A DNA stretch of 64,000 nucleotides from Actinomadura pelletieri DSM 43383 (lineage in GTDB: Bacteria; Actinomycetota; Actinomycetes; Streptosporangiales; Streptosporangiaceae), in assembly GCF_003634705.1 (NCBI RefSeq), contig NZ_RBWU01000004.1:682001-746000 (forward strand), given 5' to 3'. Positions 1 through 64,000 of the stretch are shown in pieces. Within the stretch, counting starts at the first letter, position 1, and each line of letters opens with the position of its first letter. The notes under the pieces were generated by a model that was given only the letters and a program-made list of their open reading frames with translations, was not told the DNA's origin and did no database searches. Both the position numbers and the translations under genes were made by a program.

Positions 1-75
1 AACCGCCCCGCCCGCCGCGGTCGGCGGGCTCGTCCGCGCGGAGGAGGGCGTCGTCCGCGGGGAGGAGGCCGTCAC
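1..75 (-). CDS. Possible N-terminus of LutB-like protein (partial)
   Basis: A GTG whose last base pair region overlaps the stop of the upstream gene (GTGA arrangement at 72-75) opens a reading frame that runs off the window edge. Only about 25 residues are visible (begins VTASSPRTTP), Ser/Thr/Pro-rich and without a recognisable domain. In Lut operons the iron-sulfur protein LutB normally follows LutA with such an overlap, so the identity is inferred from position alone. It could also be a non-coding tail. Confidence 0.3.
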   Translation of the reverse strand, partial: MTASSPRTTPSSARTSPPTAAGGAV

Positions 76-815
76 GCCGGCCCCGTCGCGGCGAGGATCT
101 CCGCAAGATGCAAGGTCCGGACGCCGCCGCGCAACCGGGACAGCGCGCCGCCGATGTGCGCGAGACAGGAGTTGTCGACCGCGCAGACCACGTCGGCCCC
201 CGTGTCGCGGATGTGCCGGACCTTGTCGGCCACCATCGCGACCGACACATCGGAGTTCTTCATCGCGAACGCGCCCCCGAAACCGCAGCACTCCCCCTCC
301 GCCGGGAGTTCCACCAGGTCGAGACCCCGGACGGCGCGCAGCAGCCGCAACGGCCGGTCGGCGACGCCGAGCGTCCGCGTGGACTGGCACGACGGATGGT
401 AGGTGACCCGGTGCGGGAAGTACGCGCCGACATCGGTCACGCCTAAGACGTCCACGAGGAACTCCGTCAGCTCGTGGACGGCGATCCCCTCGGCGGCGCG
501 GGCGAGCCCCGGGTCCCTGGCGGTGCGCGCGATCCGCGGGTAGGCGGCCCGGACGGTCGCCGCGCACGACGCCGACGCCGCCACGACCACCTCGGCGCCG
601 TCGCGCACCGCGCCCTCGAACACCGCGGTGTAGGCGCGGGCCAGGTCGGCGGCCTCGCGGTGGTAACCGGACGTCCAGTGGACCTGCCCGCAGCAGGTCT
701 GCCCCGGCGGGTACACGACCTCGTGCCCGAGCCGTTCCAGCAGCACGGTCATCGCCTTGCCGGTACCGGGGAACAGCGCGTCATCGAAACAGGCGACGGA
801 CAGCGCGACCCGCAC
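72..815 (-). CDS. lutA: LutA-like (Fe-S)-binding protein, lactate utilisation
   Basis: The protein of about 247 residues contains two cysteine-rich CCG-type motifs, TCCGQ near residue 41 and ECCGFGG near residue 176. These are the signature of the heterodisulfide-reductase-type iron-sulfur domain in LutA/YkgE/GlcF proteins. LutA is a cytosolic subunit of the LutABC complex that oxidises L-lactate to pyruvate. Three in-frame GTG codons are possible starts (833, 824, 815). I chose 815 because a GGGGGAG Shine-Dalgarno sequence lies about 8 bases upstream and the protein then begins VRVALSVACF, as in the family. The stop overlaps a possible lutB start. Assignment is firm at family level; the substrate is inferred from the family. 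Confidence 0.85.
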   Translation of the reverse strand: MRVALSVACFDDALFPGTGKAMTVLLERLGHEVVYPPGQTCCGQVHWTSGYHREAADLARAYTAVFEGAVRDGAEVVVAASASCAATVRAAYPRIARTARDPGLARAAEGIAVHELTEFLVDVLGVTDVGAYFPHRVTYHPSCQSTRTLGVADRPLRLLRAVRGLDLVELPAEGECCGFGGAFAMKNSDVSVAMVADKVRHIRDTGADVVCAVDNSCLAHIGGALSRLRGGVRTLHLAEILAATGPA

Positions 816-1091
816 CGGCCTCACTCCCCCCACGCCTCGCCAAGGCCGTTCCCGCCGAACATCGTAGGGCTTTCACGCGCCGACGGCGTGTCGTTCTCCC
901 TCCGTTATCCCGGAACGGAAACGCTGGGTCTGGCACCTCCGAGTGAGACGGGTCACACGTCCCCGGTACTCCAGTACCAACGGACAACCGTCCCAACGGG
1001 CTATGGCCGGAATGTGCGAACCGTTCCACACTGAGAGGCGTCCAAAAAGGAAAGCACCACGACCGACCAGTAGTTGAACCGGAGGCACACA

Positions 1092-1295
1092 ATGTGCCCG
1101 CACCAGCCACCTTGTCCCTCGCACGACGCACCCGACCGCGACGCCGCCCGGACGCTGGCCTCCCATCCCGAACAGGGCTGGAGCCTGCTGTGCAACGGCG
1201 TCGTGCTGTTCGAGGACACCGGTGAGCTGCTGCCCGACGGGGGAATCATCGCACCGCACCGGCCGACGGATCCGCTGGCTCCGTCCGCCGCCTGA
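1092..1295 (+). CDS. DUF5999 family small protein
   Basis: This small protein of 67 residues begins MCPHQPPCPSHDAPDRDAA and has the core EQGWSLLCNGVVLFEDTGEL followed by LPDG and PHRP. I recognise this as the DUF5999 family found widely in actinomycetes, whose function is unknown. The N-terminal Cys-Pro-His and Cys-Pro-Ser-His elements could bind a metal, but this is speculation. The ATG at 1092 is preceded by GGAGG at 1081-1085; an upstream in-frame TTG at 1074 has no ribosome-binding site. It is monocistronic, between two minus-strand genes. Confidence 0.8.
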   Translation: MCPHQPPCPSHDAPDRDAARTLASHPEQGWSLLCNGVVLFEDTGELLPDGGIIAPHRPTDPLAPSAA

Positions 1296-1418
1296 ACGGC
1301 TCCCACGGGGGGCTAGTTCAAACGGGTGATCATCCTCGGGGGCACGGCTCACCTGCCCTTGAACCTCCGGGCCCGTTCCCCGGGCCCGGAACCGCCGACC
1401 GGACCGCCGACACGACCT

Positions 1419-2069
1419 CTACGGGCCGCCCGTCCGCACGGGGCGGGCCGCCCGACCCCGCGACCCCGCCCACCGTCGCAACCACGGTTCCGCCGCGCTC
1501 CCGACCGCGGCGGGATCGCGTTTCAGGTCGTGCCGCTCCCCCGCCAGCACCGCGACCTCCGCCGCGTCCGCCGCGTCCGGCACCCCGAACGGGTCACGGT
1601 CGCCGTTGACGACGAGCACCTCCACGCCCGCCGAACGCAGCTCGTCCACCCGCGTCCTCTCCGGGTTGCGCGGCGGGTGCAGCGGGAACGCCAGCGCCAC
1701 GACACCGGCCGCGCCGGCCGCCGTCGCCGTCCGGCACGCCACCCTGGCGCCGTTGCTGCGACCGCCCTGCACGAGCGGGACGTCGTCGCCGAACCGCCGC
1801 CGCAACGCTCCGACGACCTCCAGCCACGCCTCGTCCTGCTTCACCGCCGACCCCGGCGCGCGGCGTCCCGCGAGCCGGAACGGCTGCGTCACCCGCGCGA
1901 CCGCGCCGCCCAAGGCGAGCGCGGTGTCCCGCACGGCGAGCAGGTCGGGCGCCTCCACTCCCCCGTTCGACCCGTGCGTCAGGACCAGCAGGAACGCCGG
2001 GGCACTCGGCTCGTCCAGCAGCACCTCGGCGGGCCCGTGGGCCGTCACGACGTCCATCCGCCCAGCCAT
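1419..2069 (-). CDS. Alpha/beta hydrolase, KANL3/Tex30 type
   Basis: The protein of about 216 residues has the fold of small dienelactone-hydrolase-like enzymes. A strand-turn LLVLTHGSNGG near the N-terminus supplies the oxyanion region. The nucleophile elbow is GGRSNGARVA (G-x-S-x-G). A probable acid lies in VVNGDRDPFGVP and a C-terminal His in ERHDLKRDP. This layout matches KANL3/Tex30 domain proteins, whose substrates in bacteria are unknown. The start ATG at 2069 gives MAGRMDVV; ATG at 2057 is also possible. The gene is divergent from the PPOX-type oxidoreductase with a gap of about 60 bases, so they share a promoter region. Confidence 0.75.
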   Translation of the reverse strand: MAGRMDVVTAHGPAEVLLDEPSAPAFLLVLTHGSNGGVEAPDLLAVRDTALALGGAVARVTQPFRLAGRRAPGSAVKQDEAWLEVVGALRRRFGDDVPLVQGGRSNGARVACRTATAAGAAGVVALAFPLHPPRNPERTRVDELRSAGVEVLVVNGDRDPFGVPDAADAAEVAVLAGERHDLKRDPAAVGSAAEPWLRRWAGSRGRAARPVRTGGP

Positions 2070-2135
2070 GCGCCCACAGTAGCCGCCCACTACCTGACCA
2101 GCGGTGTCGCCCCGGCGGCATGGAAAATGGGCGGC

Positions 2136-2561
2136 ATGGAGAAGATGACCGACAGTGAGTGGCGCGCGTTCGTGTCGGAGGGCACCCGCACCGGCAAGGC
2201 GGGCGTCGTCCGCAAGGACGGCACCCCGCACGTCACCCCGATCTGGTTCGTCCTGGACGGCGACGACGTGCTGTTCAACACGAGCCGCACCAGCGTCAAG
2301 GGCCGCGCCCTCGCCCGCGACCCACGCCTGTCCCTCTGCGTGGACGACCAGACCCCGCCGTTCTCCTACGTGACACTCCAGGCCGAGGCGACCCTCATCG
2401 AGGACCTGGACGAGATGCGCCGTTGGGCCGCGGTGATCGGCGGCCGCTACATGGGCGCCGACCGCGCCGAGGAGTTCGGATCCCGCAACGCCGTCCCGAC
2501 CGAATACCTCGTCCGCGCCCGAATCACCAAGGTCACCGCAGAACGCGCCATCGCCGCCTAG
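2136..2561 (+). CDS. PPOX-class (F420- or FMN-dependent) oxidoreductase
   Basis: About 141 residues forming a single split-barrel flavin/deazaflavin-binding domain. Recognisable elements are GKAGVVRKDGTPHVTPIWF near the start, the strand VLFNTSRTSVKGRALARDPR, and the C-terminal YLVRARITKV. Family members (actinobacterial 'PPOX class F420-dependent' proteins) reduce small molecules with F420H2 or bind biliverdin/FMN; the substrate here is unknown. Possible starts are ATG at 2127, 2136 and 2145; none has an ideal ribosome-binding site. The last 90 bases are duplicated in degenerate form downstream at about 2797-2888, which is unusual. Confidence 0.8.
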   Translation: MEKMTDSEWRAFVSEGTRTGKAGVVRKDGTPHVTPIWFVLDGDDVLFNTSRTSVKGRALARDPRLSLCVDDQTPPFSYVTLQAEATLIEDLDEMRRWAAVIGGRYMGADRAEEFGSRNAVPTEYLVRARITKVTAERAIAA

Positions 2562-2612
2562 TGCGTCACCGCCGCCCAGCATTCGGGCCCGCCCTACGGT
2601 TCCGCCCCTGCC

Positions 2613-2781
2613 GTGGCTCCGACCCCCGCCTTGGTTCGAGCCCGCGCTGAGGGTCAGGCCCGCGCAGTGTTCGGACCCCCGCAGTGTTCGGACCCCCGCA
2701 GTGGCTCCGACCCCCGCCTTGGTTCGAGCCCGCGCTGAGGGTCAGGCCCGCCCAGTGTTCGGACCCCCGCAGTGTTCGAGT
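2613..2781. repeat. 88-bp tandem repeat (about 2 copies) with 17-bp sub-repeats
   Basis: A unit starting GTGGCTCCGACCCCCG occurs at 2613 and again at 2701, an 88-base period, with almost perfect identity over about 75 bases. Within and after it the element CAGTGTTCGGACCCCCG (17 bases) is itself repeated at about 2666, 2683 and 2754. No plausible protein is encoded. The array sits between the oxidoreductase and a decayed copy of its 3' end, so it may be the product of the same duplication. Confidence 0.8.
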
Positions 2782-2796
2782 CGGCGCTGGCGACCG

Positions 2797-2888
2797 CGGC
2801 GAGGAGTTCGGGTCTGCGACGCCGTGCCGACCGGGTACCTTGTCCGTGCCCGAATCACCAAGGTCATCGCGGAGCGCGCCATCGCCTC
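2797..2888 (+). pseudogene. Degenerate partial copy of the PPOX oxidoreductase 3' end
   Basis: About 92 bases align to 2466-2559 at the end of the intact oxidoreductase. In one frame it still encodes AVPTGYLVRARITKVIAERA, against AVPTEYLVRARITKVTAERA in the intact gene. A length difference just upstream breaks the frame before this block, and no start or domain precedes it. It reads as a remnant of a tandem gene duplication, or of an ancestral second copy, most of which was lost or replaced by the tandem repeats. Confidence 0.7.
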
Positions 2889-2935
2889 TTGGTGTCGGCT
2901 CCAGCGTTGTGTTCGGGCTACCGCTGTGGTTCACG

Positions 2936-2954
2936 CCCCCGATATGTTCGGGGG
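2936..2954. terminator. Hairpin downstream of the TPR gene
   Basis: Seven-base arms CCCCCGA and TCGGGGG flank a 5-base loop, 4 bases beyond the stop of the minus-strand TPR gene. There is no T-tract, which is common for actinomycete terminators, so the role is inferred from position. Confidence 0.45.
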
Positions 2955-2958
2955 CTCG

Positions 2959-4065
2959 CTAGTGTTCGGGCGCGTCTGGGGCGTCCATGGCCAGGCGGAG
3001 GCGTTCGGCGAAGCTTTCCCTCAGTAGCGCGCCCCAGGCGTAGTCGCTCGGTACGCGGACCGCCCGGCCGACCGCCTCGTGGGCGTCGCCCGGTCGTTGT
3101 TCGCCCGCGAGGTCGGCGTCGCGGACGGCGAGGACCGCGTACATGTGGTCGAGCGCGCCGAAGGCCTCGCCGGCGAGGGCGGGCAGTGTTCCGTCCGACA
3201 CGGCCTGTTCGACGACCGGTTCCCACCACAGGTCGGCCGGGTCGCCGTCGTCGTCGCCGCCGAAGTCGCGGCGTAGCCGCGCGCGGACCTGTGGGGCGGT
3301 CGCCGGGTCGGCGAGGCCCCGCCGCCACACCTCCGCCGCCTCGGCGGCGCGTCCGCGCAGCGGGAGCGTTCGGGCGAGCAGTTCGGTGGCGAGCGGTCCC
3401 ACCTCCGCGTCGGACGGCTCGTCGCCCAGTGCCGCGCCGAACGAGCCGATCGCCTGGTCGAGGTAGGAGATGCCGAGCGCGACGGCGAGCCGCGCGTGCG
3501 CGTAGGGGGCCGCGACACGGTCGATCAGTTTGAGCCCGGCGGCCAGGACGCGCTGCGCCCGTGCGGGCTCACCGCGCTCCAGCAGGCGCTGCGCGAGATC
3601 GTGCGCGGCGGGCGGGCCGTACTCGGCGTCGCCCGTCGCGAGCACCGCCTCCCAGTGGTCGCGGGCCTCGTCGAACTCGCCCGCGTCGTCGGCGATCCGG
3701 GCGAGCGCCAGATGCGCGGGCGGCAGGTACGCGGGGTTGCCGAAGTCGACCACGATCCGCCACGCGGGCGCGGCCAGACCCCGTTCCCCCACCCGTTCGT
3801 GCGTGAGGGCCAGATGGTAGGCGGCGCGCGGCCCGTACTCGGGGTCGCCGGTCGCGATCGCGGTCCGGTCCGCGTCCCGCGCCCGTTCCACGTCACCGGC
3901 GTCGTCGAGGACGACCGCCAGTCCGAGGGCCGCCCGCGCCCGGACGGGCGTCTCACCGAGTGCCAGCACCCGCTCGAACAGCCGCGCCGCACGCTCGGCG
4001 TCGCCGTTCTCGGCGAGGTCCCTCGCCTCCTCGCACAACCGCGCCGGGTCGTCGGAGGTGTCCAT
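2959..4065 (-). CDS. Tetratricopeptide-repeat protein
   Basis: The 368-residue protein is made of helical repeats. Units of 34-36 residues, such as ARLFERVLALGETPVRARAALGLAVVLDDAG and DHWEAVLATGDAEYGPPAAHDLAQ, fit the TPR/Sel1-like pattern over roughly residues 10-240. The last third (WWEPVVEQAVSDG onward) lacks clear repeats. There is no signal peptide or membrane segment, so it is probably a cytosolic scaffold. The ATG start gives MDTSDDPARLCEEARDL. It is transcribed with gcvP upstream on the same strand, but a gap of about 157 bases separates them. Function not recognised. Confidence 0.75.
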   Translation of the reverse strand: MDTSDDPARLCEEARDLAENGDAERAARLFERVLALGETPVRARAALGLAVVLDDAGDVERARDADRTAIATGDPEYGPRAAYHLALTHERVGERGLAAPAWRIVVDFGNPAYLPPAHLALARIADDAGEFDEARDHWEAVLATGDAEYGPPAAHDLAQRLLERGEPARAQRVLAAGLKLIDRVAAPYAHARLAVALGISYLDQAIGSFGAALGDEPSDAEVGPLATELLARTLPLRGRAAEAAEVWRRGLADPATAPQVRARLRRDFGGDDDGDPADLWWEPVVEQAVSDGTLPALAGEAFGALDHMYAVLAVRDADLAGEQRPGDAHEAVGRAVRVPSDYAWGALLRESFAERLRLAMDAPDAPEH

Positions 4066-4222
4066 GTGCGTTTCTGCCCTTCATCGGGCCCTGGAGGCCC
4101 TGCATCGTCGGGGAACGCGGGCGAGCGCGCGAACGGCCGTCACCGGCCGCCGGGGCGCGGCGGCCGATGCCGGCCGTCATCGTATCGCTGCTCGGGCCGG
4201 TGGCCCGGGCACATGGCGAACC

Positions 4223-7093
<2,871 letters not shown>

Positions 7094-7154
7094 GGAGAGC
7101 CTCCTGGCTGCTGCGGTCGCTCAGGGTGCACCGCCGGGCGCGAGCCGGCGGCCG

Positions 7155-7349
7155 GTCTCCCCCTCTGTCATCGGCACCTGAGAGCTTCACCCGCGTCCGC
7201 GGGATTTCCCCTTCGGTGAGCGCCGTCCCGGGAGGGAAGCGACGTCTGCTTTCCAGAGGCGCCTCGCCCGAGCGGTCCTTTTGCCTGAGAGGTTCCGGGG
7301 AGGTTGCCCCTTCGGCGTCCCACGCTGGCGGCGTGGAATCTCTCCCGCA
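7155..7349 (-). promoter_or_regulatory. Tandem glycine riboswitch upstream of gcvP
   Basis: Read on the minus strand, two consecutive aptamers are visible. The first runs from GGGAGAG through CGCCGAAGGGG and ACCTCTCAGGCAAAAGGAC to CTCTGGAAAGC. The second has CACCGAAGGGG, GAAGCTCTCAGGTGC and ends GACAGAGGGGGAG. These are the conserved glycine aptamer cores (GCCGAAGG and CTCTCAGG...). The pair ends about 60 bases before the gcvP start, the usual spacing for a translational or transcriptional switch. Confidence 0.95.
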
Positions 7350-7622
7350 CAGGGTCGACGGCATGTCCTGGACAAACCCTACCCAATGAACCGATCCGGT
7401 GATCGCTTCGCCCCGCGGGCGGGACGGCCGCCGCGGCGACCGGTGTACCAGCCACTACGATGTGCATTCCCACCTGGGACGGAACGAGCCTCGGGCGACG
7501 CGGGACGGAGATGGAACTGCGGGTTGGACACGCGACGCCTGCCGGGCGCCCGTCGCTCGACGGCGCGCCGACGGCCCCGGGATTCCGATCATGATGACGG
7601 AGGGTCAGCGCGGCGGTACGAC
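7350..7622. other. Divergent promoter region gcvP / membrane protein
   Basis: About 270 bases with no supported gene between the riboswitch and the GTG start of the flippase-like protein. It must hold the gcvP promoter on the minus strand. A short frame MMTEGQRGGTT, starting at 7590 and ending in a stop that overlaps the GTG start at 7623, could act as a translational coupling peptide, but nothing else supports it. Confidence 0.4.
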
Positions 7623-10139
7623 GTGACGCCGGCCGGGGACGACACGCCCTCCCACGGCGCGCCCACCGACGACGCGCCGGGGCCCGGCGCGTCCCCGAGC
7701 GCTCCCGGGGGCGTCCGCGTGGACGAGCCCGCCCAACCCGACCGGATCCGCCGGCCCTCAGACGCGATCCGGTTCGCGGCGGCGCTGGCGGGGCTGGCGG
7801 TGGTGATGCTGCTGGTGTCGTTCGCGCAGCAGACGACGCAGGGACTGCAGACCGACATCGCCGAGGGCACCGCGCACGCGCCGCGGCTGCTGCTGTCGCT
7901 GGCGACGCTGGTGTCCAGCTTCGGGGTGCTGGCCGTCCCGATCGCGTTCGCGATCGAACGGCTGTTCCACAAGGACGGGACCCGTGTCGCGATCGCGCTG
8001 CTCGCCGCCATGATCGCGTTCGCGCTGACGGTGGGCCTGGACGACCAGGTCATGCGGGCCGCGCCCGGCGGCGTCCTGGACTCGCTGATCTGGGGCGGCA
8101 CCGACACCGCCCCCCTCCACACCGACATCGCCCCCGTGATCGCGTTCGTGACCGCCGTGGGAATGGCGGGCCGCGCCCGGTGGCAGGCCGCGACCTGGGC
8201 GATGATCGGGCTCGCGGCGCTGACGGGCCTCACCGCGTCGTACGCCTCGGTCGCCGCGCTCGCCGCCACCTACTTCCTCGGCCGCGCCATCGGCCACGGC
8301 ACCCTGTACGTGGTCGGCACCCCCAATCCACGGCCCTCCGGCCGGGCGGTCGTGGCGGCGCTGGAACGCCTCGGGTTGCGGGCGGAGCGGGCCGCGCGCC
8401 TCGACGACCCCGCCGACGACGCCGAGGAGGGCCGCCGGTACGGCGTCGTCCTCGCCGAACGTCCTGACCCCGGCCCCGATACCGGCCCCGCCGCCGGCTC
8501 CGACACCGACCGTGGCGACTGGGACGTCGTCCTGCACGTCCTCGACCGCGACCAGCAGACGGCGGGCCTGCTGTACCGGATGTGGCGGCTGCTGCGGCTG
8601 CGCGGCAGGACGACCGGGCGGGCGCTGCGGTCGCTGCGCCGGTCCCTCGAGCAGGAGACGTTGATGGCGTACGCCGTGGACGCGGCGGGCGCCCGCACCC
8701 CGCGCCTCGCCGGAACGTCCGAGGTCGGCACGCAGGCCGCGATGCTCGCCTACGCACACGTGCCGGGACGGCGGCTCACGGACGTCCCCGACGAGGAGGT
8801 CACCGACGACCTCCTGACGGACGTGTGGCGCCAGTTCCGCGCCCTGCAGGCGGCACGGCTCGCGCACCGGCGGCTCCAGGACGGCGCGGTCCTCGTCGGC
8901 GACGACGGCCACGCCTACATCACCGACCTGCGCGCCGGGGAGGTCGCGGCGGGCGACCTGGCGCTGCGGCTCGACCTGGCGCAACTGCTCACCACGCTGG
9001 CGCTGCGGGTGGGACCGGAGCGGGCCGTCCGCACCGCCGTGACCGTCCTCGGCGAGGAGGCCCTCGCCACGGCGGTGCCGCTGCTGCAGCGGGTGGCGCT
9101 GTCCCGGGCGACCCGGGCGGCGCTGCGGCACGACCGGGACCTGCTGTCCCGCATCCGGGAACAGATCGTCCGGCTGAAACCGGAGACGGAGGTCGCGCCC
9201 GCCCGGCTCGAACGCTTCCGGCTCCGCACCGTCGTCAGCATCGTGGCGCTGTCGATCGCCGCGTACATCGTCATCCCGCAGGTGGCGAGCCTGGACGTCG
9301 GGACGATGGCGTCCACGGCCAGCTGGCACTGGGTCCTCGTCGCGCTCGGCGCGGCGGCGCTCACCTACGTCGCGGCATCGTTCATGCTGATGGGCTTCGT
9401 CCCGGAGCGACTACCGCTCGGGCGGACCATCCTCGCCCAGCTCGCGGCGTCGTTCGTGAAGCTCGTGGCGCCCGCCGCGGTCGGCGGGGTCGCCGTCAAC
9501 ACCCGCTACCTGCAGCGTTCCGGGGTACGGCCGGGCCAGGCGGTCGCGAGCGTCGGCGCGTCACAACTCGTCGGCCTCGTCACCCACATCCTGCTGCTGG
9601 TCCTGTTCGGATTCCTCACCGGGTCGACGTCGCAGGCCACCCAGGACCTCGCACCGTCCCGGACGATCGTCATCGTGGTGCTGTCGCTGGGACTGCTGGC
9701 CGGGCTGGCGATGACCGTCCCCCGCGTCCGGCGGGAGGCCACATCACGTCTGAAGAGCATGTTCTCCGGGGTGGTGCCCCGCCTGCTGGACGTCCTGCAG
9801 TCGCCGAGGAAGCTCACCACCGGACTCGGCGGGACGCTGCTGCTGACACTGGCGTTCGTGCTGTGCCTGGACGCCTCGATCCGCGCGTTCGGCGGCGCAC
9901 TGCCGTTGACGTCCGTCATGGTGGTCTTCCTCACCGCGAACGCGCTCGGCTCCGCCGCGCCCACACCCGGCGGTCTCGGCGCCGTCGAAGGCGCCCTCAC
10001 CCTGGCGTTGACGATCTCGGGACTGTCCGCGGAGACGGCGACATCCGCCGTCCTGCTCTACCGCCTGCTCACACTGTGGCTACCGGTGCTGCCCGGCTGG
10101 GGCGCGTTCGCCTACCTCCAGCGCAAGGAAGCGCTGTGA
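7623..10139 (+). CDS. Lysylphosphatidylglycerol synthase TM-domain (flippase-like) protein with degenerate kinase domain
   Basis: About 838 residues. After a Pro/Gly-rich N-terminus come five or so membrane segments (from AALAGLAVVMLLVSF). A cytosolic region of about 370 residues follows, then a second membrane block of seven or so helices. This C-terminal block has the UPF0104/LPG-synthase-TM pattern, including LAASFVKLVAPAAVGGVAVN and TPGGLGAVEGALT. The middle region resembles a kinase C-lobe: HRRLQDGAVLVGDDGHAYITD stands where HxDL...N and DFG would be, so catalytic residues seem lost. It may translocate a lipid-linked substrate, by analogy with the family. The start is uncertain: GTG 7623 is my choice, and in-frame upstream starts exist. 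Confidence 0.75.
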   Translation: MTPAGDDTPSHGAPTDDAPGPGASPSAPGGVRVDEPAQPDRIRRPSDAIRFAAALAGLAVVMLLVSFAQQTTQGLQTDIAEGTAHAPRLLLSLATLVSSFGVLAVPIAFAIERLFHKDGTRVAIALLAAMIAFALTVGLDDQVMRAAPGGVLDSLIWGGTDTAPLHTDIAPVIAFVTAVGMAGRARWQAATWAMIGLAALTGLTASYASVAALAATYFLGRAIGHGTLYVVGTPNPRPSGRAVVAALERLGLRAERAARLDDPADDAEEGRRYGVVLAERPDPGPDTGPAAGSDTDRGDWDVVLHVLDRDQQTAGLLYRMWRLLRLRGRTTGRALRSLRRSLEQETLMAYAVDAAGARTPRLAGTSEVGTQAAMLAYAHVPGRRLTDVPDEEVTDDLLTDVWRQFRALQAARLAHRRLQDGAVLVGDDGHAYITDLRAGEVAAGDLALRLDLAQLLTTLALRVGPERAVRTAVTVLGEEALATAVPLLQRVALSRATRAALRHDRDLLSRIREQIVRLKPETEVAPARLERFRLRTVVSIVALSIAAYIVIPQVASLDVGTMASTASWHWVLVALGAAALTYVAASFMLMGFVPERLPLGRTILAQLAASFVKLVAPAAVGGVAVNTRYLQRSGVRPGQAVASVGASQLVGLVTHILLLVLFGFLTGSTSQATQDLAPSRTIVIVVLSLGLLAGLAMTVPRVRREATSRLKSMFSGVVPRLLDVLQSPRKLTTGLGGTLLLTLAFVLCLDASIRAFGGALPLTSVMVVFLTANALGSAAPTPGGLGAVEGALTLALTISGLSAETATSAVLLYRLLTLWLPVLPGWGAFAYLQRKEAL

Positions 10140-10177
10140 GAACCGAAGAGCCGTCGATGGGGGGAAGCGCGGTGAAC

Positions 10178-10729
10178 TCAACCGGTGCGGCGCGCACGGC
10201 GCCGGTTCGCCAGCTCGTCGTGCGGGTGGGCGTCGTCGCCCGTCGCGGCGCGCTCACCGGGCAGCTCCGCGAGACTGCCCTCCACCTCCTGCCACACCCG
10301 TCCCAACGCGATCCCGAACACGCCCTGCCCACCCTGCAGCAGATCGACGACCTCGTCCGCCGACGTGCACTCGTACACGCTCACACCGTCGCTCATCAAC
10401 GTGATCTGCGCCAGATCCTGGACGCCGCGGTCACGCAGATGGGTCACCGCCGTACGGATCTGCTGCAACGACACCCCGGTGTCGAGAAGCCGCTTCACGA
10501 CCTTCAGGACGAGAATGTCGCGGAAACTGTACAGCCGCTGACTCCCGGACCCGTGCGCCGACCGGACACTCGGCTCCACCAGTTTCGTGCGGGCCCAATA
10601 GTCCAGCTGCCGGTAGGTGATCCCCGCCGCCGCGCACGCCGTCGGGCCACGGTAGCCGACGTCCTCCGGTGGCACCGACACCCGCGTGTCGAAGAGCAGA
10701 CCCTGCTCTCCGGCGCGCTGGGACGCCAT
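10178..10729 (-). CDS. MerR-family regulator (Rv1830/McdR-like)
   Basis: The protein of about 183 residues has an N-terminal winged-helix MerR domain with YRGPTACAAAGITYRQLDYW, then the recognition helix and QRLYSFRDILVLKVVKRLLDTG. The C-terminal part, CTSADEVVDLLQGGQGVFGIALG, is characteristic of the actinobacterial family that includes Rv1830 of M. tuberculosis, reported to affect cell division in mycobacteria. It lies in the expected block with BNR, the second MerR and FHA genes. ATG at 10729 has GAGAGG just upstream; an in-frame TTG at 10792 would add 21 residues. The effector is unknown. Confidence 0.88.
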   Translation of the reverse strand: MASQRAGEQGLLFDTRVSVPPEDVGYRGPTACAAAGITYRQLDYWARTKLVEPSVRSAHGSGSQRLYSFRDILVLKVVKRLLDTGVSLQQIRTAVTHLRDRGVQDLAQITLMSDGVSVYECTSADEVVDLLQGGQGVFGIALGRVWQEVEGSLAELPGERAATGDDAHPHDELANRRRARRTG

Positions 10730-11032
10730 ATGCCTCTCGGGGGTCGCCTTGCCCTCGCCGCTGCTCACCGCCACGCGGACCTCCGGCTCCAAATCATCCC
10801 GTGGCGCTTCGTCAAGGGGGTTTGACGAAATACCACCACGGGTGTTCCACCAGCACGGAAGGTGCCGGTCAGGGTGTGGTCAACGTTCACTGTCGGCGCG
10901 TCGCATGCCCGGATGAAGCGGCTTCACGTGGGCAAACTACGCGCCTCCCACGCCAAACCCACTCCTACCCGTGTTGTCTGCAGTGCACTCCTCCTTCGGG
11001 CGCGGGGCGCCCTCCATCGTCGTGAACTGCGG

Positions 11033-11122
11033 TGCGATCGCTGCATCGCTCCGGCTCGCCTTGCGGCTCGCTGCGCGATCAGGTTCTCGCTTCGCTTGAA
11101 CCTGCCTTCGGACGCGATCGCA
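11033..11122. ncRNA. Candidate structured RNA or REP-like element
   Basis: An outer 8-base stem pairs TGCGATCG (11033-11040) with CGATCGCA (11115-11122). It encloses a perfect hairpin with 7-base arms CAGGTTC (11080-11086) and GAACCTG (11098-11104). GATCGC at 11037 can also pair with GCGATC at 11074. The region has repeated GGCTCG/TCGCTTCGCT motifs. This looks like a multi-branch structure or a mobile palindromic repeat; the strand and any transcript are unknown. Confidence 0.35.
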
Positions 11123-11189
11123 ACGGTTGGGGTTCGTGCGTGGTTGCGGCGGGGGCTGAGGTCGCCGCTTATGGGGCCTACGGTACGGC

Positions 11190-11232
11190 ATTCGGTTCGG
11201 TGGGACACCATGAACGATCATGGTTGCCGAAT
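11190..11232. repeat. Nested inverted repeat
   Basis: Inner arms ACCATGA (11207-11213) and TCATGGT (11218-11224) surround the loop ACGA. Outer arms ATTCGG (11190-11195) and CCGAAT (11227-11232) are also complementary. It could be an operator or part of a non-coding RNA together with the element 70 bases upstream. Confidence 0.5.
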
Positions 11233-11592
11233 CTTGATATCGACAGGAGCGGAGGGATGTGCCCGGTACCGCGGTTCGGGGGGTCGGAGCGTCCCCTCGG
11301 ACGTGTTCCGTCCGTTGATCGCCGCGAGCGCCGCACCTGTCGACGTAGGGACGTCGTACACGGTCTGCTGGATGGCGCAGCCGGGCAGAACCAGGCCGTC
11401 CTCAAAGGCACGAACGCCACAAGGCGTCGGTAGGACGAGGTGGGCGGTGGGAAACCGGCCTCCTGCTGGCGGTGCAGTGGCCGCTCGGCCAGAGCGAACG
11501 CGACCATCGCGTGGACCGACGGCCCACCTGGCTATGGGAGGCGCCCAAGCGGGCGGGCTCCGTTTCCTCGGAGGGCGGGTGGGTCGGGGGTG

Positions 11593-12063
11593 TCAGCCGG
11601 CTCGGCCGAAGTCTTCGGGGGAGATCGTGTCGAGGAACTCGCGGAACTTCTCGACCTCGTCCTCCTGCTCGTCGGGGATGGCCACGCCGGCCTCTTCGAG
11701 GACGTCCTCGCTGGCGAAGATGGTGGCGCCGGTGCGCAGGGCCAGGGCGATGGAGTCGGACGGGCGGGCGCTCACCTCGACGCCGTTGGAGAAGACGAGG
11801 TCGGCGAAGAAGATGCCCTCGCGCAGCGCGGTGATGTTGACGGTGCGGAGCTGGACGCCGAGGGCGTCCAGGACGTCGCGGAACAGGTCGTGGGTGAGGG
11901 GGCGGGCGGGCAGCACTCCCTGCTGGGCGAAGGCGATCGCGGTCGCCTCGACGGCCCCGATCCAGATGGGCAGGTAGCGGTCGCCCTCCGTCTCCTTCAA
12001 CAGGACGATGGGCTGATTGGAGGGCATCTCGACCCGGACGCCGACGACCTCCATCTGCTTCAC
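11593..12063 (-). CDS. Bifunctional nuclease (BNR) domain protein, DUF151
   Basis: The 156-residue protein is a single BNR/DUF151 domain with ACVRVEMP-type start, LPIWIGAVEATAIAFAQQG, PLTHDLFRDVLDALG, and SARPSDSIALALRTGA. The acidic C-terminal tail DEVEKFREFLDTISPEDF is typical of the actinobacterial form (Rv1829 in M. tuberculosis). Plant and archaeal relatives have DNase/RNase activity; the bacterial role is not established. The GTG at 12063 has AGGGAG 5 bases upstream and is preferred over ATG 12054. It lies between the two MerR genes, the same order as in mycobacteria. Confidence 0.9.
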   Translation of the reverse strand: MKQMEVVGVRVEMPSNQPIVLLKETEGDRYLPIWIGAVEATAIAFAQQGVLPARPLTHDLFRDVLDALGVQLRTVNITALREGIFFADLVFSNGVEVSARPSDSIALALRTGATIFASEDVLEEAGVAIPDEQEDEVEKFREFLDTISPEDFGRAG

Positions 12064-12205
12064 TGCGACTCCCTGCCGGTTCTCGCTGTCTCGATCACCA
12101 CGTGCAGCGGATCGATTCGTGACCGAACCCTGTAGCCAACGTACACCCCGGCCCGGACAGCTCGTGAGGCCGCGGGTCCGACAAAATCCTCCGCGGCGCA
12201 CATGA

Positions 12206-12913
12206 TCAGCGGTCGAGACTTTCGCGGAGGCCGGCGGAGACGAGCGCGGCGTGCAGTTTGACCGAGAGGGCGGCGATCTCGCGTGCGGTCGCGGCGGCCT
12301 GTTCGTGGGCGCCGCGGCTGCGGCGGCGCAGTTGCGGCGCGACCATCTGCTCGATGAGGCCCGCCTGGCGGTCGGCGGCGGCCTTGACGGCGCGCAGGTG
12401 CCGGACCTCGAAGCCGAACTCGCCGAGCGCGGCGGCGGCGCGCGCGATGTTCAGGGCGTCGCCCTCGTAGTGGGTGCCGGTCCGGCGGACGAGGCCGTAC
12501 TCCTCCAGGCGGGCGAGCAGGGCCTCGTCGATGCCCGCGCCGTCGAGGAGCTGGCGGCGGGTGAGCCGGACCGCCGTTGCGTCCGCCGTGGTGTCGGCGG
12601 CGACGAGGGTGCGGGGGCGGCGCCGGTCGGCGCCGAGCGGCGGAACGTTCTCACCACGATCGCGGGCCTCGAGGTGCTGCCTGATGACGCGCAGCGGCAG
12701 GTAGTGGTCGCGCTGCGCGGTCAGGACGAACCGGAGCCGCTCCACGTCGGCGTCGCTGAACTTGCGGTAGCCGGACGGACTGCGCTGCGGTTCGACGAGG
12801 CCCTCCGACTCCAGGAACCGGATCTTGGAGATGGTGATGTCGGGGAAGTCGGGCCTGAGCAGTCCGAGGACGTCCCCGATCGTCATCGGGGACCGGGCTG
12901 GCTGCGGGTTCAT
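12206..12913 (-). CDS. MerR-family regulator, FtsR-like (Rv1828 type)
   Basis: The 235-residue protein starts with a MerR winged helix: MTIGDVLGLLRPDFPDITIS, RFLESEGLVEPQRSPSGYRKFS and LRFVLTAQRDHYLPLRVIR. The C-terminal half (RRQLLDGAGIDEALLARLEEYGLV, then a long helix AAADRQAGLIEQMVAPQLRRR) matches the actinobacterial group containing Rv1828 and corynebacterial FtsR, an activator of ftsZ. The gene follows the FHA gene with a 20-base gap, so it is probably cotranscribed. It is likely to be a division regulator, inferred from homologues. Confidence 0.9.
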   Translation of the reverse strand: MNPQPARSPMTIGDVLGLLRPDFPDITISKIRFLESEGLVEPQRSPSGYRKFSDADVERLRFVLTAQRDHYLPLRVIRQHLEARDRGENVPPLGADRRRPRTLVAADTTADATAVRLTRRQLLDGAGIDEALLARLEEYGLVRRTGTHYEGDALNIARAAAALGEFGFEVRHLRAVKAAADRQAGLIEQMVAPQLRRRSRGAHEQAAATAREIAALSVKLHAALVSAGLRESLDR

Positions 12914-12933
12914 GGCCCTCCCATCGTCGCCCG

Positions 12934-13464
12934 TCAGGCGTGCGCCGGGTTGGTCAGGAACACCAGCCGGAACTTGCCGATCTGCACCTCGTCACCGCCT
13001 GACAGGCCGGCGTGGTCGATCCGTTGCCGGTTGACATAGGTGCCGTTGAGGCTGCCGACGTCACGGACGGAGAACGTGCCGCCCTGGCGGACGAACTCGG
13101 CGTGCCGCCGGGACACCGTGACGTCGTCGAGGAAGATGTGGCTCTCGGGGTGCCTGCCCGCGGACGTGCGGTCCTGGTCGAGCAGGAAACGGCTGCCGGC
13201 GTTCGGGCCCCGCTTGACCACGAGCAGCGCGGTTCCCGGGGGAAGCGCCTCCATGGCCATCTGGTCGGGACCGAGCGACGGCTCCTCGGCGCCCGCGTCG
13301 GTGTCCAGCGCCTCGAACCCGCCGATGGAGATCGTGGACGTGGACTCGCCGGGCGACTCCCGGGGGGGCAGCGCGCTCCGCATGAGCGGAGTGCCGCAGT
13401 TGGAGCAGAAGCGGGCATCGTCCGGGTTGGCGTGACCGCACTGCGTGCAGTAGACGCTCGGCAT
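12934..13464 (-). CDS. Zinc-ribbon FHA domain protein, GarA-like
   Basis: The 176-residue protein begins with a zinc ribbon (YCTQCG ... FCSNCG, residues 5-25). A Ser/Thr-rich linker follows (ESTSTISIGGFEAL), then a C-terminal FHA domain with AGRHPESHIFLDD, VSRRHAEF and GSLNGTYVN. FHA domains bind phosphothreonine. GarA/OdhI homologues switch between kinase-bound and 2-oxoglutarate-dehydrogenase-inhibiting states; the linker Thr residues could be phosphorylated here, but that is inference. ATG 13464 has GGAGG about 11 bases upstream. It has the same neighbours as garA (Rv1827), except that gcvH is missing. Confidence 0.88.
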   Translation of the reverse strand: MPSVYCTQCGHANPDDARFCSNCGTPLMRSALPPRESPGESTSTISIGGFEALDTDAGAEEPSLGPDQMAMEALPPGTALLVVKRGPNAGSRFLLDQDRTSAGRHPESHIFLDDVTVSRRHAEFVRQGGTFSVRDVGSLNGTYVNRQRIDHAGLSGGDEVQIGKFRLVFLTNPAHA

Positions 13465-13772
13465 CGATCGGCTCGGCCTCCTACCATCGGCGTGCCGCCC
13501 GTGCCCCGTCTCACAACGGGAGCCGCCGGCGCCACGCGCATCCTTCAAACCAACCCACGCCGGGGACCCGCCCCCGGACCACGGTCCAACTCACCGCCGT
13601 TCACGGGACGGTCGCCGCAACTTACGCGGGTATTACCCGAGGGGTCAACCTGAACGGTGAGCCGCCCGGACCAAACTACCTTCGTCGATGATCGCAGGTC
13701 TACGCCGCCGCGCGGACGCCCTGATCGCGACGCCCGAGCCCGGCGTCCGGCTCATCGCCTTCTCCGTACCCC
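13465..13772. other. Intergenic region upstream of the FHA gene
   Basis: About 308 bases without a gene, where relatives such as M. tuberculosis carry gcvH. An imperfect inverted repeat, CTCACCGccGTTCA (13591-13604) with TGAACGGTGAG (13651-13661), lies in the probable promoter of the FHA-MerR unit. A hairpin with 8-base arms CGGACGCC (13713-13720) and GGCGTCCG (13742-13749) sits 24 bases after the DUF881 stop and may terminate that transcript. Confidence 0.45.
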
Positions 13773-14468
13773 CTATGACGACCGTATCGCGTCGACGGCG
13801 ACTTTCGCGCGTGAGGCGATCGAGACGGTCGCGCCGGCGCCCCGCAACGTCCTGACCACGCCGCCCGGAATGTTCAGGGCCGTCGTCATCGTGTGCGCGT
13901 CGCCGATGGCGCGGAACCGGTACGGGGGAACGAGCGGTCGCCCATCGACCTGGACCCCGTTCCGGTCGTCCAGAAAGTAGGTGTCGACACCGACCCGGAC
14001 GTCGTTGACCTGAATGACCTCGGCTCCGGCGTCGCGGAGCTCCTGCAGGACGTCGAGGAGGCCGAAGGCCGTGACACCACCGCGCGGATCGTAGATCATC
14101 ATCTCGATGCCGGGACCCTCGGCCGGCAGGCTGCCCGCCAGCAGACCGTAGGCGGTCGCTCGTTCACGCGCCTCCTCCAGGGCGGTTCGTCCCTGGGCGT
14201 CCTGTTCCAGGCGGGCCTTGGTCTCTTCGAGTTCGCGGAGGTCGCCGCGCAGCCGCTCGGACCGCTGGCCCAGATCGGACAGGACGACGACGAGTTCGTC
14301 CTGGCGCGCGGTGGCGAAGGCGGTGTCGCGCTCGTTCGAGCGGATCTGCGCGACGACCGCGAAGCCGAGCACAAGGCACAGCAGCCCCCCGGCGAGCTGG
14401 CCGACGCTGACCCGCGGACGCAGCAGCGGCAGAAGTCCGCGCAGGCCGGTGGGCCGTTCGCCGGTCAT
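13773..14468 (-). CDS. DUF881 family membrane protein (second copy)
   Basis: The 231-residue protein has one N-terminal membrane helix (QLAGGLLCLVLGFAVVAQI), then a coiled coil (residues about 55-100) and the extracytoplasmic DUF881 domain, with GPGIEMMIYD, VNDVRVGVDTYFLD and ALNIPGG. It corresponds to Rv1825 in mycobacteria; DUF881 proteins are linked by genomic context and one Bacillus relative (YlxW/YlxX) to the divisome. The start ATG overlaps the Sbp stop by 4 bases (ATGA), so the two are translationally coupled. Confidence 0.88.
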   Translation of the reverse strand: MTGERPTGLRGLLPLLRPRVSVGQLAGGLLCLVLGFAVVAQIRSNERDTAFATARQDELVVVLSDLGQRSERLRGDLRELEETKARLEQDAQGRTALEEARERATAYGLLAGSLPAEGPGIEMMIYDPRGGVTAFGLLDVLQELRDAGAEVIQVNDVRVGVDTYFLDDRNGVQVDGRPLVPPYRFRAIGDAHTMTTALNIPGGVVRTLRGAGATVSIASRAKVAVDAIRSS

Positions 14469-14797
14469 GCGCCGAACAGCTTCCGCCGGATGCCCGCCGC
14501 GTTGGAGAAGATCCGGATGCCGAGGACGACCACGACGCCGGTGGACAGCTGCGAGCCGACGCCGAGCTTGTCGCCGAGGAACACGATCAGCGCGGCGATG
14601 ACGGTGTTGCTGACGAACGACACCACGAACACCTTCTCGTCGAAGATCCCCTCCAGGCGGGCCCGGATGCCGCCGAACATGGCGTCGAGGGCCGCGACGA
14701 TCGCGATCGGCAGGTAGGGCTCCAGCCAGAGCGGCACGTCCGGCTGGACCAACAGGCCCAGCGCCACGCCGATCACCAGTCCGATCAGCGCGATCAC
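14465..14797 (-). CDS. sbp: Small basic protein Sbp, DUF1290
   Basis: The 110-residue membrane protein has three hydrophobic segments: LIGLVIGVALGLLV, YLPIAIVAALDAMFGGIRA and FVSNTVIAALIVFLG. The motif AALDAMFGGIRA is the family signature. It corresponds to Sbp of Bacillus (encoded near ftsA/ftsZ) and Rv1824; the molecular function is unknown. It lies between two DUF881 genes, 7 bases after the first and overlapping the second by 4 bases, so the three are likely to be one operon and possibly one membrane complex. Confidence 0.9.
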   Translation of the reverse strand: MIALIGLVIGVALGLLVQPDVPLWLEPYLPIAIVAALDAMFGGIRARLEGIFDEKVFVVSFVSNTVIAALIVFLGDKLGVGSQLSTGVVVVLGIRIFSNAAGIRRKLFGA

Positions 14798-14804
14798 CGT
14801 TGGG

Positions 14805-15677
14805 TCACCCTCCCTCGCGTGGGGCCGCGTACCGCGGCCGGACGCCGCCCGCCGCGGGCAGTTCCACCGCGGACGCGCGGCGCGTGTCGTACCTGATCCG
14901 GTAACGCTCGTTCAGGTTCCGCAGCCGTCGGTCGGCGGCCGAGCCGGAGAACGCGGCGCGCAGCCGGCCGGGGTCCCCGACCGCCGTCACCTCGTAGGGG
15001 CGGCCGAGCGGCCGGTAGTCGACCAGGACGGCCTCCCCGGCGGCGCGGATCGCCGTCGTCGGCGTGAGCCGCTGCCCGTTGATCCCGATCGCCTCGGCGC
15101 CCGCCGCCCAGAGTCCGTTCACCAGGACCTGGAGGTCCTGATCATAGACCCGTCCGCCGCCGGCGGCGCGTCCGGCGGATTCGTCGCGCGGCGCGTCGTC
15201 GAGGGTGACGACCAGGCCTTTCCCTGCGGCGGGCGTGGCCGCCGCGGCGGCGGCCACGGCGGCGAGCCACCGGCGCAGTTCGCGGCCCGCGTCACTGTCG
15301 GCGAGGGCGGCGGCGCGGCGCCGCTCGTTCTCGGCGCGCAGCCGGTTCAGGCGGTGCTGGAGGGCGTCGGTCTCGGCGGTGCGGGCGTGGATCTCGCGGA
15401 CGAGTCCGGCGCGCCGCTCGGCCGCCACGGACCGGTCGCGCCGCACCTCGGCCCCGGCGACCGCGATCAGCGTGCCGGCCAGGACGAGGACGAGCAGGAC
15501 GCCGCCGCCCCGCAGCCGTGTCCGGGCCCGTGCAGGGGCGGCGTCGCCGGACCTGCGGGCCGCGGCCTCGGCGTAGCCGTGGTCGAGGACGTCGCCGCTG
15601 AACAGGTCGGCGAGAAGGGACATGGACGCGTCGGGGCGCCGCCACCCGTGCCGGTCGTCGTCCCGGTGTGCGCTCAC
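14805..15677 (-). CDS. DUF881 family membrane protein (first copy)
   Basis: The 290-residue protein begins with a cytosolic stretch (MSLLADLFSGDVLDHGYAEAA), has a single membrane helix (GGVLLVLVLAGTLIAVAGAEV, about residues 58-78), a coiled coil and an extracytoplasmic DUF881 domain with VLVNGLWAAGAEAIGINGQRL and AVGDPGRLRAAF. It corresponds to Rv1823. The GTG at 15677 lies 38 bases after the histidine kinase stop on the same strand, so it may be read from the same transcript. Confidence 0.87.
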   Translation of the reverse strand: MSAHRDDDRHGWRRPDASMSLLADLFSGDVLDHGYAEAAARRSGDAAPARARTRLRGGGVLLVLVLAGTLIAVAGAEVRRDRSVAAERRAGLVREIHARTAETDALQHRLNRLRAENERRRAAALADSDAGRELRRWLAAVAAAAAATPAAGKGLVVTLDDAPRDESAGRAAGGGRVYDQDLQVLVNGLWAAGAEAIGINGQRLTPTTAIRAAGEAVLVDYRPLGRPYEVTAVGDPGRLRAAFSGSAADRRLRNLNERYRIRYDTRRASAVELPAAGGVRPRYAAPREGG

Positions 15678-15715
15678 CGGCCCATCATGGCCCGCCCGGG
15701 GTGCGAAGGCCGGGA

Positions 15716-17182
15716 TCAGCGCGGCAGGGTGATCGCGAACACGGTGCCGCCACCGGGGGCGTCGGCGACGGAGGCACGGCCGCCGTGGGCCTCGGCGACG
15801 GCGGCGACGATCGACAGTCCGAGTCCGGACCCGCCGCGGTCGCGGGACCGGGACGGGTCGGCCCGGTAGAAGCGTTCGAAGACCCGCGCGCGGTCGGCGG
15901 GCGGAATTCCCGGGCCCTCGTCGGCGACCTCCAGGACCGCGTCTTCGGCGCGCCCGGACACCCGGACGGTCGCGGCCGTGCCCGGGGGCGTGTGGCGGCG
16001 GACGTTCGCCAGCAGGTTGTCCAGGACCTGCCGGAGCCGGGCGGCGTCACCGGTGACGACGACGGGGGCGTCCGCGTCCAAGGTGAGCGGGCGGTCCGGG
16101 TCGACGACGGTGGCGTCGGCGACCGCGTCGGCGGCGAGCGCGGCCAGGTCGACGGGCTCGCGTTCCAGCGGGCGGCCCTGGTCGAGGCGGGCGAGCAGCA
16201 GCAGCTCGTCGACGAGGCGGCTCATCCGCTCGGCCTCGGACTCGATGCGGCTCATCGCCTTGGCGAGGTCCTCCGGACGGTCCGCGGCGCCGCGGCGGAA
16301 CAGTTCGGCGTATCCGCGGACGGTCGCGACGGGGGTGCGCAGCTCGTGGGAGGCGTCCGCGACGAAGCGGCGCAGCCGGTCCTCGGAGGCCTCCCGTTCC
16401 CGGAACGCCGCCTCGATCTGCGCGAGCATCCCGTTCAGCGCCTCGGCGAGCCGGCCCACCTCCGTGTTCGGGCCGGGCACGGCGAGGCGGCGGGACAGCT
16501 CGCCGTCCCCGATCCGCGCGGCGGTCGAGGCGATCTCCTCCAGCGGGCGGGTGGCCCAGCGGACGGCCCGCCACACCAGCAGCCCGACCCCGGCGAGCAC
16601 CACGACCGTGACGATGGTCTGGGTGCCGAGGGTGCGGCCGAAGAACTCGTCCTGCTCGGTGGTGCGCATGGCGGTGACGAGGTAGTGCCGTCCGCCGGGG
16701 ACCCACGCGGTGCGGACGAGCCAGTCGGGGCCCTCGTGCCCGAACGGGCCCTCGTCCGCCTCCTCGCCGGGGCGGGGACGGGCGTCGGTGCGGACGAACC
16801 GTTCCCCGTCGGGGTTGTCGTCGTGCGCCCGGTCCGGGCGCAGATCGTCCGGCAGCGGTGGCGCGTCGCCGAACGAGACCGTGTCCACGGTCGCGCCGTC
16901 GGCCCGGCGGACCTGCATGAACATCGGCAGTCCTCCGCCGTCGCCGGCGGCGCGCCACAACCGGTCCAGTTCCGAGGTGGCGGCGGGGAGCCGCGACCAC
17001 GCGCCGCCGGGCCCGCCCTCGGCGAACAGCGCCGCCGCCTCGCGTCCGACCGCGGTCATCCGGCGGTGCTCGCTGTCGTTCTTCCAGTCGTTCAGCGCGG
17101 CGAAGCTCGACGCGCCCGCGATCAGCAGGCCGAGCGCGAGCAGGCCGAGCTGGGTCAGCAGGATGCGCCTGCGCAGCGACAT
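15716..17182 (-). CDS. Sensor histidine kinase (HAMP-HisKA-HATPase)
   Basis: The 488-residue classical sensor has TM1 at about residues 8-28, a large extracytoplasmic sensing region (about 155 residues, Asp/Pro-rich) and TM2 near 187-207 (TIVTVVVLAGVGLLVWRAV). A HAMP linker, the phospho-acceptor motif DASHELRTPVATVRGYAEL and an ATPase domain with N-box NLLANVRRHTP, DEGPGIP and GSGLGLSIV follow. Its start overlaps the stop of the response regulator by one base (TGATG), so the two form a cotranscribed pair. The signal is unknown. The divergent MMPL gene is its most likely target. Confidence 0.93.
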   Translation of the reverse strand: MSLRRRILLTQLGLLALGLLIAGASSFAALNDWKNDSEHRRMTAVGREAAALFAEGGPGGAWSRLPAATSELDRLWRAAGDGGGLPMFMQVRRADGATVDTVSFGDAPPLPDDLRPDRAHDDNPDGERFVRTDARPRPGEEADEGPFGHEGPDWLVRTAWVPGGRHYLVTAMRTTEQDEFFGRTLGTQTIVTVVVLAGVGLLVWRAVRWATRPLEEIASTAARIGDGELSRRLAVPGPNTEVGRLAEALNGMLAQIEAAFREREASEDRLRRFVADASHELRTPVATVRGYAELFRRGAADRPEDLAKAMSRIESEAERMSRLVDELLLLARLDQGRPLEREPVDLAALAADAVADATVVDPDRPLTLDADAPVVVTGDAARLRQVLDNLLANVRRHTPPGTAATVRVSGRAEDAVLEVADEGPGIPPADRARVFERFYRADPSRSRDRGGSGLGLSIVAAVAEAHGGRASVADAPGGGTVFAITLPR

Positions 17183-17874
17183 CAGCCCTCCCGGGGCATG
17201 CGGAGGATGTACCCGACGCGCGGCACGGTGTGGATGAGCCGGGGGTCGCGGTCGTCGAGCTTACGGCGCAGGTAACTGACGTAGGTCTGGACGACGCCGT
17301 CGCCGCCGCCGAAGTCGTACTGCCACACGTGGTCGAGGATCTGCCGTTTCGTCAGCACGCGGCCCGCGTTGAGGAGCAGGTAGCGCAGCAGTTTGAACTC
17401 GGTGGGGGTGAGGTCGACCAGGAGGCCGCCGCGCCGCACCTCGTAGGTGTCCTCGTCGATCTCCAGGTCGGCGAACGACAGCCGGGCCCGCTCCCGCGTC
17501 CCGGGCCGGGTGCGGCGCAGCACGGCGCGGATCCGCGCGATCAGCTCCTCCAGGCTGAACGGCTTGGTCACATAGTCGTCGCCGCCGACCGTCAGGCCCT
17601 TGATCTTGTCCTCGGTGGCGTCGCGGGCGGTGAGGAACACCACGGGGGCCTCGCAGCCGTCGCGGCGCAGCCGGGCGCAGGCGTCCAGGCCTGAGCCGTC
17701 CGGCAGCATCACGTCCAGGACGATCAGGTCCGGGCCGAACCGGGCGACGCTCGCCAGCGCCTCGGCGCCGGACCCGGCCACGGCCGTCTCGAAACCCTCG
17801 TAGCGCAGCGCGGTCGCGACGAGGTCGGCGAGGTACGCCTCGTCGTCCACGACAAGGATCTTGGTGGGCGTCAC
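17182..17874 (-). CDS. OmpR/PhoB-family response regulator
   Basis: The protein of about 230 residues has a receiver domain with the acidic pair VVDDE, phospho-accepting Asp in LIVLDVMLPDGSGLD, Thr in FLTARDA and Lys in DYVTKPFSLEEL. A C-terminal winged helix (LTPTEFKLLRYLLLNAGRVLTKRQIL) follows. It should bind DNA as a dimer at direct repeats. The start is uncertain: GTG 17874 gives VTPTKILVVDDE but the nearest GGAGG is over 20 bases away, so it may be leaderless. TGTGAA repeats and a perfect palindrome upstream are candidates for its own binding sites. Confidence 0.92.
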   Translation of the reverse strand: MTPTKILVVDDEAYLADLVATALRYEGFETAVAGSGAEALASVARFGPDLIVLDVMLPDGSGLDACARLRRDGCEAPVVFLTARDATEDKIKGLTVGGDDYVTKPFSLEELIARIRAVLRRTRPGTRERARLSFADLEIDEDTYEVRRGGLLVDLTPTEFKLLRYLLLNAGRVLTKRQILDHVWQYDFGGGDGVVQTYVSYLRRKLDDRDPRLIHTVPRVGYILRMPREG

Positions 17875-17918
17875 GGTGCAAGTCTGTCCGGTGAGCCCTC
17901 CTTCGCGCACTGCGGGAA

Positions 17919-17983
17919 CCCTGTGAATGACCTTGGAGTTCCCTGTGAACGCGGATTCCCAGGGAACTCCAAGACCGTTCACA
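17919..17983. promoter_or_regulatory. Divergent operator: perfect 12-bp inverted repeat plus TGTGAA repeats
   Basis: CTTGGAGTTCCC (17932-17943) is perfectly repeated in inverted orientation as GGGAACTCCAAG (17962-17973) with an 18-base spacer. CCCTGTGAA occurs directly at 17919 and 17941, 22 bases apart (two helical turns), as expected for an OmpR-type regulator. TGTGAACG (17944-17951) is also repeated inverted as CGTTCACA (17976-17983). The region lies between the response regulator and the MMPL gene. Confidence 0.75.
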
Positions 17984-18017
17984 CGGCGCCGGAAGGGCGG
18001 GCCGCTGCCATGGGCGC

Positions 18018-20183
18018 ATGGACAGATTCTCTGGATTCGTGCTGCGGCACCGGCTCCTGATCGCGCTGGTGTGGCTCGCCGCCGCGTGCGCCGGGGCGTT
18101 CGCCGCGCTGAACGTCCCCGACCGGCTCGTCGAGGACTTCGCGCCGCCCGGCTCGGCGGCGCGCGACGCCAACGCGGCGATCGTGGCGGAGTACCGGACG
18201 GGCGGCGACGCCAAACCCCTCGTGCCCGTGGTGAAGCTGCCCGCCGGGACGTCCGCGGACACGCCCGCCGTGCGCGAGGGCCTGCGCGCGGCGTTCGCGG
18301 CGGCCGGAAATCGGCTCGACGCCCGCGTCGTGTCGTACGCGGACACCGGTGACGTCCGCTTCACCGGCGACGGCGGCCGGACCGTCTACGGCCTCGTCTA
18401 CCCGCAAATCGATCCCGGGGCGACCGAGTTCGACGAGGGGCCCGACCCGGTCGGACCGATCACCGAGGCGATGCGTCCGCTGCTGCCCTCGGGGACGGAG
18501 CTGCGCGTCACGAGCATGGACGGCCTGGAGGAGGAGGCCGGAAGTGAGGGACCGAGCGTCCTCACCGAGACCCTCGTCGGCGGGCTCGGGGCGCTCGTCG
18601 TCCTGGCGTTCGTGTTCGGGTCGGTGCTGGCGGTCGTGCCGCTCGTCATCGCGGTCGTGTCAATTCTCAGCTCGTTCCTGCTGGTCTACGCGCTCACCGG
18701 CGTCACCGAGGTGAACTTCATGGTGCAGTTCGTCGTGGCGCTCATCGGCCTCGGCGTCGCCGTCGACTACTCGCTGCTGCTGGTGACGCGGTGGCGGGAG
18801 GAACGGGCGCGGGGCCTGTCGACCGAGGACGCGACCCGGCGCGCCATGGCCACGGCCGGGCACGCGGTGGTGTTCAGCGCGGCCGCCGTCGCGATCGGGC
18901 TCGTCGCGATGCTGGTCGTGCCGGTCGCGTTCCTGCGCAGCGTCGCGTACGGCGGTGTGATCATCCCGGCGGTGAGCGCGCTGGTGACGCTGACGCTGCT
19001 GCCGGTGACGCTCGTCACGGTCGGGCCCGCCCTCGACCGGATCGCGCCCCGGTGGCGGAGCGACGGCGCCCGCGCCGGGCGGGCCTGGACGGGCTGGGCC
19101 CGGCGGGTCGTCCGGTTCCGGACCCCGGCGGCCTTGGCGGCGCTGGCCGTGCTCGGGGGTCTGGCGTTCGCCGCGCTGGGCCTGAACCTCGGGGAGCCGA
19201 GCAGCGGCGCCCTGGCGAAGTCGGGGCCCGCCTACGAGGGGCTCGCCGACCTGCGCCGCGCCGGTGTGCCGTCCGGTGTCCTCACGCCGGTGGACGTGCT
19301 GCTGCCCGTGGGCGCGGGCGCGGACCCGGCGGCGACCGCGGCGGAGCTGCGCGCCCTGCCGGGCGTGCACGCGGTCGCCGCGCCCGCCGGGGACGCGTGG
19401 CGGCGGGGCGGGACGGCGCTGGTGACCGTGCTGCCCGTCGCCGAGGGCGGCACGGACGCCGGCAAGGACGTCGTCAAGGCGGTCCGGGACGCGGTGCCGC
19501 CGGGCGCGCGGGTCGGCGGTGAGACCGCGAACGACATCGACTTCGTCTCCAAGGTGTACGGGACGTTCCCGTTGATGCTCGCGCTGATCTGCGTGCTGAC
19601 GTTCGTCCTGCTCGCCCGCGCCTTCCGTTCGCTGCTCCTGGCGGTGAAGGCGGTGCTGCTCAACCTGCTGTCGCTGGCGGCGGTCCTCGGCGCGATCGCC
19701 CTGGTGTGGCAGCAGGGGCACGGCAGCGACCTGGTGTGGGGCATCTCGGCGACCGGGTCGATCGCCTCGTTCGTCCCCGCGATGGTCTTCGCGTTCCTGT
19801 ACGGACTCTCGATGGACTACGAGGTGTTCATCCTGGCCCGGCTGCGGGAGGAGTACGACCGGACCGGGTCGACCGAGGCCGCCGTCGTCGAGGGCCTCGG
19901 CCGGACCGGACGGCTGGTGACGAGCGCGGCGCTGATCCTGTTCCTCGCCTTCGCCTCGCTCGCCGCCGCCCCCATCGTCGAGGTGAAGATCTTCGCGACC
20001 GGGCTGGGGATCGGCATCCTGCTGGACGCGACCGTGGTGCGGGCGCTGCTCGTTCCCGCGATGGTCTCGCTGTTCGGCCGGTGGAACTGGTGGCTGCCCG
20101 GGTGGGCCGCCCGCGTGCTGCGCGTGCCCGCGTCGCCGTTGCCGTCGTCCGACGAACGGGAACGCGTTCCGATCCCCGCCTGA
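18018..20183 (+). CDS. MMPL/RND-family membrane transporter
   Basis: The 721-residue protein has two RND repeats, each a membrane helix, a large extracytoplasmic loop and a bundle of five helices. The proton-relay regions GLGVAVDYSLLLVTRW (first half) and YGLSMDYEVFILARLREEYD (second half) carry the MMPL D-Y motifs. Actinobacterial MMPL proteins export lipids, siderophores or drugs by proton motive force; the substrate here is unknown. It is divergent from the two-component system across a strong operator, which suggests that its expression is signal-controlled. ATG 18018 gives MDRFSGFVLRHRLLIALVW. Confidence 0.93.
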   Translation: MDRFSGFVLRHRLLIALVWLAAACAGAFAALNVPDRLVEDFAPPGSAARDANAAIVAEYRTGGDAKPLVPVVKLPAGTSADTPAVREGLRAAFAAAGNRLDARVVSYADTGDVRFTGDGGRTVYGLVYPQIDPGATEFDEGPDPVGPITEAMRPLLPSGTELRVTSMDGLEEEAGSEGPSVLTETLVGGLGALVVLAFVFGSVLAVVPLVIAVVSILSSFLLVYALTGVTEVNFMVQFVVALIGLGVAVDYSLLLVTRWREERARGLSTEDATRRAMATAGHAVVFSAAAVAIGLVAMLVVPVAFLRSVAYGGVIIPAVSALVTLTLLPVTLVTVGPALDRIAPRWRSDGARAGRAWTGWARRVVRFRTPAALAALAVLGGLAFAALGLNLGEPSSGALAKSGPAYEGLADLRRAGVPSGVLTPVDVLLPVGAGADPAATAAELRALPGVHAVAAPAGDAWRRGGTALVTVLPVAEGGTDAGKDVVKAVRDAVPPGARVGGETANDIDFVSKVYGTFPLMLALICVLTFVLLARAFRSLLLAVKAVLLNLLSLAAVLGAIALVWQQGHGSDLVWGISATGSIASFVPAMVFAFLYGLSMDYEVFILARLREEYDRTGSTEAAVVEGLGRTGRLVTSAALILFLAFASLAAAPIVEVKIFATGLGIGILLDATVVRALLVPAMVSLFGRWNWWLPGWAARVLRVPASPLPSSDERERVPIPA

Positions 20184-20189
20184 GCCCCG

Positions 20190-20222
20190 CCCGAGCCCGA
20201 CCCGAGCCCGACCCGAGCCCGG
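20190..20222. repeat. 11-bp tandem repeat, three copies
   Basis: CCCGAGCCCGA is present at 20190, 20201 and (last base changed) 20212, directly after the MMPL stop codon. It is non-coding and likely to arise by slippage. Confidence 0.8.
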
Positions 20223-20226
20223 CCCG

Positions 20227-20254
20227 CTGACCGCCCGCGCGAGGCGGCGGTCAG
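20227..20254. terminator. Bidirectional terminator between MMPL and LysE genes
   Basis: Perfect 9-base arms CTGACCGCC and GGCGGTCAG enclose a 10-base loop between convergent genes. The right arm includes the LysE stop codon. There is no T-tract. Confidence 0.6.
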
Positions 20255-20889
20255 TGGGCGGCGGGGCGGGTGACGCCGATCTGGACGGCGAGCCCGGCGA
20301 GCGCCGACCCCATGAGGTAGCGCTGGACCCGCCGCCAGCCGGGCCGCCGGGCGAGGAACACCGCGACGCCGCCCGCGCCGAGCACGATCAGGGCGTTGAC
20401 GGTGACCGCGATGGTGATCTGGATGAGACCGAGCTGCATGATCTGGAAGGGGACGTGCCCCCGGTCCGGGTCGACGAACTGCGGCAGCAGCGCCACGTAC
20501 AGGATGGCGATCTTCGGGTTGAGCAGGTTCGTCACCAGGCCCATGGCGAACAGGCGGCGCGGCCGGTCGGCGGGCAGGTCCTTCGGGACGAACGCCGATG
20601 TGCCGCCCGGCCGCAGCGTCTGCCAGGCCAGCCACAGCAGGTACGCCACGCCCCCCACCTTGATCGCCGTGTACAGCGCGGGGACGAGCGTGAAGACGAC
20701 GGTGATCCCGGCGATGGCGGCCGTGACGTAGACGAGGAACCCGGCCGCGACGCCGGCCAGCGAGATCAGCCCGGCGCGGCGGCCCTGTGTCACCGACCTC
20801 GACACCAGATAGATCATGTTCGGGCCGGGGCTCAGCACCAGCCCGAGGGCGAACAGGGCGATCGCCGCCATCGCACCGGTCGAGATCAT
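20251..20889 (-). CDS. LysE-family amino-acid exporter
   Basis: The 212-residue inner-membrane protein has about six helices. The family hallmark LVLSPGPNMIYLVSRSVTQGRRAGL is near the N-terminus and NLLNPKIAILYVALLPQFVD in the middle. LysE/RhtB proteins export amino acids such as lysine, threonine or homoserine; the substrate cannot be told. ATG 20889 is preceded by TGAGGAG. The gene is divergent from a MocR-type regulator across an operator with GTGCAAT repeats, so control by that regulator is likely. Confidence 0.9.
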   Translation of the reverse strand: MISTGAMAAIALFALGLVLSPGPNMIYLVSRSVTQGRRAGLISLAGVAAGFLVYVTAAIAGITVVFTLVPALYTAIKVGGVAYLLWLAWQTLRPGGTSAFVPKDLPADRPRRLFAMGLVTNLLNPKIAILYVALLPQFVDPDRGHVPFQIMQLGLIQITIAVTVNALIVLGAGGVAVFLARRPGWRRVQRYLMGSALAGLAVQIGVTRPAAH

Positions 20890-20941
20890 GACACTCCTCA
20901 GTCGTCGATGTGCTCCGATGCTAGACAGTCGAGTAATCTCA

Positions 20942-20972
20942 GTGCAATATTTAGATTGCTCTCGGTGCAATC
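20942..20972. promoter_or_regulatory. MocR-type operator (GTGCAAT direct and inverted repeats)
   Basis: GTGCAAT occurs directly at 20942-20948 and 20965-20971, 23 bases apart. An inverted copy GATTGC (20954-20959) forms a perfect palindrome with GCAATC (20967-20972). Two direct repeats plus an inverted partner is the layout described for MocR regulators such as PdxR. It lies between lysE and mocR. Confidence 0.75.
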
Positions 20973-20981
20973 GGAGGTGTG

Positions 20982-22322
20982 GTGGAGGACTACCGGCGCG
21001 TCGCGGACGAGGTGGCCGCCGACATCGCGGCGGGACGGCTGCGGCCCGGCGACCGGCTGCTCCCCCAGCGCGACTTCGCGCGCGGGCGCGGTATCGCGCC
21101 CTCCACGGCGGCCCGCGTGTACCGGGAGCTGGGGCGGCGCGGCCTCGTCGTCGGGGAGGTGGGGCGCGGCACCTTCGTCCGCGCGGCGGACCGTCCGGGC
21201 GTCCCGGCGTTGGCCGAGCCCGGGGACGCGCGCGTGGATCTGGAGCTCAGCCATCCCGTGGTGGCCGAGCAGGAGGCGCTGCTGGCCGCCGGCATGGAAC
21301 GGCTGCTGCGGCCGGACGTCCTCGGGGCGTCGCTCGGCCCGGTCGGCGTCGCGGGCACGCCCGCGGCCCGGGAGGCGGCGGCGACGCTGCTCGCCGTGCC
21401 CGGCTGGCGCCCCGACCCCGCAGGCGTCCTGTTCGCCGGGAACGGGCGGCAGGCCATCGCGGGCGCCGTCGCCGCGCTCGTGCCGCCGGGCGGCCGGCTC
21501 GCGGTCGAGGCGCTGACCTATCCGGTGATCAGGGGCATCGCGGCACGGCTCGGCGTGACGCTCGTCCCCGTCGCCGCCGACGGGGACGGGCTGTGCCCGG
21601 ACGCGCTCGCCGACGCCCACCGGGCCGCCCCGCTGAGCGCGGTGTACCTGCAGCCCACGCTGCACAACCCGTGCGCAACGACGATGCCGTCCCGGCGTCG
21701 CACCGAGCTGGCAGACACCCTCGAACGACTCGGTCTCCACGCGGTCGAGGACCGCGTCTGGGCGTTCCTCCCCGAGGACGGTCCGGCGCCCCTGGCGTCG
21801 GTGGCCACGGACCGCACGATCGTCGTCGACAGCCTCTCCAAGCGCCTCGCCCCGGGGTTGAGCGCCGGGTTCGTCGTCCCGCCCACCGCGCTGGCCGGGC
21901 GCGTCGCCGGGGCCCTGCGGTCCGGCGCGTGGGCGCCCGCCGGTTTCGCGCTGGCGGCGGCGTCCGGCTGGATCGCCGACGGGACCGTCGACAAGGTGGT
22001 CGAGGCCAAACGCGCCGACGCCGAGGCCCGCCACCGGATCGCCGCCGAGCACCTTCCGGGCGCCGTGTCCCGGTCGGGCCCGCCGTCCTACTTCTGCTGG
22101 TGGGAGCTGCCGCCTCCGTGGCGCGCCGACACCTTCGTCGCCGCGGCGGCACGGCACGGGATCGCGGTGACGCCCGCCGCCGCCTTCGCCGCCGGAACGA
22201 ACGCCGCTCCCCGCGCCGTCCGCGTCGGCCTGGCGTCCCCGCCCCCGGACGTCCTCGCCCGCGCCCTCGACACCCTCGCCGGGATCGCCGCCGGATCGCC
22301 CGAGGACGCGGCCGTCGACTGA
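20982..22322 (+). CDS. MocR-family regulator (GntR HTH + aminotransferase fold)
   Basis: About 446 residues. A GntR winged helix comes first (ADIAAGRLRPGDRLLPQRDFARGRGIAPSTAARVYRELGRRG). It is followed by a fold-type-I aminotransferase domain with the PLP lysine in VDSLSKRLAPGLSAGF and the ring-stacking region around TLHNPCATTM. MocR proteins sense PLP or aldimine compounds and regulate vitamin B6 or amino-acid genes. Tandem GTG codons occur at 20979 and 20982; GGAGG at 20973-20977 favours the second. Its probable target is the divergent lysE. Confidence 0.9.
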   Translation: MEDYRRVADEVAADIAAGRLRPGDRLLPQRDFARGRGIAPSTAARVYRELGRRGLVVGEVGRGTFVRAADRPGVPALAEPGDARVDLELSHPVVAEQEALLAAGMERLLRPDVLGASLGPVGVAGTPAAREAAATLLAVPGWRPDPAGVLFAGNGRQAIAGAVAALVPPGGRLAVEALTYPVIRGIAARLGVTLVPVAADGDGLCPDALADAHRAAPLSAVYLQPTLHNPCATTMPSRRRTELADTLERLGLHAVEDRVWAFLPEDGPAPLASVATDRTIVVDSLSKRLAPGLSAGFVVPPTALAGRVAGALRSGAWAPAGFALAAASGWIADGTVDKVVEAKRADAEARHRIAAEHLPGAVSRSGPPSYFCWWELPPPWRADTFVAAAARHGIAVTPAAAFAAGTNAAPRAVRVGLASPPPDVLARALDTLAGIAAGSPEDAAVD

Positions 22323-22440
22323 CCGCACCCGGCCTGACGGAGCCTGGACCGGCGCGGGGTGATCGTTCATCGTGGCCTGAAGGGGACCGGGGTCCGACGC
22401 GGCGGGCGCGGGGGGCCGCCCCCGGGTGGGAGCGGGACGG

Positions 22441-24042
22441 ATGATCGAGGTCCGGGGTGTGGGGCAGCGCGCGGGCGGGCGGCGGACGCTGCGGGACGTG
22501 TCGCTGACGATCGGCACCGGCGAACTCGTCGCGATCATCGGGGGCAGCGGGGCGGGGAAGACCACCCTGCTCGACGCCATCGCGGGCGTGCGGCCACCCG
22601 CGGAGGGAGAGGTCGGCCACGACGGGGACGCGGGCACGCTGGGTTACGTGCCGCAGGACGACATCGTCCATCTGGAGATGCCGCTGCGGCGCACGCTACG
22701 GTACGCGGCCGGGCTGCGGCTACCGTCCGGAACGCCGCCGGAGGAGCTGGACGAGGCCGTCGACGCGGCGCTGGCGGCGCTGGCGCTCACCGACCGCGCC
22801 GGGCAACGCGTCGGATCGCTGAGCGGAGGGGAGCGCAAACGCGCCAGCATCGCCGTCGAGTTGCTGACCGGGCCCCGGGTGTTCTTCCTCGACGAGCCGA
22901 CGTCGGGGCTGGACCCGGCGTCGGCGGCCGGGCTGATGCGGCTGCTGCGCGGCCTGGCCGACACGGGAACGACCGTGGTCCTCACGACGCACCATCCACC
23001 GGACGTCGCGGTGTGCGACCGGGTGGCCGTCCTCGCCCTCGACGGAACGCTGGCCTTCCACGGGACACCTGACGAGGCGCTCGACCACTTCCAGGCCAAG
23101 GCGTTCGAGGACGTCTACCTTCGTCTGGCCGATGTCCGGCCGAGCCGGGTGGACCGCGGGCGCCCGGACGGTGACGCTTCCTCCCGCACCAGCGCGGCGG
23201 TCCGGCGGGACGGCGGCCGACCGATCGGGGCGTGGCGGCAGTGGGCGCTGCTCACCCGGCGGAACGCCGACCTGCTGACGCGGAGCAGGCTGACGCTGGC
23301 CGTGCTGGTCGGCTCGCCGGTCATGGTGCTGGCGATGTTCGCGGTGCTGTTCCGGCCAGACGCGTTCTCGCCGGGATCCCCGAGTCCCGGCGCGACGGTG
23401 ATGATCCTTTTCTGGATCGCGTTCGGCGGGTTCTTCTTCGGCCTCACCTACGGTCTGTCGCAGATCTGCACGGAGCTGCCGGTGCTGCGACGCGAGCGGC
23501 TCACGGGGCTGCGGATCGGCCCGTACGTGCTGGCGAAGGTGGCGGTGCTGCTGCCACTGCTCGCCGTGGTGGACGCCCTGATGCTCGGCGTCCTGCGCGC
23601 GCTGGACCGGCTGCCCGCACTGGGGTGGGGCGCGTACGGGGAGGTGTTCGTCACGCTGGTGGCATGCTCCCTGGCGGCGCTGGCGCTGGGACTGCTGGTG
23701 TCCGCGGCGGTCACGGATCCGACGCAGGCCACGATGGCGCTGCCGATGCTGTGCTTCCCACAGGTGCTGTTCGTGGGCGCGATCCTGCCCGTCCCGGTGA
23801 TGGCGGCGCCGGGACGGTGGCTGAGCCACGCGATGTCCAACCGGTGGGCGTTCGAGGGCCTCGGCCACAGCCTGGGTGTCGAGCGGCTGTGGGGGTCGGG
23901 CCGTTCGCCGCTGGGGCCGCCGCTGCTCGCCTCGTACGGCGACACGTTCGCGCGGGCCGTGGCCGTCGACTGGGCGGTGCTGGGCGGGTTCACGGTGCTG
24001 TTCCTCGCGGGAACATGCCTGGTCCTCGCCCGGCGAACCTGA
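22441..24042 (+). CDS. ABCG-type ABC transporter, ATPase and permease fused
   Basis: The 533-residue protein begins with an ATPase domain: Walker A GGSGAGKTTLL, signature LSGGERKRASIA, Walker B FFLDEPTSGLDP and switch TTHHPP. From about residue 260 it has an ABC2-type permease domain with six helices. ATPase-then-permease order and the KRASIA signature fit the WHITE/ABCG half-transporter group. It must dimerise to work. The substrate is unknown. It follows the MocR gene by 118 bases on the same strand but is unlikely to share its operator. Confidence 0.9.
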   Translation: MIEVRGVGQRAGGRRTLRDVSLTIGTGELVAIIGGSGAGKTTLLDAIAGVRPPAEGEVGHDGDAGTLGYVPQDDIVHLEMPLRRTLRYAAGLRLPSGTPPEELDEAVDAALAALALTDRAGQRVGSLSGGERKRASIAVELLTGPRVFFLDEPTSGLDPASAAGLMRLLRGLADTGTTVVLTTHHPPDVAVCDRVAVLALDGTLAFHGTPDEALDHFQAKAFEDVYLRLADVRPSRVDRGRPDGDASSRTSAAVRRDGGRPIGAWRQWALLTRRNADLLTRSRLTLAVLVGSPVMVLAMFAVLFRPDAFSPGSPSPGATVMILFWIAFGGFFFGLTYGLSQICTELPVLRRERLTGLRIGPYVLAKVAVLLPLLAVVDALMLGVLRALDRLPALGWGAYGEVFVTLVACSLAALALGLLVSAAVTDPTQATMALPMLCFPQVLFVGAILPVPVMAAPGRWLSHAMSNRWAFEGLGHSLGVERLWGSGRSPLGPPLLASYGDTFARAVAVDWAVLGGFTVLFLAGTCLVLARRT

Positions 24043-24057
24043 CAAACATTCGATAGT

Positions 24058-24110
24058 GGTCCGAAATTGGTCAGACAACACCCTTGTCGACGATCTCCGT
24101 ATTTCGGACC
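24058..24110. promoter_or_regulatory. Inverted repeat GGTCCGAAAT...ATTTCGGACC
   Basis: Perfect 10-base arms at 24058-24067 and 24101-24110 are separated by 33 bases, starting 16 bases after the ABC transporter stop and ending about 43 bases before the aminotransferase start. The spacing fits an operator with two half-sites better than a terminator hairpin. Confidence 0.55.
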
Positions 24111-24152
24111 GTTTTCTCGGAGAGTGTGGCTTACTGCATGCGGGGGTGCGTC

Positions 24153-25583
24153 ATGACCGCTCTGTCCGACTGCCATCGGGCCGCCCGGGGGAACACCATG
24201 GCCGGCTACGAGGACACGCGACGCCTGGACGAGCTCCGCGCCACCGAGTACCGCCACCTCGACGAGCACGGACAGACCTACCTCGACTACACCGGATCGG
24301 GCGTGGCCGCCGCCGCCCAGCTCCGCGCGCACGTCGAGCGGCTGTCCGGCGGCTGCTACGGCAACCCGCACTCGGAGAACCCGGCGTCCAGCGCGTCCAC
24401 GGTTCTCATCGAGCGGGCGCGGACGGCGATCCTGGACTTCTTCAACGCGTCCCCGGACGAGTACGCGGTGGTGTTCACCCAGAACGCCAGCGGGGCGTGC
24501 AGGCTGGTCGGCGAGGCGTACCCGTTCGGGCGCGGCGACCGGCTCGTCCTCACCGGCGACAACCACAACTCCGTCAACGGGATCCGCGAGTTCGCGCGGG
24601 CACGCGGCGCCGAGGTCGCGCACGTTCCCGTCCGCGGCCCGGAACTGCGGGTCCCCGGCGAGGAGGTCCGCGCCGCGCTCACGGGCCGCCGCGGTCTGCT
24701 GGTGTTCCCCGCGCAGAGCAACTTCACCGGCGTGCAGCACCCGCTGGACTGGATCGACGAGGCCCACGACCACGGCTACGAGGTGCTGCTGGACGCGGCC
24801 GCGTTCGTCCCCGCCAACCGCCTCGACCTGAGCCGGACACGCCCCGACTTCGTCCCGGTGAGCTGGTACAAGGTCTTCGGGTACCCGACCGGCGTCGGCT
24901 GCCTGGTCGCGCGGCGGGACGCGCTGGCCCGGCTGCGGCGGCCCTGGTTCGCGGGCGGAACGATCCAGGCGGTCAGCGCCCTCGGCGGCTGGCACGTCCT
25001 CGCGCCCGACGAGACGGCGTTCGAGGACGGCACCCTGAACTTCCTGGCGATCCCGGACGTCGAGTTCGGCATCGGCTGGGTCCAGGCCATCGGCATGGAC
25101 CTCATCCACCGCAGGGTCGGCCACCTGACGTCCCTGCTGCTGCGGGGCCTGGCGACCCTGCGCCACTCCGACGGCTCCGCCATGATCAGGCTGTACGGGC
25201 CGGACGGCACGGACCGGCGCGGCGGGACCGTCGCGTTCAACGTCCTCGACGCCCGCGGCGCCGTCGTGGACGAGCGGATCGTCGCCCGGGACACCGCCGC
25301 CGCGGGCATCTGCGTCCGCACCGGCTGCTTCTGCAACCCCGGCGCCGGAGAAGGCGCCTTCCGGATCCCCGAACGGGCGCTGCGCCGCACCGCGCACACG
25401 CGGACCCGGACGCTCGACGACTACCTCGACGTGCTCGGCCTGCCCAGCGGAGGCGCCGTCCGCGCGTCCCTCGGCCTCGTCTCGAACGTCGCGGACGTCG
25501 AACGTCTCATCGGGTTCCTGGACGCCGCATACCGGGACCGGGAACCGGACGCCACGGGCTTACGACCCCGCGAACGCTGCTGA
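24153..25583 (+). CDS. Aminotransferase class V, MoCo-sulfurase-like
   Basis: About 476 residues with the fold of cysteine desulfurases. YLDYTGSG near the start, the His-rich GDNHNSVNGIREFAR, the PLP aspartate in EVLLDAAAFVP and the PLP lysine in SWYKVFGYPTGVGCLVAR resemble the N-terminal domain of eukaryotic molybdenum-cofactor sulfurase. RTGCFCNPGAGE holds the candidate catalytic cysteines. The MOSC domain of MOCOS is absent. It may supply sulfur to a cofactor; the true substrate is unknown. Start choice is uncertain: ATG 24138, 24153 or 24198. Confidence 0.85.
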   Translation: MTALSDCHRAARGNTMAGYEDTRRLDELRATEYRHLDEHGQTYLDYTGSGVAAAAQLRAHVERLSGGCYGNPHSENPASSASTVLIERARTAILDFFNASPDEYAVVFTQNASGACRLVGEAYPFGRGDRLVLTGDNHNSVNGIREFARARGAEVAHVPVRGPELRVPGEEVRAALTGRRGLLVFPAQSNFTGVQHPLDWIDEAHDHGYEVLLDAAAFVPANRLDLSRTRPDFVPVSWYKVFGYPTGVGCLVARRDALARLRRPWFAGGTIQAVSALGGWHVLAPDETAFEDGTLNFLAIPDVEFGIGWVQAIGMDLIHRRVGHLTSLLLRGLATLRHSDGSAMIRLYGPDGTDRRGGTVAFNVLDARGAVVDERIVARDTAAAGICVRTGCFCNPGAGEGAFRIPERALRRTAHTRTRTLDDYLDVLGLPSGGAVRASLGLVSNVADVERLIGFLDAAYRDREPDATGLRPRERC

Positions 25584-25587
25584 CCCC

Positions 25588-25644
25588 GGTCACCCCTGCC
25601 CCTGGTCACCCCTGCCCCTGGTCACCCCTGCCCCTGGTCACCCT
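25588..25644. repeat. 16-bp tandem repeat, about 3.5 copies
   Basis: GGTCACCCCTGCCCCT occurs at 25588, 25604 and 25620, with a partial copy at 25636. The array fills the gap between two convergent genes and reaches the last codons of the minus-strand gene. Confidence 0.85.
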
Positions 25645-28148
25645 CGTGCCCCGGAGGCCGCGCGTTCGACCACGGCCGCCCACTCCTCCAGCAGCGCCTG
25701 CGCGGCGTCCACGCCCGGTCCCTCGGCCCACAGGTGGGTGACCGCCTCCGCCGGGTCGGGCAGGACGAGGACCCAGCGGCCGTCCTCCACGACGACGCGG
25801 ACCCCGTCGGTGGTGTCGATCGGGCGGTCCCCCGCGGCCTCCACGACGTGCCGCATCACGCCGCCCTTCGCCGCCCACGGCGTCGGGACGGAGCGGCGGA
25901 GCAGGTGCGCCGCAGGGATGCGGCGGTCGATCCGCGACAGCGTCAGCCGGGTCCGCGCGACGAGCCCGACGAGCCGGACGAACGCCGCGATCCCGTCGAC
26001 GGTGCCGCTGAACTCGGGCATCAGGAACCCGCCGCGCCCATCGCCCGCGAAGATCACGCCGGGTCGCGCCGCGGCCTTGGTGAGCACGTCCTGCGATGTG
26101 GCCATCCACTCGACCTCGACGCCGTGGAACCGGCACACCCGCTCGGCGACCCGCGTCGTCGTCACCGGCAGCACGACGCGTCCGCCGCGCCGCTCGGCCG
26201 CGACGAGGTCCAGCATGACGAGCAGCGCGCGGTCGTCGCCGACCAGTTCCCCGTTCTCGTCCACGAGCGAGATCCGCTCCCCGACCGGGTCGAACCGGAC
26301 CCCGAACGCGGCCCGTGACGAGGAGACGAGTTCGCCGAGCCGTTCCAGGTCCCGCATCCGCTCGGCGAGCGTCTCGGTCGGGTCGGCCTCGTCCAGCCCG
26401 GCGTTGCGGGTGAGGACCTCCACGCCGACCTTGCCGAGCAGGCTCGGCAGGACCAGCGACGCGACCCCGCCCGCGCAGTCCAGGACGATCTTCAGCCCGG
26501 CCTCGCGGACCCCGCGGATGTCGACGCGCCGCAGCAGGTCGCGGGTGTAGGTCTCCACGACGCGCGGCGGATAGGTCAGCTCGGCGATCTCGCCGGGGAA
26601 CGCGCGGCGGTACTCCTGCCGGGCGAAGACGCGGGCCAGCCTGCGCCGCGCGGACTGCGACAGGTCGGCGCCGTCCGGGTCGAGGAACACGATGTCGACG
26701 CCCTGCGGGTCGCCGAGGGTGGTGCGCAGGTAGACGCCGCCGACGGCGTCCTCGCGTCCGGTCTCGAACCGGGCGACGGTCAGCGGCGTCGCCTCCAGGT
26801 CGCGGACGTTGATCGCGCTCGCGGTGAGGGCACTGTTCACCGCGCGTTTCAGGGTGCGGGCGGCACGGGAGACGTCACGCCCGGTGACGACGGTCGTGCC
26901 CTTCTTCAGCGTCGTCGCGTAGGCGCTGGCCAGCCGTACCGCGAGTTCCGGCGTGATCTCGACGTTGACCAGACCGGACACGCCGCGCGGCCCGAACGGG
27001 TCGCGCTGCCCCCGCGACTCCCAGATCACGCTGGTGTTGACGACCGCGCCCGCCTCGATCGTCTTGAACGGGTACACCTTCACACCGCTGGAGACGTACG
27101 CCTCCGCCTCGATCACGCACTCGTCGCCGATGACCGCGCCCTCCTCGACACGGGCACCGGCCATGATGTCGGTGTTCTTGCCGACCACGCAGCCGCGCAG
27201 CGTCGTGGACGGCGCGACGAACACGTTGTCGTGGACGACGGCGCGGTGCAGGAACGCGCCCTCCTTCACGACGACGTTGCTGCCGAGGACGGTGTACTCG
27301 CGTAACTCGGCGCCCGCCTCGACCTTGGCGTAGTCGCCGATGTAGAGGGGGCCCTTCAGGACGGCCTCGGCGTCCACCTCGGCGCCCTCGGCGACCCACA
27401 CGCCCGGTGACACCTCGAACCCGTCCAGGTCGACGTCGACCTGCCCGGACAGCAGGTCGCCCTGCGCCTTGAGGTAGCTGGCGTGGGTGCCGACGTCCTC
27501 CCAGTAGCAGTCGGCGACGTACCCGAACAGCGGGGCGCCCTCGTCCAGCAGGGCCGGGAACACGTCACCGGACCAGTCGACCGGCCCGCCCGACGCGACA
27601 TGGTCCAGGACCTCCGGCTCCATCACGTAGACGCCGGTGTTGACGGTGTCGGAGAACACCTGACCCCACGTGGGCTTCTCCAGGAACCGCCGGACGCGGC
27701 CGTCGCCGTCGACGATGATGATCCCGAACTCCAGCGGGTCGGGCACCCGTTTCAGCCCGATCGTGACGAGCGCGCCGGTCCGCTCGTGGAACCGCACCAT
27801 GTCGGTCAGGTCGATGTCGGTGAGCGCGTCCCCGGAGATCACCAGGAACCGGTCGTCGCGCAGCGCCTCCGCGGCGTTCTTCACGCTGCCCGCGGTGCCG
27901 AGCGGAACCTCCTCCGTCGCGTAGCTCAGCGACATGCCGAGCTCCTCGCCGTCGCCGAAGTAGTTGCGGACCAGCGCGGCGAGGAACTGGACCGTGACGA
28001 CGGTCTCGCCGAACCCGTGCCGCTTCAGCAACCGCAGCACATGCTCCATGATCGGCCGGTTGACGAGCGGAAGCAGGGGCTTCGGCTGGTTGGCGGTCAT
28101 CGGACGCAGCCGCGTCCCCTCGCCTCCCGCCATCACGACGGCCTTCAT
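25638..28148 (-). CDS. Sugar-1-phosphate nucleotidyltransferase / degenerate phosphomannomutase fusion
   Basis: The 836-residue protein has three parts. Residues 1-235 are a nucleotidyltransferase with GGEGTRLRPMT, NRPIMEHVL and FLEKPTWGQ. Residues 245-370 form left-handed beta-helix repeats. Residues 385-836 have the phosphohexomutase fold. In the last part the phosphoserine loop, normally TASHNP, reads YLRTTLGDPQ (near residue 470), and the metal loop, normally DGDADR, reads FDPVGERISLVDENGE (near 620). It therefore probably lacks mutase activity. Family annotation is mannose-1-phosphate guanylyltransferase; nucleotide specificity is untested. It overlaps the upstream phosphatidyltransferase by 4 bases. 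Confidence 0.88.
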   Translation of the reverse strand: MKAVVMAGGEGTRLRPMTANQPKPLLPLVNRPIMEHVLRLLKRHGFGETVVTVQFLAALVRNYFGDGEELGMSLSYATEEVPLGTAGSVKNAAEALRDDRFLVISGDALTDIDLTDMVRFHERTGALVTIGLKRVPDPLEFGIIIVDGDGRVRRFLEKPTWGQVFSDTVNTGVYVMEPEVLDHVASGGPVDWSGDVFPALLDEGAPLFGYVADCYWEDVGTHASYLKAQGDLLSGQVDVDLDGFEVSPGVWVAEGAEVDAEAVLKGPLYIGDYAKVEAGAELREYTVLGSNVVVKEGAFLHRAVVHDNVFVAPSTTLRGCVVGKNTDIMAGARVEEGAVIGDECVIEAEAYVSSGVKVYPFKTIEAGAVVNTSVIWESRGQRDPFGPRGVSGLVNVEITPELAVRLASAYATTLKKGTTVVTGRDVSRAARTLKRAVNSALTASAINVRDLEATPLTVARFETGREDAVGGVYLRTTLGDPQGVDIVFLDPDGADLSQSARRRLARVFARQEYRRAFPGEIAELTYPPRVVETYTRDLLRRVDIRGVREAGLKIVLDCAGGVASLVLPSLLGKVGVEVLTRNAGLDEADPTETLAERMRDLERLGELVSSSRAAFGVRFDPVGERISLVDENGELVGDDRALLVMLDLVAAERRGGRVVLPVTTTRVAERVCRFHGVEVEWMATSQDVLTKAAARPGVIFAGDGRGGFLMPEFSGTVDGIAAFVRLVGLVARTRLTLSRIDRRIPAAHLLRRSVPTPWAAKGGVMRHVVEAAGDRPIDTTDGVRVVVEDGRWVLVLPDPAEAVTHLWAEGPGVDAAQALLEEWAAVVERAASGARG

Positions 28149-28837
28149 CGGGAGGTTTCCGCTCCCTCCTGTCCGCCCGCCGGATCGGCCGCGGGCGCCG
28201 CGCCGGATCCCGGCGGCGCGTCGGACCCCGGCGACGGGTCGGCGGCCGGGGGCGAGCCGCGGCCCGCCACCATCAGCTGCCGGGTCTGCGTCCAGTACAG
28301 GACGGCCGCCCACCAGTACAGGCCCGCGCCCCAGATCGCGAACGACCAGCCGATCACCTTCGCCGTGGTCGCCGCCGCGCCGTCATGGTCGCCCAGCAGG
28401 AGCAACGGGAACGCGTACAACAGGCACATCGTGCCCGCCTTGCCGATGAAGTGGACGGGCAGCGTGCCGCTGTATCCGAGCCGCCGGACGATCGGCGCGA
28501 TCGGCACGATCACGACCTCGCGGGCGACGAGCAGCACCACCAGCCACAGCGGGATGATCTCGCGGATCGTCAGCCCGATCAGCGTCGCCAGAATGTAGAG
28601 CCGGTCGGCGGCGGGATCGAGCATCATGCCGAGCTTGCTCGTCTGGTTCAGGATCCGCGCGACCTTGCCGTCCAGCCAGTCGGACAGGCCCGCGAACACC
28701 AGCAGGCCGAGCGCCCACCAGTCCGCCTCGATCAGGACGAGCCACAGGAACAGCGGCACGCCCACCAGACGGGCCAGACTCAGGCTGTTCGGCACCGTGA
28801 AGATCCGGTCCTGCGTGGCTTCCCGCTCTGTGCTCAC
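28145..28837 (-). CDS. CDP-alcohol phosphatidyltransferase (PgsA2/cardiolipin-synthase type)
   Basis: The 230-residue membrane enzyme carries the complete catalytic motif D-x2-DG-x2-AR-x8-G-x3-D-x3-D in DWLDGKVAR...GMMLDPAADR. It transfers a phosphatidyl group from CDP-diacylglycerol to an alcohol in the inner membrane, making a phospholipid. The M. tuberculosis counterpart next to DUF881 is annotated pgsA2, and from memory a Streptomyces homologue next to the same nucleotidyltransferase acts as a cardiolipin synthase. The C-terminal 40 residues are Pro/Gly/Ala-rich and probably disordered. GTG 28837 has GGGGAGG about 11 bases upstream. Confidence 0.9.
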   Translation of the reverse strand: MSTEREATQDRIFTVPNSLSLARLVGVPLFLWLVLIEADWWALGLLVFAGLSDWLDGKVARILNQTSKLGMMLDPAADRLYILATLIGLTIREIIPLWLVVLLVAREVVIVPIAPIVRRLGYSGTLPVHFIGKAGTMCLLYAFPLLLLGDHDGAAATTAKVIGWSFAIWGAGLYWWAAVLYWTQTRQLMVAGRGSPPAADPSPGSDAPPGSGAAPAADPAGGQEGAETSR

Positions 28838-29070
28838 CGACGCGCTCGCCTCCCCTGGTCCCCTCGATCCTGACCTTATCGGTAAGGATTTTGAAAGACC
28901 CCGAGGGTGCGGCCCCGTGACCCGGGCGAACGACATCACGCGCGCGACCGGAATCGGCCCCGCCCGAAACCGCCGCCAACAAAACCCGTCCGGGCGGCGT
29001 CTGCTTCACTGAAAATGATCTCTCCGGACGCTCCGGCCCGGTCCGGGGCACGCCCCAGAAGGATGTCGCG

Positions 29071-30732
29071 TTGGGTCCACTTCAGGACGACGATCCGCGC
29101 AGGGTGGGCGCGTACACGCTGTCGGCGCGCCTGGGCGGCGGCGGGATGGGCCAGGTGTTCCTCGGCCGCTCCCCCGGCGGACGGCCCGTGGCGGTGAAGC
29201 TCGTGCGGCCGGAGTACGGCGACGACCCGCATTTCCGGCGCCGGTTCGCCACGGAGATCGAGGCGGCCCGCCGGGTCGGCGGGTTCTTCACCGCGCAACT
29301 GGTCGACGCGGACCCGCACGCGGAGCGGCCATGGCTGGTCACCGCGTACGTGCCGGGACCGTCGCTGCAGTCGGCGGTGGACGAGCAGGGGCCGCTGCCG
29401 GTCCGCGCGGTCCGCGTCCTCGGGGCGGGGCTCGCGGAGGGGCTGATGGCCGTGCACGCCTGCGGGCTGGTGCACCGCGACCTCAAGCCCGGCAACGTGA
29501 TCCTGGCGCCGGACGGCCCCCGGGTCATCGATTTCGGCATCGTCCGGGCGCTGGAGGCCACGTCCGGCACCGCCACCGGCGCGATCACCGGCACCGTCGC
29601 GTACATGTCGCCCGAGCAGGCCCGCGCGGACAAGGAGATCGGGCCCGCCGCGGACGTGTTCGCGTTGGGCTCGGTCCTGGTGTTCGCGTCCACCGGCGCC
29701 GCCCCCTTCGGCCGCGGTCAGGCGCACACGGTGCTGTACCGGATCGTCCGGGAGGACCCCGACCTGGACGCCGTCCCGGCCGAGCTGCGCGACCTGGTCG
29801 CCGCGTGCCTGGCCAAGGACCCCGCGGACCGTCCGGCGCTGCCGGAGGTGCTGGAGCGGTGCGCGGGCGCCGCGGGCGACGACTGGCTGCCGCCCGGCGT
29901 CCTCGCGATGGCCTCCGCCATGAACCCGGCCATGAACCCCGCCATGAACCCGGCCCTGAACCCGGCGGTGCCGAGCGCGGGTCCGACCGAGGTCGACCCG
30001 ACCACGCCCGCGCCACCCGCGCCGCGCAGAGGCGGAAGGTCGCCCGTCAGGTGGGTCCTCGGTGGTGTCGCGGGGGTCGTCGCCGTGGCGTCGCTGGTGG
30101 CGGCCCTCGTCCTCGTGGCGCTGGACCGGGACGAGTCGAAGGGCTCCACGGCGGACGAGCCGTCCTCGTCCCGGCAGGCGGGGGCGGTCTCGCCGGTGGC
30201 GGGGCGGATCGAGGACGCGGCGGCCGGGATCTCCTACGCCCGGTTCCGCGGGCCGTGGGTGACGGCCGGCGGGGCCTGGAAGAAGCCGGGGATGTTCACC
30301 AGCGGGCAGATCGCGCCGCTGCCGCGGCGCAACGGCGACTCCACCTTCAACGCGACCTCCCTGGCCGGGGTGCCGAGGGACGCCGAGAGCCGCGGCTACA
30401 CCGGCCCCCGTGACCTCGCCGCCGTCGCGGCCCGCGTGAAGACGCGGGTCATCGGCGAACTGTTCACCGTCCAGCACACCGAGACCACGCTGCGGTCAGG
30501 TCCGGTGGACGTGAACGGCGGGGGCAAGGGCTGGCTGGAGAAGGTCCGGTTCGACTTCCCGCAGGCCAAGGCCAACGGTTGGCCGGTGACGGGCGACACG
30601 ATGGCGCTGCTGGTCGTCGACCGGGACGGCGCGGACGGCGGACGGCCGGGCCTGCTGCTGTTGTCGATTCCCGACACCTTCGCCCACCCGGGCGACCTCG
30701 ACCTGATCCTCACCTCGGTCCGCGTGCTGTGA
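29071..30732 (+). CDS. Membrane-anchored Ser/Thr protein kinase
   Basis: The 553-residue protein has an intact Hanks-type kinase domain (residues 10-270): glycine loop LGGGGMGQVFLG, lysine in VAVKLV, HRDLKPGNV, DFGIV and the activation segment GTVAYMSPEQA. A linker with four 12-base repeats encoding MNPA follows. One membrane helix is near residues 328-350 and an extracytoplasmic domain of about 200 residues (AAGISYARFRGPW...) has no family I recognise. TTG 29071 with AGAAGGA 8 bases upstream is the start. Its substrate may include FHA proteins, but nothing local shows this. Confidence 0.92.
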   Translation: MGPLQDDDPRRVGAYTLSARLGGGGMGQVFLGRSPGGRPVAVKLVRPEYGDDPHFRRRFATEIEAARRVGGFFTAQLVDADPHAERPWLVTAYVPGPSLQSAVDEQGPLPVRAVRVLGAGLAEGLMAVHACGLVHRDLKPGNVILAPDGPRVIDFGIVRALEATSGTATGAITGTVAYMSPEQARADKEIGPAADVFALGSVLVFASTGAAPFGRGQAHTVLYRIVREDPDLDAVPAELRDLVAACLAKDPADRPALPEVLERCAGAAGDDWLPPGVLAMASAMNPAMNPAMNPALNPAVPSAGPTEVDPTTPAPPAPRRGGRSPVRWVLGGVAGVVAVASLVAALVLVALDRDESKGSTADEPSSSRQAGAVSPVAGRIEDAAAGISYARFRGPWVTAGGAWKKPGMFTSGQIAPLPRRNGDSTFNATSLAGVPRDAESRGYTGPRDLAAVAARVKTRVIGELFTVQHTETTLRSGPVDVNGGGKGWLEKVRFDFPQAKANGWPVTGDTMALLVVDRDGADGGRPGLLLLSIPDTFAHPGDLDLILTSVRVL

Positions 30733-30760
30733 GCCGCAGCCCCGGGACGCGTCCGCGCGG

Positions 30761-31951
30761 TCACCGTGGGGAGGGGACGTCCGCGAGCGGGAAGGTGGCC
30801 GTGACGACGTACCCGCCGCCGTCGCCGGGCCCCGCGTCCAGGGTCCCGCCGACGCTGCGCGCCCGCTCGATCATCCCGAGGATCCCGAAACCGCCCGGCC
30901 CTCCGGACGGCCCGACCCCGTCGTCGGCGATCCGCACGACGAACGCTCCCTCGCCGTCCCGCCTCAGCGACACCTCGACGTGCTCGGCCCGCGCGTGCTT
31001 GACGACGTTGGTCAGCGCCTCCTGGACGATCCGGTACGCGGCGACGCCGACCTCCGGCGGCGGACCGGTCTCCGCGGCGTCGAGAGCGACCGTGAGGCCG
31101 CCGCTGCGCGCGGACCGCACGAGGTCGGCGATCCCGTCCAGGCCGGGCAGCGCCCCGGGCGCGCCGGGCGTCGCGACATCGGTACCGCGCAGGACCTGAA
31201 GGGTGCCGCGCAGCTCCGTCCGGGCCTCGCGGCAGGTGGCCGCGATCGACGCGAGCGCGTCGGCCAGCTCCTCCCGGTCGAGCGGCCGGTCCCCGCGCAC
31301 GAGATGCGCCGCCGCCCCGGCCTGGACGCCGATCAGCGTGATGCTGTGCGCGAGGAGGTCGTGCAGGTCACGGGCGATCCGCAGCCGTTCCTCGGCGACC
31401 CGGCGCCGCGCCTCCTCCTCCCGGGCCCGTTCCGCCCGCTCGGCCCGCTCGGTGATCGTCGCGAGCCGCGCCCGGTGCGACCGCCATATCTGGACGGAGA
31501 TCACGACGGCGACCACGGCCTCGATGACCGCGATCTGCTCCCGGACCGAGCCGCCGCCCGCCCGCAGCGTCACCCCGATCACGCAGACGAACAGCACGAC
31601 GCCCGCCACGGTGAGGTAGACCCGCACTCTCCTGCCGAGGACCGCGTACGCGAACAGCACGACCACCTCGACGGGTATCAGCGCGTGATGCTGGTACTGC
31701 GCCAGGTGGTACGGCAGGACCAACGCCAGCAGCGCCATCAGTCCCGGCGTCGGCCAGCGCCTGATCACCGCGAGTGGGACGTGCGCGGCGACCAGCAGCA
31801 ACGTCCCCGCCGCGTCCAGCTCGCGGACGCCCGGCCACATCACCGCGACCGCCACCGCGACGTACGCCAGCAGCACCGCGCACGCGACGTCCCTCGCCGC
31901 CGCCGCGCCGATCCCGGGAAGCCTCACCACCCGACCATCTTCGCCGATCAT
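30761..31951 (-). CDS. Sensor histidine kinase, NarL-partner type (HisKA_3), orphan
   Basis: The protein of about 396 residues begins with five or six membrane helices (residues 20-155). A charged helix rich in Arg/Glu leads to the phospho-acceptor motif RIARDLHDLLAHSITLI near residue 195 (HisKA_3), then the ATPase region with EALTNVVKHARA, DDGVGP and GGFGILGMIERA. Such kinases normally pair with a LuxR/NarL-type response regulator encoded beside them; none is adjacent here. Start candidates are GTG 31960 and ATG 31951. It is convergent with the Ser/Thr kinase gene. Confidence 0.88.
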   Translation of the reverse strand: MIGEDGRVVRLPGIGAAAARDVACAVLLAYVAVAVAVMWPGVRELDAAGTLLLVAAHVPLAVIRRWPTPGLMALLALVLPYHLAQYQHHALIPVEVVVLFAYAVLGRRVRVYLTVAGVVLFVCVIGVTLRAGGGSVREQIAVIEAVVAVVISVQIWRSHRARLATITERAERAERAREEEARRRVAEERLRIARDLHDLLAHSITLIGVQAGAAAHLVRGDRPLDREELADALASIAATCREARTELRGTLQVLRGTDVATPGAPGALPGLDGIADLVRSARSGGLTVALDAAETGPPPEVGVAAYRIVQEALTNVVKHARAEHVEVSLRRDGEGAFVVRIADDGVGPSGGPGGFGILGMIERARSVGGTLDAGPGDGGGYVVTATFPLADVPSPR

Positions 31952-32014
31952 CCCGATCACCGCGCATCGCCCTGACCGTAGAGGGACCCTGCGGGAAACC
32001 ACTACGCTCCGCCC

Positions 32015-32380
32015 ATGACCAAGTCACCTCGGATCACCCATATCGCTTGGGGTCGCATGGAGGTCGAAGGGCTTGAGCCCGGCAAGGACTTCAAGCTCTA
32101 TCCGGGCGGCGGACGCGAGTGGGACTGGGCCGAACACGGCACCCGGCACGACCCGGGCATCCAGCCGGGCGACGTCCAGGAGCTGATCGAGCACGGCTGC
32201 GCGGTCGTCGTCCTCAGCCGGGGCATGGAGCTGCGTCTCGGGACGATGCCGGAGACCCTCCAGGTGCTGCGGGACGCCGGGATCGAGGTGCACGTGGCGG
32301 AGACGACCGAGGCCGTCGCCCTCTACAACGGGCTGGTCGAGACCGAACGCGTCGGCGGTCTCTTCCACTCGACGTGCTGA
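32015..32380 (+). CDS. Mth938-like domain protein (DUF498)
   Basis: The 121-residue protein is a single Mth938/AAMDC-like domain. It begins ITHIAWGRMEVEG, has GGGREWDWAEHGTRHDPGIQPGDVQELIEHGC in the centre, and ends EVHVAETTEAVALYNGLVE. The eukaryotic members are NDUFAF3 (complex I assembly) and AAMDC; the bacterial role is unknown. It is divergent from the orphan histidine kinase with a gap of about 63 bases. Confidence 0.85.
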   Translation: MTKSPRITHIAWGRMEVEGLEPGKDFKLYPGGGREWDWAEHGTRHDPGIQPGDVQELIEHGCAVVVLSRGMELRLGTMPETLQVLRDAGIEVHVAETTEAVALYNGLVETERVGGLFHSTC

Positions 32381-32474
32381 ACCGCTGTTCCCGACATTTC
32401 ACTCTTTCTTCGGACACCTCGGTGGGACGGCCCGTCCCGTCCTATAGTTCTGCAAACTCGATAGGGAGCCGACC

Positions 32475-33503
32475 GTGTCCGTCCCCTCGCCGTCCCCTCC
32501 CGCACCGTCCGGGGCCGCACCGGTATCGCGGGTCACGCTCGGCCGCGGGGCCTACCGGTGGCCGTTCCGGGTCGCGCTGGCCGCCCTGGTGGTCGGCGCG
32601 CTCGCGGCGCCGTCCTCCCGCACCGCCGCCATCGGCGTCGGCGCGCTCCTCGCCCTGGCCGCCGCGGTCTGGGCCTTCCTGATCCACCGCGACCGCCTCG
32701 TCGTGACCCTGGCGGACACGGGCCTGGTGCTGCGTCGCGGCGCCGAGGAGGCGACCATCCCCGTCGGCGCGGTGGACGCGGTCGGGATCGTGTGGCGGGG
32801 CACCGACCCCGTCTGGACGGTCTGGTTCGACACCGGCGCGGCGCCGGGCGTCGACGCCGTCACGACCGTCGAGGGCGACGCCGCCGTTCTGCTCCGTGAC
32901 CGGGACCTCCCCGCCGGCCGGCTTCCGGCCGTGCACGCCGCCGTCACGGAGCACCTCGGCCTGCGCTGGCGCGTCCTCGACGACACGGGCGAGGAGATCG
33001 ATCCGCCCAAGGCGGACGCGCTGGCCAGGGCCGACCAGGTCCTCGTGGAGGGCGTCCTCGTGAACGGCGGCCTCGCGAAGGGCGCGGGTCGCTACCGGGA
33101 CGAGCGCGGCGGCACCCTCCTCGCGGTCGCCTCCGGCCGCGGGAGGGTCGTGCTGCGCGACCCGCACGCCGCGCGGCTGCTGGTGTTCCGCAGGACGCCC
33201 CTTCCCGCCCGGCGCAAGGTCGTGCGCGTGTCCGACGCGGACGGCCGGTTCCTCGGGACGGTCCGGGGCTCGCAGGAGCCGTCCTTCCACACGCCCAGCG
33301 GGATGCTCCTCGGCACCACCCGGCGGCATGGCGATCGTCACGTCGTCACCGGCATCGACGGCCGCGAGTCCGCGTCGCTGAGGACCGTGGGCGACCCCGG
33401 TGACGGCCGTAGGCGGCTGGAGCGGTCGCCGTCGGCCCCCGAGCCGCTGCGCACGCTCACCCTGGCGCTGCCGCTGGTGGTGCGGTCCGCGCGCCGGTCC
33501 TGA
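32475..33503 (+). CDS. Hypothetical membrane protein
   Basis: The 342-residue protein has two adjacent membrane helices (FRVALAALVVGALAA and TAAIGVGALLALAAAVWAFLI, residues 32-71). A soluble region of about 270 residues, rich in short beta strands, follows (DRLVVTLADTGLVLRRGAEEATIPVGAVDAVGIVW), suggesting a PH-like fold. I do not recognise a family. GTG 32475 is preceded by AGGGAG. It may be a membrane-associated structural or stress protein; that is conjecture. It is upstream of thiC but separated by the TPP riboswitch. Confidence 0.6.
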   Translation: MSVPSPSPPAPSGAAPVSRVTLGRGAYRWPFRVALAALVVGALAAPSSRTAAIGVGALLALAAAVWAFLIHRDRLVVTLADTGLVLRRGAEEATIPVGAVDAVGIVWRGTDPVWTVWFDTGAAPGVDAVTTVEGDAAVLLRDRDLPAGRLPAVHAAVTEHLGLRWRVLDDTGEEIDPPKADALARADQVLVEGVLVNGGLAKGAGRYRDERGGTLLAVASGRGRVVLRDPHAARLLVFRRTPLPARRKVVRVSDADGRFLGTVRGSQEPSFHTPSGMLLGTTRRHGDRHVVTGIDGRESASLRTVGDPGDGRRRLERSPSAPEPLRTLTLALPLVVRSARRS

Positions 33504-33596
33504 ACGACCTCGAGCGGCGGGCTCCCGGCGGCCCTCCTATCCCATGGACGGCGGTTGCGGCAACCGGGGTGCGCCGGGTTAGCGTCAGGGACGACA

Positions 33597-35442
<1,846 letters not shown>

Positions 35443-35596
35443 TCCGTCGTTCCCGTCGGGCCTTCCGGCCGGGTGCGCGGGCCGGCGGCGGAGTTACCGC
35501 AGGGTGCGGGCTACTATCGAGGGACCGTTCCAAAAGCCGCGGATCCCACGGATCGCCGCAGGCCCGCTGCCCGGCCGGGAAGGACCGACAACTCAG

Positions 35597-36184
35597 GTGA
35601 CCAGCGACGACACGCCCTCGGCCCCGGCGCGGGCGGTGCGCTCCGATGTGCGCCGCAACCGCGCGCGGCTGCTCGCCGCGGCGCGGGAGATGTTCGAACG
35701 CGACGGGGCCGGCGCCTCCCTCGAGGGGATCGCCCGGCTGGCGGGCGTCGGCATCGGAACGCTCTACCGGCACTTCCCGACGCGCCAGGATCTCCTGGAG
35801 GCGTTGCTCGCCGACGCCTTCGACGCGCTGGCCGCCACGGGCCGGGAACTGCGGCTCTCGCCCGTGCCCGGGGAGGCGCTGGCGGAGTGGCTGCGCGCGT
35901 TCGTCGCGCGGACCACGGCGTTTCGCGGGATGGCGACCGCCGCCCTGGTGTCGCTGCGGGAGGACCGGTCCGAGTCGTTCCCGGCGTGCCGGGCGATGCT
36001 CGAGGCGGGCGAGACGCTGTTCGTCCGCGCGCAGAAGGCCGGGGACGTGCCGTCGGGCGTCGCGTTCGCCGACGCGCTGCGCCTCGCGGGCGCGATCGCG
36101 ACGGTCACCGAACAGGAGCCGGAGGCCGCCGACCGGCTGCTGGCCCTCGCCGCCACCGGGCTGATCCCCGGCAGGACGGGCTAG
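35597..36184 (+). CDS. TetR-family transcriptional regulator
   Basis: The protein of about 195 residues has a classic TetR N-terminus: NRARLLAAAREMFERDGAGASLEGIARLAGVGIGTLYRHFPTRQDLLEAL with the recognition helix in VGIGTLYRHFPT. The C-terminal ligand domain (SEFPACRAMLEAGETLFVRAQKAGDV) is of the AefR-like kind. The GTG start has GGAAGGA about 12 bases upstream. No obvious target gene is adjacent: thiC lies upstream and a convergent metallophosphoesterase downstream. The ligand is unknown. Confidence 0.85.
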   Translation: MTSDDTPSAPARAVRSDVRRNRARLLAAAREMFERDGAGASLEGIARLAGVGIGTLYRHFPTRQDLLEALLADAFDALAATGRELRLSPVPGEALAEWLRAFVARTTAFRGMATAALVSLREDRSESFPACRAMLEAGETLFVRAQKAGDVPSGVAFADALRLAGAIATVTEQEPEAADRLLALAATGLIPGRTG

Positions 36185-36207
36185 CACGGGCTGGAACGCC
36201 ACCCGGG

Positions 36208-37044
36208 TCAGTCGGTCTCGGGGACGGGCAGGATCCGGCGTGGGCCGCGCGGCGCGTCGGCCCGTCTGCGCCATTCGCGCGGGTAACCGACCGACACCTC
36301 GATGTGGGGAACGTCACCGGTCCAGATCGTCCGGGGAATGTGCAGGTGCCCGTAGACGACGGACACGGCGTTGAAGCGGCTGTGCCAGTCGGCGGTTCGG
36401 ACCGTTCCGCACCACTGGGCGAACTCCGGATACCACAGGACGCGGGTGGGTTCGCGGACGAGCGGCCAGTGGTTGATCAGTACCGTCCGCGTGCCCGGCT
36501 CCAGGGCCGCGAGCCGCTTCTCGGTGTAGGCGATCCGGGCGTCGCACCAGGCGTCGCGCGTGGGATGCGGGTCCGGGTGCAGGTAGACCTCGTCGGTGCA
36601 CACCACGCCCGCCTCGTGCGCGACCTTCAGGGCCTCTTCCTTGGTGAACGTCCCGTCCGGCCGGAACGTGTAGTCGTACAGCAGGAACAGCGGCGCGATC
36701 GTCACGGGACCGTTCTCGCCGTTCCAGACCGGATACGGGTCCTCGGGCGTCAGCACTCCGAGGCGCCGGCACATCTCGACGAGCGCCCGGTAGCGGGCCT
36801 CACCGCGCGCCTGCACCGGATCGTTCTTCACGGTCCACAGCTCGTGGTTGCCCGGCGTCCAGATCACGGTGGCGTAGCGCTCGGCGAGCGTGCGGAGCGT
36901 CCATTCGACGTCGGACAGTTGCTCGGCGACGTCTCCGGCCACGATCAACCAGTCGTCGCCCGACTCGGGCCGCAGGCCCTCGACGAACGCGCGGTTCTCG
37001 GGGAAGCCGACATGCAGATCGCTGATCGCGTGGACATCGCCCAT
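36208..37044 (-). CDS. Calcineurin-like metallophosphoesterase
   Basis: The 278-residue protein shows the metal-binding motifs in order: AISDLHVGF (D-x-H), VAGDVAE (GD), WTPGNHELW (GNH), LINHWPLV and YGHLH. It should coordinate two divalent metals and hydrolyse a phosphomonoester or diester; the substrate is unknown. Many actinomycetes carry this version next to phosphopantetheinyl transferases, but none is seen here. The ATG start at 37044 gives MGDVHAISD. It lies 29 bases after the ArsR-type regulator gene on the same strand. Confidence 0.88.
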   Translation of the reverse strand: MGDVHAISDLHVGFPENRAFVEGLRPESGDDWLIVAGDVAEQLSDVEWTLRTLAERYATVIWTPGNHELWTVKNDPVQARGEARYRALVEMCRRLGVLTPEDPYPVWNGENGPVTIAPLFLLYDYTFRPDGTFTKEEALKVAHEAGVVCTDEVYLHPDPHPTRDAWCDARIAYTEKRLAALEPGTRTVLINHWPLVREPTRVLWYPEFAQWCGTVRTADWHSRFNAVSVVYGHLHIPRTIWTGDVPHIEVSVGYPREWRRRADAPRGPRRILPVPETD

Positions 37045-37073
37045 CCAATGATCGTAAGCCCCATGACGGCGGC

Positions 37074-37688
37074 TCACTCCCCCTCGTCCGGCCGAACGTC
37101 CGGCCGAACGTCGGGCCGGTCGTCCGGACCGTCGGCGGGGAGCGTGAAGAGGCGGATGTGCACGGGTCGGGCTCCGGGGGGCGCGTCCTCGCGGCTGTGG
37201 GCGTGCTCGTGCAGGAGCCGGATGTACGCCTCGTAGAACGACGCGAGGCCCTCCTCGGTCATGTGGGCGAAGCCGCGCGACAGCCGCGCCCAGGCTCGGT
37301 CACGCTCGTACTCGGCGGGCAGCGCGCGGAACAGTTCCATGTCCTCGGCGTGCGCGACGCGGATCAGCTCGTCGAGAACGGCCCGGTCCTCGGGGGCCAC
37401 GGTCTCCGGGGCGGGCAGCCGCAGGTCGCGCGGGGTGTCGGCCGGGCGCCACCAGCGTTCCCTGCCGGTGGACCGCTCCGGGATCTCCTCGATGAACCCG
37501 TACTTCTCCAACTGCCGGAGGTGGTAGCTGGTCGTCCCGGTGTTGGCGCCCACCACCTCGCCGATCGTGGTGGACGTCGCCGGACCGTGCGTGCGCAGCC
37601 GGTGCAGGATCCTGCGGCGAAGCGGATGGCTCAGCGCCTTGATCCTGCCCGGGTCGTCGAGGATCACCGGCTCGGTGTCGTCCTTCAT
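37074..37688 (-). CDS. ArsR-type winged-helix regulator
   Basis: The 204-residue protein begins with a winged helix, DPGRIKALSHPLRRRILHRLRTHG, then NTGTTSYHLRQLEKYGFIEEI (recognition region). Its C-terminal half is helical (EDRAVLDELIRVAHAEDMELFRALPAEYERDRAW), a type often found in actinobacterial 'helix-turn-helix domain' regulators. The C-terminus is a repetitive Asp-Val-Arg-Pro stretch encoded by imperfect 11-12-base repeats. The sequence before the ATG lacks a Shine-Dalgarno site. It is divergent from a hydrolase gene across CAGAGA-type palindromes. Confidence 0.85.
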   Translation of the reverse strand: MKDDTEPVILDDPGRIKALSHPLRRRILHRLRTHGPATSTTIGEVVGANTGTTSYHLRQLEKYGFIEEIPERSTGRERWWRPADTPRDLRLPAPETVAPEDRAVLDELIRVAHAEDMELFRALPAEYERDRAWARLSRGFAHMTEEGLASFYEAYIRLLHEHAHSREDAPPGARPVHIRLFTLPADGPDDRPDVRPDVRPDEGE

Positions 37689-37715
37689 GAGGAGCAGTCT
37701 AGTACTACAGACGTA

Positions 37716-37749
37716 TCTTTGCAGAGTTTTCTTTGCAGAGAGTTCTCTG
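37716..37749. promoter_or_regulatory. Operator region between ArsR-type regulator and hydrolase
   Basis: TCTTTGCAGAG is repeated directly at 37716-37726 and 37730-37740. A palindrome CAGAGA-GT-TCTCTG spans 37736-37749. The A/T-rich stretch stands out in this GC-rich region and probably holds both divergent promoters and the regulator's binding site. Confidence 0.65.
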
Positions 37750-37767
37750 TGGTTTACGGTGCTCGGC

Positions 37768-39204
37768 ATGAAGACAGCGATGACATTCGCGCTGGCACTG
37801 GTCGCCGGCGTCCTGTTGGGCACGTCCTGGTTCACGCCGGCCGTCGCCTCCGACCGGATCCCGGCGCCGTCCGGCCTGACCTCCACCGATGTGAGCTTCC
37901 AGGGGTTCGGCGGGCTCACCCTGCACGGCACGGTCCTGGCCCCGGCACGGGCCCGCGGGCCCGTGCCGGGGGTGGTGCTCGTCACCGGGTCCGGCGCCGG
38001 GGTGCCGCGCGAGCACCTGCTCACCGAGGCCACCCAGTTCGCGCGGCGGGGCCTCGCCGTCCTGATCTACGACAAGCGCTCCGAGGGGTACACGGACCTG
38101 CGCCGCTCCTTCTCCGAGCTCGCCGACGACGCGCTCGGGGCCGTCGGCGCGCTACGCGCCCGGCCCGGCGTCGATCCGGCCAAGGTGGGCGTGTGGGGGC
38201 TCAGCGAGGGCGGCTGGGTGGCGCCGTTGGCCGCGTCGCGGTCCACGGACGTCGCATTCGTGATCGTGGTCGGCGGCAACGCCATGTCCCCGATCCGGCA
38301 GCAGGTCTGGAACGAGACCTTCGGGCTCCGCCGGGCGGGCGTGTCCGGGTCGCTGCTCGACCACGCGAAGCGCAACTTCGCGCGGCTCGGCGCGGACGCG
38401 GGCCTGTTCGCCGAGGCGTTCTTCGACGCCGAGGGCGTGCTGGAGCGCGTCCGGCAGCCACTGCTCGGCGTCTGGGGCGAACGCGACCTGCAGACCCCAC
38501 CGGCGGACAACCCGCCGCTGTTCGCGCGGGCGCTGCGCCGCGGCGGCAACACCCACTACACGTTCCGCTTCTTCCCGGGTGCCGACCACGGCGCGCACGT
38601 GTCCCCCGACGGGGGGCTGACCCGTGGCGAGGCGCTGGCTCCGGGGTACGCCGACCTGGTCGGCTCGTGGGTCCGCGACGTGACGAGCGGACGGCTGCCC
38701 GACGCCGACGCGGCGGCGCCTCCGGCCCAGGACCATCCGAGCGCGGAGGTCTCGCCCTCGCCGTGGTGGGCGTCGGGCTGGTCGCAGCTCGCGGCGTTGG
38801 CATTGTTCGTCGTCGCGTTCACCGCGTATCCCCTGACCGCCCTGGTGCGGCGGCTCCGCGGACGGACCGTACGCCCGGTGAGCCGCTGGGCCCGACTGCT
38901 CGCCGGGGCGGGTCTCGCGGCCGTGCTCGGCGGTATCGTCTACGTCTTCTACCTGATGGCCGCCGGACGGTGGCCGGACCCGGGTCCCGTCCTGGCGGGC
39001 CGGCCGCTGCCCTGGCTTGTGCTGCAGGGGCTCGCCGTGGCCGCCGTCGCCGCCACGGTCGCGACCGTGGCGGCGTGGTGGAGGACCTGGCGAGGGACGG
39101 GCGCGGCCGTCCCGGCGGGCGAACGCGTCCGGACCGGGCTGCTGCTCACCGGCGGCGTGGTGTTCGTTCCGTGGGCGGTCTACTGGGGTCTGCTCGTCCC
39201 GTGA
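37768..39204 (+). CDS. Alpha/beta hydrolase with signal sequence and C-terminal membrane domain
   Basis: The protein of about 478 residues has an N-terminal secretion signal (MTFALALVAGVLLGTSWF...AVA) and an alpha/beta hydrolase domain: VVLVTGSGAGV for the oxyanion loop, GLSEGGW for the nucleophile, GERDLQTPP for the acid and PGADHGAH for the catalytic His. The last 130 residues hold three or so membrane helices. It should therefore face outside the cell, anchored in the membrane. The substrate is unknown. ATG 37768 is chosen because an upstream start would overlap the ArsR-type gene. Confidence 0.8.
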   Translation: MKTAMTFALALVAGVLLGTSWFTPAVASDRIPAPSGLTSTDVSFQGFGGLTLHGTVLAPARARGPVPGVVLVTGSGAGVPREHLLTEATQFARRGLAVLIYDKRSEGYTDLRRSFSELADDALGAVGALRARPGVDPAKVGVWGLSEGGWVAPLAASRSTDVAFVIVVGGNAMSPIRQQVWNETFGLRRAGVSGSLLDHAKRNFARLGADAGLFAEAFFDAEGVLERVRQPLLGVWGERDLQTPPADNPPLFARALRRGGNTHYTFRFFPGADHGAHVSPDGGLTRGEALAPGYADLVGSWVRDVTSGRLPDADAAAPPAQDHPSAEVSPSPWWASGWSQLAALALFVVAFTAYPLTALVRRLRGRTVRPVSRWARLLAGAGLAAVLGGIVYVFYLMAAGRWPDPGPVLAGRPLPWLVLQGLAVAAVAATVATVAAWWRTWRGTGAAVPAGERVRTGLLLTGGVVFVPWAVYWGLLVP

Positions 39205-39215
39205 CCCCGTGCCGG

Positions 39216-39716
39216 TCAGTCCCTTCCCCACAGGTACACGCCGACGCTCATGGCGAGGAGGCTCGCCCAACCGAAGACGGCGCGGACGGTGTTCCAGGCG
39301 GTCCAGCGGCCGGAGTAGTCCGACCAGACCCTCGCCGCCTCGGACGGGTCCGTCGGGATCGTGACGGCGTCCAGGTCGTTGTTCATCGGGATGTTCACCG
39401 CGAAGCTCGGGACCAGCGCGCCCACGAAGTACACGGCCGCGGCGACGAAGAACAGGATCGCCGCCGACCTGTGGTCCAGCGTCAGCAGCAGGACCCCGGC
39501 CGCGACGGCCAGCAGCGGGACGAGCAGGAACATCGCCACGAACACCGGGTTCTGGATCTTCTGGTTGACGCTCTGCATCGCGTCGATCGCCGACGCGGGC
39601 CGGGCCGCGTTCAGGCCGGGCATCACTCCGGTGGAGAAGCCGAAGAACGTCCCGGCCATCCCGGCCGCCATGATCAGGGAGAGCGTCACCGAGACGCCCG
39701 CGAGAGCGGATCTCAT
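39216..39716 (-). CDS. DUF1772 (anthrone-oxygenase-like) membrane protein
   Basis: The 166-residue protein has four membrane helices: LSLIMAAGMAGTFFGFS, FVAMFLLVPLLAVAAG, ILFFVAAAVYFVGAL and VFGWASLLAMSVGVYL. The pattern MPGLNAARPASAIDAMQSVNQKIQNP...VNIPMNNDL is typical of DUF1772. Fungal relatives are anthrone oxygenases; the bacterial role is unknown. It follows the NmrA-type gene by 29 bases on the same strand, so the two form an operon. ATG 39716 has AAGGAA upstream. Confidence 0.88.
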   Translation of the reverse strand: MRSALAGVSVTLSLIMAAGMAGTFFGFSTGVMPGLNAARPASAIDAMQSVNQKIQNPVFVAMFLLVPLLAVAAGVLLLTLDHRSAAILFFVAAAVYFVGALVPSFAVNIPMNNDLDAVTIPTDPSEAARVWSDYSGRWTAWNTVRAVFGWASLLAMSVGVYLWGRD

Positions 39717-39745
39717 GGTCGAGATTCCTTCCGTGGAGAGGTGTG

Positions 39746-40597
39746 TCAGACGGTCCAGATGCCGCTGGCCGCGGTCTGCCGGGCGTAGTCGGCGAAGTCC
39801 TTCGGGGCACGGCCGAGGGCGCGCCGGACGCCGTCGGCCGGGCGGGCGTTGCGGCCGTCGAGGACGGTGCCGAACAGGTGCGCGAGGAAGGCGACGAGGT
39901 CTTCGGGGAGGCCGAGTCTCCTGAGTTCGGCCGCGTAGTCGTCCAGGGGGACGCGGACGAACGCCACGTCCCGTCCGGCGGCGCGGCCGATCTCGGCGAC
40001 GGCCTCGGCGAAGGTGAGCGCGCGGGGGCCGGTCACCTCGTAGACCTCGCCCTCGTGGCCGTCGCGGGTGAGCGCGGCGACGGCCACGTCGGCGATGTCG
40101 TCGGCGTCCACGAACGGCTCCGGCACGTCGCCCGCAGGGAGGACGACCTGCCCGGCGCGGACGGGGTCCAGAAGGTAGTCCTCGCTGAAGTTCTGCGCGA
40201 ACCAGCTCGCCCGCACGACCGTCCACGCCAGGCCGGACGCCTGGACGATCCGCTCGCACTCCCCCGCCTCGTCCTCGCCCCGTCCCGACAGCAGGACCAC
40301 GTGCCGGACCCCCGCGTCCACGGCCGCGGCCGTGAACGAGCGGACGGCCTCCCGCGCGCCCGGCGCGGCCAGGTCGGGGTAGTACGACAGGTACACCTTC
40401 TCGACGTCTCGCAGGACGGGCGCCCAGGTCGCCTCGTCCTCCCAGTCGAAGCGCGGGGACGCCGACCGCGAGCCCATGCGGACCGCGACGTCCAGGGCCT
40501 CCAGCCGCTCGACCACGCGGCGGCCGGTCTTGCCGGTCCCGCCGAGGACGAGGGTGAGGCCGGTCTCGTTGGGGTTCTGCGTCTCGTTCGTCGTCAT
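39746..40597 (-). CDS. NmrA-like NAD(P)H-binding oxidoreductase
   Basis: The 283-residue protein has an N-terminal Rossmann motif LVLGGTGKTGRRVVERL, a region GVRHVVLLSGRGEDEAG, and FAQNFSEDYLLDPVRAG, all as in the NmrA/azoreductase-like atypical SDR group. It lacks a clear Tyr-x3-Lys pair and may be a redox sensor or a quinone/nitro reductase. It pairs with DUF1772 in an operon and is divergent from an AraC-type regulator, an arrangement common in actinomycetes; the AraC regulator probably controls the pair. Confidence 0.88.
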   Translation of the reverse strand: MTTNETQNPNETGLTLVLGGTGKTGRRVVERLEALDVAVRMGSRSASPRFDWEDEATWAPVLRDVEKVYLSYYPDLAAPGAREAVRSFTAAAVDAGVRHVVLLSGRGEDEAGECERIVQASGLAWTVVRASWFAQNFSEDYLLDPVRAGQVVLPAGDVPEPFVDADDIADVAVAALTRDGHEGEVYEVTGPRALTFAEAVAEIGRAAGRDVAFVRVPLDDYAAELRRLGLPEDLVAFLAHLFGTVLDGRNARPADGVRRALGRAPKDFADYARQTAASGIWTV

Positions 40598-40678
40598 GCC
40601 CTCAAGTCAACAGAGGCGCGGCTCCAGCGACCATCGTTGAGAAGCTCGCCCGCATACGTGAGCGTCTACGCTGGTCGC

Positions 40679-41617
40679 ATGGACGCGCTCACCGATCTGC
40701 TGGACGGCCCGCGGGCCCGGGGAGCGTTCATGATCCGCTCGACGCTGGCCCCGCCATGGGCGATCCGGATCCAGGACGAGGCGCCGCTGACGCTGCTGTC
40801 CATGGTCCGCGACGACGCGTGGCTGCTGCCCGACGGCGGCGAGCCGGAGCGCGTCTCCCCCGGCGACATGGTGATCTTCCGGGGGCCGGATCCGTACACG
40901 GTCGCCGACGACCCGGCGACCGAGCCGCAGATCGTCATCCACCCCGGGCAGCGCTGCACCACCCCGGACGGGACGAGCCTGTCGGAGGCGATGGACCTCG
41001 GGGTGCGCGCCTGGGGCGACGACCCGGACGGCTCGACGGTCATGCTGATCGGCGCCTACCAGATGCGCGGCGCCGTCACCCGGCGGCTGCTGTCCGCGCT
41101 GCCGCCGATCGCGATCGTGCGCGGCGACACCTTCAAGTCACCGCTCGTCGACGTGCTCGGCGAGGAGATCGGCAAGGACGAGCCGGGGCAGGACGTCGTC
41201 CTCGACCGGCTGCTCGACCTGCTGCTCATCGCGACGCTGCGCGCCTGGTTCTCCCGCCCGGACGCGGGGGCGCCCGGCTGGTACCGCGCGCACGGCGACG
41301 CCGTCGTCGGGCCCGCGCTCCGGCTCCTGCACGACGACCTGGCGCACCCGTGGACGGTCGCCGACCTGGCGTCCGCGGTGGGCGTGTCCCGCGCGGCGCT
41401 GGCCCAGCGGTTCACGAAACTGATCGGCGAGCCGCCCATGGCGTACCTGACCGGCATCCGGCTCGCGCAGGCCGCGGACCTGCTACGGGAGAGCGACGCG
41501 ACGCTGGAGACGGTGGCGCGGCGCGTCGGCTACGGCAACGGGTTCGCGCTCAGCACCGCGTTCAAGCGCGAGCACGGCGTCAGCCCCCAGGAGTACCGCG
41601 CGGGCCCGACCGGCTGA
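40679..41617 (+). CDS. AraC-family regulator with cupin domain
   Basis: About 312 residues. An N-terminal cupin domain is present (APPWAIRIQDEAPLTLLSMVRDDAWLL, GDMVIFRGPDPYTV). The C-terminal part has two AraC helix-turn-helix motifs: WTVADLASAVGVSRAALAQRFTKLIGEPPMAYLTGIRL and LETVARRVGYGNGFALSTAFKREHGVSPQEYR. It probably senses a small molecule and controls the divergent NmrA/DUF1772 operon. ATG 40679 lacks a good Shine-Dalgarno site; GTG 40658 in frame is an alternative start. Confidence 0.9.
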   Translation: MDALTDLLDGPRARGAFMIRSTLAPPWAIRIQDEAPLTLLSMVRDDAWLLPDGGEPERVSPGDMVIFRGPDPYTVADDPATEPQIVIHPGQRCTTPDGTSLSEAMDLGVRAWGDDPDGSTVMLIGAYQMRGAVTRRLLSALPPIAIVRGDTFKSPLVDVLGEEIGKDEPGQDVVLDRLLDLLLIATLRAWFSRPDAGAPGWYRAHGDAVVGPALRLLHDDLAHPWTVADLASAVGVSRAALAQRFTKLIGEPPMAYLTGIRLAQAADLLRESDATLETVARRVGYGNGFALSTAFKREHGVSPQEYRAGPTG

Positions 41618-41622
41618 CCGGC

Positions 41623-41648
41623 CCGTCACAGCCGAACGGCTGTGACGG
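41623..41648. terminator. Bidirectional terminator between AraC and PfkB genes
   Basis: Perfect 11-base arms CCGTCACAGCC and GGCTGTGACGG enclose a GAAC loop, 6 bases after each convergent stop. No T-tract follows. Confidence 0.75.
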
Positions 41649-41653
41649 CCGCG

Positions 41654-42793
41654 CTACCGCTGCGGGCGGAGGGTGGGTTCCGCGCGGACGACGACCGTGT
41701 CGTCGGCGGCGTCCGGGATGAACGGGATCACGAACGCGTAGTCGGCGAGCACCGACTCGGGCACCTCGCCGGACTCGCCGAACGCGGCGATCTCGCCCCA
41801 GCAGGGGGAGCCGAGGGAGCCGCTGCGATGCCGCACCGACAGCCCGGCGCACAGGTTGGCGAACCGCAACCGCTCGCCGAGCGGGAGACCGGCGAGGGTG
41901 GCGAACACGAACCCGGCGGCGAACACGTCGCCCGCCCCGGTCGGATCGAGGGCCTCGACGGGCAGCGCGCCGACCTCGGTCCGCTCCCCCGTCGTGGAGT
42001 CGACGGCGATGGCGCCGTCCCCGCCGCACTTCACGACCACCACCGGCACCCGTTCGGCGAGGGCCTCGGCGGCGCCCGCCGGGGTGCTCGTGCGCGTGTA
42101 CGCCATCGCCTCGGCGGCGTTGGGGAGGAACACGTCCACGTGCTCCAGCCGGTCGAGGACCTGGGCGGGCCAGGCGCCGGTCTGGTCCCAGCCGAGGTCG
42201 CCGAAGACGAGCGTGCCACGCTCGCGCAGGGCGGGCGCCCACGCCGGCACCGGACGGTCGACGTCGACGAAGCAGGCCCGCGCGGACGGCGTCGCCACCG
42301 GCGGACCGTCCACCGGGGTCGGGACGGGCCGCTCGTAGGTCACCATGCTGCGGTCGGAGTCGTAGGCCAGCGACACCGTCACCGGCGTGGACCAGCCGGG
42401 CACCCGCCGGGACGGTCCGAGGTCGACGCCCTCCTGCTCGGCGAGGGTGCGCCACAGGTAGGAGCCGAACAGGTCGTCGCCGAACTCGGCGGCGAGCCCG
42501 ACCCGCAACCCGAGCCTGCTCATCGCGACGGCGATGTTGGCGACGCCGCCGGGAGCCGAGCCGAGCCCGTCGGTGACGATCTCGGTGCCGGGCGGCGGCA
42601 GCCCCGGCAGCCCCGTGAAGATCATGTCCATGAACACCCGGCCGGACAGGAACACGTCCAGGTCCGCCGGCGGACCGGGCCCCGCGCCGTGCAGCCGCCG
42701 CCCCGCCGGTTCCCGCTCGGCACACGGATCGGCGAAGGACGGCTCGGGCGTCGATCCCGGGCCGGTGGCCCGCCGGGTCACTTGTTGCGTCAC
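41654..42793 (-). CDS. PfkB-family carbohydrate kinase
   Basis: About 379 residues. After a Pro/Gly/Arg-rich leader of 45 residues comes a ribokinase-like fold with SGRVFMDMIFTGL, the substrate region GGVANIAVAMSRLG and the ATP/anion-hole motif DPTGAGDVFAAGFVFA, where the second Asp is the catalytic base. It phosphorylates a sugar or sugar phosphate; members include FruK, LacC and ribokinase, and specificity is unknown. The GTG at 42793 has AGGGGGG upstream. It is divergent from the GntR-PTS operon across a shared operator, so it is probably part of the same pathway. Confidence 0.88.
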   Translation of the reverse strand: MTQQVTRRATGPGSTPEPSFADPCAEREPAGRRLHGAGPGPPADLDVFLSGRVFMDMIFTGLPGLPPPGTEIVTDGLGSAPGGVANIAVAMSRLGLRVGLAAEFGDDLFGSYLWRTLAEQEGVDLGPSRRVPGWSTPVTVSLAYDSDRSMVTYERPVPTPVDGPPVATPSARACFVDVDRPVPAWAPALRERGTLVFGDLGWDQTGAWPAQVLDRLEHVDVFLPNAAEAMAYTRTSTPAGAAEALAERVPVVVVKCGGDGAIAVDSTTGERTEVGALPVEALDPTGAGDVFAAGFVFATLAGLPLGERLRFANLCAGLSVRHRSGSLGSPCWGEIAAFGESGEVPESVLADYAFVIPFIPDAADDTVVVRAEPTLRPQR

Positions 42794-42870
42794 TGCGCCC
42801 CCCTGAGCACGGTGTGGCACGTTCCCACGGAACCTAGTCGACACCTCCGACATTCAGCTCGACATCCACA

Positions 42871-42886
42871 AGTGGTATTGACCAGT
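42871..42886. promoter_or_regulatory. DasR/GntR-like operator AGTGGTATTGACCAGT
   Basis: The 16-base near-palindrome has arms AGTGGT and ACCAGT with one mismatch. It closely resembles the DasR-responsive element of streptomycetes (AGTGGTCTAGACCACT, from memory). It lies between the PfkB kinase and the GntR regulator, so it could control both directions. Confidence 0.75.
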
Positions 42887-42945
42887 CAACATATTAGGAC
42901 ATACGGTGTGTCGCGATAGGAACCACAACAAAGGGGGTGAGCGGC

Positions 42946-43674
42946 GTGACATCCGCCGGTGAGTCCCGCTCCGGGAACACGAAACGGCAGGCGGTACGTC
43001 GCGAGCTCCTCACGATGCTGGACGGCCTGGACGTGGGGGACGCCCTGCCGTCAGAGCGCAGGCTGGCCGAGGAACTCGGCGTGTCGCGGCCCACGCTGCG
43101 GCAGGCCATCGACGGTCTCGTCGCCGAGGGACTGCTCGACCGGCGGCACGGGAGCGGCACCTACGTGGCCGAACCCCGCATCGCCGTCTCACTGACCATG
43201 ACCTCGTTCACCGAGGACATGATCAGACGCGGGATGAAGCCGGGTGGTCGGGTCCTGTCGTTCCGCACGCAAGCCGCGGGGGCGCGGATCGGCAGGCGGC
43301 TGGCGCTGTCGCCTCTCGAAGAGGTATTTACCATTCGGCGGCTACGGCTGGCGGACGGCGCCAGCATGGCCATCGAGACGCTCTACCTTCCCCGGGCGCT
43401 GCTGCCCGACCTGCGCCGGCAGGACCTGGAGGAAGGATCGTTCTACGAACTGCTGCGCGGCAACGGCGTCGAGATCGCCTCGGGCACGGAGACGATCGAG
43501 CCGACCGTCACCACCGCCGAGGAGGCCGCCGACCTCGGCGTCCCCGTGCACATGCCGGCGTTCCTGTTCGAACGGATCACCAGGGATCCCGACGGGCGGC
43601 CCCTCGAATACGTCAGGTCGCTCTACCGCGGCGACCGGTACCGCCTGGAGCTCGACCTGCGACCACCGCGCTGA
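42946..43674 (+). CDS. GntR/HutC-family regulator (DasR/NagR-like)
   Basis: The protein of about 242 residues has an N-terminal GntR winged helix ([46 protein letters not shown]) and a UTRA ligand domain ([25 protein letters not shown], then [18 protein letters not shown]). UTRA regulators bind sugar phosphates or similar; DasR/NagR bind glucosamine-6-phosphate. It is first in an operon with a PTS, and a dre-like operator lies 60 bases upstream, so auto-control by an amino-sugar phosphate is a fair guess. GTG 42946 has AAAGGGGG at a proper distance. Confidence 0.92.
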
Positions 43675-43722
43675 CGGGGCCCGCGGGCGCACCACACATC
43701 CCGGAAGTGAGGCCACTTCTCC

Positions 43723-45174
43723 ATGGACGTCATCAAGGACATCCTCACCTTCCTGGCCGACAACGTGTTCGGTCAGGTGCCCATCCTGATCGGGCTCATC
43801 ACGCTGCTCGGCCTGATGTTGCAGCGCAAGCGGTTCGAGGACGTGTTCGCCGGCGCGCTGCGCGCCACGATCGGCGTGGTCATCCTGTTCATCGGCGTGG
43901 AGGTGTTCACCGGCGGGCTGACGAGCTTCCAGACCGTCCTCGCCAGCGCGATGGGCACGACGCCGCCGAAGGCGGACCGGACCCTCGCCGACTTCCTCGC
44001 CGACCAGGGCGGGACGATCGCCCTGGTCATCACCGTCGCGTTCCTCCTCCACGTGCTGGTCGTCCGGCTGTTCCCGGCGGCCCGTTACCTGTACCTGACC
44101 GGGCACCTGATGTTCTGGGTCAGCACGGTCACCGTCGCGTCCCTGGTGACGATCGCGCCGGGCGCCGACCAGCTCACGCTCGTGCTGTGCGGGGCCGGGT
44201 TCGTCGCCGCCTACTGGACCGTCCAGCCGCTGTGGATGCGGCCGCTGATGCGCCGCGTCATGCCGGACGACCGGTTCGGATTCGCGCACACCAGCTCGCT
44301 CGCCTGCCTGCTCACCGGGTACGCGGCGCGCCCGCTGGGCAGCCGGGAGAAGCACGACACCGAGAAGCTGAAGCTGCCGCGCCAGCTGTCGTTCTTCAAG
44401 GACGTCAACGTCAGCACCGCGCTGATCATCTCCGCGATCATGCTGGTGGGCGTCGCGCTCGCCGACGACTCCGTGGTCGGCAAGGCCGCGACGGAGATGG
44501 ACCCCAAGCTGTCGCCCTGGGTGTGGGCGCTGCTGGTCGGCCTGCGGTTCGCGGGCGGCATCGCGATCCTGCTGTTCGGGGTGCGGATGTTCCTCGGCGA
44601 GATCGTCCCGGCGTTCAAGGGGTTCAGCGACAAGGTCATCCCGGGCACACGACCCGCGCTGGACGCGCCGACCGTGTTCCCCGTCGCGCCGACCGCCGTC
44701 ATGGTCGGGTTCGTGGCGTCCACCGGCGTGTTCCTCGTCTGCCTCGGCGTGTTCGCCGGGGCGGGCTGGTTCACCCTCGCCCCGCCCATGATCATGCTGT
44801 TCTTCGTGGGCGGCGCCGCCGGACTGTTCGGCAACGTCGTGGCGGGCTGGCGCGGCGCCGTCCTCGGCGGCGTGATCACCGGCCTGGTCCTCGCCGTCGG
44901 GCAGGCCCTCACCTGGGACCTGTTCGACCGGACCGCGCCCGAGCTGGCCACGCTCGCCGACCCGGACTGGTACGCGATCGCGTGGCTGCTGAAGGCGGTC
45001 GACCCGGTCGTCGGCGACGCCACGGTCTGGATCGTTCCGATCGTCGCGCTCGCCGCCATGGTCGCGACGCTGCTGCTGCTCGGCCGCGCCGAGAGGCACC
45101 GCGCCGCGACCGAGGCGGCACAAGACGACCGGCCGGACGACCGGCCCGACGACAAGGCCACCGCGAAGGCGTGA
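43723..45174 (+). CDS. PTS EIIC, ascorbate (UlaA/SgaT) family
   Basis: The 483-residue protein has about ten membrane helices. It starts LTFLADNVFGQVPILIGLITLLGLMLQRK and has TGHLMFWVSTVTVASLV and GFAHTSSLACLLTGY, as in UlaA-type EIIC. It should move a sugar into the cell while EIIB-P phosphorylates it. The C-terminus is an Asp/Arg repeat tail. It is followed by IIB and IIA with overlapping or close starts, so one operon. EI and HPr are not local. Despite the family name the substrate need not be ascorbate. Confidence 0.92.
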   Translation: MDVIKDILTFLADNVFGQVPILIGLITLLGLMLQRKRFEDVFAGALRATIGVVILFIGVEVFTGGLTSFQTVLASAMGTTPPKADRTLADFLADQGGTIALVITVAFLLHVLVVRLFPAARYLYLTGHLMFWVSTVTVASLVTIAPGADQLTLVLCGAGFVAAYWTVQPLWMRPLMRRVMPDDRFGFAHTSSLACLLTGYAARPLGSREKHDTEKLKLPRQLSFFKDVNVSTALIISAIMLVGVALADDSVVGKAATEMDPKLSPWVWALLVGLRFAGGIAILLFGVRMFLGEIVPAFKGFSDKVIPGTRPALDAPTVFPVAPTAVMVGFVASTGVFLVCLGVFAGAGWFTLAPPMIMLFFVGGAAGLFGNVVAGWRGAVLGGVITGLVLAVGQALTWDLFDRTAPELATLADPDWYAIAWLLKAVDPVVGDATVWIVPIVALAAMVATLLLLGRAERHRAATEAAQDDRPDDRPDDKATAKA

Positions 45175-45203
45175 CCGTCAGCACGAAACAGGGAGGGACC
45201 GAC

Positions 45204-45506
45204 ATGGCACTGGACCGGCAACTGGAGGTGCTCGCGGTCTGCGGCGTCGGCATGGGGACCAGCCTGATGCTCAAGATGACCGCCGAGGACGCGCTCCGCT
45301 CGATCGGCGTGGAGGCGCGCGTGGAGAACACCGACCTGTCCACGGCGCGCGGGATGTCGCCCGACGTGGTGATCGGCCAGGGCATGCACACCGGCGAGAT
45401 CGCCGACCTCGCACCCGTGGTGATCACGATCAGCGACTTCCTCGACAAGGACGGCCTGGAGGCGCAACTCCGAGAGCACCTGACGACCCAGGGCTGGCTC
45501 CCATGA
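45204..45506 (+). CDS. PTS EIIB, lactose/ascorbate type
   Basis: The 100-residue protein is a PTS_IIB domain with the phospho-cysteine loop LAVCGVGMGTSLMLKM and a following Rossmann-like pattern ending DFLDKDGLEAQL. It accepts phosphate on Cys from EIIA and passes it to the sugar. ATG 45204 with GGGAGGG upstream is preferred over an in-frame GTG at 45171 that would overlap the EIIC stop. Its stop overlaps the EIIA start by 4 bases. Confidence 0.92.
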   Translation: MALDRQLEVLAVCGVGMGTSLMLKMTAEDALRSIGVEARVENTDLSTARGMSPDVVIGQGMHTGEIADLAPVVITISDFLDKDGLEAQLREHLTTQGWLP

Positions 45507-45985
45507 CCTCTCATTCTGAGGGGACGACCCCCCGGGCCCCGCGGCAACGACCCTTGGTCACCGCGACCGGCCATGTGACCGCCGCGGACTGGCGCGAGGC
45601 GGCGCGGAAGGCGGCCGAGGCACTGGTCGACGCGGGCGCGGCGGGCACGGGATACCCGGACGCCTGCGTCCGGGTGGTCGAGGAGAACGGCCCGTACATC
45701 GTGTTGACCAAGGGGCTCGCGCTCGTCCACGCCCGTCCCGAGGAGGGCGGGCTGGCCGTGGGCGTCGGCGTGACCCGGCTGGCCGAGCCCGTCGCGTTCG
45801 GCCACCCCGACAACGACCCGGTGGACCTGCTGCTCGCGTTCTGCACACCCGACCCCGACGCGCACGTCGGCACGCTCGCGGGGCTCGCGCGCGCCCTGAG
45901 CGGCGGTCTGGCCGACCGGCTCCGCGCCGCGTCCGACGAGGACGAACTGGCCGAGGCACTGAGGGAGGCCGTGCCCCATGACTGA
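45503..45985 (+). CDS. PTS EIIA, mannitol/fructose (UlaC-like) type
   Basis: The 160-residue protein is an EIIA type-2 domain. NGPYIVLTKGLALVHARPEEGGLAVGV holds the phospho-accepting His in VHAR, as in UlaC. The first 15 residues are a Pro/Arg-rich tail not typical of the family. It receives phosphate from HPr and hands it to EIIB. The start ATG overlaps the EIIB stop (ATGA) and the stop overlaps the SIS gene start, so translation is coupled through the whole set. Confidence 0.9.
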   Translation: MTSHSEGTTPRAPRQRPLVTATGHVTAADWREAARKAAEALVDAGAAGTGYPDACVRVVEENGPYIVLTKGLALVHARPEEGGLAVGVGVTRLAEPVAFGHPDNDPVDLLLAFCTPDPDAHVGTLAGLARALSGGLADRLRAASDEDELAEALREAVPHD

Positions 45986-46769
45986 GACCCGGCCTTCCGA
46001 GGCCCGGCCCGGGGCCCGGTCGGGGCTCCCCGACCGGGTGCGGGCCCTGCTGGACGATCTGGACGCCGCCGCCGGCGAGGCGATCGGCGAGGCCGCCGCG
46101 CTGCTGCTGGCCTCGGTCGAGGCCGGCGGGATCGTCCACGTCGCCGGCGCGGGGCATTCGCTGGCGATGGTGTGCGAGACGTTCTACCGGGCGGGCGGGC
46201 TCGCCGCGGTCCGTCCGATCTGGGATCCCGCCGTGTTCCCGCTCGGCGACGCCGTGGCCAGCACCCGCGCCGAGCGGCGGGCCGGGGTGGGACGTGCCGT
46301 GGTCGAGGCGGCGGCACCCGTCCCGCCCGACGTCGCGGTCGTGTTCTCCACCAGCGGACGCAACCCGTACCCGGTCGAGATCGCCGCCGAGTGCGCGGCG
46401 CGCGGCGTCCCCGTCGTCGCGGTGACCTCGGCGCGGGCGTCGCGGGCCGCCACGGCGCGGACCGCGACGACCCTGGCCGACCACGCCGCGGTCGTGGTGG
46501 ACACCCGCGTTCCGCGCGGCGACGTCGTGCATCCGGCGGCGGCGCCGCGCACCGCCGCGGTCTCCACGATCCTCGCCGCGTACGCGTGGTCGCGCGTCCT
46601 GGCCGACCTGGACGACCTCGCGGCGGAGCGCGGTGTCGAACCGGCCCGCTGGACGAGCGCGAACGTCCCCGGCGGCGACGAGGTCAACGCCGCGCTGCTC
46701 GAGCGTTACCGGCACCGCGTGCCCGAGCTGACCGGGGACGGGCCGTCGCCCTTCCGCCCTGTGACATGA
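45978..46769 (+). CDS. SIS-domain phosphosugar isomerase-like protein (COG4821 type)
   Basis: The 263-residue protein is a single SIS domain, with GIVHVAGAGHSLAMVCETFYRAGG at the sugar-phosphate-binding site, VVFSTSGRNPYPVEIA for the phosphate loop, and AVTSARASR. This fits predicted phosphosugar isomerases of the UPF0309/COG4821 group, of unknown substrate. As the last enzyme of the PTS operon it probably acts on the imported phosphosugar, for example ketose/aldose isomerisation, before the divergent PfkB kinase adds a second phosphate. That order is inference from context. Confidence 0.88.
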   Translation: MTETRPSEARPGARSGLPDRVRALLDDLDAAAGEAIGEAAALLLASVEAGGIVHVAGAGHSLAMVCETFYRAGGLAAVRPIWDPAVFPLGDAVASTRAERRAGVGRAVVEAAAPVPPDVAVVFSTSGRNPYPVEIAAECAARGVPVVAVTSARASRAATARTATTLADHAAVVVDTRVPRGDVVHPAAAPRTAAVSTILAAYAWSRVLADLDDLAAERGVEPARWTSANVPGGDEVNAALLERYRHRVPELTGDGPSPFRPVT

Positions 46770-46801
46770 TGCGGTCACGTCGGAGCGGAACGAGGAGCGA
46801 G

Positions 46802-47038
46802 ATGACGACCAGACCGACCGGGGACGACCTGCACACCGTGTTCACGCGCGCGGACCTGGGCGGCGACCAACGGCTCGACCTGATGGAGTTCACGCTCGTC
46901 CTGGAGGACCTCGGGCTCTCCTGGACGCGCGCCGAGACGCAGGACAGGTTCGAGAAGGCCGACAGCAACCTCGACGGGTTCATCTCCTACGAGGAGTTCC
47001 GCGCCGTCATGGACGCCCAGTACAGCCCCGGCAACTAG
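46802..47038 (+). CDS. Small EF-hand calcium-binding protein
   Basis: The 78-residue protein has two EF-hand loops. The second, DSNLDGFISYEE, is canonical (ligand positions 1, 3, 5, 9 and 12, with Gly at 6). The first, DLGGDQRLDLME, has Asp at 1, 5 and 9 and Glu at 12 but lacks the usual Gly at 6. It resembles actinobacterial calerythrin/CabC-like proteins and is likely a cytosolic Ca2+ buffer or sensor. GAGGAG precedes the ATG. It follows the PTS operon by 32 bases and may be cotranscribed, though a functional link is not evident. Confidence 0.88.
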   Translation: MTTRPTGDDLHTVFTRADLGGDQRLDLMEFTLVLEDLGLSWTRAETQDRFEKADSNLDGFISYEEFRAVMDAQYSPGN

Positions 47039-47047
47039 ACCCGGCGA

Positions 47048-48679
47048 CTAGACCCGGCGCCCGCGCAGTTCCCGGTACCGGCGGACGAGCGCCGCCGTGG
47101 ACGGGTCGGGCGCCGTGGACGGCGGCTCCGGCGCGGTGAGCGCGGGCGCGAGGTCCATGGCCATGATCTTGCCGAGCTCGACGCCCCACTGGTCGAAGGA
47201 GTCGATCCCCCAGATCGTCCCCTCCACGAACACGATGTGCTCGTAGAGCGCGACCAGCGACCCGAGGGTCTTCGGGGTGAGCTTCGGCACCAGGATCGTG
47301 CTGGTCGGCCGGTTGCCCGGCATGACCTTGTGCGGGACGAGGGCGGCGGGCGTCCCCTCGGCGGCGACCTCCTCGGCGGTCCGGCCGAACGCCAGCGCCG
47401 ACGTCTGCGCCAGCATGTTGGCGGCGAGCAGGTCGTGCATGCCCGCGCGGTCCTCGAACGGCTCGGCGAACCCGATGAAGTCGGCGGGAACGAGCCGGGT
47501 GCCCTGGTGCAGCAGCTGGTAGAAGGCGTGCTGCCCGTTCGTGCCCGGCTCGCCCCAGAAGATCGCGCCGGTCTGCGCGACGACGGGCGCGCCGTCGGCC
47601 CGCACCGACTTGCCGTTGGACTCCATCGTGAGCTGCTGCAGGTAGGCGGGGAACCGGGCGAGGCGCTGGCTGTAGGGCAGCACGGCCCGGGTCTGCGCGC
47701 CGAAGAAGTCGGTGTACCAGACGCCGAGCAGTCCCATCAGGACGGGCATGTTCTGCTCGAACGGCGCGGTCCGGAAGTGCTCGTCGATCTCGCGGAACCC
47801 GGCGAGCATCTCGCGGAACGCCTCCCCGCCGATCGCGATCATCAGGGAGAGGCCGATGGCGCCGTCGAGGGAGTAGCGGCCGCCGACCCAGTCCCAGAAC
47901 GCGAACATGTTCGCGGTGTCGATGCCGAACTCGGCGACGCGGTCGGCGTTGGTGGACACGGCGACGAAGTGCCGGGAGACGGCCTTGTCGTCCCCGAGCC
48001 GCTCCACGAGCCACTGCCGCGCGACCTTGGCGTTGGTGAGGGTCTCCAGGGTCCCGAACGTCTTGGAGCTGACGACGAACAGGGTCCGCTCGGGGTCGAG
48101 CCCGGCGAGCTTCCCGACGATGTCGGCGGGGTCGATGTTGGACACGAACCGGCAGGCGATCCCGGCGTCCGCGTAGTCGGCGAGGGCCTCGTAGGCCATG
48201 GCGGGGCCGAGGTCGGAGCCGCCGATGCCGATGTTGACGACCGTGGTGATGCGTTTGCCGGTGAAGCCCGTCCACTCCCCCGCGCGGACGCGTCCGGCGA
48301 AGTCGGCCATCGCGTCCAGGACGGCGTGCACGTCGCCCGCGACGTCCTGCCCGTCCACGGTGAGGGCCTCGCCGGGCGGGAGCCGCAGCGCCGTGTGCAG
48401 GACGGCGCGGTCCTCGCTGACGTTGATGTGCTCGCCGGAGAACATCGCGTCGATCCGGCGGCGCAGCCCGGCCCGCTCGGCGAGCGCCACCAGCAGCCGC
48501 AGCGTCTCGGCGGTGGCGCGGTGCTTGGAGTAGTCCAGGTGGAGGTCCCCCGCGGTGACGGTCATACGGTCGGCGCGCGCCGGATCGTCGGCGAAGAGTT
48601 CGCGCAGGTGCCGACCGGCGAGCGCCGCGTGATGCTCTCCCAGCGCGGACCACTCGGGCGACTCGGTGATATCTGCCAT
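47048..48679 (-). CDS. pgi: Glucose-6-phosphate isomerase
   Basis: The protein of about 543 residues (family usual about 550) interconverts glucose-6-phosphate and fructose-6-phosphate in glycolysis. Family signatures are present: [32 protein letters not shown], the catalytic Glu in [14 protein letters not shown] with its His, and [16 protein letters not shown] with the catalytic Lys. It is long-form PGI, not the archaeal cupin type. Start choice is [10 protein letters not shown] at 48679; MREAMADI at 48691 is possible. It is divergent from the chimeric lipoprotein gene. Confidence 0.97.
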
Positions 48680-48906
48680 TGCCTCTCTCATCTCGTCGCG
48701 GGGCGGACGGCGCCGTCGTTCCCCGGACGGGCGACCGTACCCCACCGGCGATCATAGGACGGCCACGGACACCGCCGCGGGCGACCGAAAGGGCAAGCGG
48801 CGCTTACCGATCCGTCCACGAGATCGCATGCTCGCCGTCTCGACGACCGTGCGCCGACGTTTCACGCTTTCACCATCCCTCCCACGAGTGAACGCATGAG
48901 GCGCCG

Positions 48907-50748
48907 ATGAATCGATCGACCTCCCGGGACCGCGGACGCCGGTTCCGTCTCCTCACCGCGACCGGAGCCGGTTTACTGCTCGTTCCGCTCGCCGCGGCCT
49001 GCGGGTCCGGCGACTCCGGCGGTTCGGGCCCCATCAAGATCGGTGTCCCGGCGCCGCTGAGCGGCGACTCCGCCTCGGCCGGTCAGGACATCCTCGCCGC
49101 CGCCAGGGTCGCCGCCGCCGAGATCAACAAGGCGGGCGGGGTGGACGGCCGCGACATCGAGATCGTGGAGGCCGACGACCAGTGCAGCGCCCAGCAGGGG
49201 GCGCAGGCCGCGCAGAAGCTCCTCAACAGCGGGGTCGTGGCCGTCGCCGGCGGCTACTGCTCGGGCGCCGCGGTGCCCGCGATCCCGATCTACGGGCGGC
49301 GGAACGTGCCGTTCGTGCTGGACGCGTCCACGAACCCTTCCCTGACCGACACCGGGAAGGGCAAGGTCTTCCGCACCTGCGGACGCGACGACAACCAGGG
49401 CCTGGTCGCCGCCAAGTTCATGACCGGGCAGCTCAGGGCCAGGCGGATCGCGCTGCTGCACGACAACACCACGTACGCCAAGGGCCTCGCGGACGCGGCG
49501 GCGAACTCGGTGAAGCGGCTCGGCGGGCAGGTCGTGTACCAGGACGCGCTCCAACCCGGCCAGTCCGACTACAGCCCGGTCCTCACCAAGGTCGCCTCGA
49601 CGAAACCGGACGTGCTGTACTTCACCGGCTACTTCGCGGAGGCGGGGCTGCTGATGAAGCAGCGCAGGCAGCTCGGGTTGACGTTCACGCTGATGGGCGG
49701 GGACGCGACGACCGACTCGACCGTCCTGAAGACGGCGGGCTCGGCGGCCGACGGCTACATCGCCACCACCGCGCCGCTGGCCAAGGACCTGCCCGCCGCC
49801 GCCACGACCATGATCGAGGCCGCGCGGGCGGACGCGGCCGACGCCCCGCCCTGGTGGGTCGCCGAGATCACCGGCCATGACCGCCGCGCCGCCGACCTCG
49901 CGGTCCTCACGCTCACGCCCGAACGTCCGCTGCCGTTCCGGCCGGGCCAGCACGTGACCGTGCAGACGCCGCGCTGGCCCCGGGTCTGGCGCTCGTACTG
50001 GATCGCCAACGCGCCCCGCCCCGACGGGACGCTGTGTCTGCACGTCCGCGCCCGTCCCGCCGGCTGGGTGAGCGGCGCCCTGGTCCGGCACACCGCGCCC
50101 GGGGACTCCGTGCTGGTCGGCCCGGCCGCGGGCGCCATGCCCCTCGACCCGGACCCCGACCGCGGGCTGCTGCTCATCGGCGGCGGCACCGGCCTCGCCC
50201 CCATGAAGGCGCTCGCCGAACAGGCCGTGGCCACCGACCCGGACCGCGACGTCCACCTGATCGTCGGGGCCCGCACCGAGGCGGACCTGTACGACCTCGC
50301 GGATCTGCGCCTCCTGGAGTCGTCCGGCGCGCGTCTCCGGGTGGTTCCGGTCCCGTCGCGGTCGTCCGGCGCCTCGGCGGGCGAGTCCCAGGGGGGAGCG
50401 CCAGGTGAACCGCCGGGTGAATCGCGGGGTGAGTCGGTGGGTGATGCGAGGGGTGATGCGAGGGGGGAATGGCGCGGGCGGTTGCCCGACGTGTTGCCCG
50501 GCTTCCTGGACGGCGTCGACCGGTGGCGGGACCGCGCCGCCTACGTGGCGGGCCCTCCCCCGTTCGTCCGGGACACCGTCGACGCGCTGCACCGGCACGG
50601 GATGCCGCTCACCCAGGTCCACCACGACCCGCTCACCACGGAGGAGTCGGACGCCCGGGCCGTCACCAGCCCGCGCGCGCTCGTAGAAAGTCCGTCGTCG
50701 GCGCGTCGGCCGGATAGAACGACTCGATCGCCAGTTCCGCCACGGTGA
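48907..50748 (+). CDS. Chimera: truncated LivJ-type lipoprotein fused to flavohaemoglobin-like reductase domain
   Basis: The 613-residue frame joins two unrelated parts. Residues 1-298 are a branched-chain amino-acid-binding lipoprotein with signal and lipobox LAAACGSG, KIGVPAPLSGDSASAGQD, AEINKAGGVDGR and VLYFTGYFAEAG; it lacks the last 90-100 residues of the family. From about residue 300 (MIEAARADAADAPPWW) it matches the last helix of a globin followed by an FAD/NAD-binding reductase: FRPGQHVTVQT, RSYWIAN, IGGGTGLAPMKAL. The globin itself is absent. A 12-base repeat tract adds a Gly/Glu-rich insert at 492-525, and the end overlaps the next gene. No livFGHM genes are nearby. It is probably a deletion product and may be non-functional. 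Confidence 0.8.
   Translation: MNRSTSRDRGRRFRLLTATGAGLLLVPLAAACGSGDSGGSGPIKIGVPAPLSGDSASAGQDILAAARVAAAEINKAGGVDGRDIEIVEADDQCSAQQGAQAAQKLLNSGVVAVAGGYCSGAAVPAIPIYGRRNVPFVLDASTNPSLTDTGKGKVFRTCGRDDNQGLVAAKFMTGQLRARRIALLHDNTTYAKGLADAAANSVKRLGGQVVYQDALQPGQSDYSPVLTKVASTKPDVLYFTGYFAEAGLLMKQRRQLGLTFTLMGGDATTDSTVLKTAGSAADGYIATTAPLAKDLPAAATTMIEAARADAADAPPWWVAEITGHDRRAADLAVLTLTPERPLPFRPGQHVTVQTPRWPRVWRSYWIANAPRPDGTLCLHVRARPAGWVSGALVRHTAPGDSVLVGPAAGAMPLDPDPDRGLLLIGGGTGLAPMKALAEQAVATDPDRDVHLIVGARTEADLYDLADLRLLESSGARLRVVPVPSRSSGASAGESQGGAPGEPPGESRGESVGDARGDARGEWRGRLPDVLPGFLDGVDRWRDRAAYVAGPPPFVRDTVDALHRHGMPLTQVHHDPLTTEESDARAVTSPRALVESPSSARRPDRTTRSPVPPR
50400..50475. repeat. Degenerate 12-bp in-frame repeats
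   Basis: Units like GGTGAATCGCGG and GGTGATGCGAGG recur about six times in frame, encoding (Gly-Glu/Asp-x-x) within the NAD-binding part of the chimeric gene. It has the look of a slippage expansion. Confidence 0.7.
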
Positions 50749-51463
50749 TGTCGACCGGCGTGCCGAAGGTGGCGATGGTGCCGAAGAACGACAGCTCCCG
50801 CCCGTCCACCCGCATCCGCAGCGGGACGAACACCTCGTGCTCCGCGGGCGGTGCCATCGCCTCCCCCACGTCCCCGGGGAAGCTCCGCAGCTCCCGGTAG
50901 AGCTGGGCGAGCCCCGGGTCCGCGGTCAGCGCCACATGCCGCCGTACCCGGTCGATCATGTGGGCGCGCCACTCGGCCAGGTTCAGGATGTGCTTCGCCA
51001 TGCCGTCCGGGTGCATGCTGAGGCGCAGCACGTTCAGCGGAGGCTTCAGCAGCTCCGGCGCGGCGCCCTCCATGAAGAGCCCGGCCGCGGCGTTGGCGTC
51101 GATCAGGTTCCAGAAGCGGTCCACGACGACGGCCGGGTACGGCTCGTGCCCGTCCAGGACCTGTTTGATCGCCGCGCGCACCGCGTCCATCCTCGGCTCC
51201 TCGATCGGGGTCTCCGCGAACACCGGCGCGTACCCGGCCGCCACCAGCAGCAGGTTCCGGTCGCGCAGCGGGACGTCCAGGTGCTCGGCCAGCCGCAGCA
51301 CCATGTCCCGGCTCGGCGCCGACCGGCCCGTCTCGACGAAGCTCAGATGCCGCGTCGACACGCCCGCCTCAGACGCCAGCTCGAGCTGGCTGAGTCTGCG
51401 CCGCTGCCGCCACGCGCGCAGCTGCTCCCCGATCGGTTTCACATCGCTCAACGCCGTCGTCAC
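50663..51463 (-). CDS. XRE-family regulator with MmyB-like domain
   Basis: The protein of about 266 residues has an N-terminal XRE helix-turn-helix (GEQLRAWRQRRRLSQLELASEAGVSTRHLSFVETGRSAPSRDMV) and a C-terminal MmyB-like PAS-type ligand domain (AVVVDRFWNLIDANAAAGLFMEG ... FPGDVGEAMAPPAEHEVFVPLRMRVDGRELSFF...). In relatives such proteins bind fatty acids and often control an adjacent SDR or oxidoreductase. None is divergent here except a DUF1266 gene. Its 3' end overlaps the chimeric gene on the other strand by about 85 bases. GTG 51463 or GTG 51442 may be the start. Confidence 0.9.
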   Translation of the reverse strand: MTTALSDVKPIGEQLRAWRQRRRLSQLELASEAGVSTRHLSFVETGRSAPSRDMVLRLAEHLDVPLRDRNLLLVAAGYAPVFAETPIEEPRMDAVRAAIKQVLDGHEPYPAVVVDRFWNLIDANAAAGLFMEGAAPELLKPPLNVLRLSMHPDGMAKHILNLAEWRAHMIDRVRRHVALTADPGLAQLYRELRSFPGDVGEAMAPPAEHEVFVPLRMRVDGRELSFFGTIATFGTPVDITVAELAIESFYPADAPTTDFLRARAGW

Positions 51464-51599
51464 CGCTCCGACGCTACTCGTGGCGTCATCGGGAGGGCGA
51501 TGACGTCGGAGGTAACGCCCCCGCCCTTTACATTGTAGATTTTTCGTTGGCGGGGTGGAGCCGGGTCCGGGGCCGGTACCGTTGCCCGCGGAGGGGACC

Positions 51600-52841
51600 A
51601 TGACGTATCAGGCCATGCTGGACCGGGCCAGGAAGTTCGAACGGCAGGGCAGGTTCGGGGAGGCCGCCGCCGCCTTCGCCGACGCCGCCGAGGCCATGGA
51701 GGCGCGCGGCGACGGGACGTCCGCCGTCGCGACCCGGGCGCGGTGCGCACGCGCGCTCGCCGCCGCGGGCCGCACCGGCGAGGCGCAGCGCATGCTCGAC
51801 ACGATCGACCGCATCGCCGCGTCCATGCCCGTCGAGGTCCGCGCGGGGCTCGACGCGCAGGCCGCGCACATCATGGCGGCCGCGGGCCGCACCGGTGAGG
51901 CGGCCCGGCGCGCCTGGTCGGCGATGAGCGGGTTCTGGTCGCTGCACGACACCAGGCGCGCCGACGCGGCCGGGGTCCACGCGGCACGCCTCATCGTCAA
52001 GGACGCGGGGCCGCGCGGCGCGCTGCTCCCCCTGCGGGAACTGCTGGCGCAGATGCCGCCGGGCGGTGACGGGCACCGGCAGGTCACCGCGCTGCTCGCC
52101 GACGCCGAACGGCGCCCCGACCGCGACCACGACATCCTGGTCACCGACCCCGACAGCGCCGCCTGGGGACGACTCGCGGCGGCGCTCGCCGTCGGCGCGC
52201 ACCTGGCCGTCGGCAACGGGGTCGCGTGGAACGTTCTCACCGACCCCGACGACGCGGCCGGCGATCGGGTCCTGCTGGAACGCGACTGGGGCGTCACCGA
52301 CCACGACGGCTGGCGCGAGCAGATCGACGCGCTGCTGGACGCCCGCAACAGCGACCCCGCCATCCAGATGGTCCTCGACCAGCGGGGCCGCCGAAGGGAC
52401 AAGCGGGCCTGGCAGGAGGCGATCGTCGAGTGGTGCCGGGAACGTGACATCCCGGACGGGACCGTCCGCGAGATCGTTGAGATGTCCGAGCTGATCCTGA
52501 AGTACGAGTCGCGGTTCCGGGCCGACGGGATCCTCCCGCCGGACGGCGTGGTCGAGAGCGTGTACGGCTACGACTTCGGCCGCGCGGTGAACATGGCCCG
52601 CTGGGGCCTCGGCGCCGGGTACTGCGACGCCGAGGAGGCCGAGAAGTGCGTCCTCACCGCCGGGCAGCGCGCCAACCAGGTCTACACGTCGTGGCGGTCG
52701 TTCTCCGCCGGCTACGTCCTCGGCCGGATGCTGCGGTTCGACGAGGGCGAGTTCGGCGAATGGTACGAACGGTCGCTGACCGGCCATCGCGTCCTCGCCG
52801 AGGACCCGGAGAGCCCCTGGCGCCGCATGGCCTGGGGCTGA
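51600..52841 (+). CDS. DUF1266 protein with TPR-like N-terminus
   Basis: The 413-residue protein begins with helical repeats (MLDRARKFERQGRFGEAAAAFADAAEAMEARGD). The C-terminal half has DUF1266 features: AWNVLTD...RVLLERDWGVTDHDGWREQIDALL and YDFGRAVNMARWGLGAGYCDAEEAEK. The family is found in enterobacteria (YbeU/YbeR) and actinomycetes; its role is unknown. ATG 51600 has GGAGGGG 4 bases before it. It is divergent from the XRE gene and convergent with adenosine deaminase. Confidence 0.85.
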   Translation: MTYQAMLDRARKFERQGRFGEAAAAFADAAEAMEARGDGTSAVATRARCARALAAAGRTGEAQRMLDTIDRIAASMPVEVRAGLDAQAAHIMAAAGRTGEAARRAWSAMSGFWSLHDTRRADAAGVHAARLIVKDAGPRGALLPLRELLAQMPPGGDGHRQVTALLADAERRPDRDHDILVTDPDSAAWGRLAAALAVGAHLAVGNGVAWNVLTDPDDAAGDRVLLERDWGVTDHDGWREQIDALLDARNSDPAIQMVLDQRGRRRDKRAWQEAIVEWCRERDIPDGTVREIVEMSELILKYESRFRADGILPPDGVVESVYGYDFGRAVNMARWGLGAGYCDAEEAEKCVLTAGQRANQVYTSWRSFSAGYVLGRMLRFDEGEFGEWYERSLTGHRVLAEDPESPWRRMAWG

Positions 52842-52879
52842 CGCCCCCGAAGACGACAGGGGTCGAAGGACGACAGGGT

Positions 52880-53905
52880 TCAGACGAGGGCGTCGATGTC
52901 GGCGATGACGGCCTCGCGGGACGCCTCGTCCATGGACGAGGCGATCGCGGCGTTACGGGCCAGGGACGCCAGGGCGTCGCGGTCGAGCCCGAACGCCTCG
53001 GCGGCGACGCGGTACTCGCCGGTGAGGGTCGTGTCGAACATCGGCGGGTCGTCGCTGTTCAACGTGACGAACAGGCCCTCGTCCAGCATGCGTGGCAGCG
53101 GGTGCGAGGCGAGCGCGGCGACCTGACCCGTGCACACGTTGGACGTCGGGCACACCTCCAGTGGTATCCGCGCCTCGCGTAGGCGCGCGACGAGCCTCGG
53201 GTCGTCCAGGCAGGAGGTGCCGTGGCCGATCCGCTCGGCGCCGAGCCCGTCCAGGGCCTCCCAGATCGTCTCGGGACCGGTCATCTCCCCGGCGTGCGGC
53301 AGGCTGCGGAGCCCGGCGGCGCGGGCGGCGGCGAACGCGTCCCGGAAGGCGTCCCGGTACGGCGGGCGCACCTGCTCGATGCCGCCGAGACCGAAACCGA
53401 CGAGTTCCTCCGGCGGGTGCCCGAGCGCGTGGTCGAGGGTGCCGCGCGCCGCGTCGGCGCCGAACTCGCCGGGGATGTCGAAGATGTAGGCGACATGGAC
53501 GCCGAGCCGGTCGCGGGCCTCGCGGGCGGCGATGTCCAGGGCCTCGGTGATCGCGGGCATCGGCATCCCGGCCCGCCGGTGCGTGTACGGGGTGACGGTC
53601 AGCTCCACGTACCGGACGTTCTGGACCGCGAGGTCGCGGGCGACGCCGGTCACGAGGGTGCCGACGTCCTCCGGCGTCCTGACCAGGCCGGACACCGCCT
53701 CGTACACCTCGGCGAAGTGCGGGAAGTCGCGGAACGCGTAGAAGGCTCGCAACGCGTCCTCGTCCACCGGGACGGGCCCCTCGGGGTGACGGCGGGCGAG
53801 TTCCAGCACGGTCGGCACGGACGCGGAGCCGACGAGATGGACATGGAGTTCGACCTTCGGCAGGGCGTCGATGAACGCATCGAGGGAGGTGGAGGGGTTC
53901 GACAT
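52880..53905 (-). CDS. add: Adenosine deaminase-family protein
   Basis: The 341-residue amidohydrolase has the zinc-binding H-x-H in KVELHVHLVGSAS, the glycine- and His-bearing HAGEMTGPETIWEAL with the catalytic Glu, ERIGHGTSC and the final NSDDPPMF. Residues DLAVQNVRYVELTVTPYTH fit the actinobacterial group. Most members deaminate adenosine or adenine; HVHLVG replaces the usual HLHLEG or HVHLDG, so adenine, adenosine or a related nucleoside cannot be decided. It is divergent from a WYL regulator with a palindrome between the two. Confidence 0.88.
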   Translation of the reverse strand: MSNPSTSLDAFIDALPKVELHVHLVGSASVPTVLELARRHPEGPVPVDEDALRAFYAFRDFPHFAEVYEAVSGLVRTPEDVGTLVTGVARDLAVQNVRYVELTVTPYTHRRAGMPMPAITEALDIAAREARDRLGVHVAYIFDIPGEFGADAARGTLDHALGHPPEELVGFGLGGIEQVRPPYRDAFRDAFAAARAAGLRSLPHAGEMTGPETIWEALDGLGAERIGHGTSCLDDPRLVARLREARIPLEVCPTSNVCTGQVAALASHPLPRMLDEGLFVTLNSDDPPMFDTTLTGEYRVAAEAFGLDRDALASLARNAAIASSMDEASREAVIADIDALV

Positions 53906-53961
53906 TCCGCGACGCTAACAGCCCATCCGTCCGTCGTGACAGGGATTTCCGGCGAACCTGA

Positions 53962-53973
53962 CACGATCTCGTG
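53962..53973. promoter_or_regulatory. Palindrome CACGATCTCGTG between add and WYL gene
   Basis: The 12-base palindrome has arms CACGA and TCGTG with a 2-base centre. A second imperfect pair, GTGACAGG/CCTGACAC, flanks it on the left. It may be the WYL regulator's binding site. Confidence 0.45.
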
Positions 53974-54013
53974 AGGAATGACCCGTCGCCGTCCACCCTG
54001 GTAGACAGGGTCC

Positions 54014-54985
54014 GTGCGGGCGGCTCGGTTGATCTCGATGGTGTTGCTCCTGCAGTCGCGGGAGACGATGACGGCGGGCGAGCTGGCGCGGGAGCTGGAG
54101 GTCTCCGAGCGCACCGTCTACCGGGACATGGAGGCGCTGTCGGCGGCGGGCGTCCCGGTCTACGCCGAGCAGGGCCGTCGCGGCGGCTACCGGCTCGTCG
54201 GCGGCTACCGGACGCGGCTGACCGGGCTGACCCGCGAGGAGGCGGAGGCGCTGTTCCTGTCCGGGCTGCCCGGTCCCGCCGACGACATGGGCCGCGGCGA
54301 CGCGGTCGCCGCGGCGGAGCTGAAGGTCCTCGCCGCGCTGCCGCCGTCACTGCGGGACGCGCCCGCGCGGGCGGGCCAGCGGTTCCACCTCGACGCGCCG
54401 GGCTGGTTCGGCGAGTCCGGGCCGCCGCCGCTGCTGCGCGAACTCGCGCGGGCCGTCTGGGAGGACGAGTCCGTCGAACTGCGCTACCGCCGCGGGGACA
54501 CCGAGATCGCGCGGACGGCCGAACCGTACGGGCTCGTGTTGAAGAACGGCACCTGGTACCTGGTCGCGCGCGTCGGCGACGGTATGCGCACCTACCGCGT
54601 GGACCGGGTCACCGCCGTCCGGCCGACCGGCGTGATGTTCGACCGGGACGACGACTTCGACCTCGCCGCGCACTGGCGGGAGCAGGCCGAGGCGTTCGTC
54701 CGCTCGATCCTGCGCGAGCGGATCACCGTCCGGCTGTCCCCCGCCGGGATGCGGATCCTGCGGTACGCCGTCGAGCCGTACGCGGCACGGCGGGCGGTCG
54801 AGGACGCCGGGGAGCCCGACGGCAAGGGCTGGGTGGTGACCACGCTTCCCGTCGAGTCGACGCGGGTCGCGGCGGCCGAGTTGATGCGGCTCGGGCCCGA
54901 GGTGGAGATCCTGGAGCCGCCGGAACTGCGTGCGCGCGTGGCCGAGGCCGCCGCCCGGCTCGCGGACCTGTACACCCCGGGCTGA
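54014..54985 (+). CDS. WYL-domain transcriptional regulator
   Basis: The 323-residue protein begins with a helix-turn-helix of type 11 (LLLQSRETMTAGELARELEVSERTVYRDMEALSAAGVPVYAEQGRRGGYRL). A WYL domain follows (YGLVLKNGTWYLVARVGDGMRTYRVDRV), with a C-terminal WCX extension (ERITVRLSPAGMRILRYAVEPY). WYL proteins bind nucleic-acid-like ligands and act as regulators. The GTG at 54014 lies close after the promoter with no Shine-Dalgarno site, so it may be translated from a leaderless message. Its likely target is itself and perhaps adenosine deaminase. Confidence 0.92.
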   Translation: MRAARLISMVLLLQSRETMTAGELARELEVSERTVYRDMEALSAAGVPVYAEQGRRGGYRLVGGYRTRLTGLTREEAEALFLSGLPGPADDMGRGDAVAAAELKVLAALPPSLRDAPARAGQRFHLDAPGWFGESGPPPLLRELARAVWEDESVELRYRRGDTEIARTAEPYGLVLKNGTWYLVARVGDGMRTYRVDRVTAVRPTGVMFDRDDDFDLAAHWREQAEAFVRSILRERITVRLSPAGMRILRYAVEPYAARRAVEDAGEPDGKGWVVTTLPVESTRVAAAELMRLGPEVEILEPPELRARVAEAAARLADLYTPG

Positions 54986-55025
54986 GGGACGGACCGGTGC
55001 CGGGCGGCCCCCGACGAGCCGCGCG

Positions 55026-55430
55026 CTAGTCCTGCTTTCGGGCGATCGCCTCGGCCAACTGCTCCTTGGTCATCTTCGAGCGTCCCTTGACGTCCAGGTC
55101 GGCGGCGCGCTCGTACAGCTCCTTCTTCGTGTTGCCCTCGACGTCCACGCCGCCGTAGCTCTTGCCGTGGCCGCGGCGGGCCTGCGGGTTCTTCGCCCGC
55201 GGGTCGGACGGGCCCTTGCGCTTCTTCGGAACCCACCGGTCGCCGAGCTTCTCGAACCTGTGCTTGAGCGCCGAGTAGGCGGTCCGGTGCGCCCGCTGCC
55301 CCTCACCGTAGGTCTCCACCGCGGAGTCATGGGCCTTGGCGAAGGTCTCCTGAGCCTCCTTGGGGGAACGCTTGAGCGTGTCGGGAAGCTCGTCCTTCTT
55401 CGGCTTGCCGCTCTTCGTCGTCTTCGGCAT
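55026..55430 (-). CDS. ChaB family protein
   Basis: The 134-residue protein is highly charged. The N-terminal part, DELPDTLKRSPKEAQETFAKAHDSAVETYGEGQRAHRTAYSALKHRFEK, is the ChaB domain. The C-terminus, NTKKELYERAADLDVKGRSKMTKEQLAEAIARKQ, looks like a Rho-N/SAP-like small helical domain. Originally linked to cation transport regulation (ChaA), the function in actinomycetes is unknown, and the Rho-N part suggests nucleic acid binding. GGAGGAG precedes the ATG at 55430. Confidence 0.9.
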   Translation of the reverse strand: MPKTTKSGKPKKDELPDTLKRSPKEAQETFAKAHDSAVETYGEGQRAHRTAYSALKHRFEKLGDRWVPKKRKGPSDPRAKNPQARRGHGKSYGGVDVEGNTKKELYERAADLDVKGRSKMTKEQLAEAIARKQD

Positions 55431-55487
55431 GACTCCTCCTTCGTCACGTCTCCAATGCGAATAACCGCCCAAGACCACCTCAAACCG

Positions 55488-56405
55488 CTACCGGTATCCG
55501 GTGACGTCCGCGGGAAGCCCCGGCTGCTCCACCTCGACGATGTAGCGCCAGGCGTCCGGGCGGCTGCCGTCGGCGTCGGTGAACCCGTACTCCTTGGCGA
55601 GCCCGCCGCTGGACAGCGACGCGCCGTTCCAGCGTGCCCGGTCGGGGTCGGCGGCGAGCGCGGCGACGGCGCGTCCGACGAAGGTCGGGGACTCGGAGAT
55701 CGCGAAGTGCGGGACCGTCTTCGTGGCGTCGCGCCAGGTCTCCTCCGTGACACCGTAGTAGTCGAGCATCGCCTCCGAGCGCAGCCAGCCGGGCGTCAGC
55801 GCCAGGGCCGTCGCCCCGTACGGCGCGATCTCCACGGACTGGGCGAGCGCCATCCGGATCACGGAGCTCTTGACGAGGTCGTAGAAGAATCCGACGTCCT
55901 TGCGGTAGTTCGCGTTGTACTCGGCGGTCCCGTCGGTCATCTCGATCACGAGGCCGCCGGGCTCGCGGATCAGCAGGGGCAGCGCGCGGTGGCTGGTGAT
56001 GGCGTGGGTCTCGATGCCGAGGCGCAGCATCCGCAGCCCGTCGTCCAGGGACTGCTCCCACAGTGGCTTGTCGAACCCGAAGAGGTGGTCGGCGCCCCAC
56101 ACGTCGTTGACGAGGACGTCGAGCCTGCCGCGTTCGGCGTCGATGCGCGCGACCAGCGCGGCGACCTGCTCCGGGTCGAGATGGTCGACCGGGACGGCGA
56201 TGCCCTCGCCGCCCGCGGTCGTCACCAGCTCCGCGGTCTCCTCGATGGTCTCGGGACGGCCCATCTCCGAGCGGCGTGCCCGGGTGGTGCGTCCCGTCAC
56301 GTACACGGTCGCGCCGGCGGCGCCGAGCTCGACGGCGATGCCGCGGCCCGCTCCGCGCGTCCCCCCCGCCACCAGCGCGACCCTGCCTGTCAGTTCACGG
56401 TTCAT
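55488..56405 (-). CDS. Short-chain dehydrogenase/reductase
   Basis: The 305-residue SDR has an N-terminal cofactor motif VAGGTRGAGRGIAVEL (variant TGxxxGxG), the Asp-type VPVDHLDPEQV, and VLVNDVWGADHLFG in place of NNAG. The Tyr-x3-Lys pair is in FFYDLVKSSVIRMA. It looks like the atypical group of actinobacterial SDRs close to DHRS1; the substrate is unknown. The start MNRELTGRVALVAGG is clear. It lies 57 bases before the ChaB gene on the same strand. Confidence 0.88.
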   Translation of the reverse strand: MNRELTGRVALVAGGTRGAGRGIAVELGAAGATVYVTGRTTRARRSEMGRPETIEETAELVTTAGGEGIAVPVDHLDPEQVAALVARIDAERGRLDVLVNDVWGADHLFGFDKPLWEQSLDDGLRMLRLGIETHAITSHRALPLLIREPGGLVIEMTDGTAEYNANYRKDVGFFYDLVKSSVIRMALAQSVEIAPYGATALALTPGWLRSEAMLDYYGVTEETWRDATKTVPHFAISESPTFVGRAVAALAADPDRARWNGASLSSGGLAKEYGFTDADGSRPDAWRYIVEVEQPGLPADVTGYR

Positions 56406-56480
56406 GGGAGGGATGCTGGCACCGAAACCTGTCAGCCCGCGTCAGCGTTCCGCCCCGAGACCGGGAGATCCGGACGCGCG

Positions 56481-56627
56481 TCAGGTGAAGATGCTCACCC
56501 CTCCCGGGCCGACGAGGAGTCCGACCACGATGAGGACGATGCCCCAGATCAGCTCACGGCGGGCGAGGATCACATAGATTCCGGCGATCACCAGGACCAC
56601 GGCGAGTAGCCACAGAAGTGTCATCAT
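56481..56627 (-). CDS. GPGG-motif small membrane protein
   Basis: A short gene of 48 codons that is easily missed. The product begins MMTLLWLLAVVLVIAG, has a hinge ILARRELIWG, and ends VVGLLVGPGGVSIFT. Two membrane helices are separated by a short charged turn, and the GPGG motif near the C-terminus is the mark of a small-protein family in actinomycetes. Function unknown. Tandem ATG codons at 56627 and 56624 are possible starts. It is upstream of the SDR gene on the same strand. Confidence 0.82.
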   Translation of the reverse strand: MMTLLWLLAVVLVIAGIYVILARRELIWGIVLIVVGLLVGPGGVSIFT

Positions 56628-56671
56628 GCGACCGGGATCCCCACGTCAGGTGCCCGGAAACCGATATCTCG

Positions 56672-56687
56672 TTTCGGATGTCCGAAA
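56672..56687. promoter_or_regulatory. Palindrome TTTCGGA-TG-TCCGAAA
   Basis: Perfect 7-base arms with a 2-base centre, about 45 bases upstream of the GPGG protein start. The half-site TCCGAAAT also occurs in the inverted repeat at 24058-24110. Confidence 0.5.
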
Positions 56688-56708
56688 TCACAGTTTTGTC
56701 CCGTCGTG

Positions 56709-56734
56709 CGGAGAGGGGATCGCTCCCCTCTCCG
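56709..56734. terminator. Strong hairpin
   Basis: Ten-base perfect arms CGGAGAGGGG and CCCCTCTCCG with a 6-base loop. It lies between the stop of trpEG (minus strand, 56864) and the GPGG gene, so it probably terminates the trpEG transcript. Confidence 0.6.
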
Positions 56735-56863
56735 CCGGGATAACGGCGATCACCACGCCGCGCGAGGGCGGCGCCGTGGCCGGTCCCCCAGTCTTCCGTC
56801 GCGCCCCGGCCGCCACCAGCACCCTCGGTACCATTTAGGCCCGCACGATCTCCTGCCAAGGGA

Positions 56864-59023
56864 CTAGGACCGGCTCAGCCTGAGGACGTTGGCCACGATC
56901 CGGTGCCCCGCCCCGCCCGCCGCGGTGAGGATCGACTCCGGGTGGAACTGCACGCCCCAACGCCGCCGCGCCGGGTCCTCGACCGCCATCACCACGTCGC
57001 CCGTCAGCGCGGTCACCTGGAAGCCCTTCACCCGGTCGGGCGTGGTGTGCAACGAGTGGTACCGGGCCGCGGTGAACTCGTCGGGAAGTCCCTCGAAGAG
57101 CCCGCCGCCGAGCACCTTGACCTGGCCGGGCTTGCCGTGGGACGGCTCGGGCAGCAACGCCAGCGCGCCGCCGCCGTGCTCCACCATGGCCTGCAGGCCG
57201 AGGCAGACGCCGAAGACCGGGAGGGTCCGCTCGTCCAGCGCGTCCAGGAGCGGGCCGGTCGAGAAGTCCTCGGGACGTCCCGGACCGGGCGACAGCACGA
57301 CGAGGTCGGGGGCGTGCTCGTCCAGCATCCCCGTCGGGAAGCCGTGCCGGAGCGTGACGACGTCGGCGCCCTGCTGGCGGAAGTAGTCGGCGAGGGTGTT
57401 GACGAACGAGTCCTCGTAGTCGACGAGCAGCACCTTCACGCCGTCCCCCGGCCGCTCGGGCGATGCCGACTCCCGGGCCGCGGCCGCCGCGCCGCCCCCC
57501 TGCGACTCGGCGAGCGCGCCGAGCAGCGCGCTCGCCTTGAGGTGGGTCTCGCGCTCCTCCTCGTCGGGATCGGAGTCGTACAGCAACGTCGCCCCGGCCC
57601 GGACGGTCGCGACGCCGTCACGGATCTGCGCCGTCCGCAGGGTCAGCCCCGTGTTCATGGACCCGTCGAACCCGATGCAGCCGACGGCGCCGCCGTACCA
57701 GCGGCGCGGCGAGTCCTCGTGGTCCTCGATGAACTGCATCGCCCACGCCTTCGGCGCGCCGGTCACGGTCACGGCCCACATGTGCGTGAGGAACGCGTCG
57801 AGCGCGTCGAAGCCGGGGCGCAGCCGCCCCTCGATGTGGTCGACGGTATGGATCAGCCGCGAGTACATCTCGATCTGCCGGCGGCCGAGGACCCGGACGC
57901 TGCCGGGCACGCAGATCCGCGACTTGTCGTTGCGGTCCACGTCGGTGCACATGGTCAGCTCGGACTCGTCCTTGGTGGACGACAGGATCGCGCGGATCTG
58001 CTCGGCGTCCTCCAGCGCGTCGCCACCCCGCTTGATCGTCCCGGCGATCGGGCAGGTCTCGACGCGGTCGCCGGTGACCCGCACGAACATCTCGGGCGAC
58101 GCGCCGACCAGATACTCGCCGTCGCCGAGGTTGAACAGGAACTCGTAGGGCGCGGGGTTCGTCTCGCGCAGCCGCTCGAAGAACGCGGCGGGCGCGTCGC
58201 ACCGCCCGTACATGGCGTGCCCAGGGGTCACCTCGAACAGGTCGCCGCGGACGAACTTCTCCTTCGCCTCCCGCACCATCTGGGCGTACACGCCGGGCAC
58301 CGGCTGCGCGGGAATCTCCGCGGGTTCCACGACCGGTGTCGGCTCGGTGGCACGCGACAGGCCCGCGGTGCTCCGGTCCCCGACCTCGAAGTCGTAGGAC
58401 ATGCGGTGCGAGGTCTCGCGCTTGCGGTCCACGACGACCAGTTCGTCGGGCAGGTGCAGGACGAGGTCACGCTGGTCGGACGGCCTTTCCAGCCTCGTCC
58501 GCAACGGCTCGAACTGGAGCGACAGGTCGTACCCGAACGCCCCGTACAGGCCGAGGTGCGGGTCGTCGCAGGCGAACAGGCCGACCACGGCGCGCAGGGC
58601 GGTGAACACGGTCGGCTGGCGGCTGCGCTCCTCCTCGGGGAAGAACTCCCGCGTGGGCGGGACGAACACCTCGACGACGCCCGGCTCGTCCGCCCGGATC
58701 TCCCCGGTGTCGCGCAGGACGGCGGCGACGGCGGGCAGCAGGACGCGCCCCCGCCCGTTGAGGGCCCGTACCGTGACGGTCCGGCCACGGGCGACGACCT
58801 CCAGACACGGGTCGACGTACCCCATGTGCCAGCGGCTGTAGCGGCCCGGATACTCCATGCCGGAGCTGAGCACGCCGCCGCGCCGCTCTCCCACGGCCTC
58901 GACGAGGGCGTTCAGCATGTCGGACTTGCGCTCGGGATCGACCGGTGTGGCGGTACGGGTCACCCGTACGCCCCCGGCGGTGACGAACTCGCTGGTCAAC
59001 TGCTGCTGTGAGACGGTGTCCAC
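56864..59023 (-). CDS. trpE(G): Anthranilate synthase, fused TrpE-TrpG
   Basis: The 719-residue protein joins the TrpE chorismate-binding domain (residues about 1-500: YEFLFNLGDGEYLVGASPEMFV, ETCPIAGTIKRGG, the DVDRNDKSRIC element, TVTGAPKAWAMQFI) to a TrpG glutamine amidotransferase (about 525-719: VDYEDSFVNTLADYF, nucleophile Cys in FGVCLGLQAMVEHGG, His-Glu in QFHPESIL). It makes anthranilate from chorismate and glutamine, the first step to tryptophan or phenazine-like products. The fused form is known in actinomycetes and rhizobia. It is regulated by a leader peptide and attenuator upstream. Confidence 0.96.
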   Translation of the reverse strand: MDTVSQQQLTSEFVTAGGVRVTRTATPVDPERKSDMLNALVEAVGERRGGVLSSGMEYPGRYSRWHMGYVDPCLEVVARGRTVTVRALNGRGRVLLPAVAAVLRDTGEIRADEPGVVEVFVPPTREFFPEEERSRQPTVFTALRAVVGLFACDDPHLGLYGAFGYDLSLQFEPLRTRLERPSDQRDLVLHLPDELVVVDRKRETSHRMSYDFEVGDRSTAGLSRATEPTPVVEPAEIPAQPVPGVYAQMVREAKEKFVRGDLFEVTPGHAMYGRCDAPAAFFERLRETNPAPYEFLFNLGDGEYLVGASPEMFVRVTGDRVETCPIAGTIKRGGDALEDAEQIRAILSSTKDESELTMCTDVDRNDKSRICVPGSVRVLGRRQIEMYSRLIHTVDHIEGRLRPGFDALDAFLTHMWAVTVTGAPKAWAMQFIEDHEDSPRRWYGGAVGCIGFDGSMNTGLTLRTAQIRDGVATVRAGATLLYDSDPDEEERETHLKASALLGALAESQGGGAAAAARESASPERPGDGVKVLLVDYEDSFVNTLADYFRQQGADVVTLRHGFPTGMLDEHAPDLVVLSPGPGRPEDFSTGPLLDALDERTLPVFGVCLGLQAMVEHGGGALALLPEPSHGKPGQVKVLGGGLFEGLPDEFTAARYHSLHTTPDRVKGFQVTALTGDVVMAVEDPARRRWGVQFHPESILTAAGGAGHRIVANVLRLSRS

Positions 59024-59066
59024 CGCGGTGGCCCCTCATGTCGGGCCCTCACCAGGCGGAAACACG

Positions 59067-59091
59067 AAAAAGACCGCCGGTGAGGGCGGTC
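59067..59091 (-). terminator. Attenuator terminator of trpEG
   Basis: On the minus strand GACCGCC-CTCACC-GGCGGTC is followed by TTTTT: a 7-base perfect stem with a 6-base loop and T-tract, one of the few canonical terminators in this window. It lies between the leader peptide and the trpEG start. The flanking arms CCAGGCG and CGCCTGG could form an alternative structure. Confidence 0.9.
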
Positions 59092-59125
59092 GCCTGGATC
59101 TGGTCGTGCACGAACCGGCGCCGCC

Positions 59126-59167
59126 TCAGCGACGCCACCACCACTGGGAGGAGGCCACGGTCCGCAT
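59126..59167 (-). CDS. trpL: trp leader peptide
   Basis: A 13-residue frame, MRTVASSQWWWRR, with three consecutive Trp codons, ends 35 bases before the attenuator hairpin. Ribosome stalling at the Trp codons when tryptophan is scarce should favour readthrough into trpEG. The start lacks a clear ribosome-binding site. This gene is shorter than normal gene-finder limits. Confidence 0.92.
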   Translation of the reverse strand: MRTVASSQWWWRR

Positions 59168-59277
59168 GCGGTGAGGCTACCACCTGTGGATCGATCCGCG
59201 TACTCGTGCCGTGGCCGAGATCACTCCGTGACGCGCCCGTGGGTACTCTCGCCCGGCCATGAAGATGACGCCGTGCA

Positions 59278-59299
59278 CACGACCGTTCACACGGTCGTG
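59278..59299. promoter_or_regulatory. Operator palindrome CACGACCG-TTCACA-CGGTCGTG
   Basis: Perfect 8-base arms with a 6-base spacer, about 22 bases upstream of the DUF3311 start. The length and position suit a dimeric repressor site controlling the DUF3311-symporter operon. No candidate regulator gene is adjacent. Confidence 0.7.
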
Positions 59300-59320
59300 C
59301 CCATGACGAGGAGGAACTCG

Positions 59321-59563
59321 TTGGCTCCCGACGACCCGAACGACCCCCGCCCGCAACCGCCACCCGTGGACCGCTCCGACCGGAGCGTCTGGAACCTTCT
59401 GCTGATCGTCCCGATCGTGGTGCCGCTGCTGACGTTCCTGTACAACGGCGAGACGCCCCGCCTGGCGGGCTTCCCCGCCTTCTACTGGATCCAGCTGGCC
59501 TTCATCCCGCTCGGCGTCACCTGCACGCTCGTCGTGTACCGGATGACCAGGAAGCGGGGGTGA
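59321..59563 (+). CDS. DUF3311 small membrane protein
   Basis: The protein of about 80 residues has a Pro/Asp-rich N-terminus, then two membrane helices (WNLLLIVPIVVPLLTFLYN and FPAFYWIQLAFIPLGVTCTLVVY) with short loops. DUF3311 proteins accompany sodium:solute symporters in actinomycetes and are probably accessory subunits. TTG 59321 has GAGGAGG 6-8 bases upstream and is preferred over ATG 59303 (86 residues). It is followed by the symporter with a 4-base gap. Confidence 0.85.
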   Translation: MAPDDPNDPRPQPPPVDRSDRSVWNLLLIVPIVVPLLTFLYNGETPRLAGFPAFYWIQLAFIPLGVTCTLVVYRMTRKRG

Positions 59564-59567
59564 TCCG

Positions 59568-61178
59568 ATGGCGAGCGACCATGTCACCGAGATCGCCGTC
59601 TTCGCCGCGCTCTTCCTGCTGGTCAGCGGGATGGGCTTCGTCGCGGCCCGATGGCGCCGCGCCGCGACCATGGACAACCTGGACGAGTGGGGGCTCGGCG
59701 GCCGCAGCTTCGGCAGCTGGATCACCTGGTTCCTGATCGGCGGGGACCTCTATACCGCGTACACGTTCGTCGCCGTCCCGGCGCTGGTGTTCGGGGCGGG
59801 CGCGGCGGGCTTCTTCGCCGTCCCGTACACGATCGTCGTGTACCCGCTGGTGTTCCTGTTCCTGATCCGGCTCTGGTCGGTGTCGCACGTCCACGGGTTC
59901 GTCACCCCGGCCGACTTCGTCCGGGCCAGGTTCGGGTCGCCGACGCTGGCGCTCGCCGTCGCGGTCACCGGCATCGTCGCCACGATGCCGTACATCGCGC
60001 TGCAACTGGTCGGCATCGAGGCGGTGCTGAAGGCGATGGGCGTGCACGGCCACTGGCCGATCGTCATCGCGTTCGTGATCCTGGCGGCCTACACCTACCA
60101 GTCGGGGCTGCGGGCGCCCGCGCTGATCGCGTTCGTCAAGGACGTGCTGATCTACCTCGTGATCATCGTGGCGGTGCTGTACATCCCGGCGAAGCTCGGC
60201 GGCTGGGGCGACGTCTTCGGCGCGGCGAAGGACAAGTTCGAGGCGACGCCCAAGCCGGACGACGGGATCGTGCTCGGCTCCGCCGGTCAGCTGAACTACG
60301 CGATGCTGGCGCTCGGCTCGGCGATGGCGCTGTTCCTGTACCCGCACAGCGTGACCGGAGTGCTCGCCGCCCGGAACCGCGACTGCGTCAAGCGGAACAT
60401 GGCGGCGCTGCCCGCCTACAGCCTCGTCCTCGGTCTGATCGCGTTGCTCGGCTACATGGCGATCGCCGCGGAGGTCGTGCCGATCACCACCGACGGGAAG
60501 ACGGACACCAACACCGTCGTCCCGGTGCTGTTCGACCAGGTGTTCCCGGACTGGTTCGCCGGGGTCGCGTTCGCCGCCATCGGGATCGGCGCGCTCGTCC
60601 CGGCGGCGATCATGTCGATCGCGGCGGCCAACCTGTTCACCCGCAACATCTACAAGGAGTATCTCCGCCGGGACGCGACCGAGAAGCAGGAGGCCACGGT
60701 CAGCAAGCTGGTCTCGCTGGTCGTCAAGGCGGGCGCGGTGGCGTGCATCCTGGCGCTCGACCCCGAGTTCTCCATCCACCTGCAGCTCATCGGCGGCGTC
60801 ATCATCCTGCAGACGCTTCCGTCGGTGGGGCTGGGCCTCATGACGCGCTGGTTCCACCGCGGCGCGCTCATCGCCGGCTGGGCCTGCGGCCTGGCGGCGG
60901 GGCTGTGGATGCTGTACCGGATCCCGAATCCCGCGAAGGGCAAGGACCACTTCGGCGGTTCCGCCTACCCGCTGAGCGACCTCGGCCTGGACACCTCGTC
61001 GACGATGTACGTCGGGATGCTGGCGCTCGCCGTCAACGTCGTCGTCGCGGTCGCCGGGACGGTGGCGTGCAGGGCGGCCGGGCTCGCGGACGGCGCGGAC
61101 GCGACCCGCGGGGCCGACTACACCGCCGACGAGGGCGATCCGAAGATCAAGGAACTGGATCTGGCGGGCAGCACCTGA
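59568..61178 (+). CDS. Sodium:solute symporter (SSS family, monocarboxylate-type)
   Basis: The 536-residue protein has 13 or so helices: VTEIAVFAALFLLVSGMGFVAARW, the family motif WGLGGRSFGSWITWFLIGGDLYTAYTFV, VPYTIVVYPLVFLF, YQSGLRAPALIAFVKDVLIYLV and GIGALVPAAIMSIAAANLFTRNIYKEY. It couples Na+ entry to import of a small organic acid such as acetate, pyruvate or lactate, by analogy with MctP/ActP. DUF3311 is directly upstream, a standard pair. The C-terminal 40 residues are acidic and cytosolic. Confidence 0.92.
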   Translation: MASDHVTEIAVFAALFLLVSGMGFVAARWRRAATMDNLDEWGLGGRSFGSWITWFLIGGDLYTAYTFVAVPALVFGAGAAGFFAVPYTIVVYPLVFLFLIRLWSVSHVHGFVTPADFVRARFGSPTLALAVAVTGIVATMPYIALQLVGIEAVLKAMGVHGHWPIVIAFVILAAYTYQSGLRAPALIAFVKDVLIYLVIIVAVLYIPAKLGGWGDVFGAAKDKFEATPKPDDGIVLGSAGQLNYAMLALGSAMALFLYPHSVTGVLAARNRDCVKRNMAALPAYSLVLGLIALLGYMAIAAEVVPITTDGKTDTNTVVPVLFDQVFPDWFAGVAFAAIGIGALVPAAIMSIAAANLFTRNIYKEYLRRDATEKQEATVSKLVSLVVKAGAVACILALDPEFSIHLQLIGGVIILQTLPSVGLGLMTRWFHRGALIAGWACGLAAGLWMLYRIPNPAKGKDHFGGSAYPLSDLGLDTSSTMYVGMLALAVNVVVAVAGTVACRAAGLADGADATRGADYTADEGDPKIKELDLAGST

Positions 61179-61197
61179 CCGCGTCTCGCCCCGGCGC

Positions 61198-61236
61198 CGC
61201 CGGGACGCCCGGATTCCGTTTCCGGGCGTCCCGGCG
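61198..61236 (+). terminator. Strong rho-independent terminator
   Basis: A perfect 16-base stem (CGCCGGGACGCCCGGA with its complement) and a 7-base loop are followed by TTTT, 20 bases after the symporter stop. Confidence 0.95.
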
Positions 61237-61406
61237 TTTTGTCACGATCCAATCAATGGGCGACGACCCGGCTCGCGGCACGCCGCGCTTTGATCATTCC
61301 GGAGATCGTCCCCGTCAAGATCCTCAGCATGACCGGAGGCGGCCACCGGGATTGCCCTGCGGGTTCATGATTGGCCTGATCAGGCGTCGGGATCTTGGCA
61401 AATTAT

Positions 61407-61421
61407 TAGGATAGTTTCCTA
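61407..61421. promoter_or_regulatory. Near-palindrome TAGGATAGTTTCCTA upstream of GH20 gene
   Basis: Arms TAGGA and TCCTA with one mismatched pair in the centre, directly before the GH20 start. It resembles, from memory, AGGAAA-TTTCCT palindromes upstream of secreted glycoside hydrolases in actinomycetes. Surrounding sequence is A/T-rich, so it may overlap the promoter. Confidence 0.5.
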
Positions 61422-61424
61422 TTT

Positions 61425-64000
61425 ATGCCGAATAGACAAGCGGCCGCGTTGACGGCCGCCGCGCTCACCGCCGCACTCCTGACGGCGGTCCCCGCGGGCG
61501 CGGCGTCTGCGGCCTGTAACCCAGACGCACGCGATCTCATGGTCACCCACCAGCCGGTCGACCACACCGTCGCCGACGCGAAGTACCACCTCGCGCGGCT
61601 GACCATCGACAACAACGACAGAAGGTGCACCCTCGGCGAGGGTGGATGGGCGTTCTACTTCAACGCCGTACGGCAGCCCACCGCCGTCCTCGCCGGAGAG
61701 GTCGGCGACATCGGCCGCAAGCACCTCGCCGACCAGAACGTCGCCGTGACCCGCGCGGACGCCGCGCAGAGCGGCGACTTCTACACCCTGAAACCGCAGA
61801 GCGGGTTCAAACCCATCGGTCCGGGCGAACGCCGTTCGATCGACATCTACTTCGAGGTGTGGGCGGTCCACAAGTCCGACGCGCCGGCCGGATGGACCAT
61901 CGCCTACAACGGCGGGACACCGAAGTGGGTGCCCTCCAAGGCCCTGCTCGACCCGGCCGACCCCAAGCAGACCAAGGCCTTCTCCGGCGACAACCGTCCC
62001 GTGCAGACGGCGGCCACCCGGTACGCCGAGAACACCACGCCGAAGCTCGACCTCACGCTCCAGCAGAGCCTCGTCCCGCAGCCGCTGTCGGCGACCGCGA
62101 CCGGGGGCTCGGTCTCGATCGGCGGCGGGTCCCCCGTGTCGGCGCCGGCCGAACTCCGGGGTGAGGCGGACTACCTGCGCTCCGCGCTGCGCGACGTCGC
62201 ACGCGGCAGGGCGGCCTCGATCACGCTGCGGGTCAACTCGCGGCTGGACGTCGACAACGACGGAAAGGCCGACGCCGAGGGCTACACGCTCACCACGGCC
62301 GAGGACGGCGTCGAGATCGTCGGCACCGACCGGGCCGGGGTCCTGCACGGCATCCAGACGCTGCGGCAGCTCATCCCGACCGACGGCTACCGGGCCGCGG
62401 CGAAGGGCCACAGGTCCTCGACCATCGCCGTCCCGCGCGCCAAGATCGCCGACGCGCCGCTGTTCGGGTACCGGGGTCTGCAACTCGACGTGGGCCGTCA
62501 CTTCGAGTCCAAGCAGACCGTCCTGAAGTTCCTCGACCTGATGAGCTTCACCAAGCTCAACAAGCTGCACCTTGGCCTGACCAACGACGAGGGCTGGCGC
62601 CTGGAGATCCCGGGCCTGCCCGAGCTGACGGAGTTCGGCTCCAAGCGGGCGCTCGACCTGAAGGAGACCGGCGCGCTGCACCAGGGCATGGGGTCGGTCA
62701 ACGACCTCGGCGGCGGCGACGGCGTGTCCGGCAAGGCGCGCAACGAGACCGACGCCAACCTGGGTCGCGCCCCCGCCTACCAGGGCTTCGAGCAGAACAC
62801 CCTGAACTTCGTCGGCAAGGGCAGCGGCTTCTACTCGGTGAAGGACTTCGAGGAGATCCTGCGGTACGCGGCCGAACGGCACGTCGAGGTCATCCCCGAG
62901 CTCAACTTCCCCGCGCACGCCCGTGCCGCCGTCCAGTCGATGGAGCGCCGCTACCAGAAGACCAAGGACGCCACGTACCGGCTGCTCGACCCCGAGGACA
63001 AGAGCCAGCACACCAGCGTCCAGTACTACACCGACAACCTCGTCAACCCGTGCCTCGGCAGCACCTACGTGTTCCTGAACAAGGTCACGTCCGAGGTCGC
63101 GAAGATGTACGAGCGGGCCAAGGTCCCGTTCAACCGGCTGAACCTCGGCGGGGACGAACCGCCCGGTCCGCCGGAGGGCTGGTGGTCCGGATCGCCCGCG
63201 TGCAAGAACAACTCGGACACCGCGGGCAAGTCCGGTGAGCAACTCAAGCAGCTGTTCTTCACGGCCTGGAACACCATCGCGCTCAAGTACGCGGGCAGCA
63301 CGGCCGGGTGGGAGGACATCACCGACCCGACCCACGACTTCCGCCTCAAGAACTTCGCGCCTCTGCCGTGGCAGAACGTGTGGGGCTGGGGACGTGAGGA
63401 CTGGGCGTACCGGTACGCCAACCAGGGCACGCCCGTGATCCTCGCCCACGCGACGAACCTGTACATGGACCTCGCGTTCAACAAGGACCCGGACGAGCCC
63501 GGCTACTACTGGGCCGCCTACGTCAACGAGAAGAGCACGTTCACCTACCAGCCGTTCAACGTGTACGCGAACGCGACCGAGGACCGCTGGGGCAACAAGA
63601 TCGAACCGAACCCGTCCTGGACGAAGCTGACCCCCGAGGGCCGCAAGAACATCCTCGGCCTGGAGGCGCAGCTGTGGGGCGAGAACGGCAAGTCCGCCGA
63701 GATCCGCGAGTACCAGGCGTTCCCCAAGCTCCTCGGCGCGGCCGAGCGGGCCTGGAACCGCAACACCCCGGCTCCGGACAAGATGGAGGAGGCGTGGAAG
63801 GTCTTCTCCAACACGCTCGGGCAGAAGACCTACCCGCTGCTGTCGTTCTACGAGCCGGTGGGGCTGAGCGGCGCGGGCGTGAACTACCGCGTCCCGCCGC
63901 CCGGAGCGAAGATCACCGACGGGACGCTGTCGGCGAACGTCCGTAACCCGGGTCTGACCATCGAGTACTCCACGGAGGGCTGGCGCTGGCGGCAGTACGA
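61425..64000 (+). CDS. Secreted beta-N-acetylhexosaminidase (chitobiase), GH20, partial
   Basis: The frame is open from ATG 61425 to the window end (858 codons). A signal peptide, MPNRQAAALTAAALTAALLTAVPAGAASA, is followed by an immunoglobulin-like CHB_HEX domain (about 30-185), a GH20b domain and a GH20 barrel with GYRGLQLDVGRHF, EVIPELNFPAHARAAV, the catalytic Asp-Glu pair in LNLGGDEPPGPP and GLEAQLWGEN. The C-terminal CHB_HEX_C domain begins near the edge (PPPGAKITDG). It removes N-acetylglucosamine from chitobiose outside the cell. The full chitobiase architecture is typical of proteobacteria and less common in actinomycetes. Confidence 0.93.
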   Translation, partial: MPNRQAAALTAAALTAALLTAVPAGAASAACNPDARDLMVTHQPVDHTVADAKYHLARLTIDNNDRRCTLGEGGWAFYFNAVRQPTAVLAGEVGDIGRKHLADQNVAVTRADAAQSGDFYTLKPQSGFKPIGPGERRSIDIYFEVWAVHKSDAPAGWTIAYNGGTPKWVPSKALLDPADPKQTKAFSGDNRPVQTAATRYAENTTPKLDLTLQQSLVPQPLSATATGGSVSIGGGSPVSAPAELRGEADYLRSALRDVARGRAASITLRVNSRLDVDNDGKADAEGYTLTTAEDGVEIVGTDRAGVLHGIQTLRQLIPTDGYRAAAKGHRSSTIAVPRAKIADAPLFGYRGLQLDVGRHFESKQTVLKFLDLMSFTKLNKLHLGLTNDEGWRLEIPGLPELTEFGSKRALDLKETGALHQGMGSVNDLGGGDGVSGKARNETDANLGRAPAYQGFEQNTLNFVGKGSGFYSVKDFEEILRYAAERHVEVIPELNFPAHARAAVQSMERRYQKTKDATYRLLDPEDKSQHTSVQYYTDNLVNPCLGSTYVFLNKVTSEVAKMYERAKVPFNRLNLGGDEPPGPPEGWWSGSPACKNNSDTAGKSGEQLKQLFFTAWNTIALKYAGSTAGWEDITDPTHDFRLKNFAPLPWQNVWGWGREDWAYRYANQGTPVILAHATNLYMDLAFNKDPDEPGYYWAAYVNEKSTFTYQPFNVYANATEDRWGNKIEPNPSWTKLTPEGRKNILGLEAQLWGENGKSAEIREYQAFPKLLGAAERAWNRNTPAPDKMEEAWKVFSNTLGQKTYPLLSFYEPVGLSGAGVNYRVPPPGAKITDGTLSANVRNPGLTIEYSTEGWRWRQY

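Follow-up and report, generated by a model that had tools for sequence, protein, structure and literature searches.

The window, a 64,000-nucleotide stretch of DNA from Actinomadura pelletieri DSM 43383, carries on its plus strand one open reading frame (48907-50748, 613 aa) that runs without a stop codon across the junction between a LivJ-type lipoprotein gene and a reductase gene of the flavohaemoglobin type (Table 1). The frame comprises residues 1 to ~297 of the lipoprotein, followed by the end of a globin domain and a FAD/NAD module. The first-pass annotation had described a lipobox and about 300 LivJ residues leading in frame into a globin end and a reductase, and the Pfam matches bear this out: Peripla_BP_6 occupies residues 42-313 and is followed by FAD_binding_6 and NAD_binding_1, both over cut-off. 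The signal peptide and the lipoprotein cysteine (Cys32) were identified by eye, and the convergent ORF at the 3' end, also read by eye, resembles a regulator of the HTH type. Annotating the frame plainly as 'LivJ' or as 'reductase' would be wrong.

Table 1. Features of the fused frame and its surroundings (window coordinates)
Feature	Position	Strand	Remarks
Fused open frame	48907..50748	+	613 codons; reading frame kept through the junction
LivJ-type lipoprotein gene remnant	48907..49799	+	Residues 1 to ~297 of an original ~401; signal peptide and Cys residue 32 by eye
Junction, 6-bp microhomology CGCCGC	49794..49799	+	Common to both sister genes at the breakpoints
Globin-reductase gene remnant	49800..50748	+	Last globin-domain residues, FAD/NAD module, C-terminal tail
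FAD_binding_6	49915..50118	+	Residues 337-404, Pfam
NAD_binding_1, matched stretch	50173..50382	+	Residues 423-492, profile 1-72 of 109
Gly/Glu/Asp/Arg-rich insert	50371..50454	+	Residues 489-516; modelled with low confidence; the sister's intact gene has a version of it
3' overlap with convergent ORF 50663-51601 (-)	50663..50748	+	Same tail in the sister's intact gene
LivJ gene upstream region, kept	48746..48906	+	Almost identical in the sister

In the nearest genome (G029), which we infer to be Actinomadura spongiicola LHW52907, a species on which our literature search found nothing, the two parts are found as separate and intact genes. Both matches lie on the same contig (C29) and strand, at 112900-113859 (92%) and 166637-167605 (86%). 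The first belongs to a 401-aa Peripla_BP_6 protein that covers positions 2-341 of the 343-position profile, and the first 297 residues of the fused protein are 96% identical to it. The second belongs to a 428-aa protein, counted from a start codon of our choosing, that bears Globin (residues 27-129), FAD_binding_6 and NAD_binding_1 (profile 1-107). Since these sister proteins are complete at 401 and 428 aa, the LivJ part in the window lacks ~104 residues and the reductase part ~122, in agreement with the earlier remark that the LivJ C-terminus and the globin are missing. The binding domain of the fusion accordingly stops at profile position 271, as against 341 in the intact sister protein, and NAD_binding_1 is matched in part only. 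The Globin domain gives no Pfam match in the fused protein, which can be aligned with the sister globin-reductase through its last residue. Modelled from a 31-row alignment, the fused protein has a mean pLDDT of 68.4 and a pTM of 0.39; around the junction, at residues 283-303 and residues 308-314, pLDDT falls below 50.

Directly downstream of the sister livJ gene are a livH-type permease gene, a livM-livG permease-ATPase fusion and a livF-type ATPase gene. These genes adjoining livJ are deleted in the window. The sister thus has the two intact genes that the deletion reading of the first-pass annotation called for, and its breakpoints enclose the liv genes and the globin. As an observation in its own right, livM and livG of the sister form one 582-aa gene with permease and ATPase domains (L041:3029-4777, G029 C29:115029-116777).

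To map the breakpoints, we aligned the window and its flanks by BLASTN to 89 kb of the sister genome. Only two alignments of at least 300 bases were obtained, of about 18.9 kb and 17.5 kb, and on either side collinearity extends to the junction: positions 31031-49802 correspond to C29 95001-113795 (94.1%) and positions 49794-67198 to C29 166690-184000 (93.6%). At base level, the window tracks the sister LivJ gene to 49799 and the reductase gene from 49794, the six bases CGCCGC being common to both. The junction had been suspected to lie in a GCC-rich run with a possible microhomology, and can now be placed on these bases. The alignment coordinates put the lost stretch at 52,903 bases. Both sister genes share one strand, and the join falls at codon phase 2 in each of them as in the window, which keeps the fusion in frame. 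If the two sister genes are joined in every possible way, 0.48% of the joins have a microhomology of at least 6 bp; the shortness of the one observed is nevertheless a point against a deletion that left a passenger product. The window's own genome (G000) has one Ku gene, so end-joining is possible.

We searched the lost segment in three pieces against the whole of G000, covering sister positions 113795-166000 (52.2 of 52.9 kb), with 166001-166695 (0.7 kb) outside the search, and scored the best 40 of ~2000 first-look candidates in each search. Within this scope no orthologue-level match was found. The listed matches longer than ~300 bases have 65-72% identity (e.g. 66% over 1.4 kb and 70% over 0.9 kb), compared to ~94% in the flanks, and appear to be paralogues; those at 90-97% identity are all shorter than 50 bases, among the matches listed. 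Transposition of the missing segment to another place in G000 was rejected on the same result, the lack of an orthologue-level match in the 52.2 of 52.9 kb searched.

In the sister, the segment holds ~49 genes wholly inside it, a number that comes from a rough gene caller of our own, trained on few window genes. Nineteen of the 49 were compared with Pfam or NCBIfam, and their families include branched-chain amino-acid permease and ATPase genes, glycerol kinase, a MIP-family channel, cyanophycinase and cyanophycin synthetase, together with 4-hydroxybenzoate 3-monooxygenase, PcaD, PcaB, PcaG and PcaH. At the family level, glycerol kinase is matched in 64 of 65 Actinomadura genomes, G000 being the one exception, and the sister's only such match lies inside the lost segment (G029 C29:142404-143897). 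Protocatechuate dioxygenase beta, also encoded within the segment in the sister, is absent over cut-off from eight of the 65 genomes, G000 among them. Another globin-reductase and another Peripla_BP_6 protein are retained in G000.

These data also bear on an assembly artefact, in which the 53 kb is still present in the strain and the contig was misjoined at the GCC-rich run. The genome is a draft (15 contigs, 97.36% complete), the junction falls within a short GC-rich run, and the lack of the only glycerol kinase, unique in the genus, could hint at sequence missing from the assembly. However, a skipped 53 kb would be expected on other contigs, and the 52.2 kb searched is absent at the orthologue level; moreover, the join sits inside an 804-kb contig whose flanks are collinear for 17-19 kb on both sides. 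An artefact would need a false join on 6 bp, a repeat so short that an ordinary assembler would not be misled by it, plus the vanishing of 53 kb from the assembly. We therefore consider a misassembly very improbable.

The distribution of the junction was determined with a 401-bp query around it in 65 Actinomadura genomes, the counts being among the matches listed. The junction is spanned in one genome, G000 itself, and in none of the 64 others. The two halves are found as separate matches in 25 other genomes, on one contig in 12 and on different contigs in 13; the LivJ-half matches in these 25 are 86-95% identical over ~200 bases, and the remaining 39 genomes have no listed match to the LivJ half at that level with this query. 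In all 12 same-contig genomes LivJ lies upstream of the other half, both on one strand, at a distance of 53-119 kb. The interval between the LivJ and globin-reductase genes is a variable chromosomal region whose ends keep their order and strand.

In a search of 59 genomes, G000 included, the listed matches elsewhere stop no later than residue 326 or begin no earlier than residue 222, each lying on one side of the junction. In a scan of named genomes that perhaps left out G000, the matches at 69 loci do not extend past residue 320 or else begin at residue 286 or beyond, and none crosses. In a plasmid collection, a 301-base junction query found no record with 80% of the query and two that match parts of it. 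Conservation of the fusion in many species, which the first-pass annotation had named as the finding contrary to a deletion product, was not seen in any of the 64 other genus genomes. With these genomes and the 69 named loci all lacking the junction, an old, conserved two-domain protein has next to no probability.

An ancestral fusion that was split in the relatives by an insertion of at least 53 kb is just as improbable. The variation of the interval between 53 and 119 kb in the 12 relatives is in its favour, as it indicates that the region does gain and lose DNA. However, the separate genes of the relatives encode complete proteins, and an insertion would not account for the LivJ C-terminus and the globin N-terminus that these proteins have. 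An insertion in the relatives in place of a deletion in G000 was rejected on this ground, the separated parents being full-length proteins.

Two features had been taken as signs of relaxed selection: the insert rich in Gly and Glu, and the C-terminal tail that runs into the convergent gene. We could not sustain this reading, as both features are found in the sister's intact globin-reductase, and a similar tail is present in Actinomadura sp. KC06, A. chibensis and G002. Both features therefore predate the deletion and are uninformative on the time after it. Rates of change were compared for 297 codons of the LivJ half and for 304 codons of the reductase half, from which the first 12 next to the junction were dropped, leaving 238-292 compared after gaps. 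For the LivJ half, dN/dS is 0.158 between G000 and the sister and 0.149-0.252 against 11 other relatives, and private amino-acid changes are about equal (4-7 in G000 and 3-6 in the sister, by outgroup). For the reductase half, dN/dS is 0.375 between G000 and the sister and 0.376-0.457 against six others. The value for the LivJ half is within the range of the other pairs, and that for the reductase half is at the lower edge of its range. Private changes in the reductase half, as raw counts for G000 and the sister with six outgroups, are 11:7, 8:3, 9:10, 8:3, 7:8 and 7:7, G000 having more with three of the six, fewer with two and an equal number with one. Neither half shows a clear rise in rate, though the reductase half may be weakly accelerated. 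The deletion is therefore probably young compared to the split from the sister, or else the product is constrained, youth being the simpler option.

Low dN/dS and an open frame in both halves fit a recent event and fit selection on the product too. They are thus shared ground with the idea of a newborn functional gene encoding a membrane-anchored, exported flavin reductase with a gained role. The join is in frame and open throughout, the livJ upstream region is kept, and deletion-born chimeric proteins are known in Mycobacterium tuberculosis, as the available text of PMC7671302 describes. Set against this, an in-frame join has a chance of ~1/3, the fused form occurs in only one of 65 genomes, the binding domain is cut short and model confidence is low around the junction. 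FAD and NADH are cytoplasmic, and an exported reductase would be separated from both. A functional newborn gene, for which no finding speaks in particular, is, in our estimation, as improbable as a misassembly. Slightly less probable again is a very young chimeric gene in which a captured lipoprotein signal and promoter have re-routed the flavin reductase to the outer face of the membrane and which is already expressed and selected.

We postulate that a single deletion of ~52.9 kb fused the front of livJ to the back of the globin-reductase gene, and that the product is most likely a non-functional passenger; our probability for this reading is about 0.88. The deletion would extend from livJ codon ~297 to globin-reductase codon ~123, further along the same strand, and would have removed livH, livM-G, livF, glycerol kinase, pca and cyanophycin genes and some 40 others. 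Its ends would have been joined in frame at the GC-rich CGCCGC, presumably by end-joining at this 6-bp microhomology. The fused frame may be transcribed, since the livJ upstream region is kept, and transcription would then start from the old livJ promoter. The product, if made, would be an exported lipoprotein with an incomplete binding domain and a globin-less reductase module facing the exterior, separated from the NADH and FAD of the cytoplasm, and most likely it does nothing.

The proposal of the first-pass annotation that the chimera arose by recent deletion is supported: both parents are intact in the sister, the flanks are collinear, the segment has no orthologue-level match in G000 over the 52.2 kb searched, and the junction is unique among the 65 genomes. 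The locus offers a large deletion in one genome with its breakpoints at base level. The deletion also predicts testable losses, namely of growth on glycerol, of growth on 4-hydroxybenzoate or protocatechuate, and of cyanophycin storage.

Our literature search found no report of a flavohaemoglobin-LivJ fusion protein, and nothing on an Actinomadura flavohaemoglobin together with a substrate-binding protein. As judged from its sequence, the fusion is most likely a deletion-born gene fusion. Like the LivJ-type lipoproteins of the Peripla_BP_6 family, it has a signal peptide and a cysteine (by eye) and their first 297 residues; unlike them, it lacks the last ~104 residues and has lost the partner genes livH, livM-G and livF. 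With the flavohaemoglobin-type globin-reductases it shares FAD_binding_6 and NAD_binding_1 and an alignment to the end of the sister protein, whereas its globin domain is gone except for the last residues and what is left sits behind a signal peptide. For M. tuberculosis, the available text of PMC7671302 describes deletion-born chimeras at Rv0071/74 (RD105), Rv2623/28 and ppe38-71. The one at ppe38-71 is described as functional, one other fusion was seen by mass spectrometry, PCR and sequencing verified the Rv2623/28 breakpoints, and a fusion was shown to be expressed (PMC7671302). As far as these cases are described there, they resemble the present one in that a multigene deletion truncates two genes and merges them into a single frame downstream of the first gene's promoter; they differ in that the Actinomadura loss amounts to 52.9 kb and joins unrelated families, a lipoprotein and a globin-reductase.
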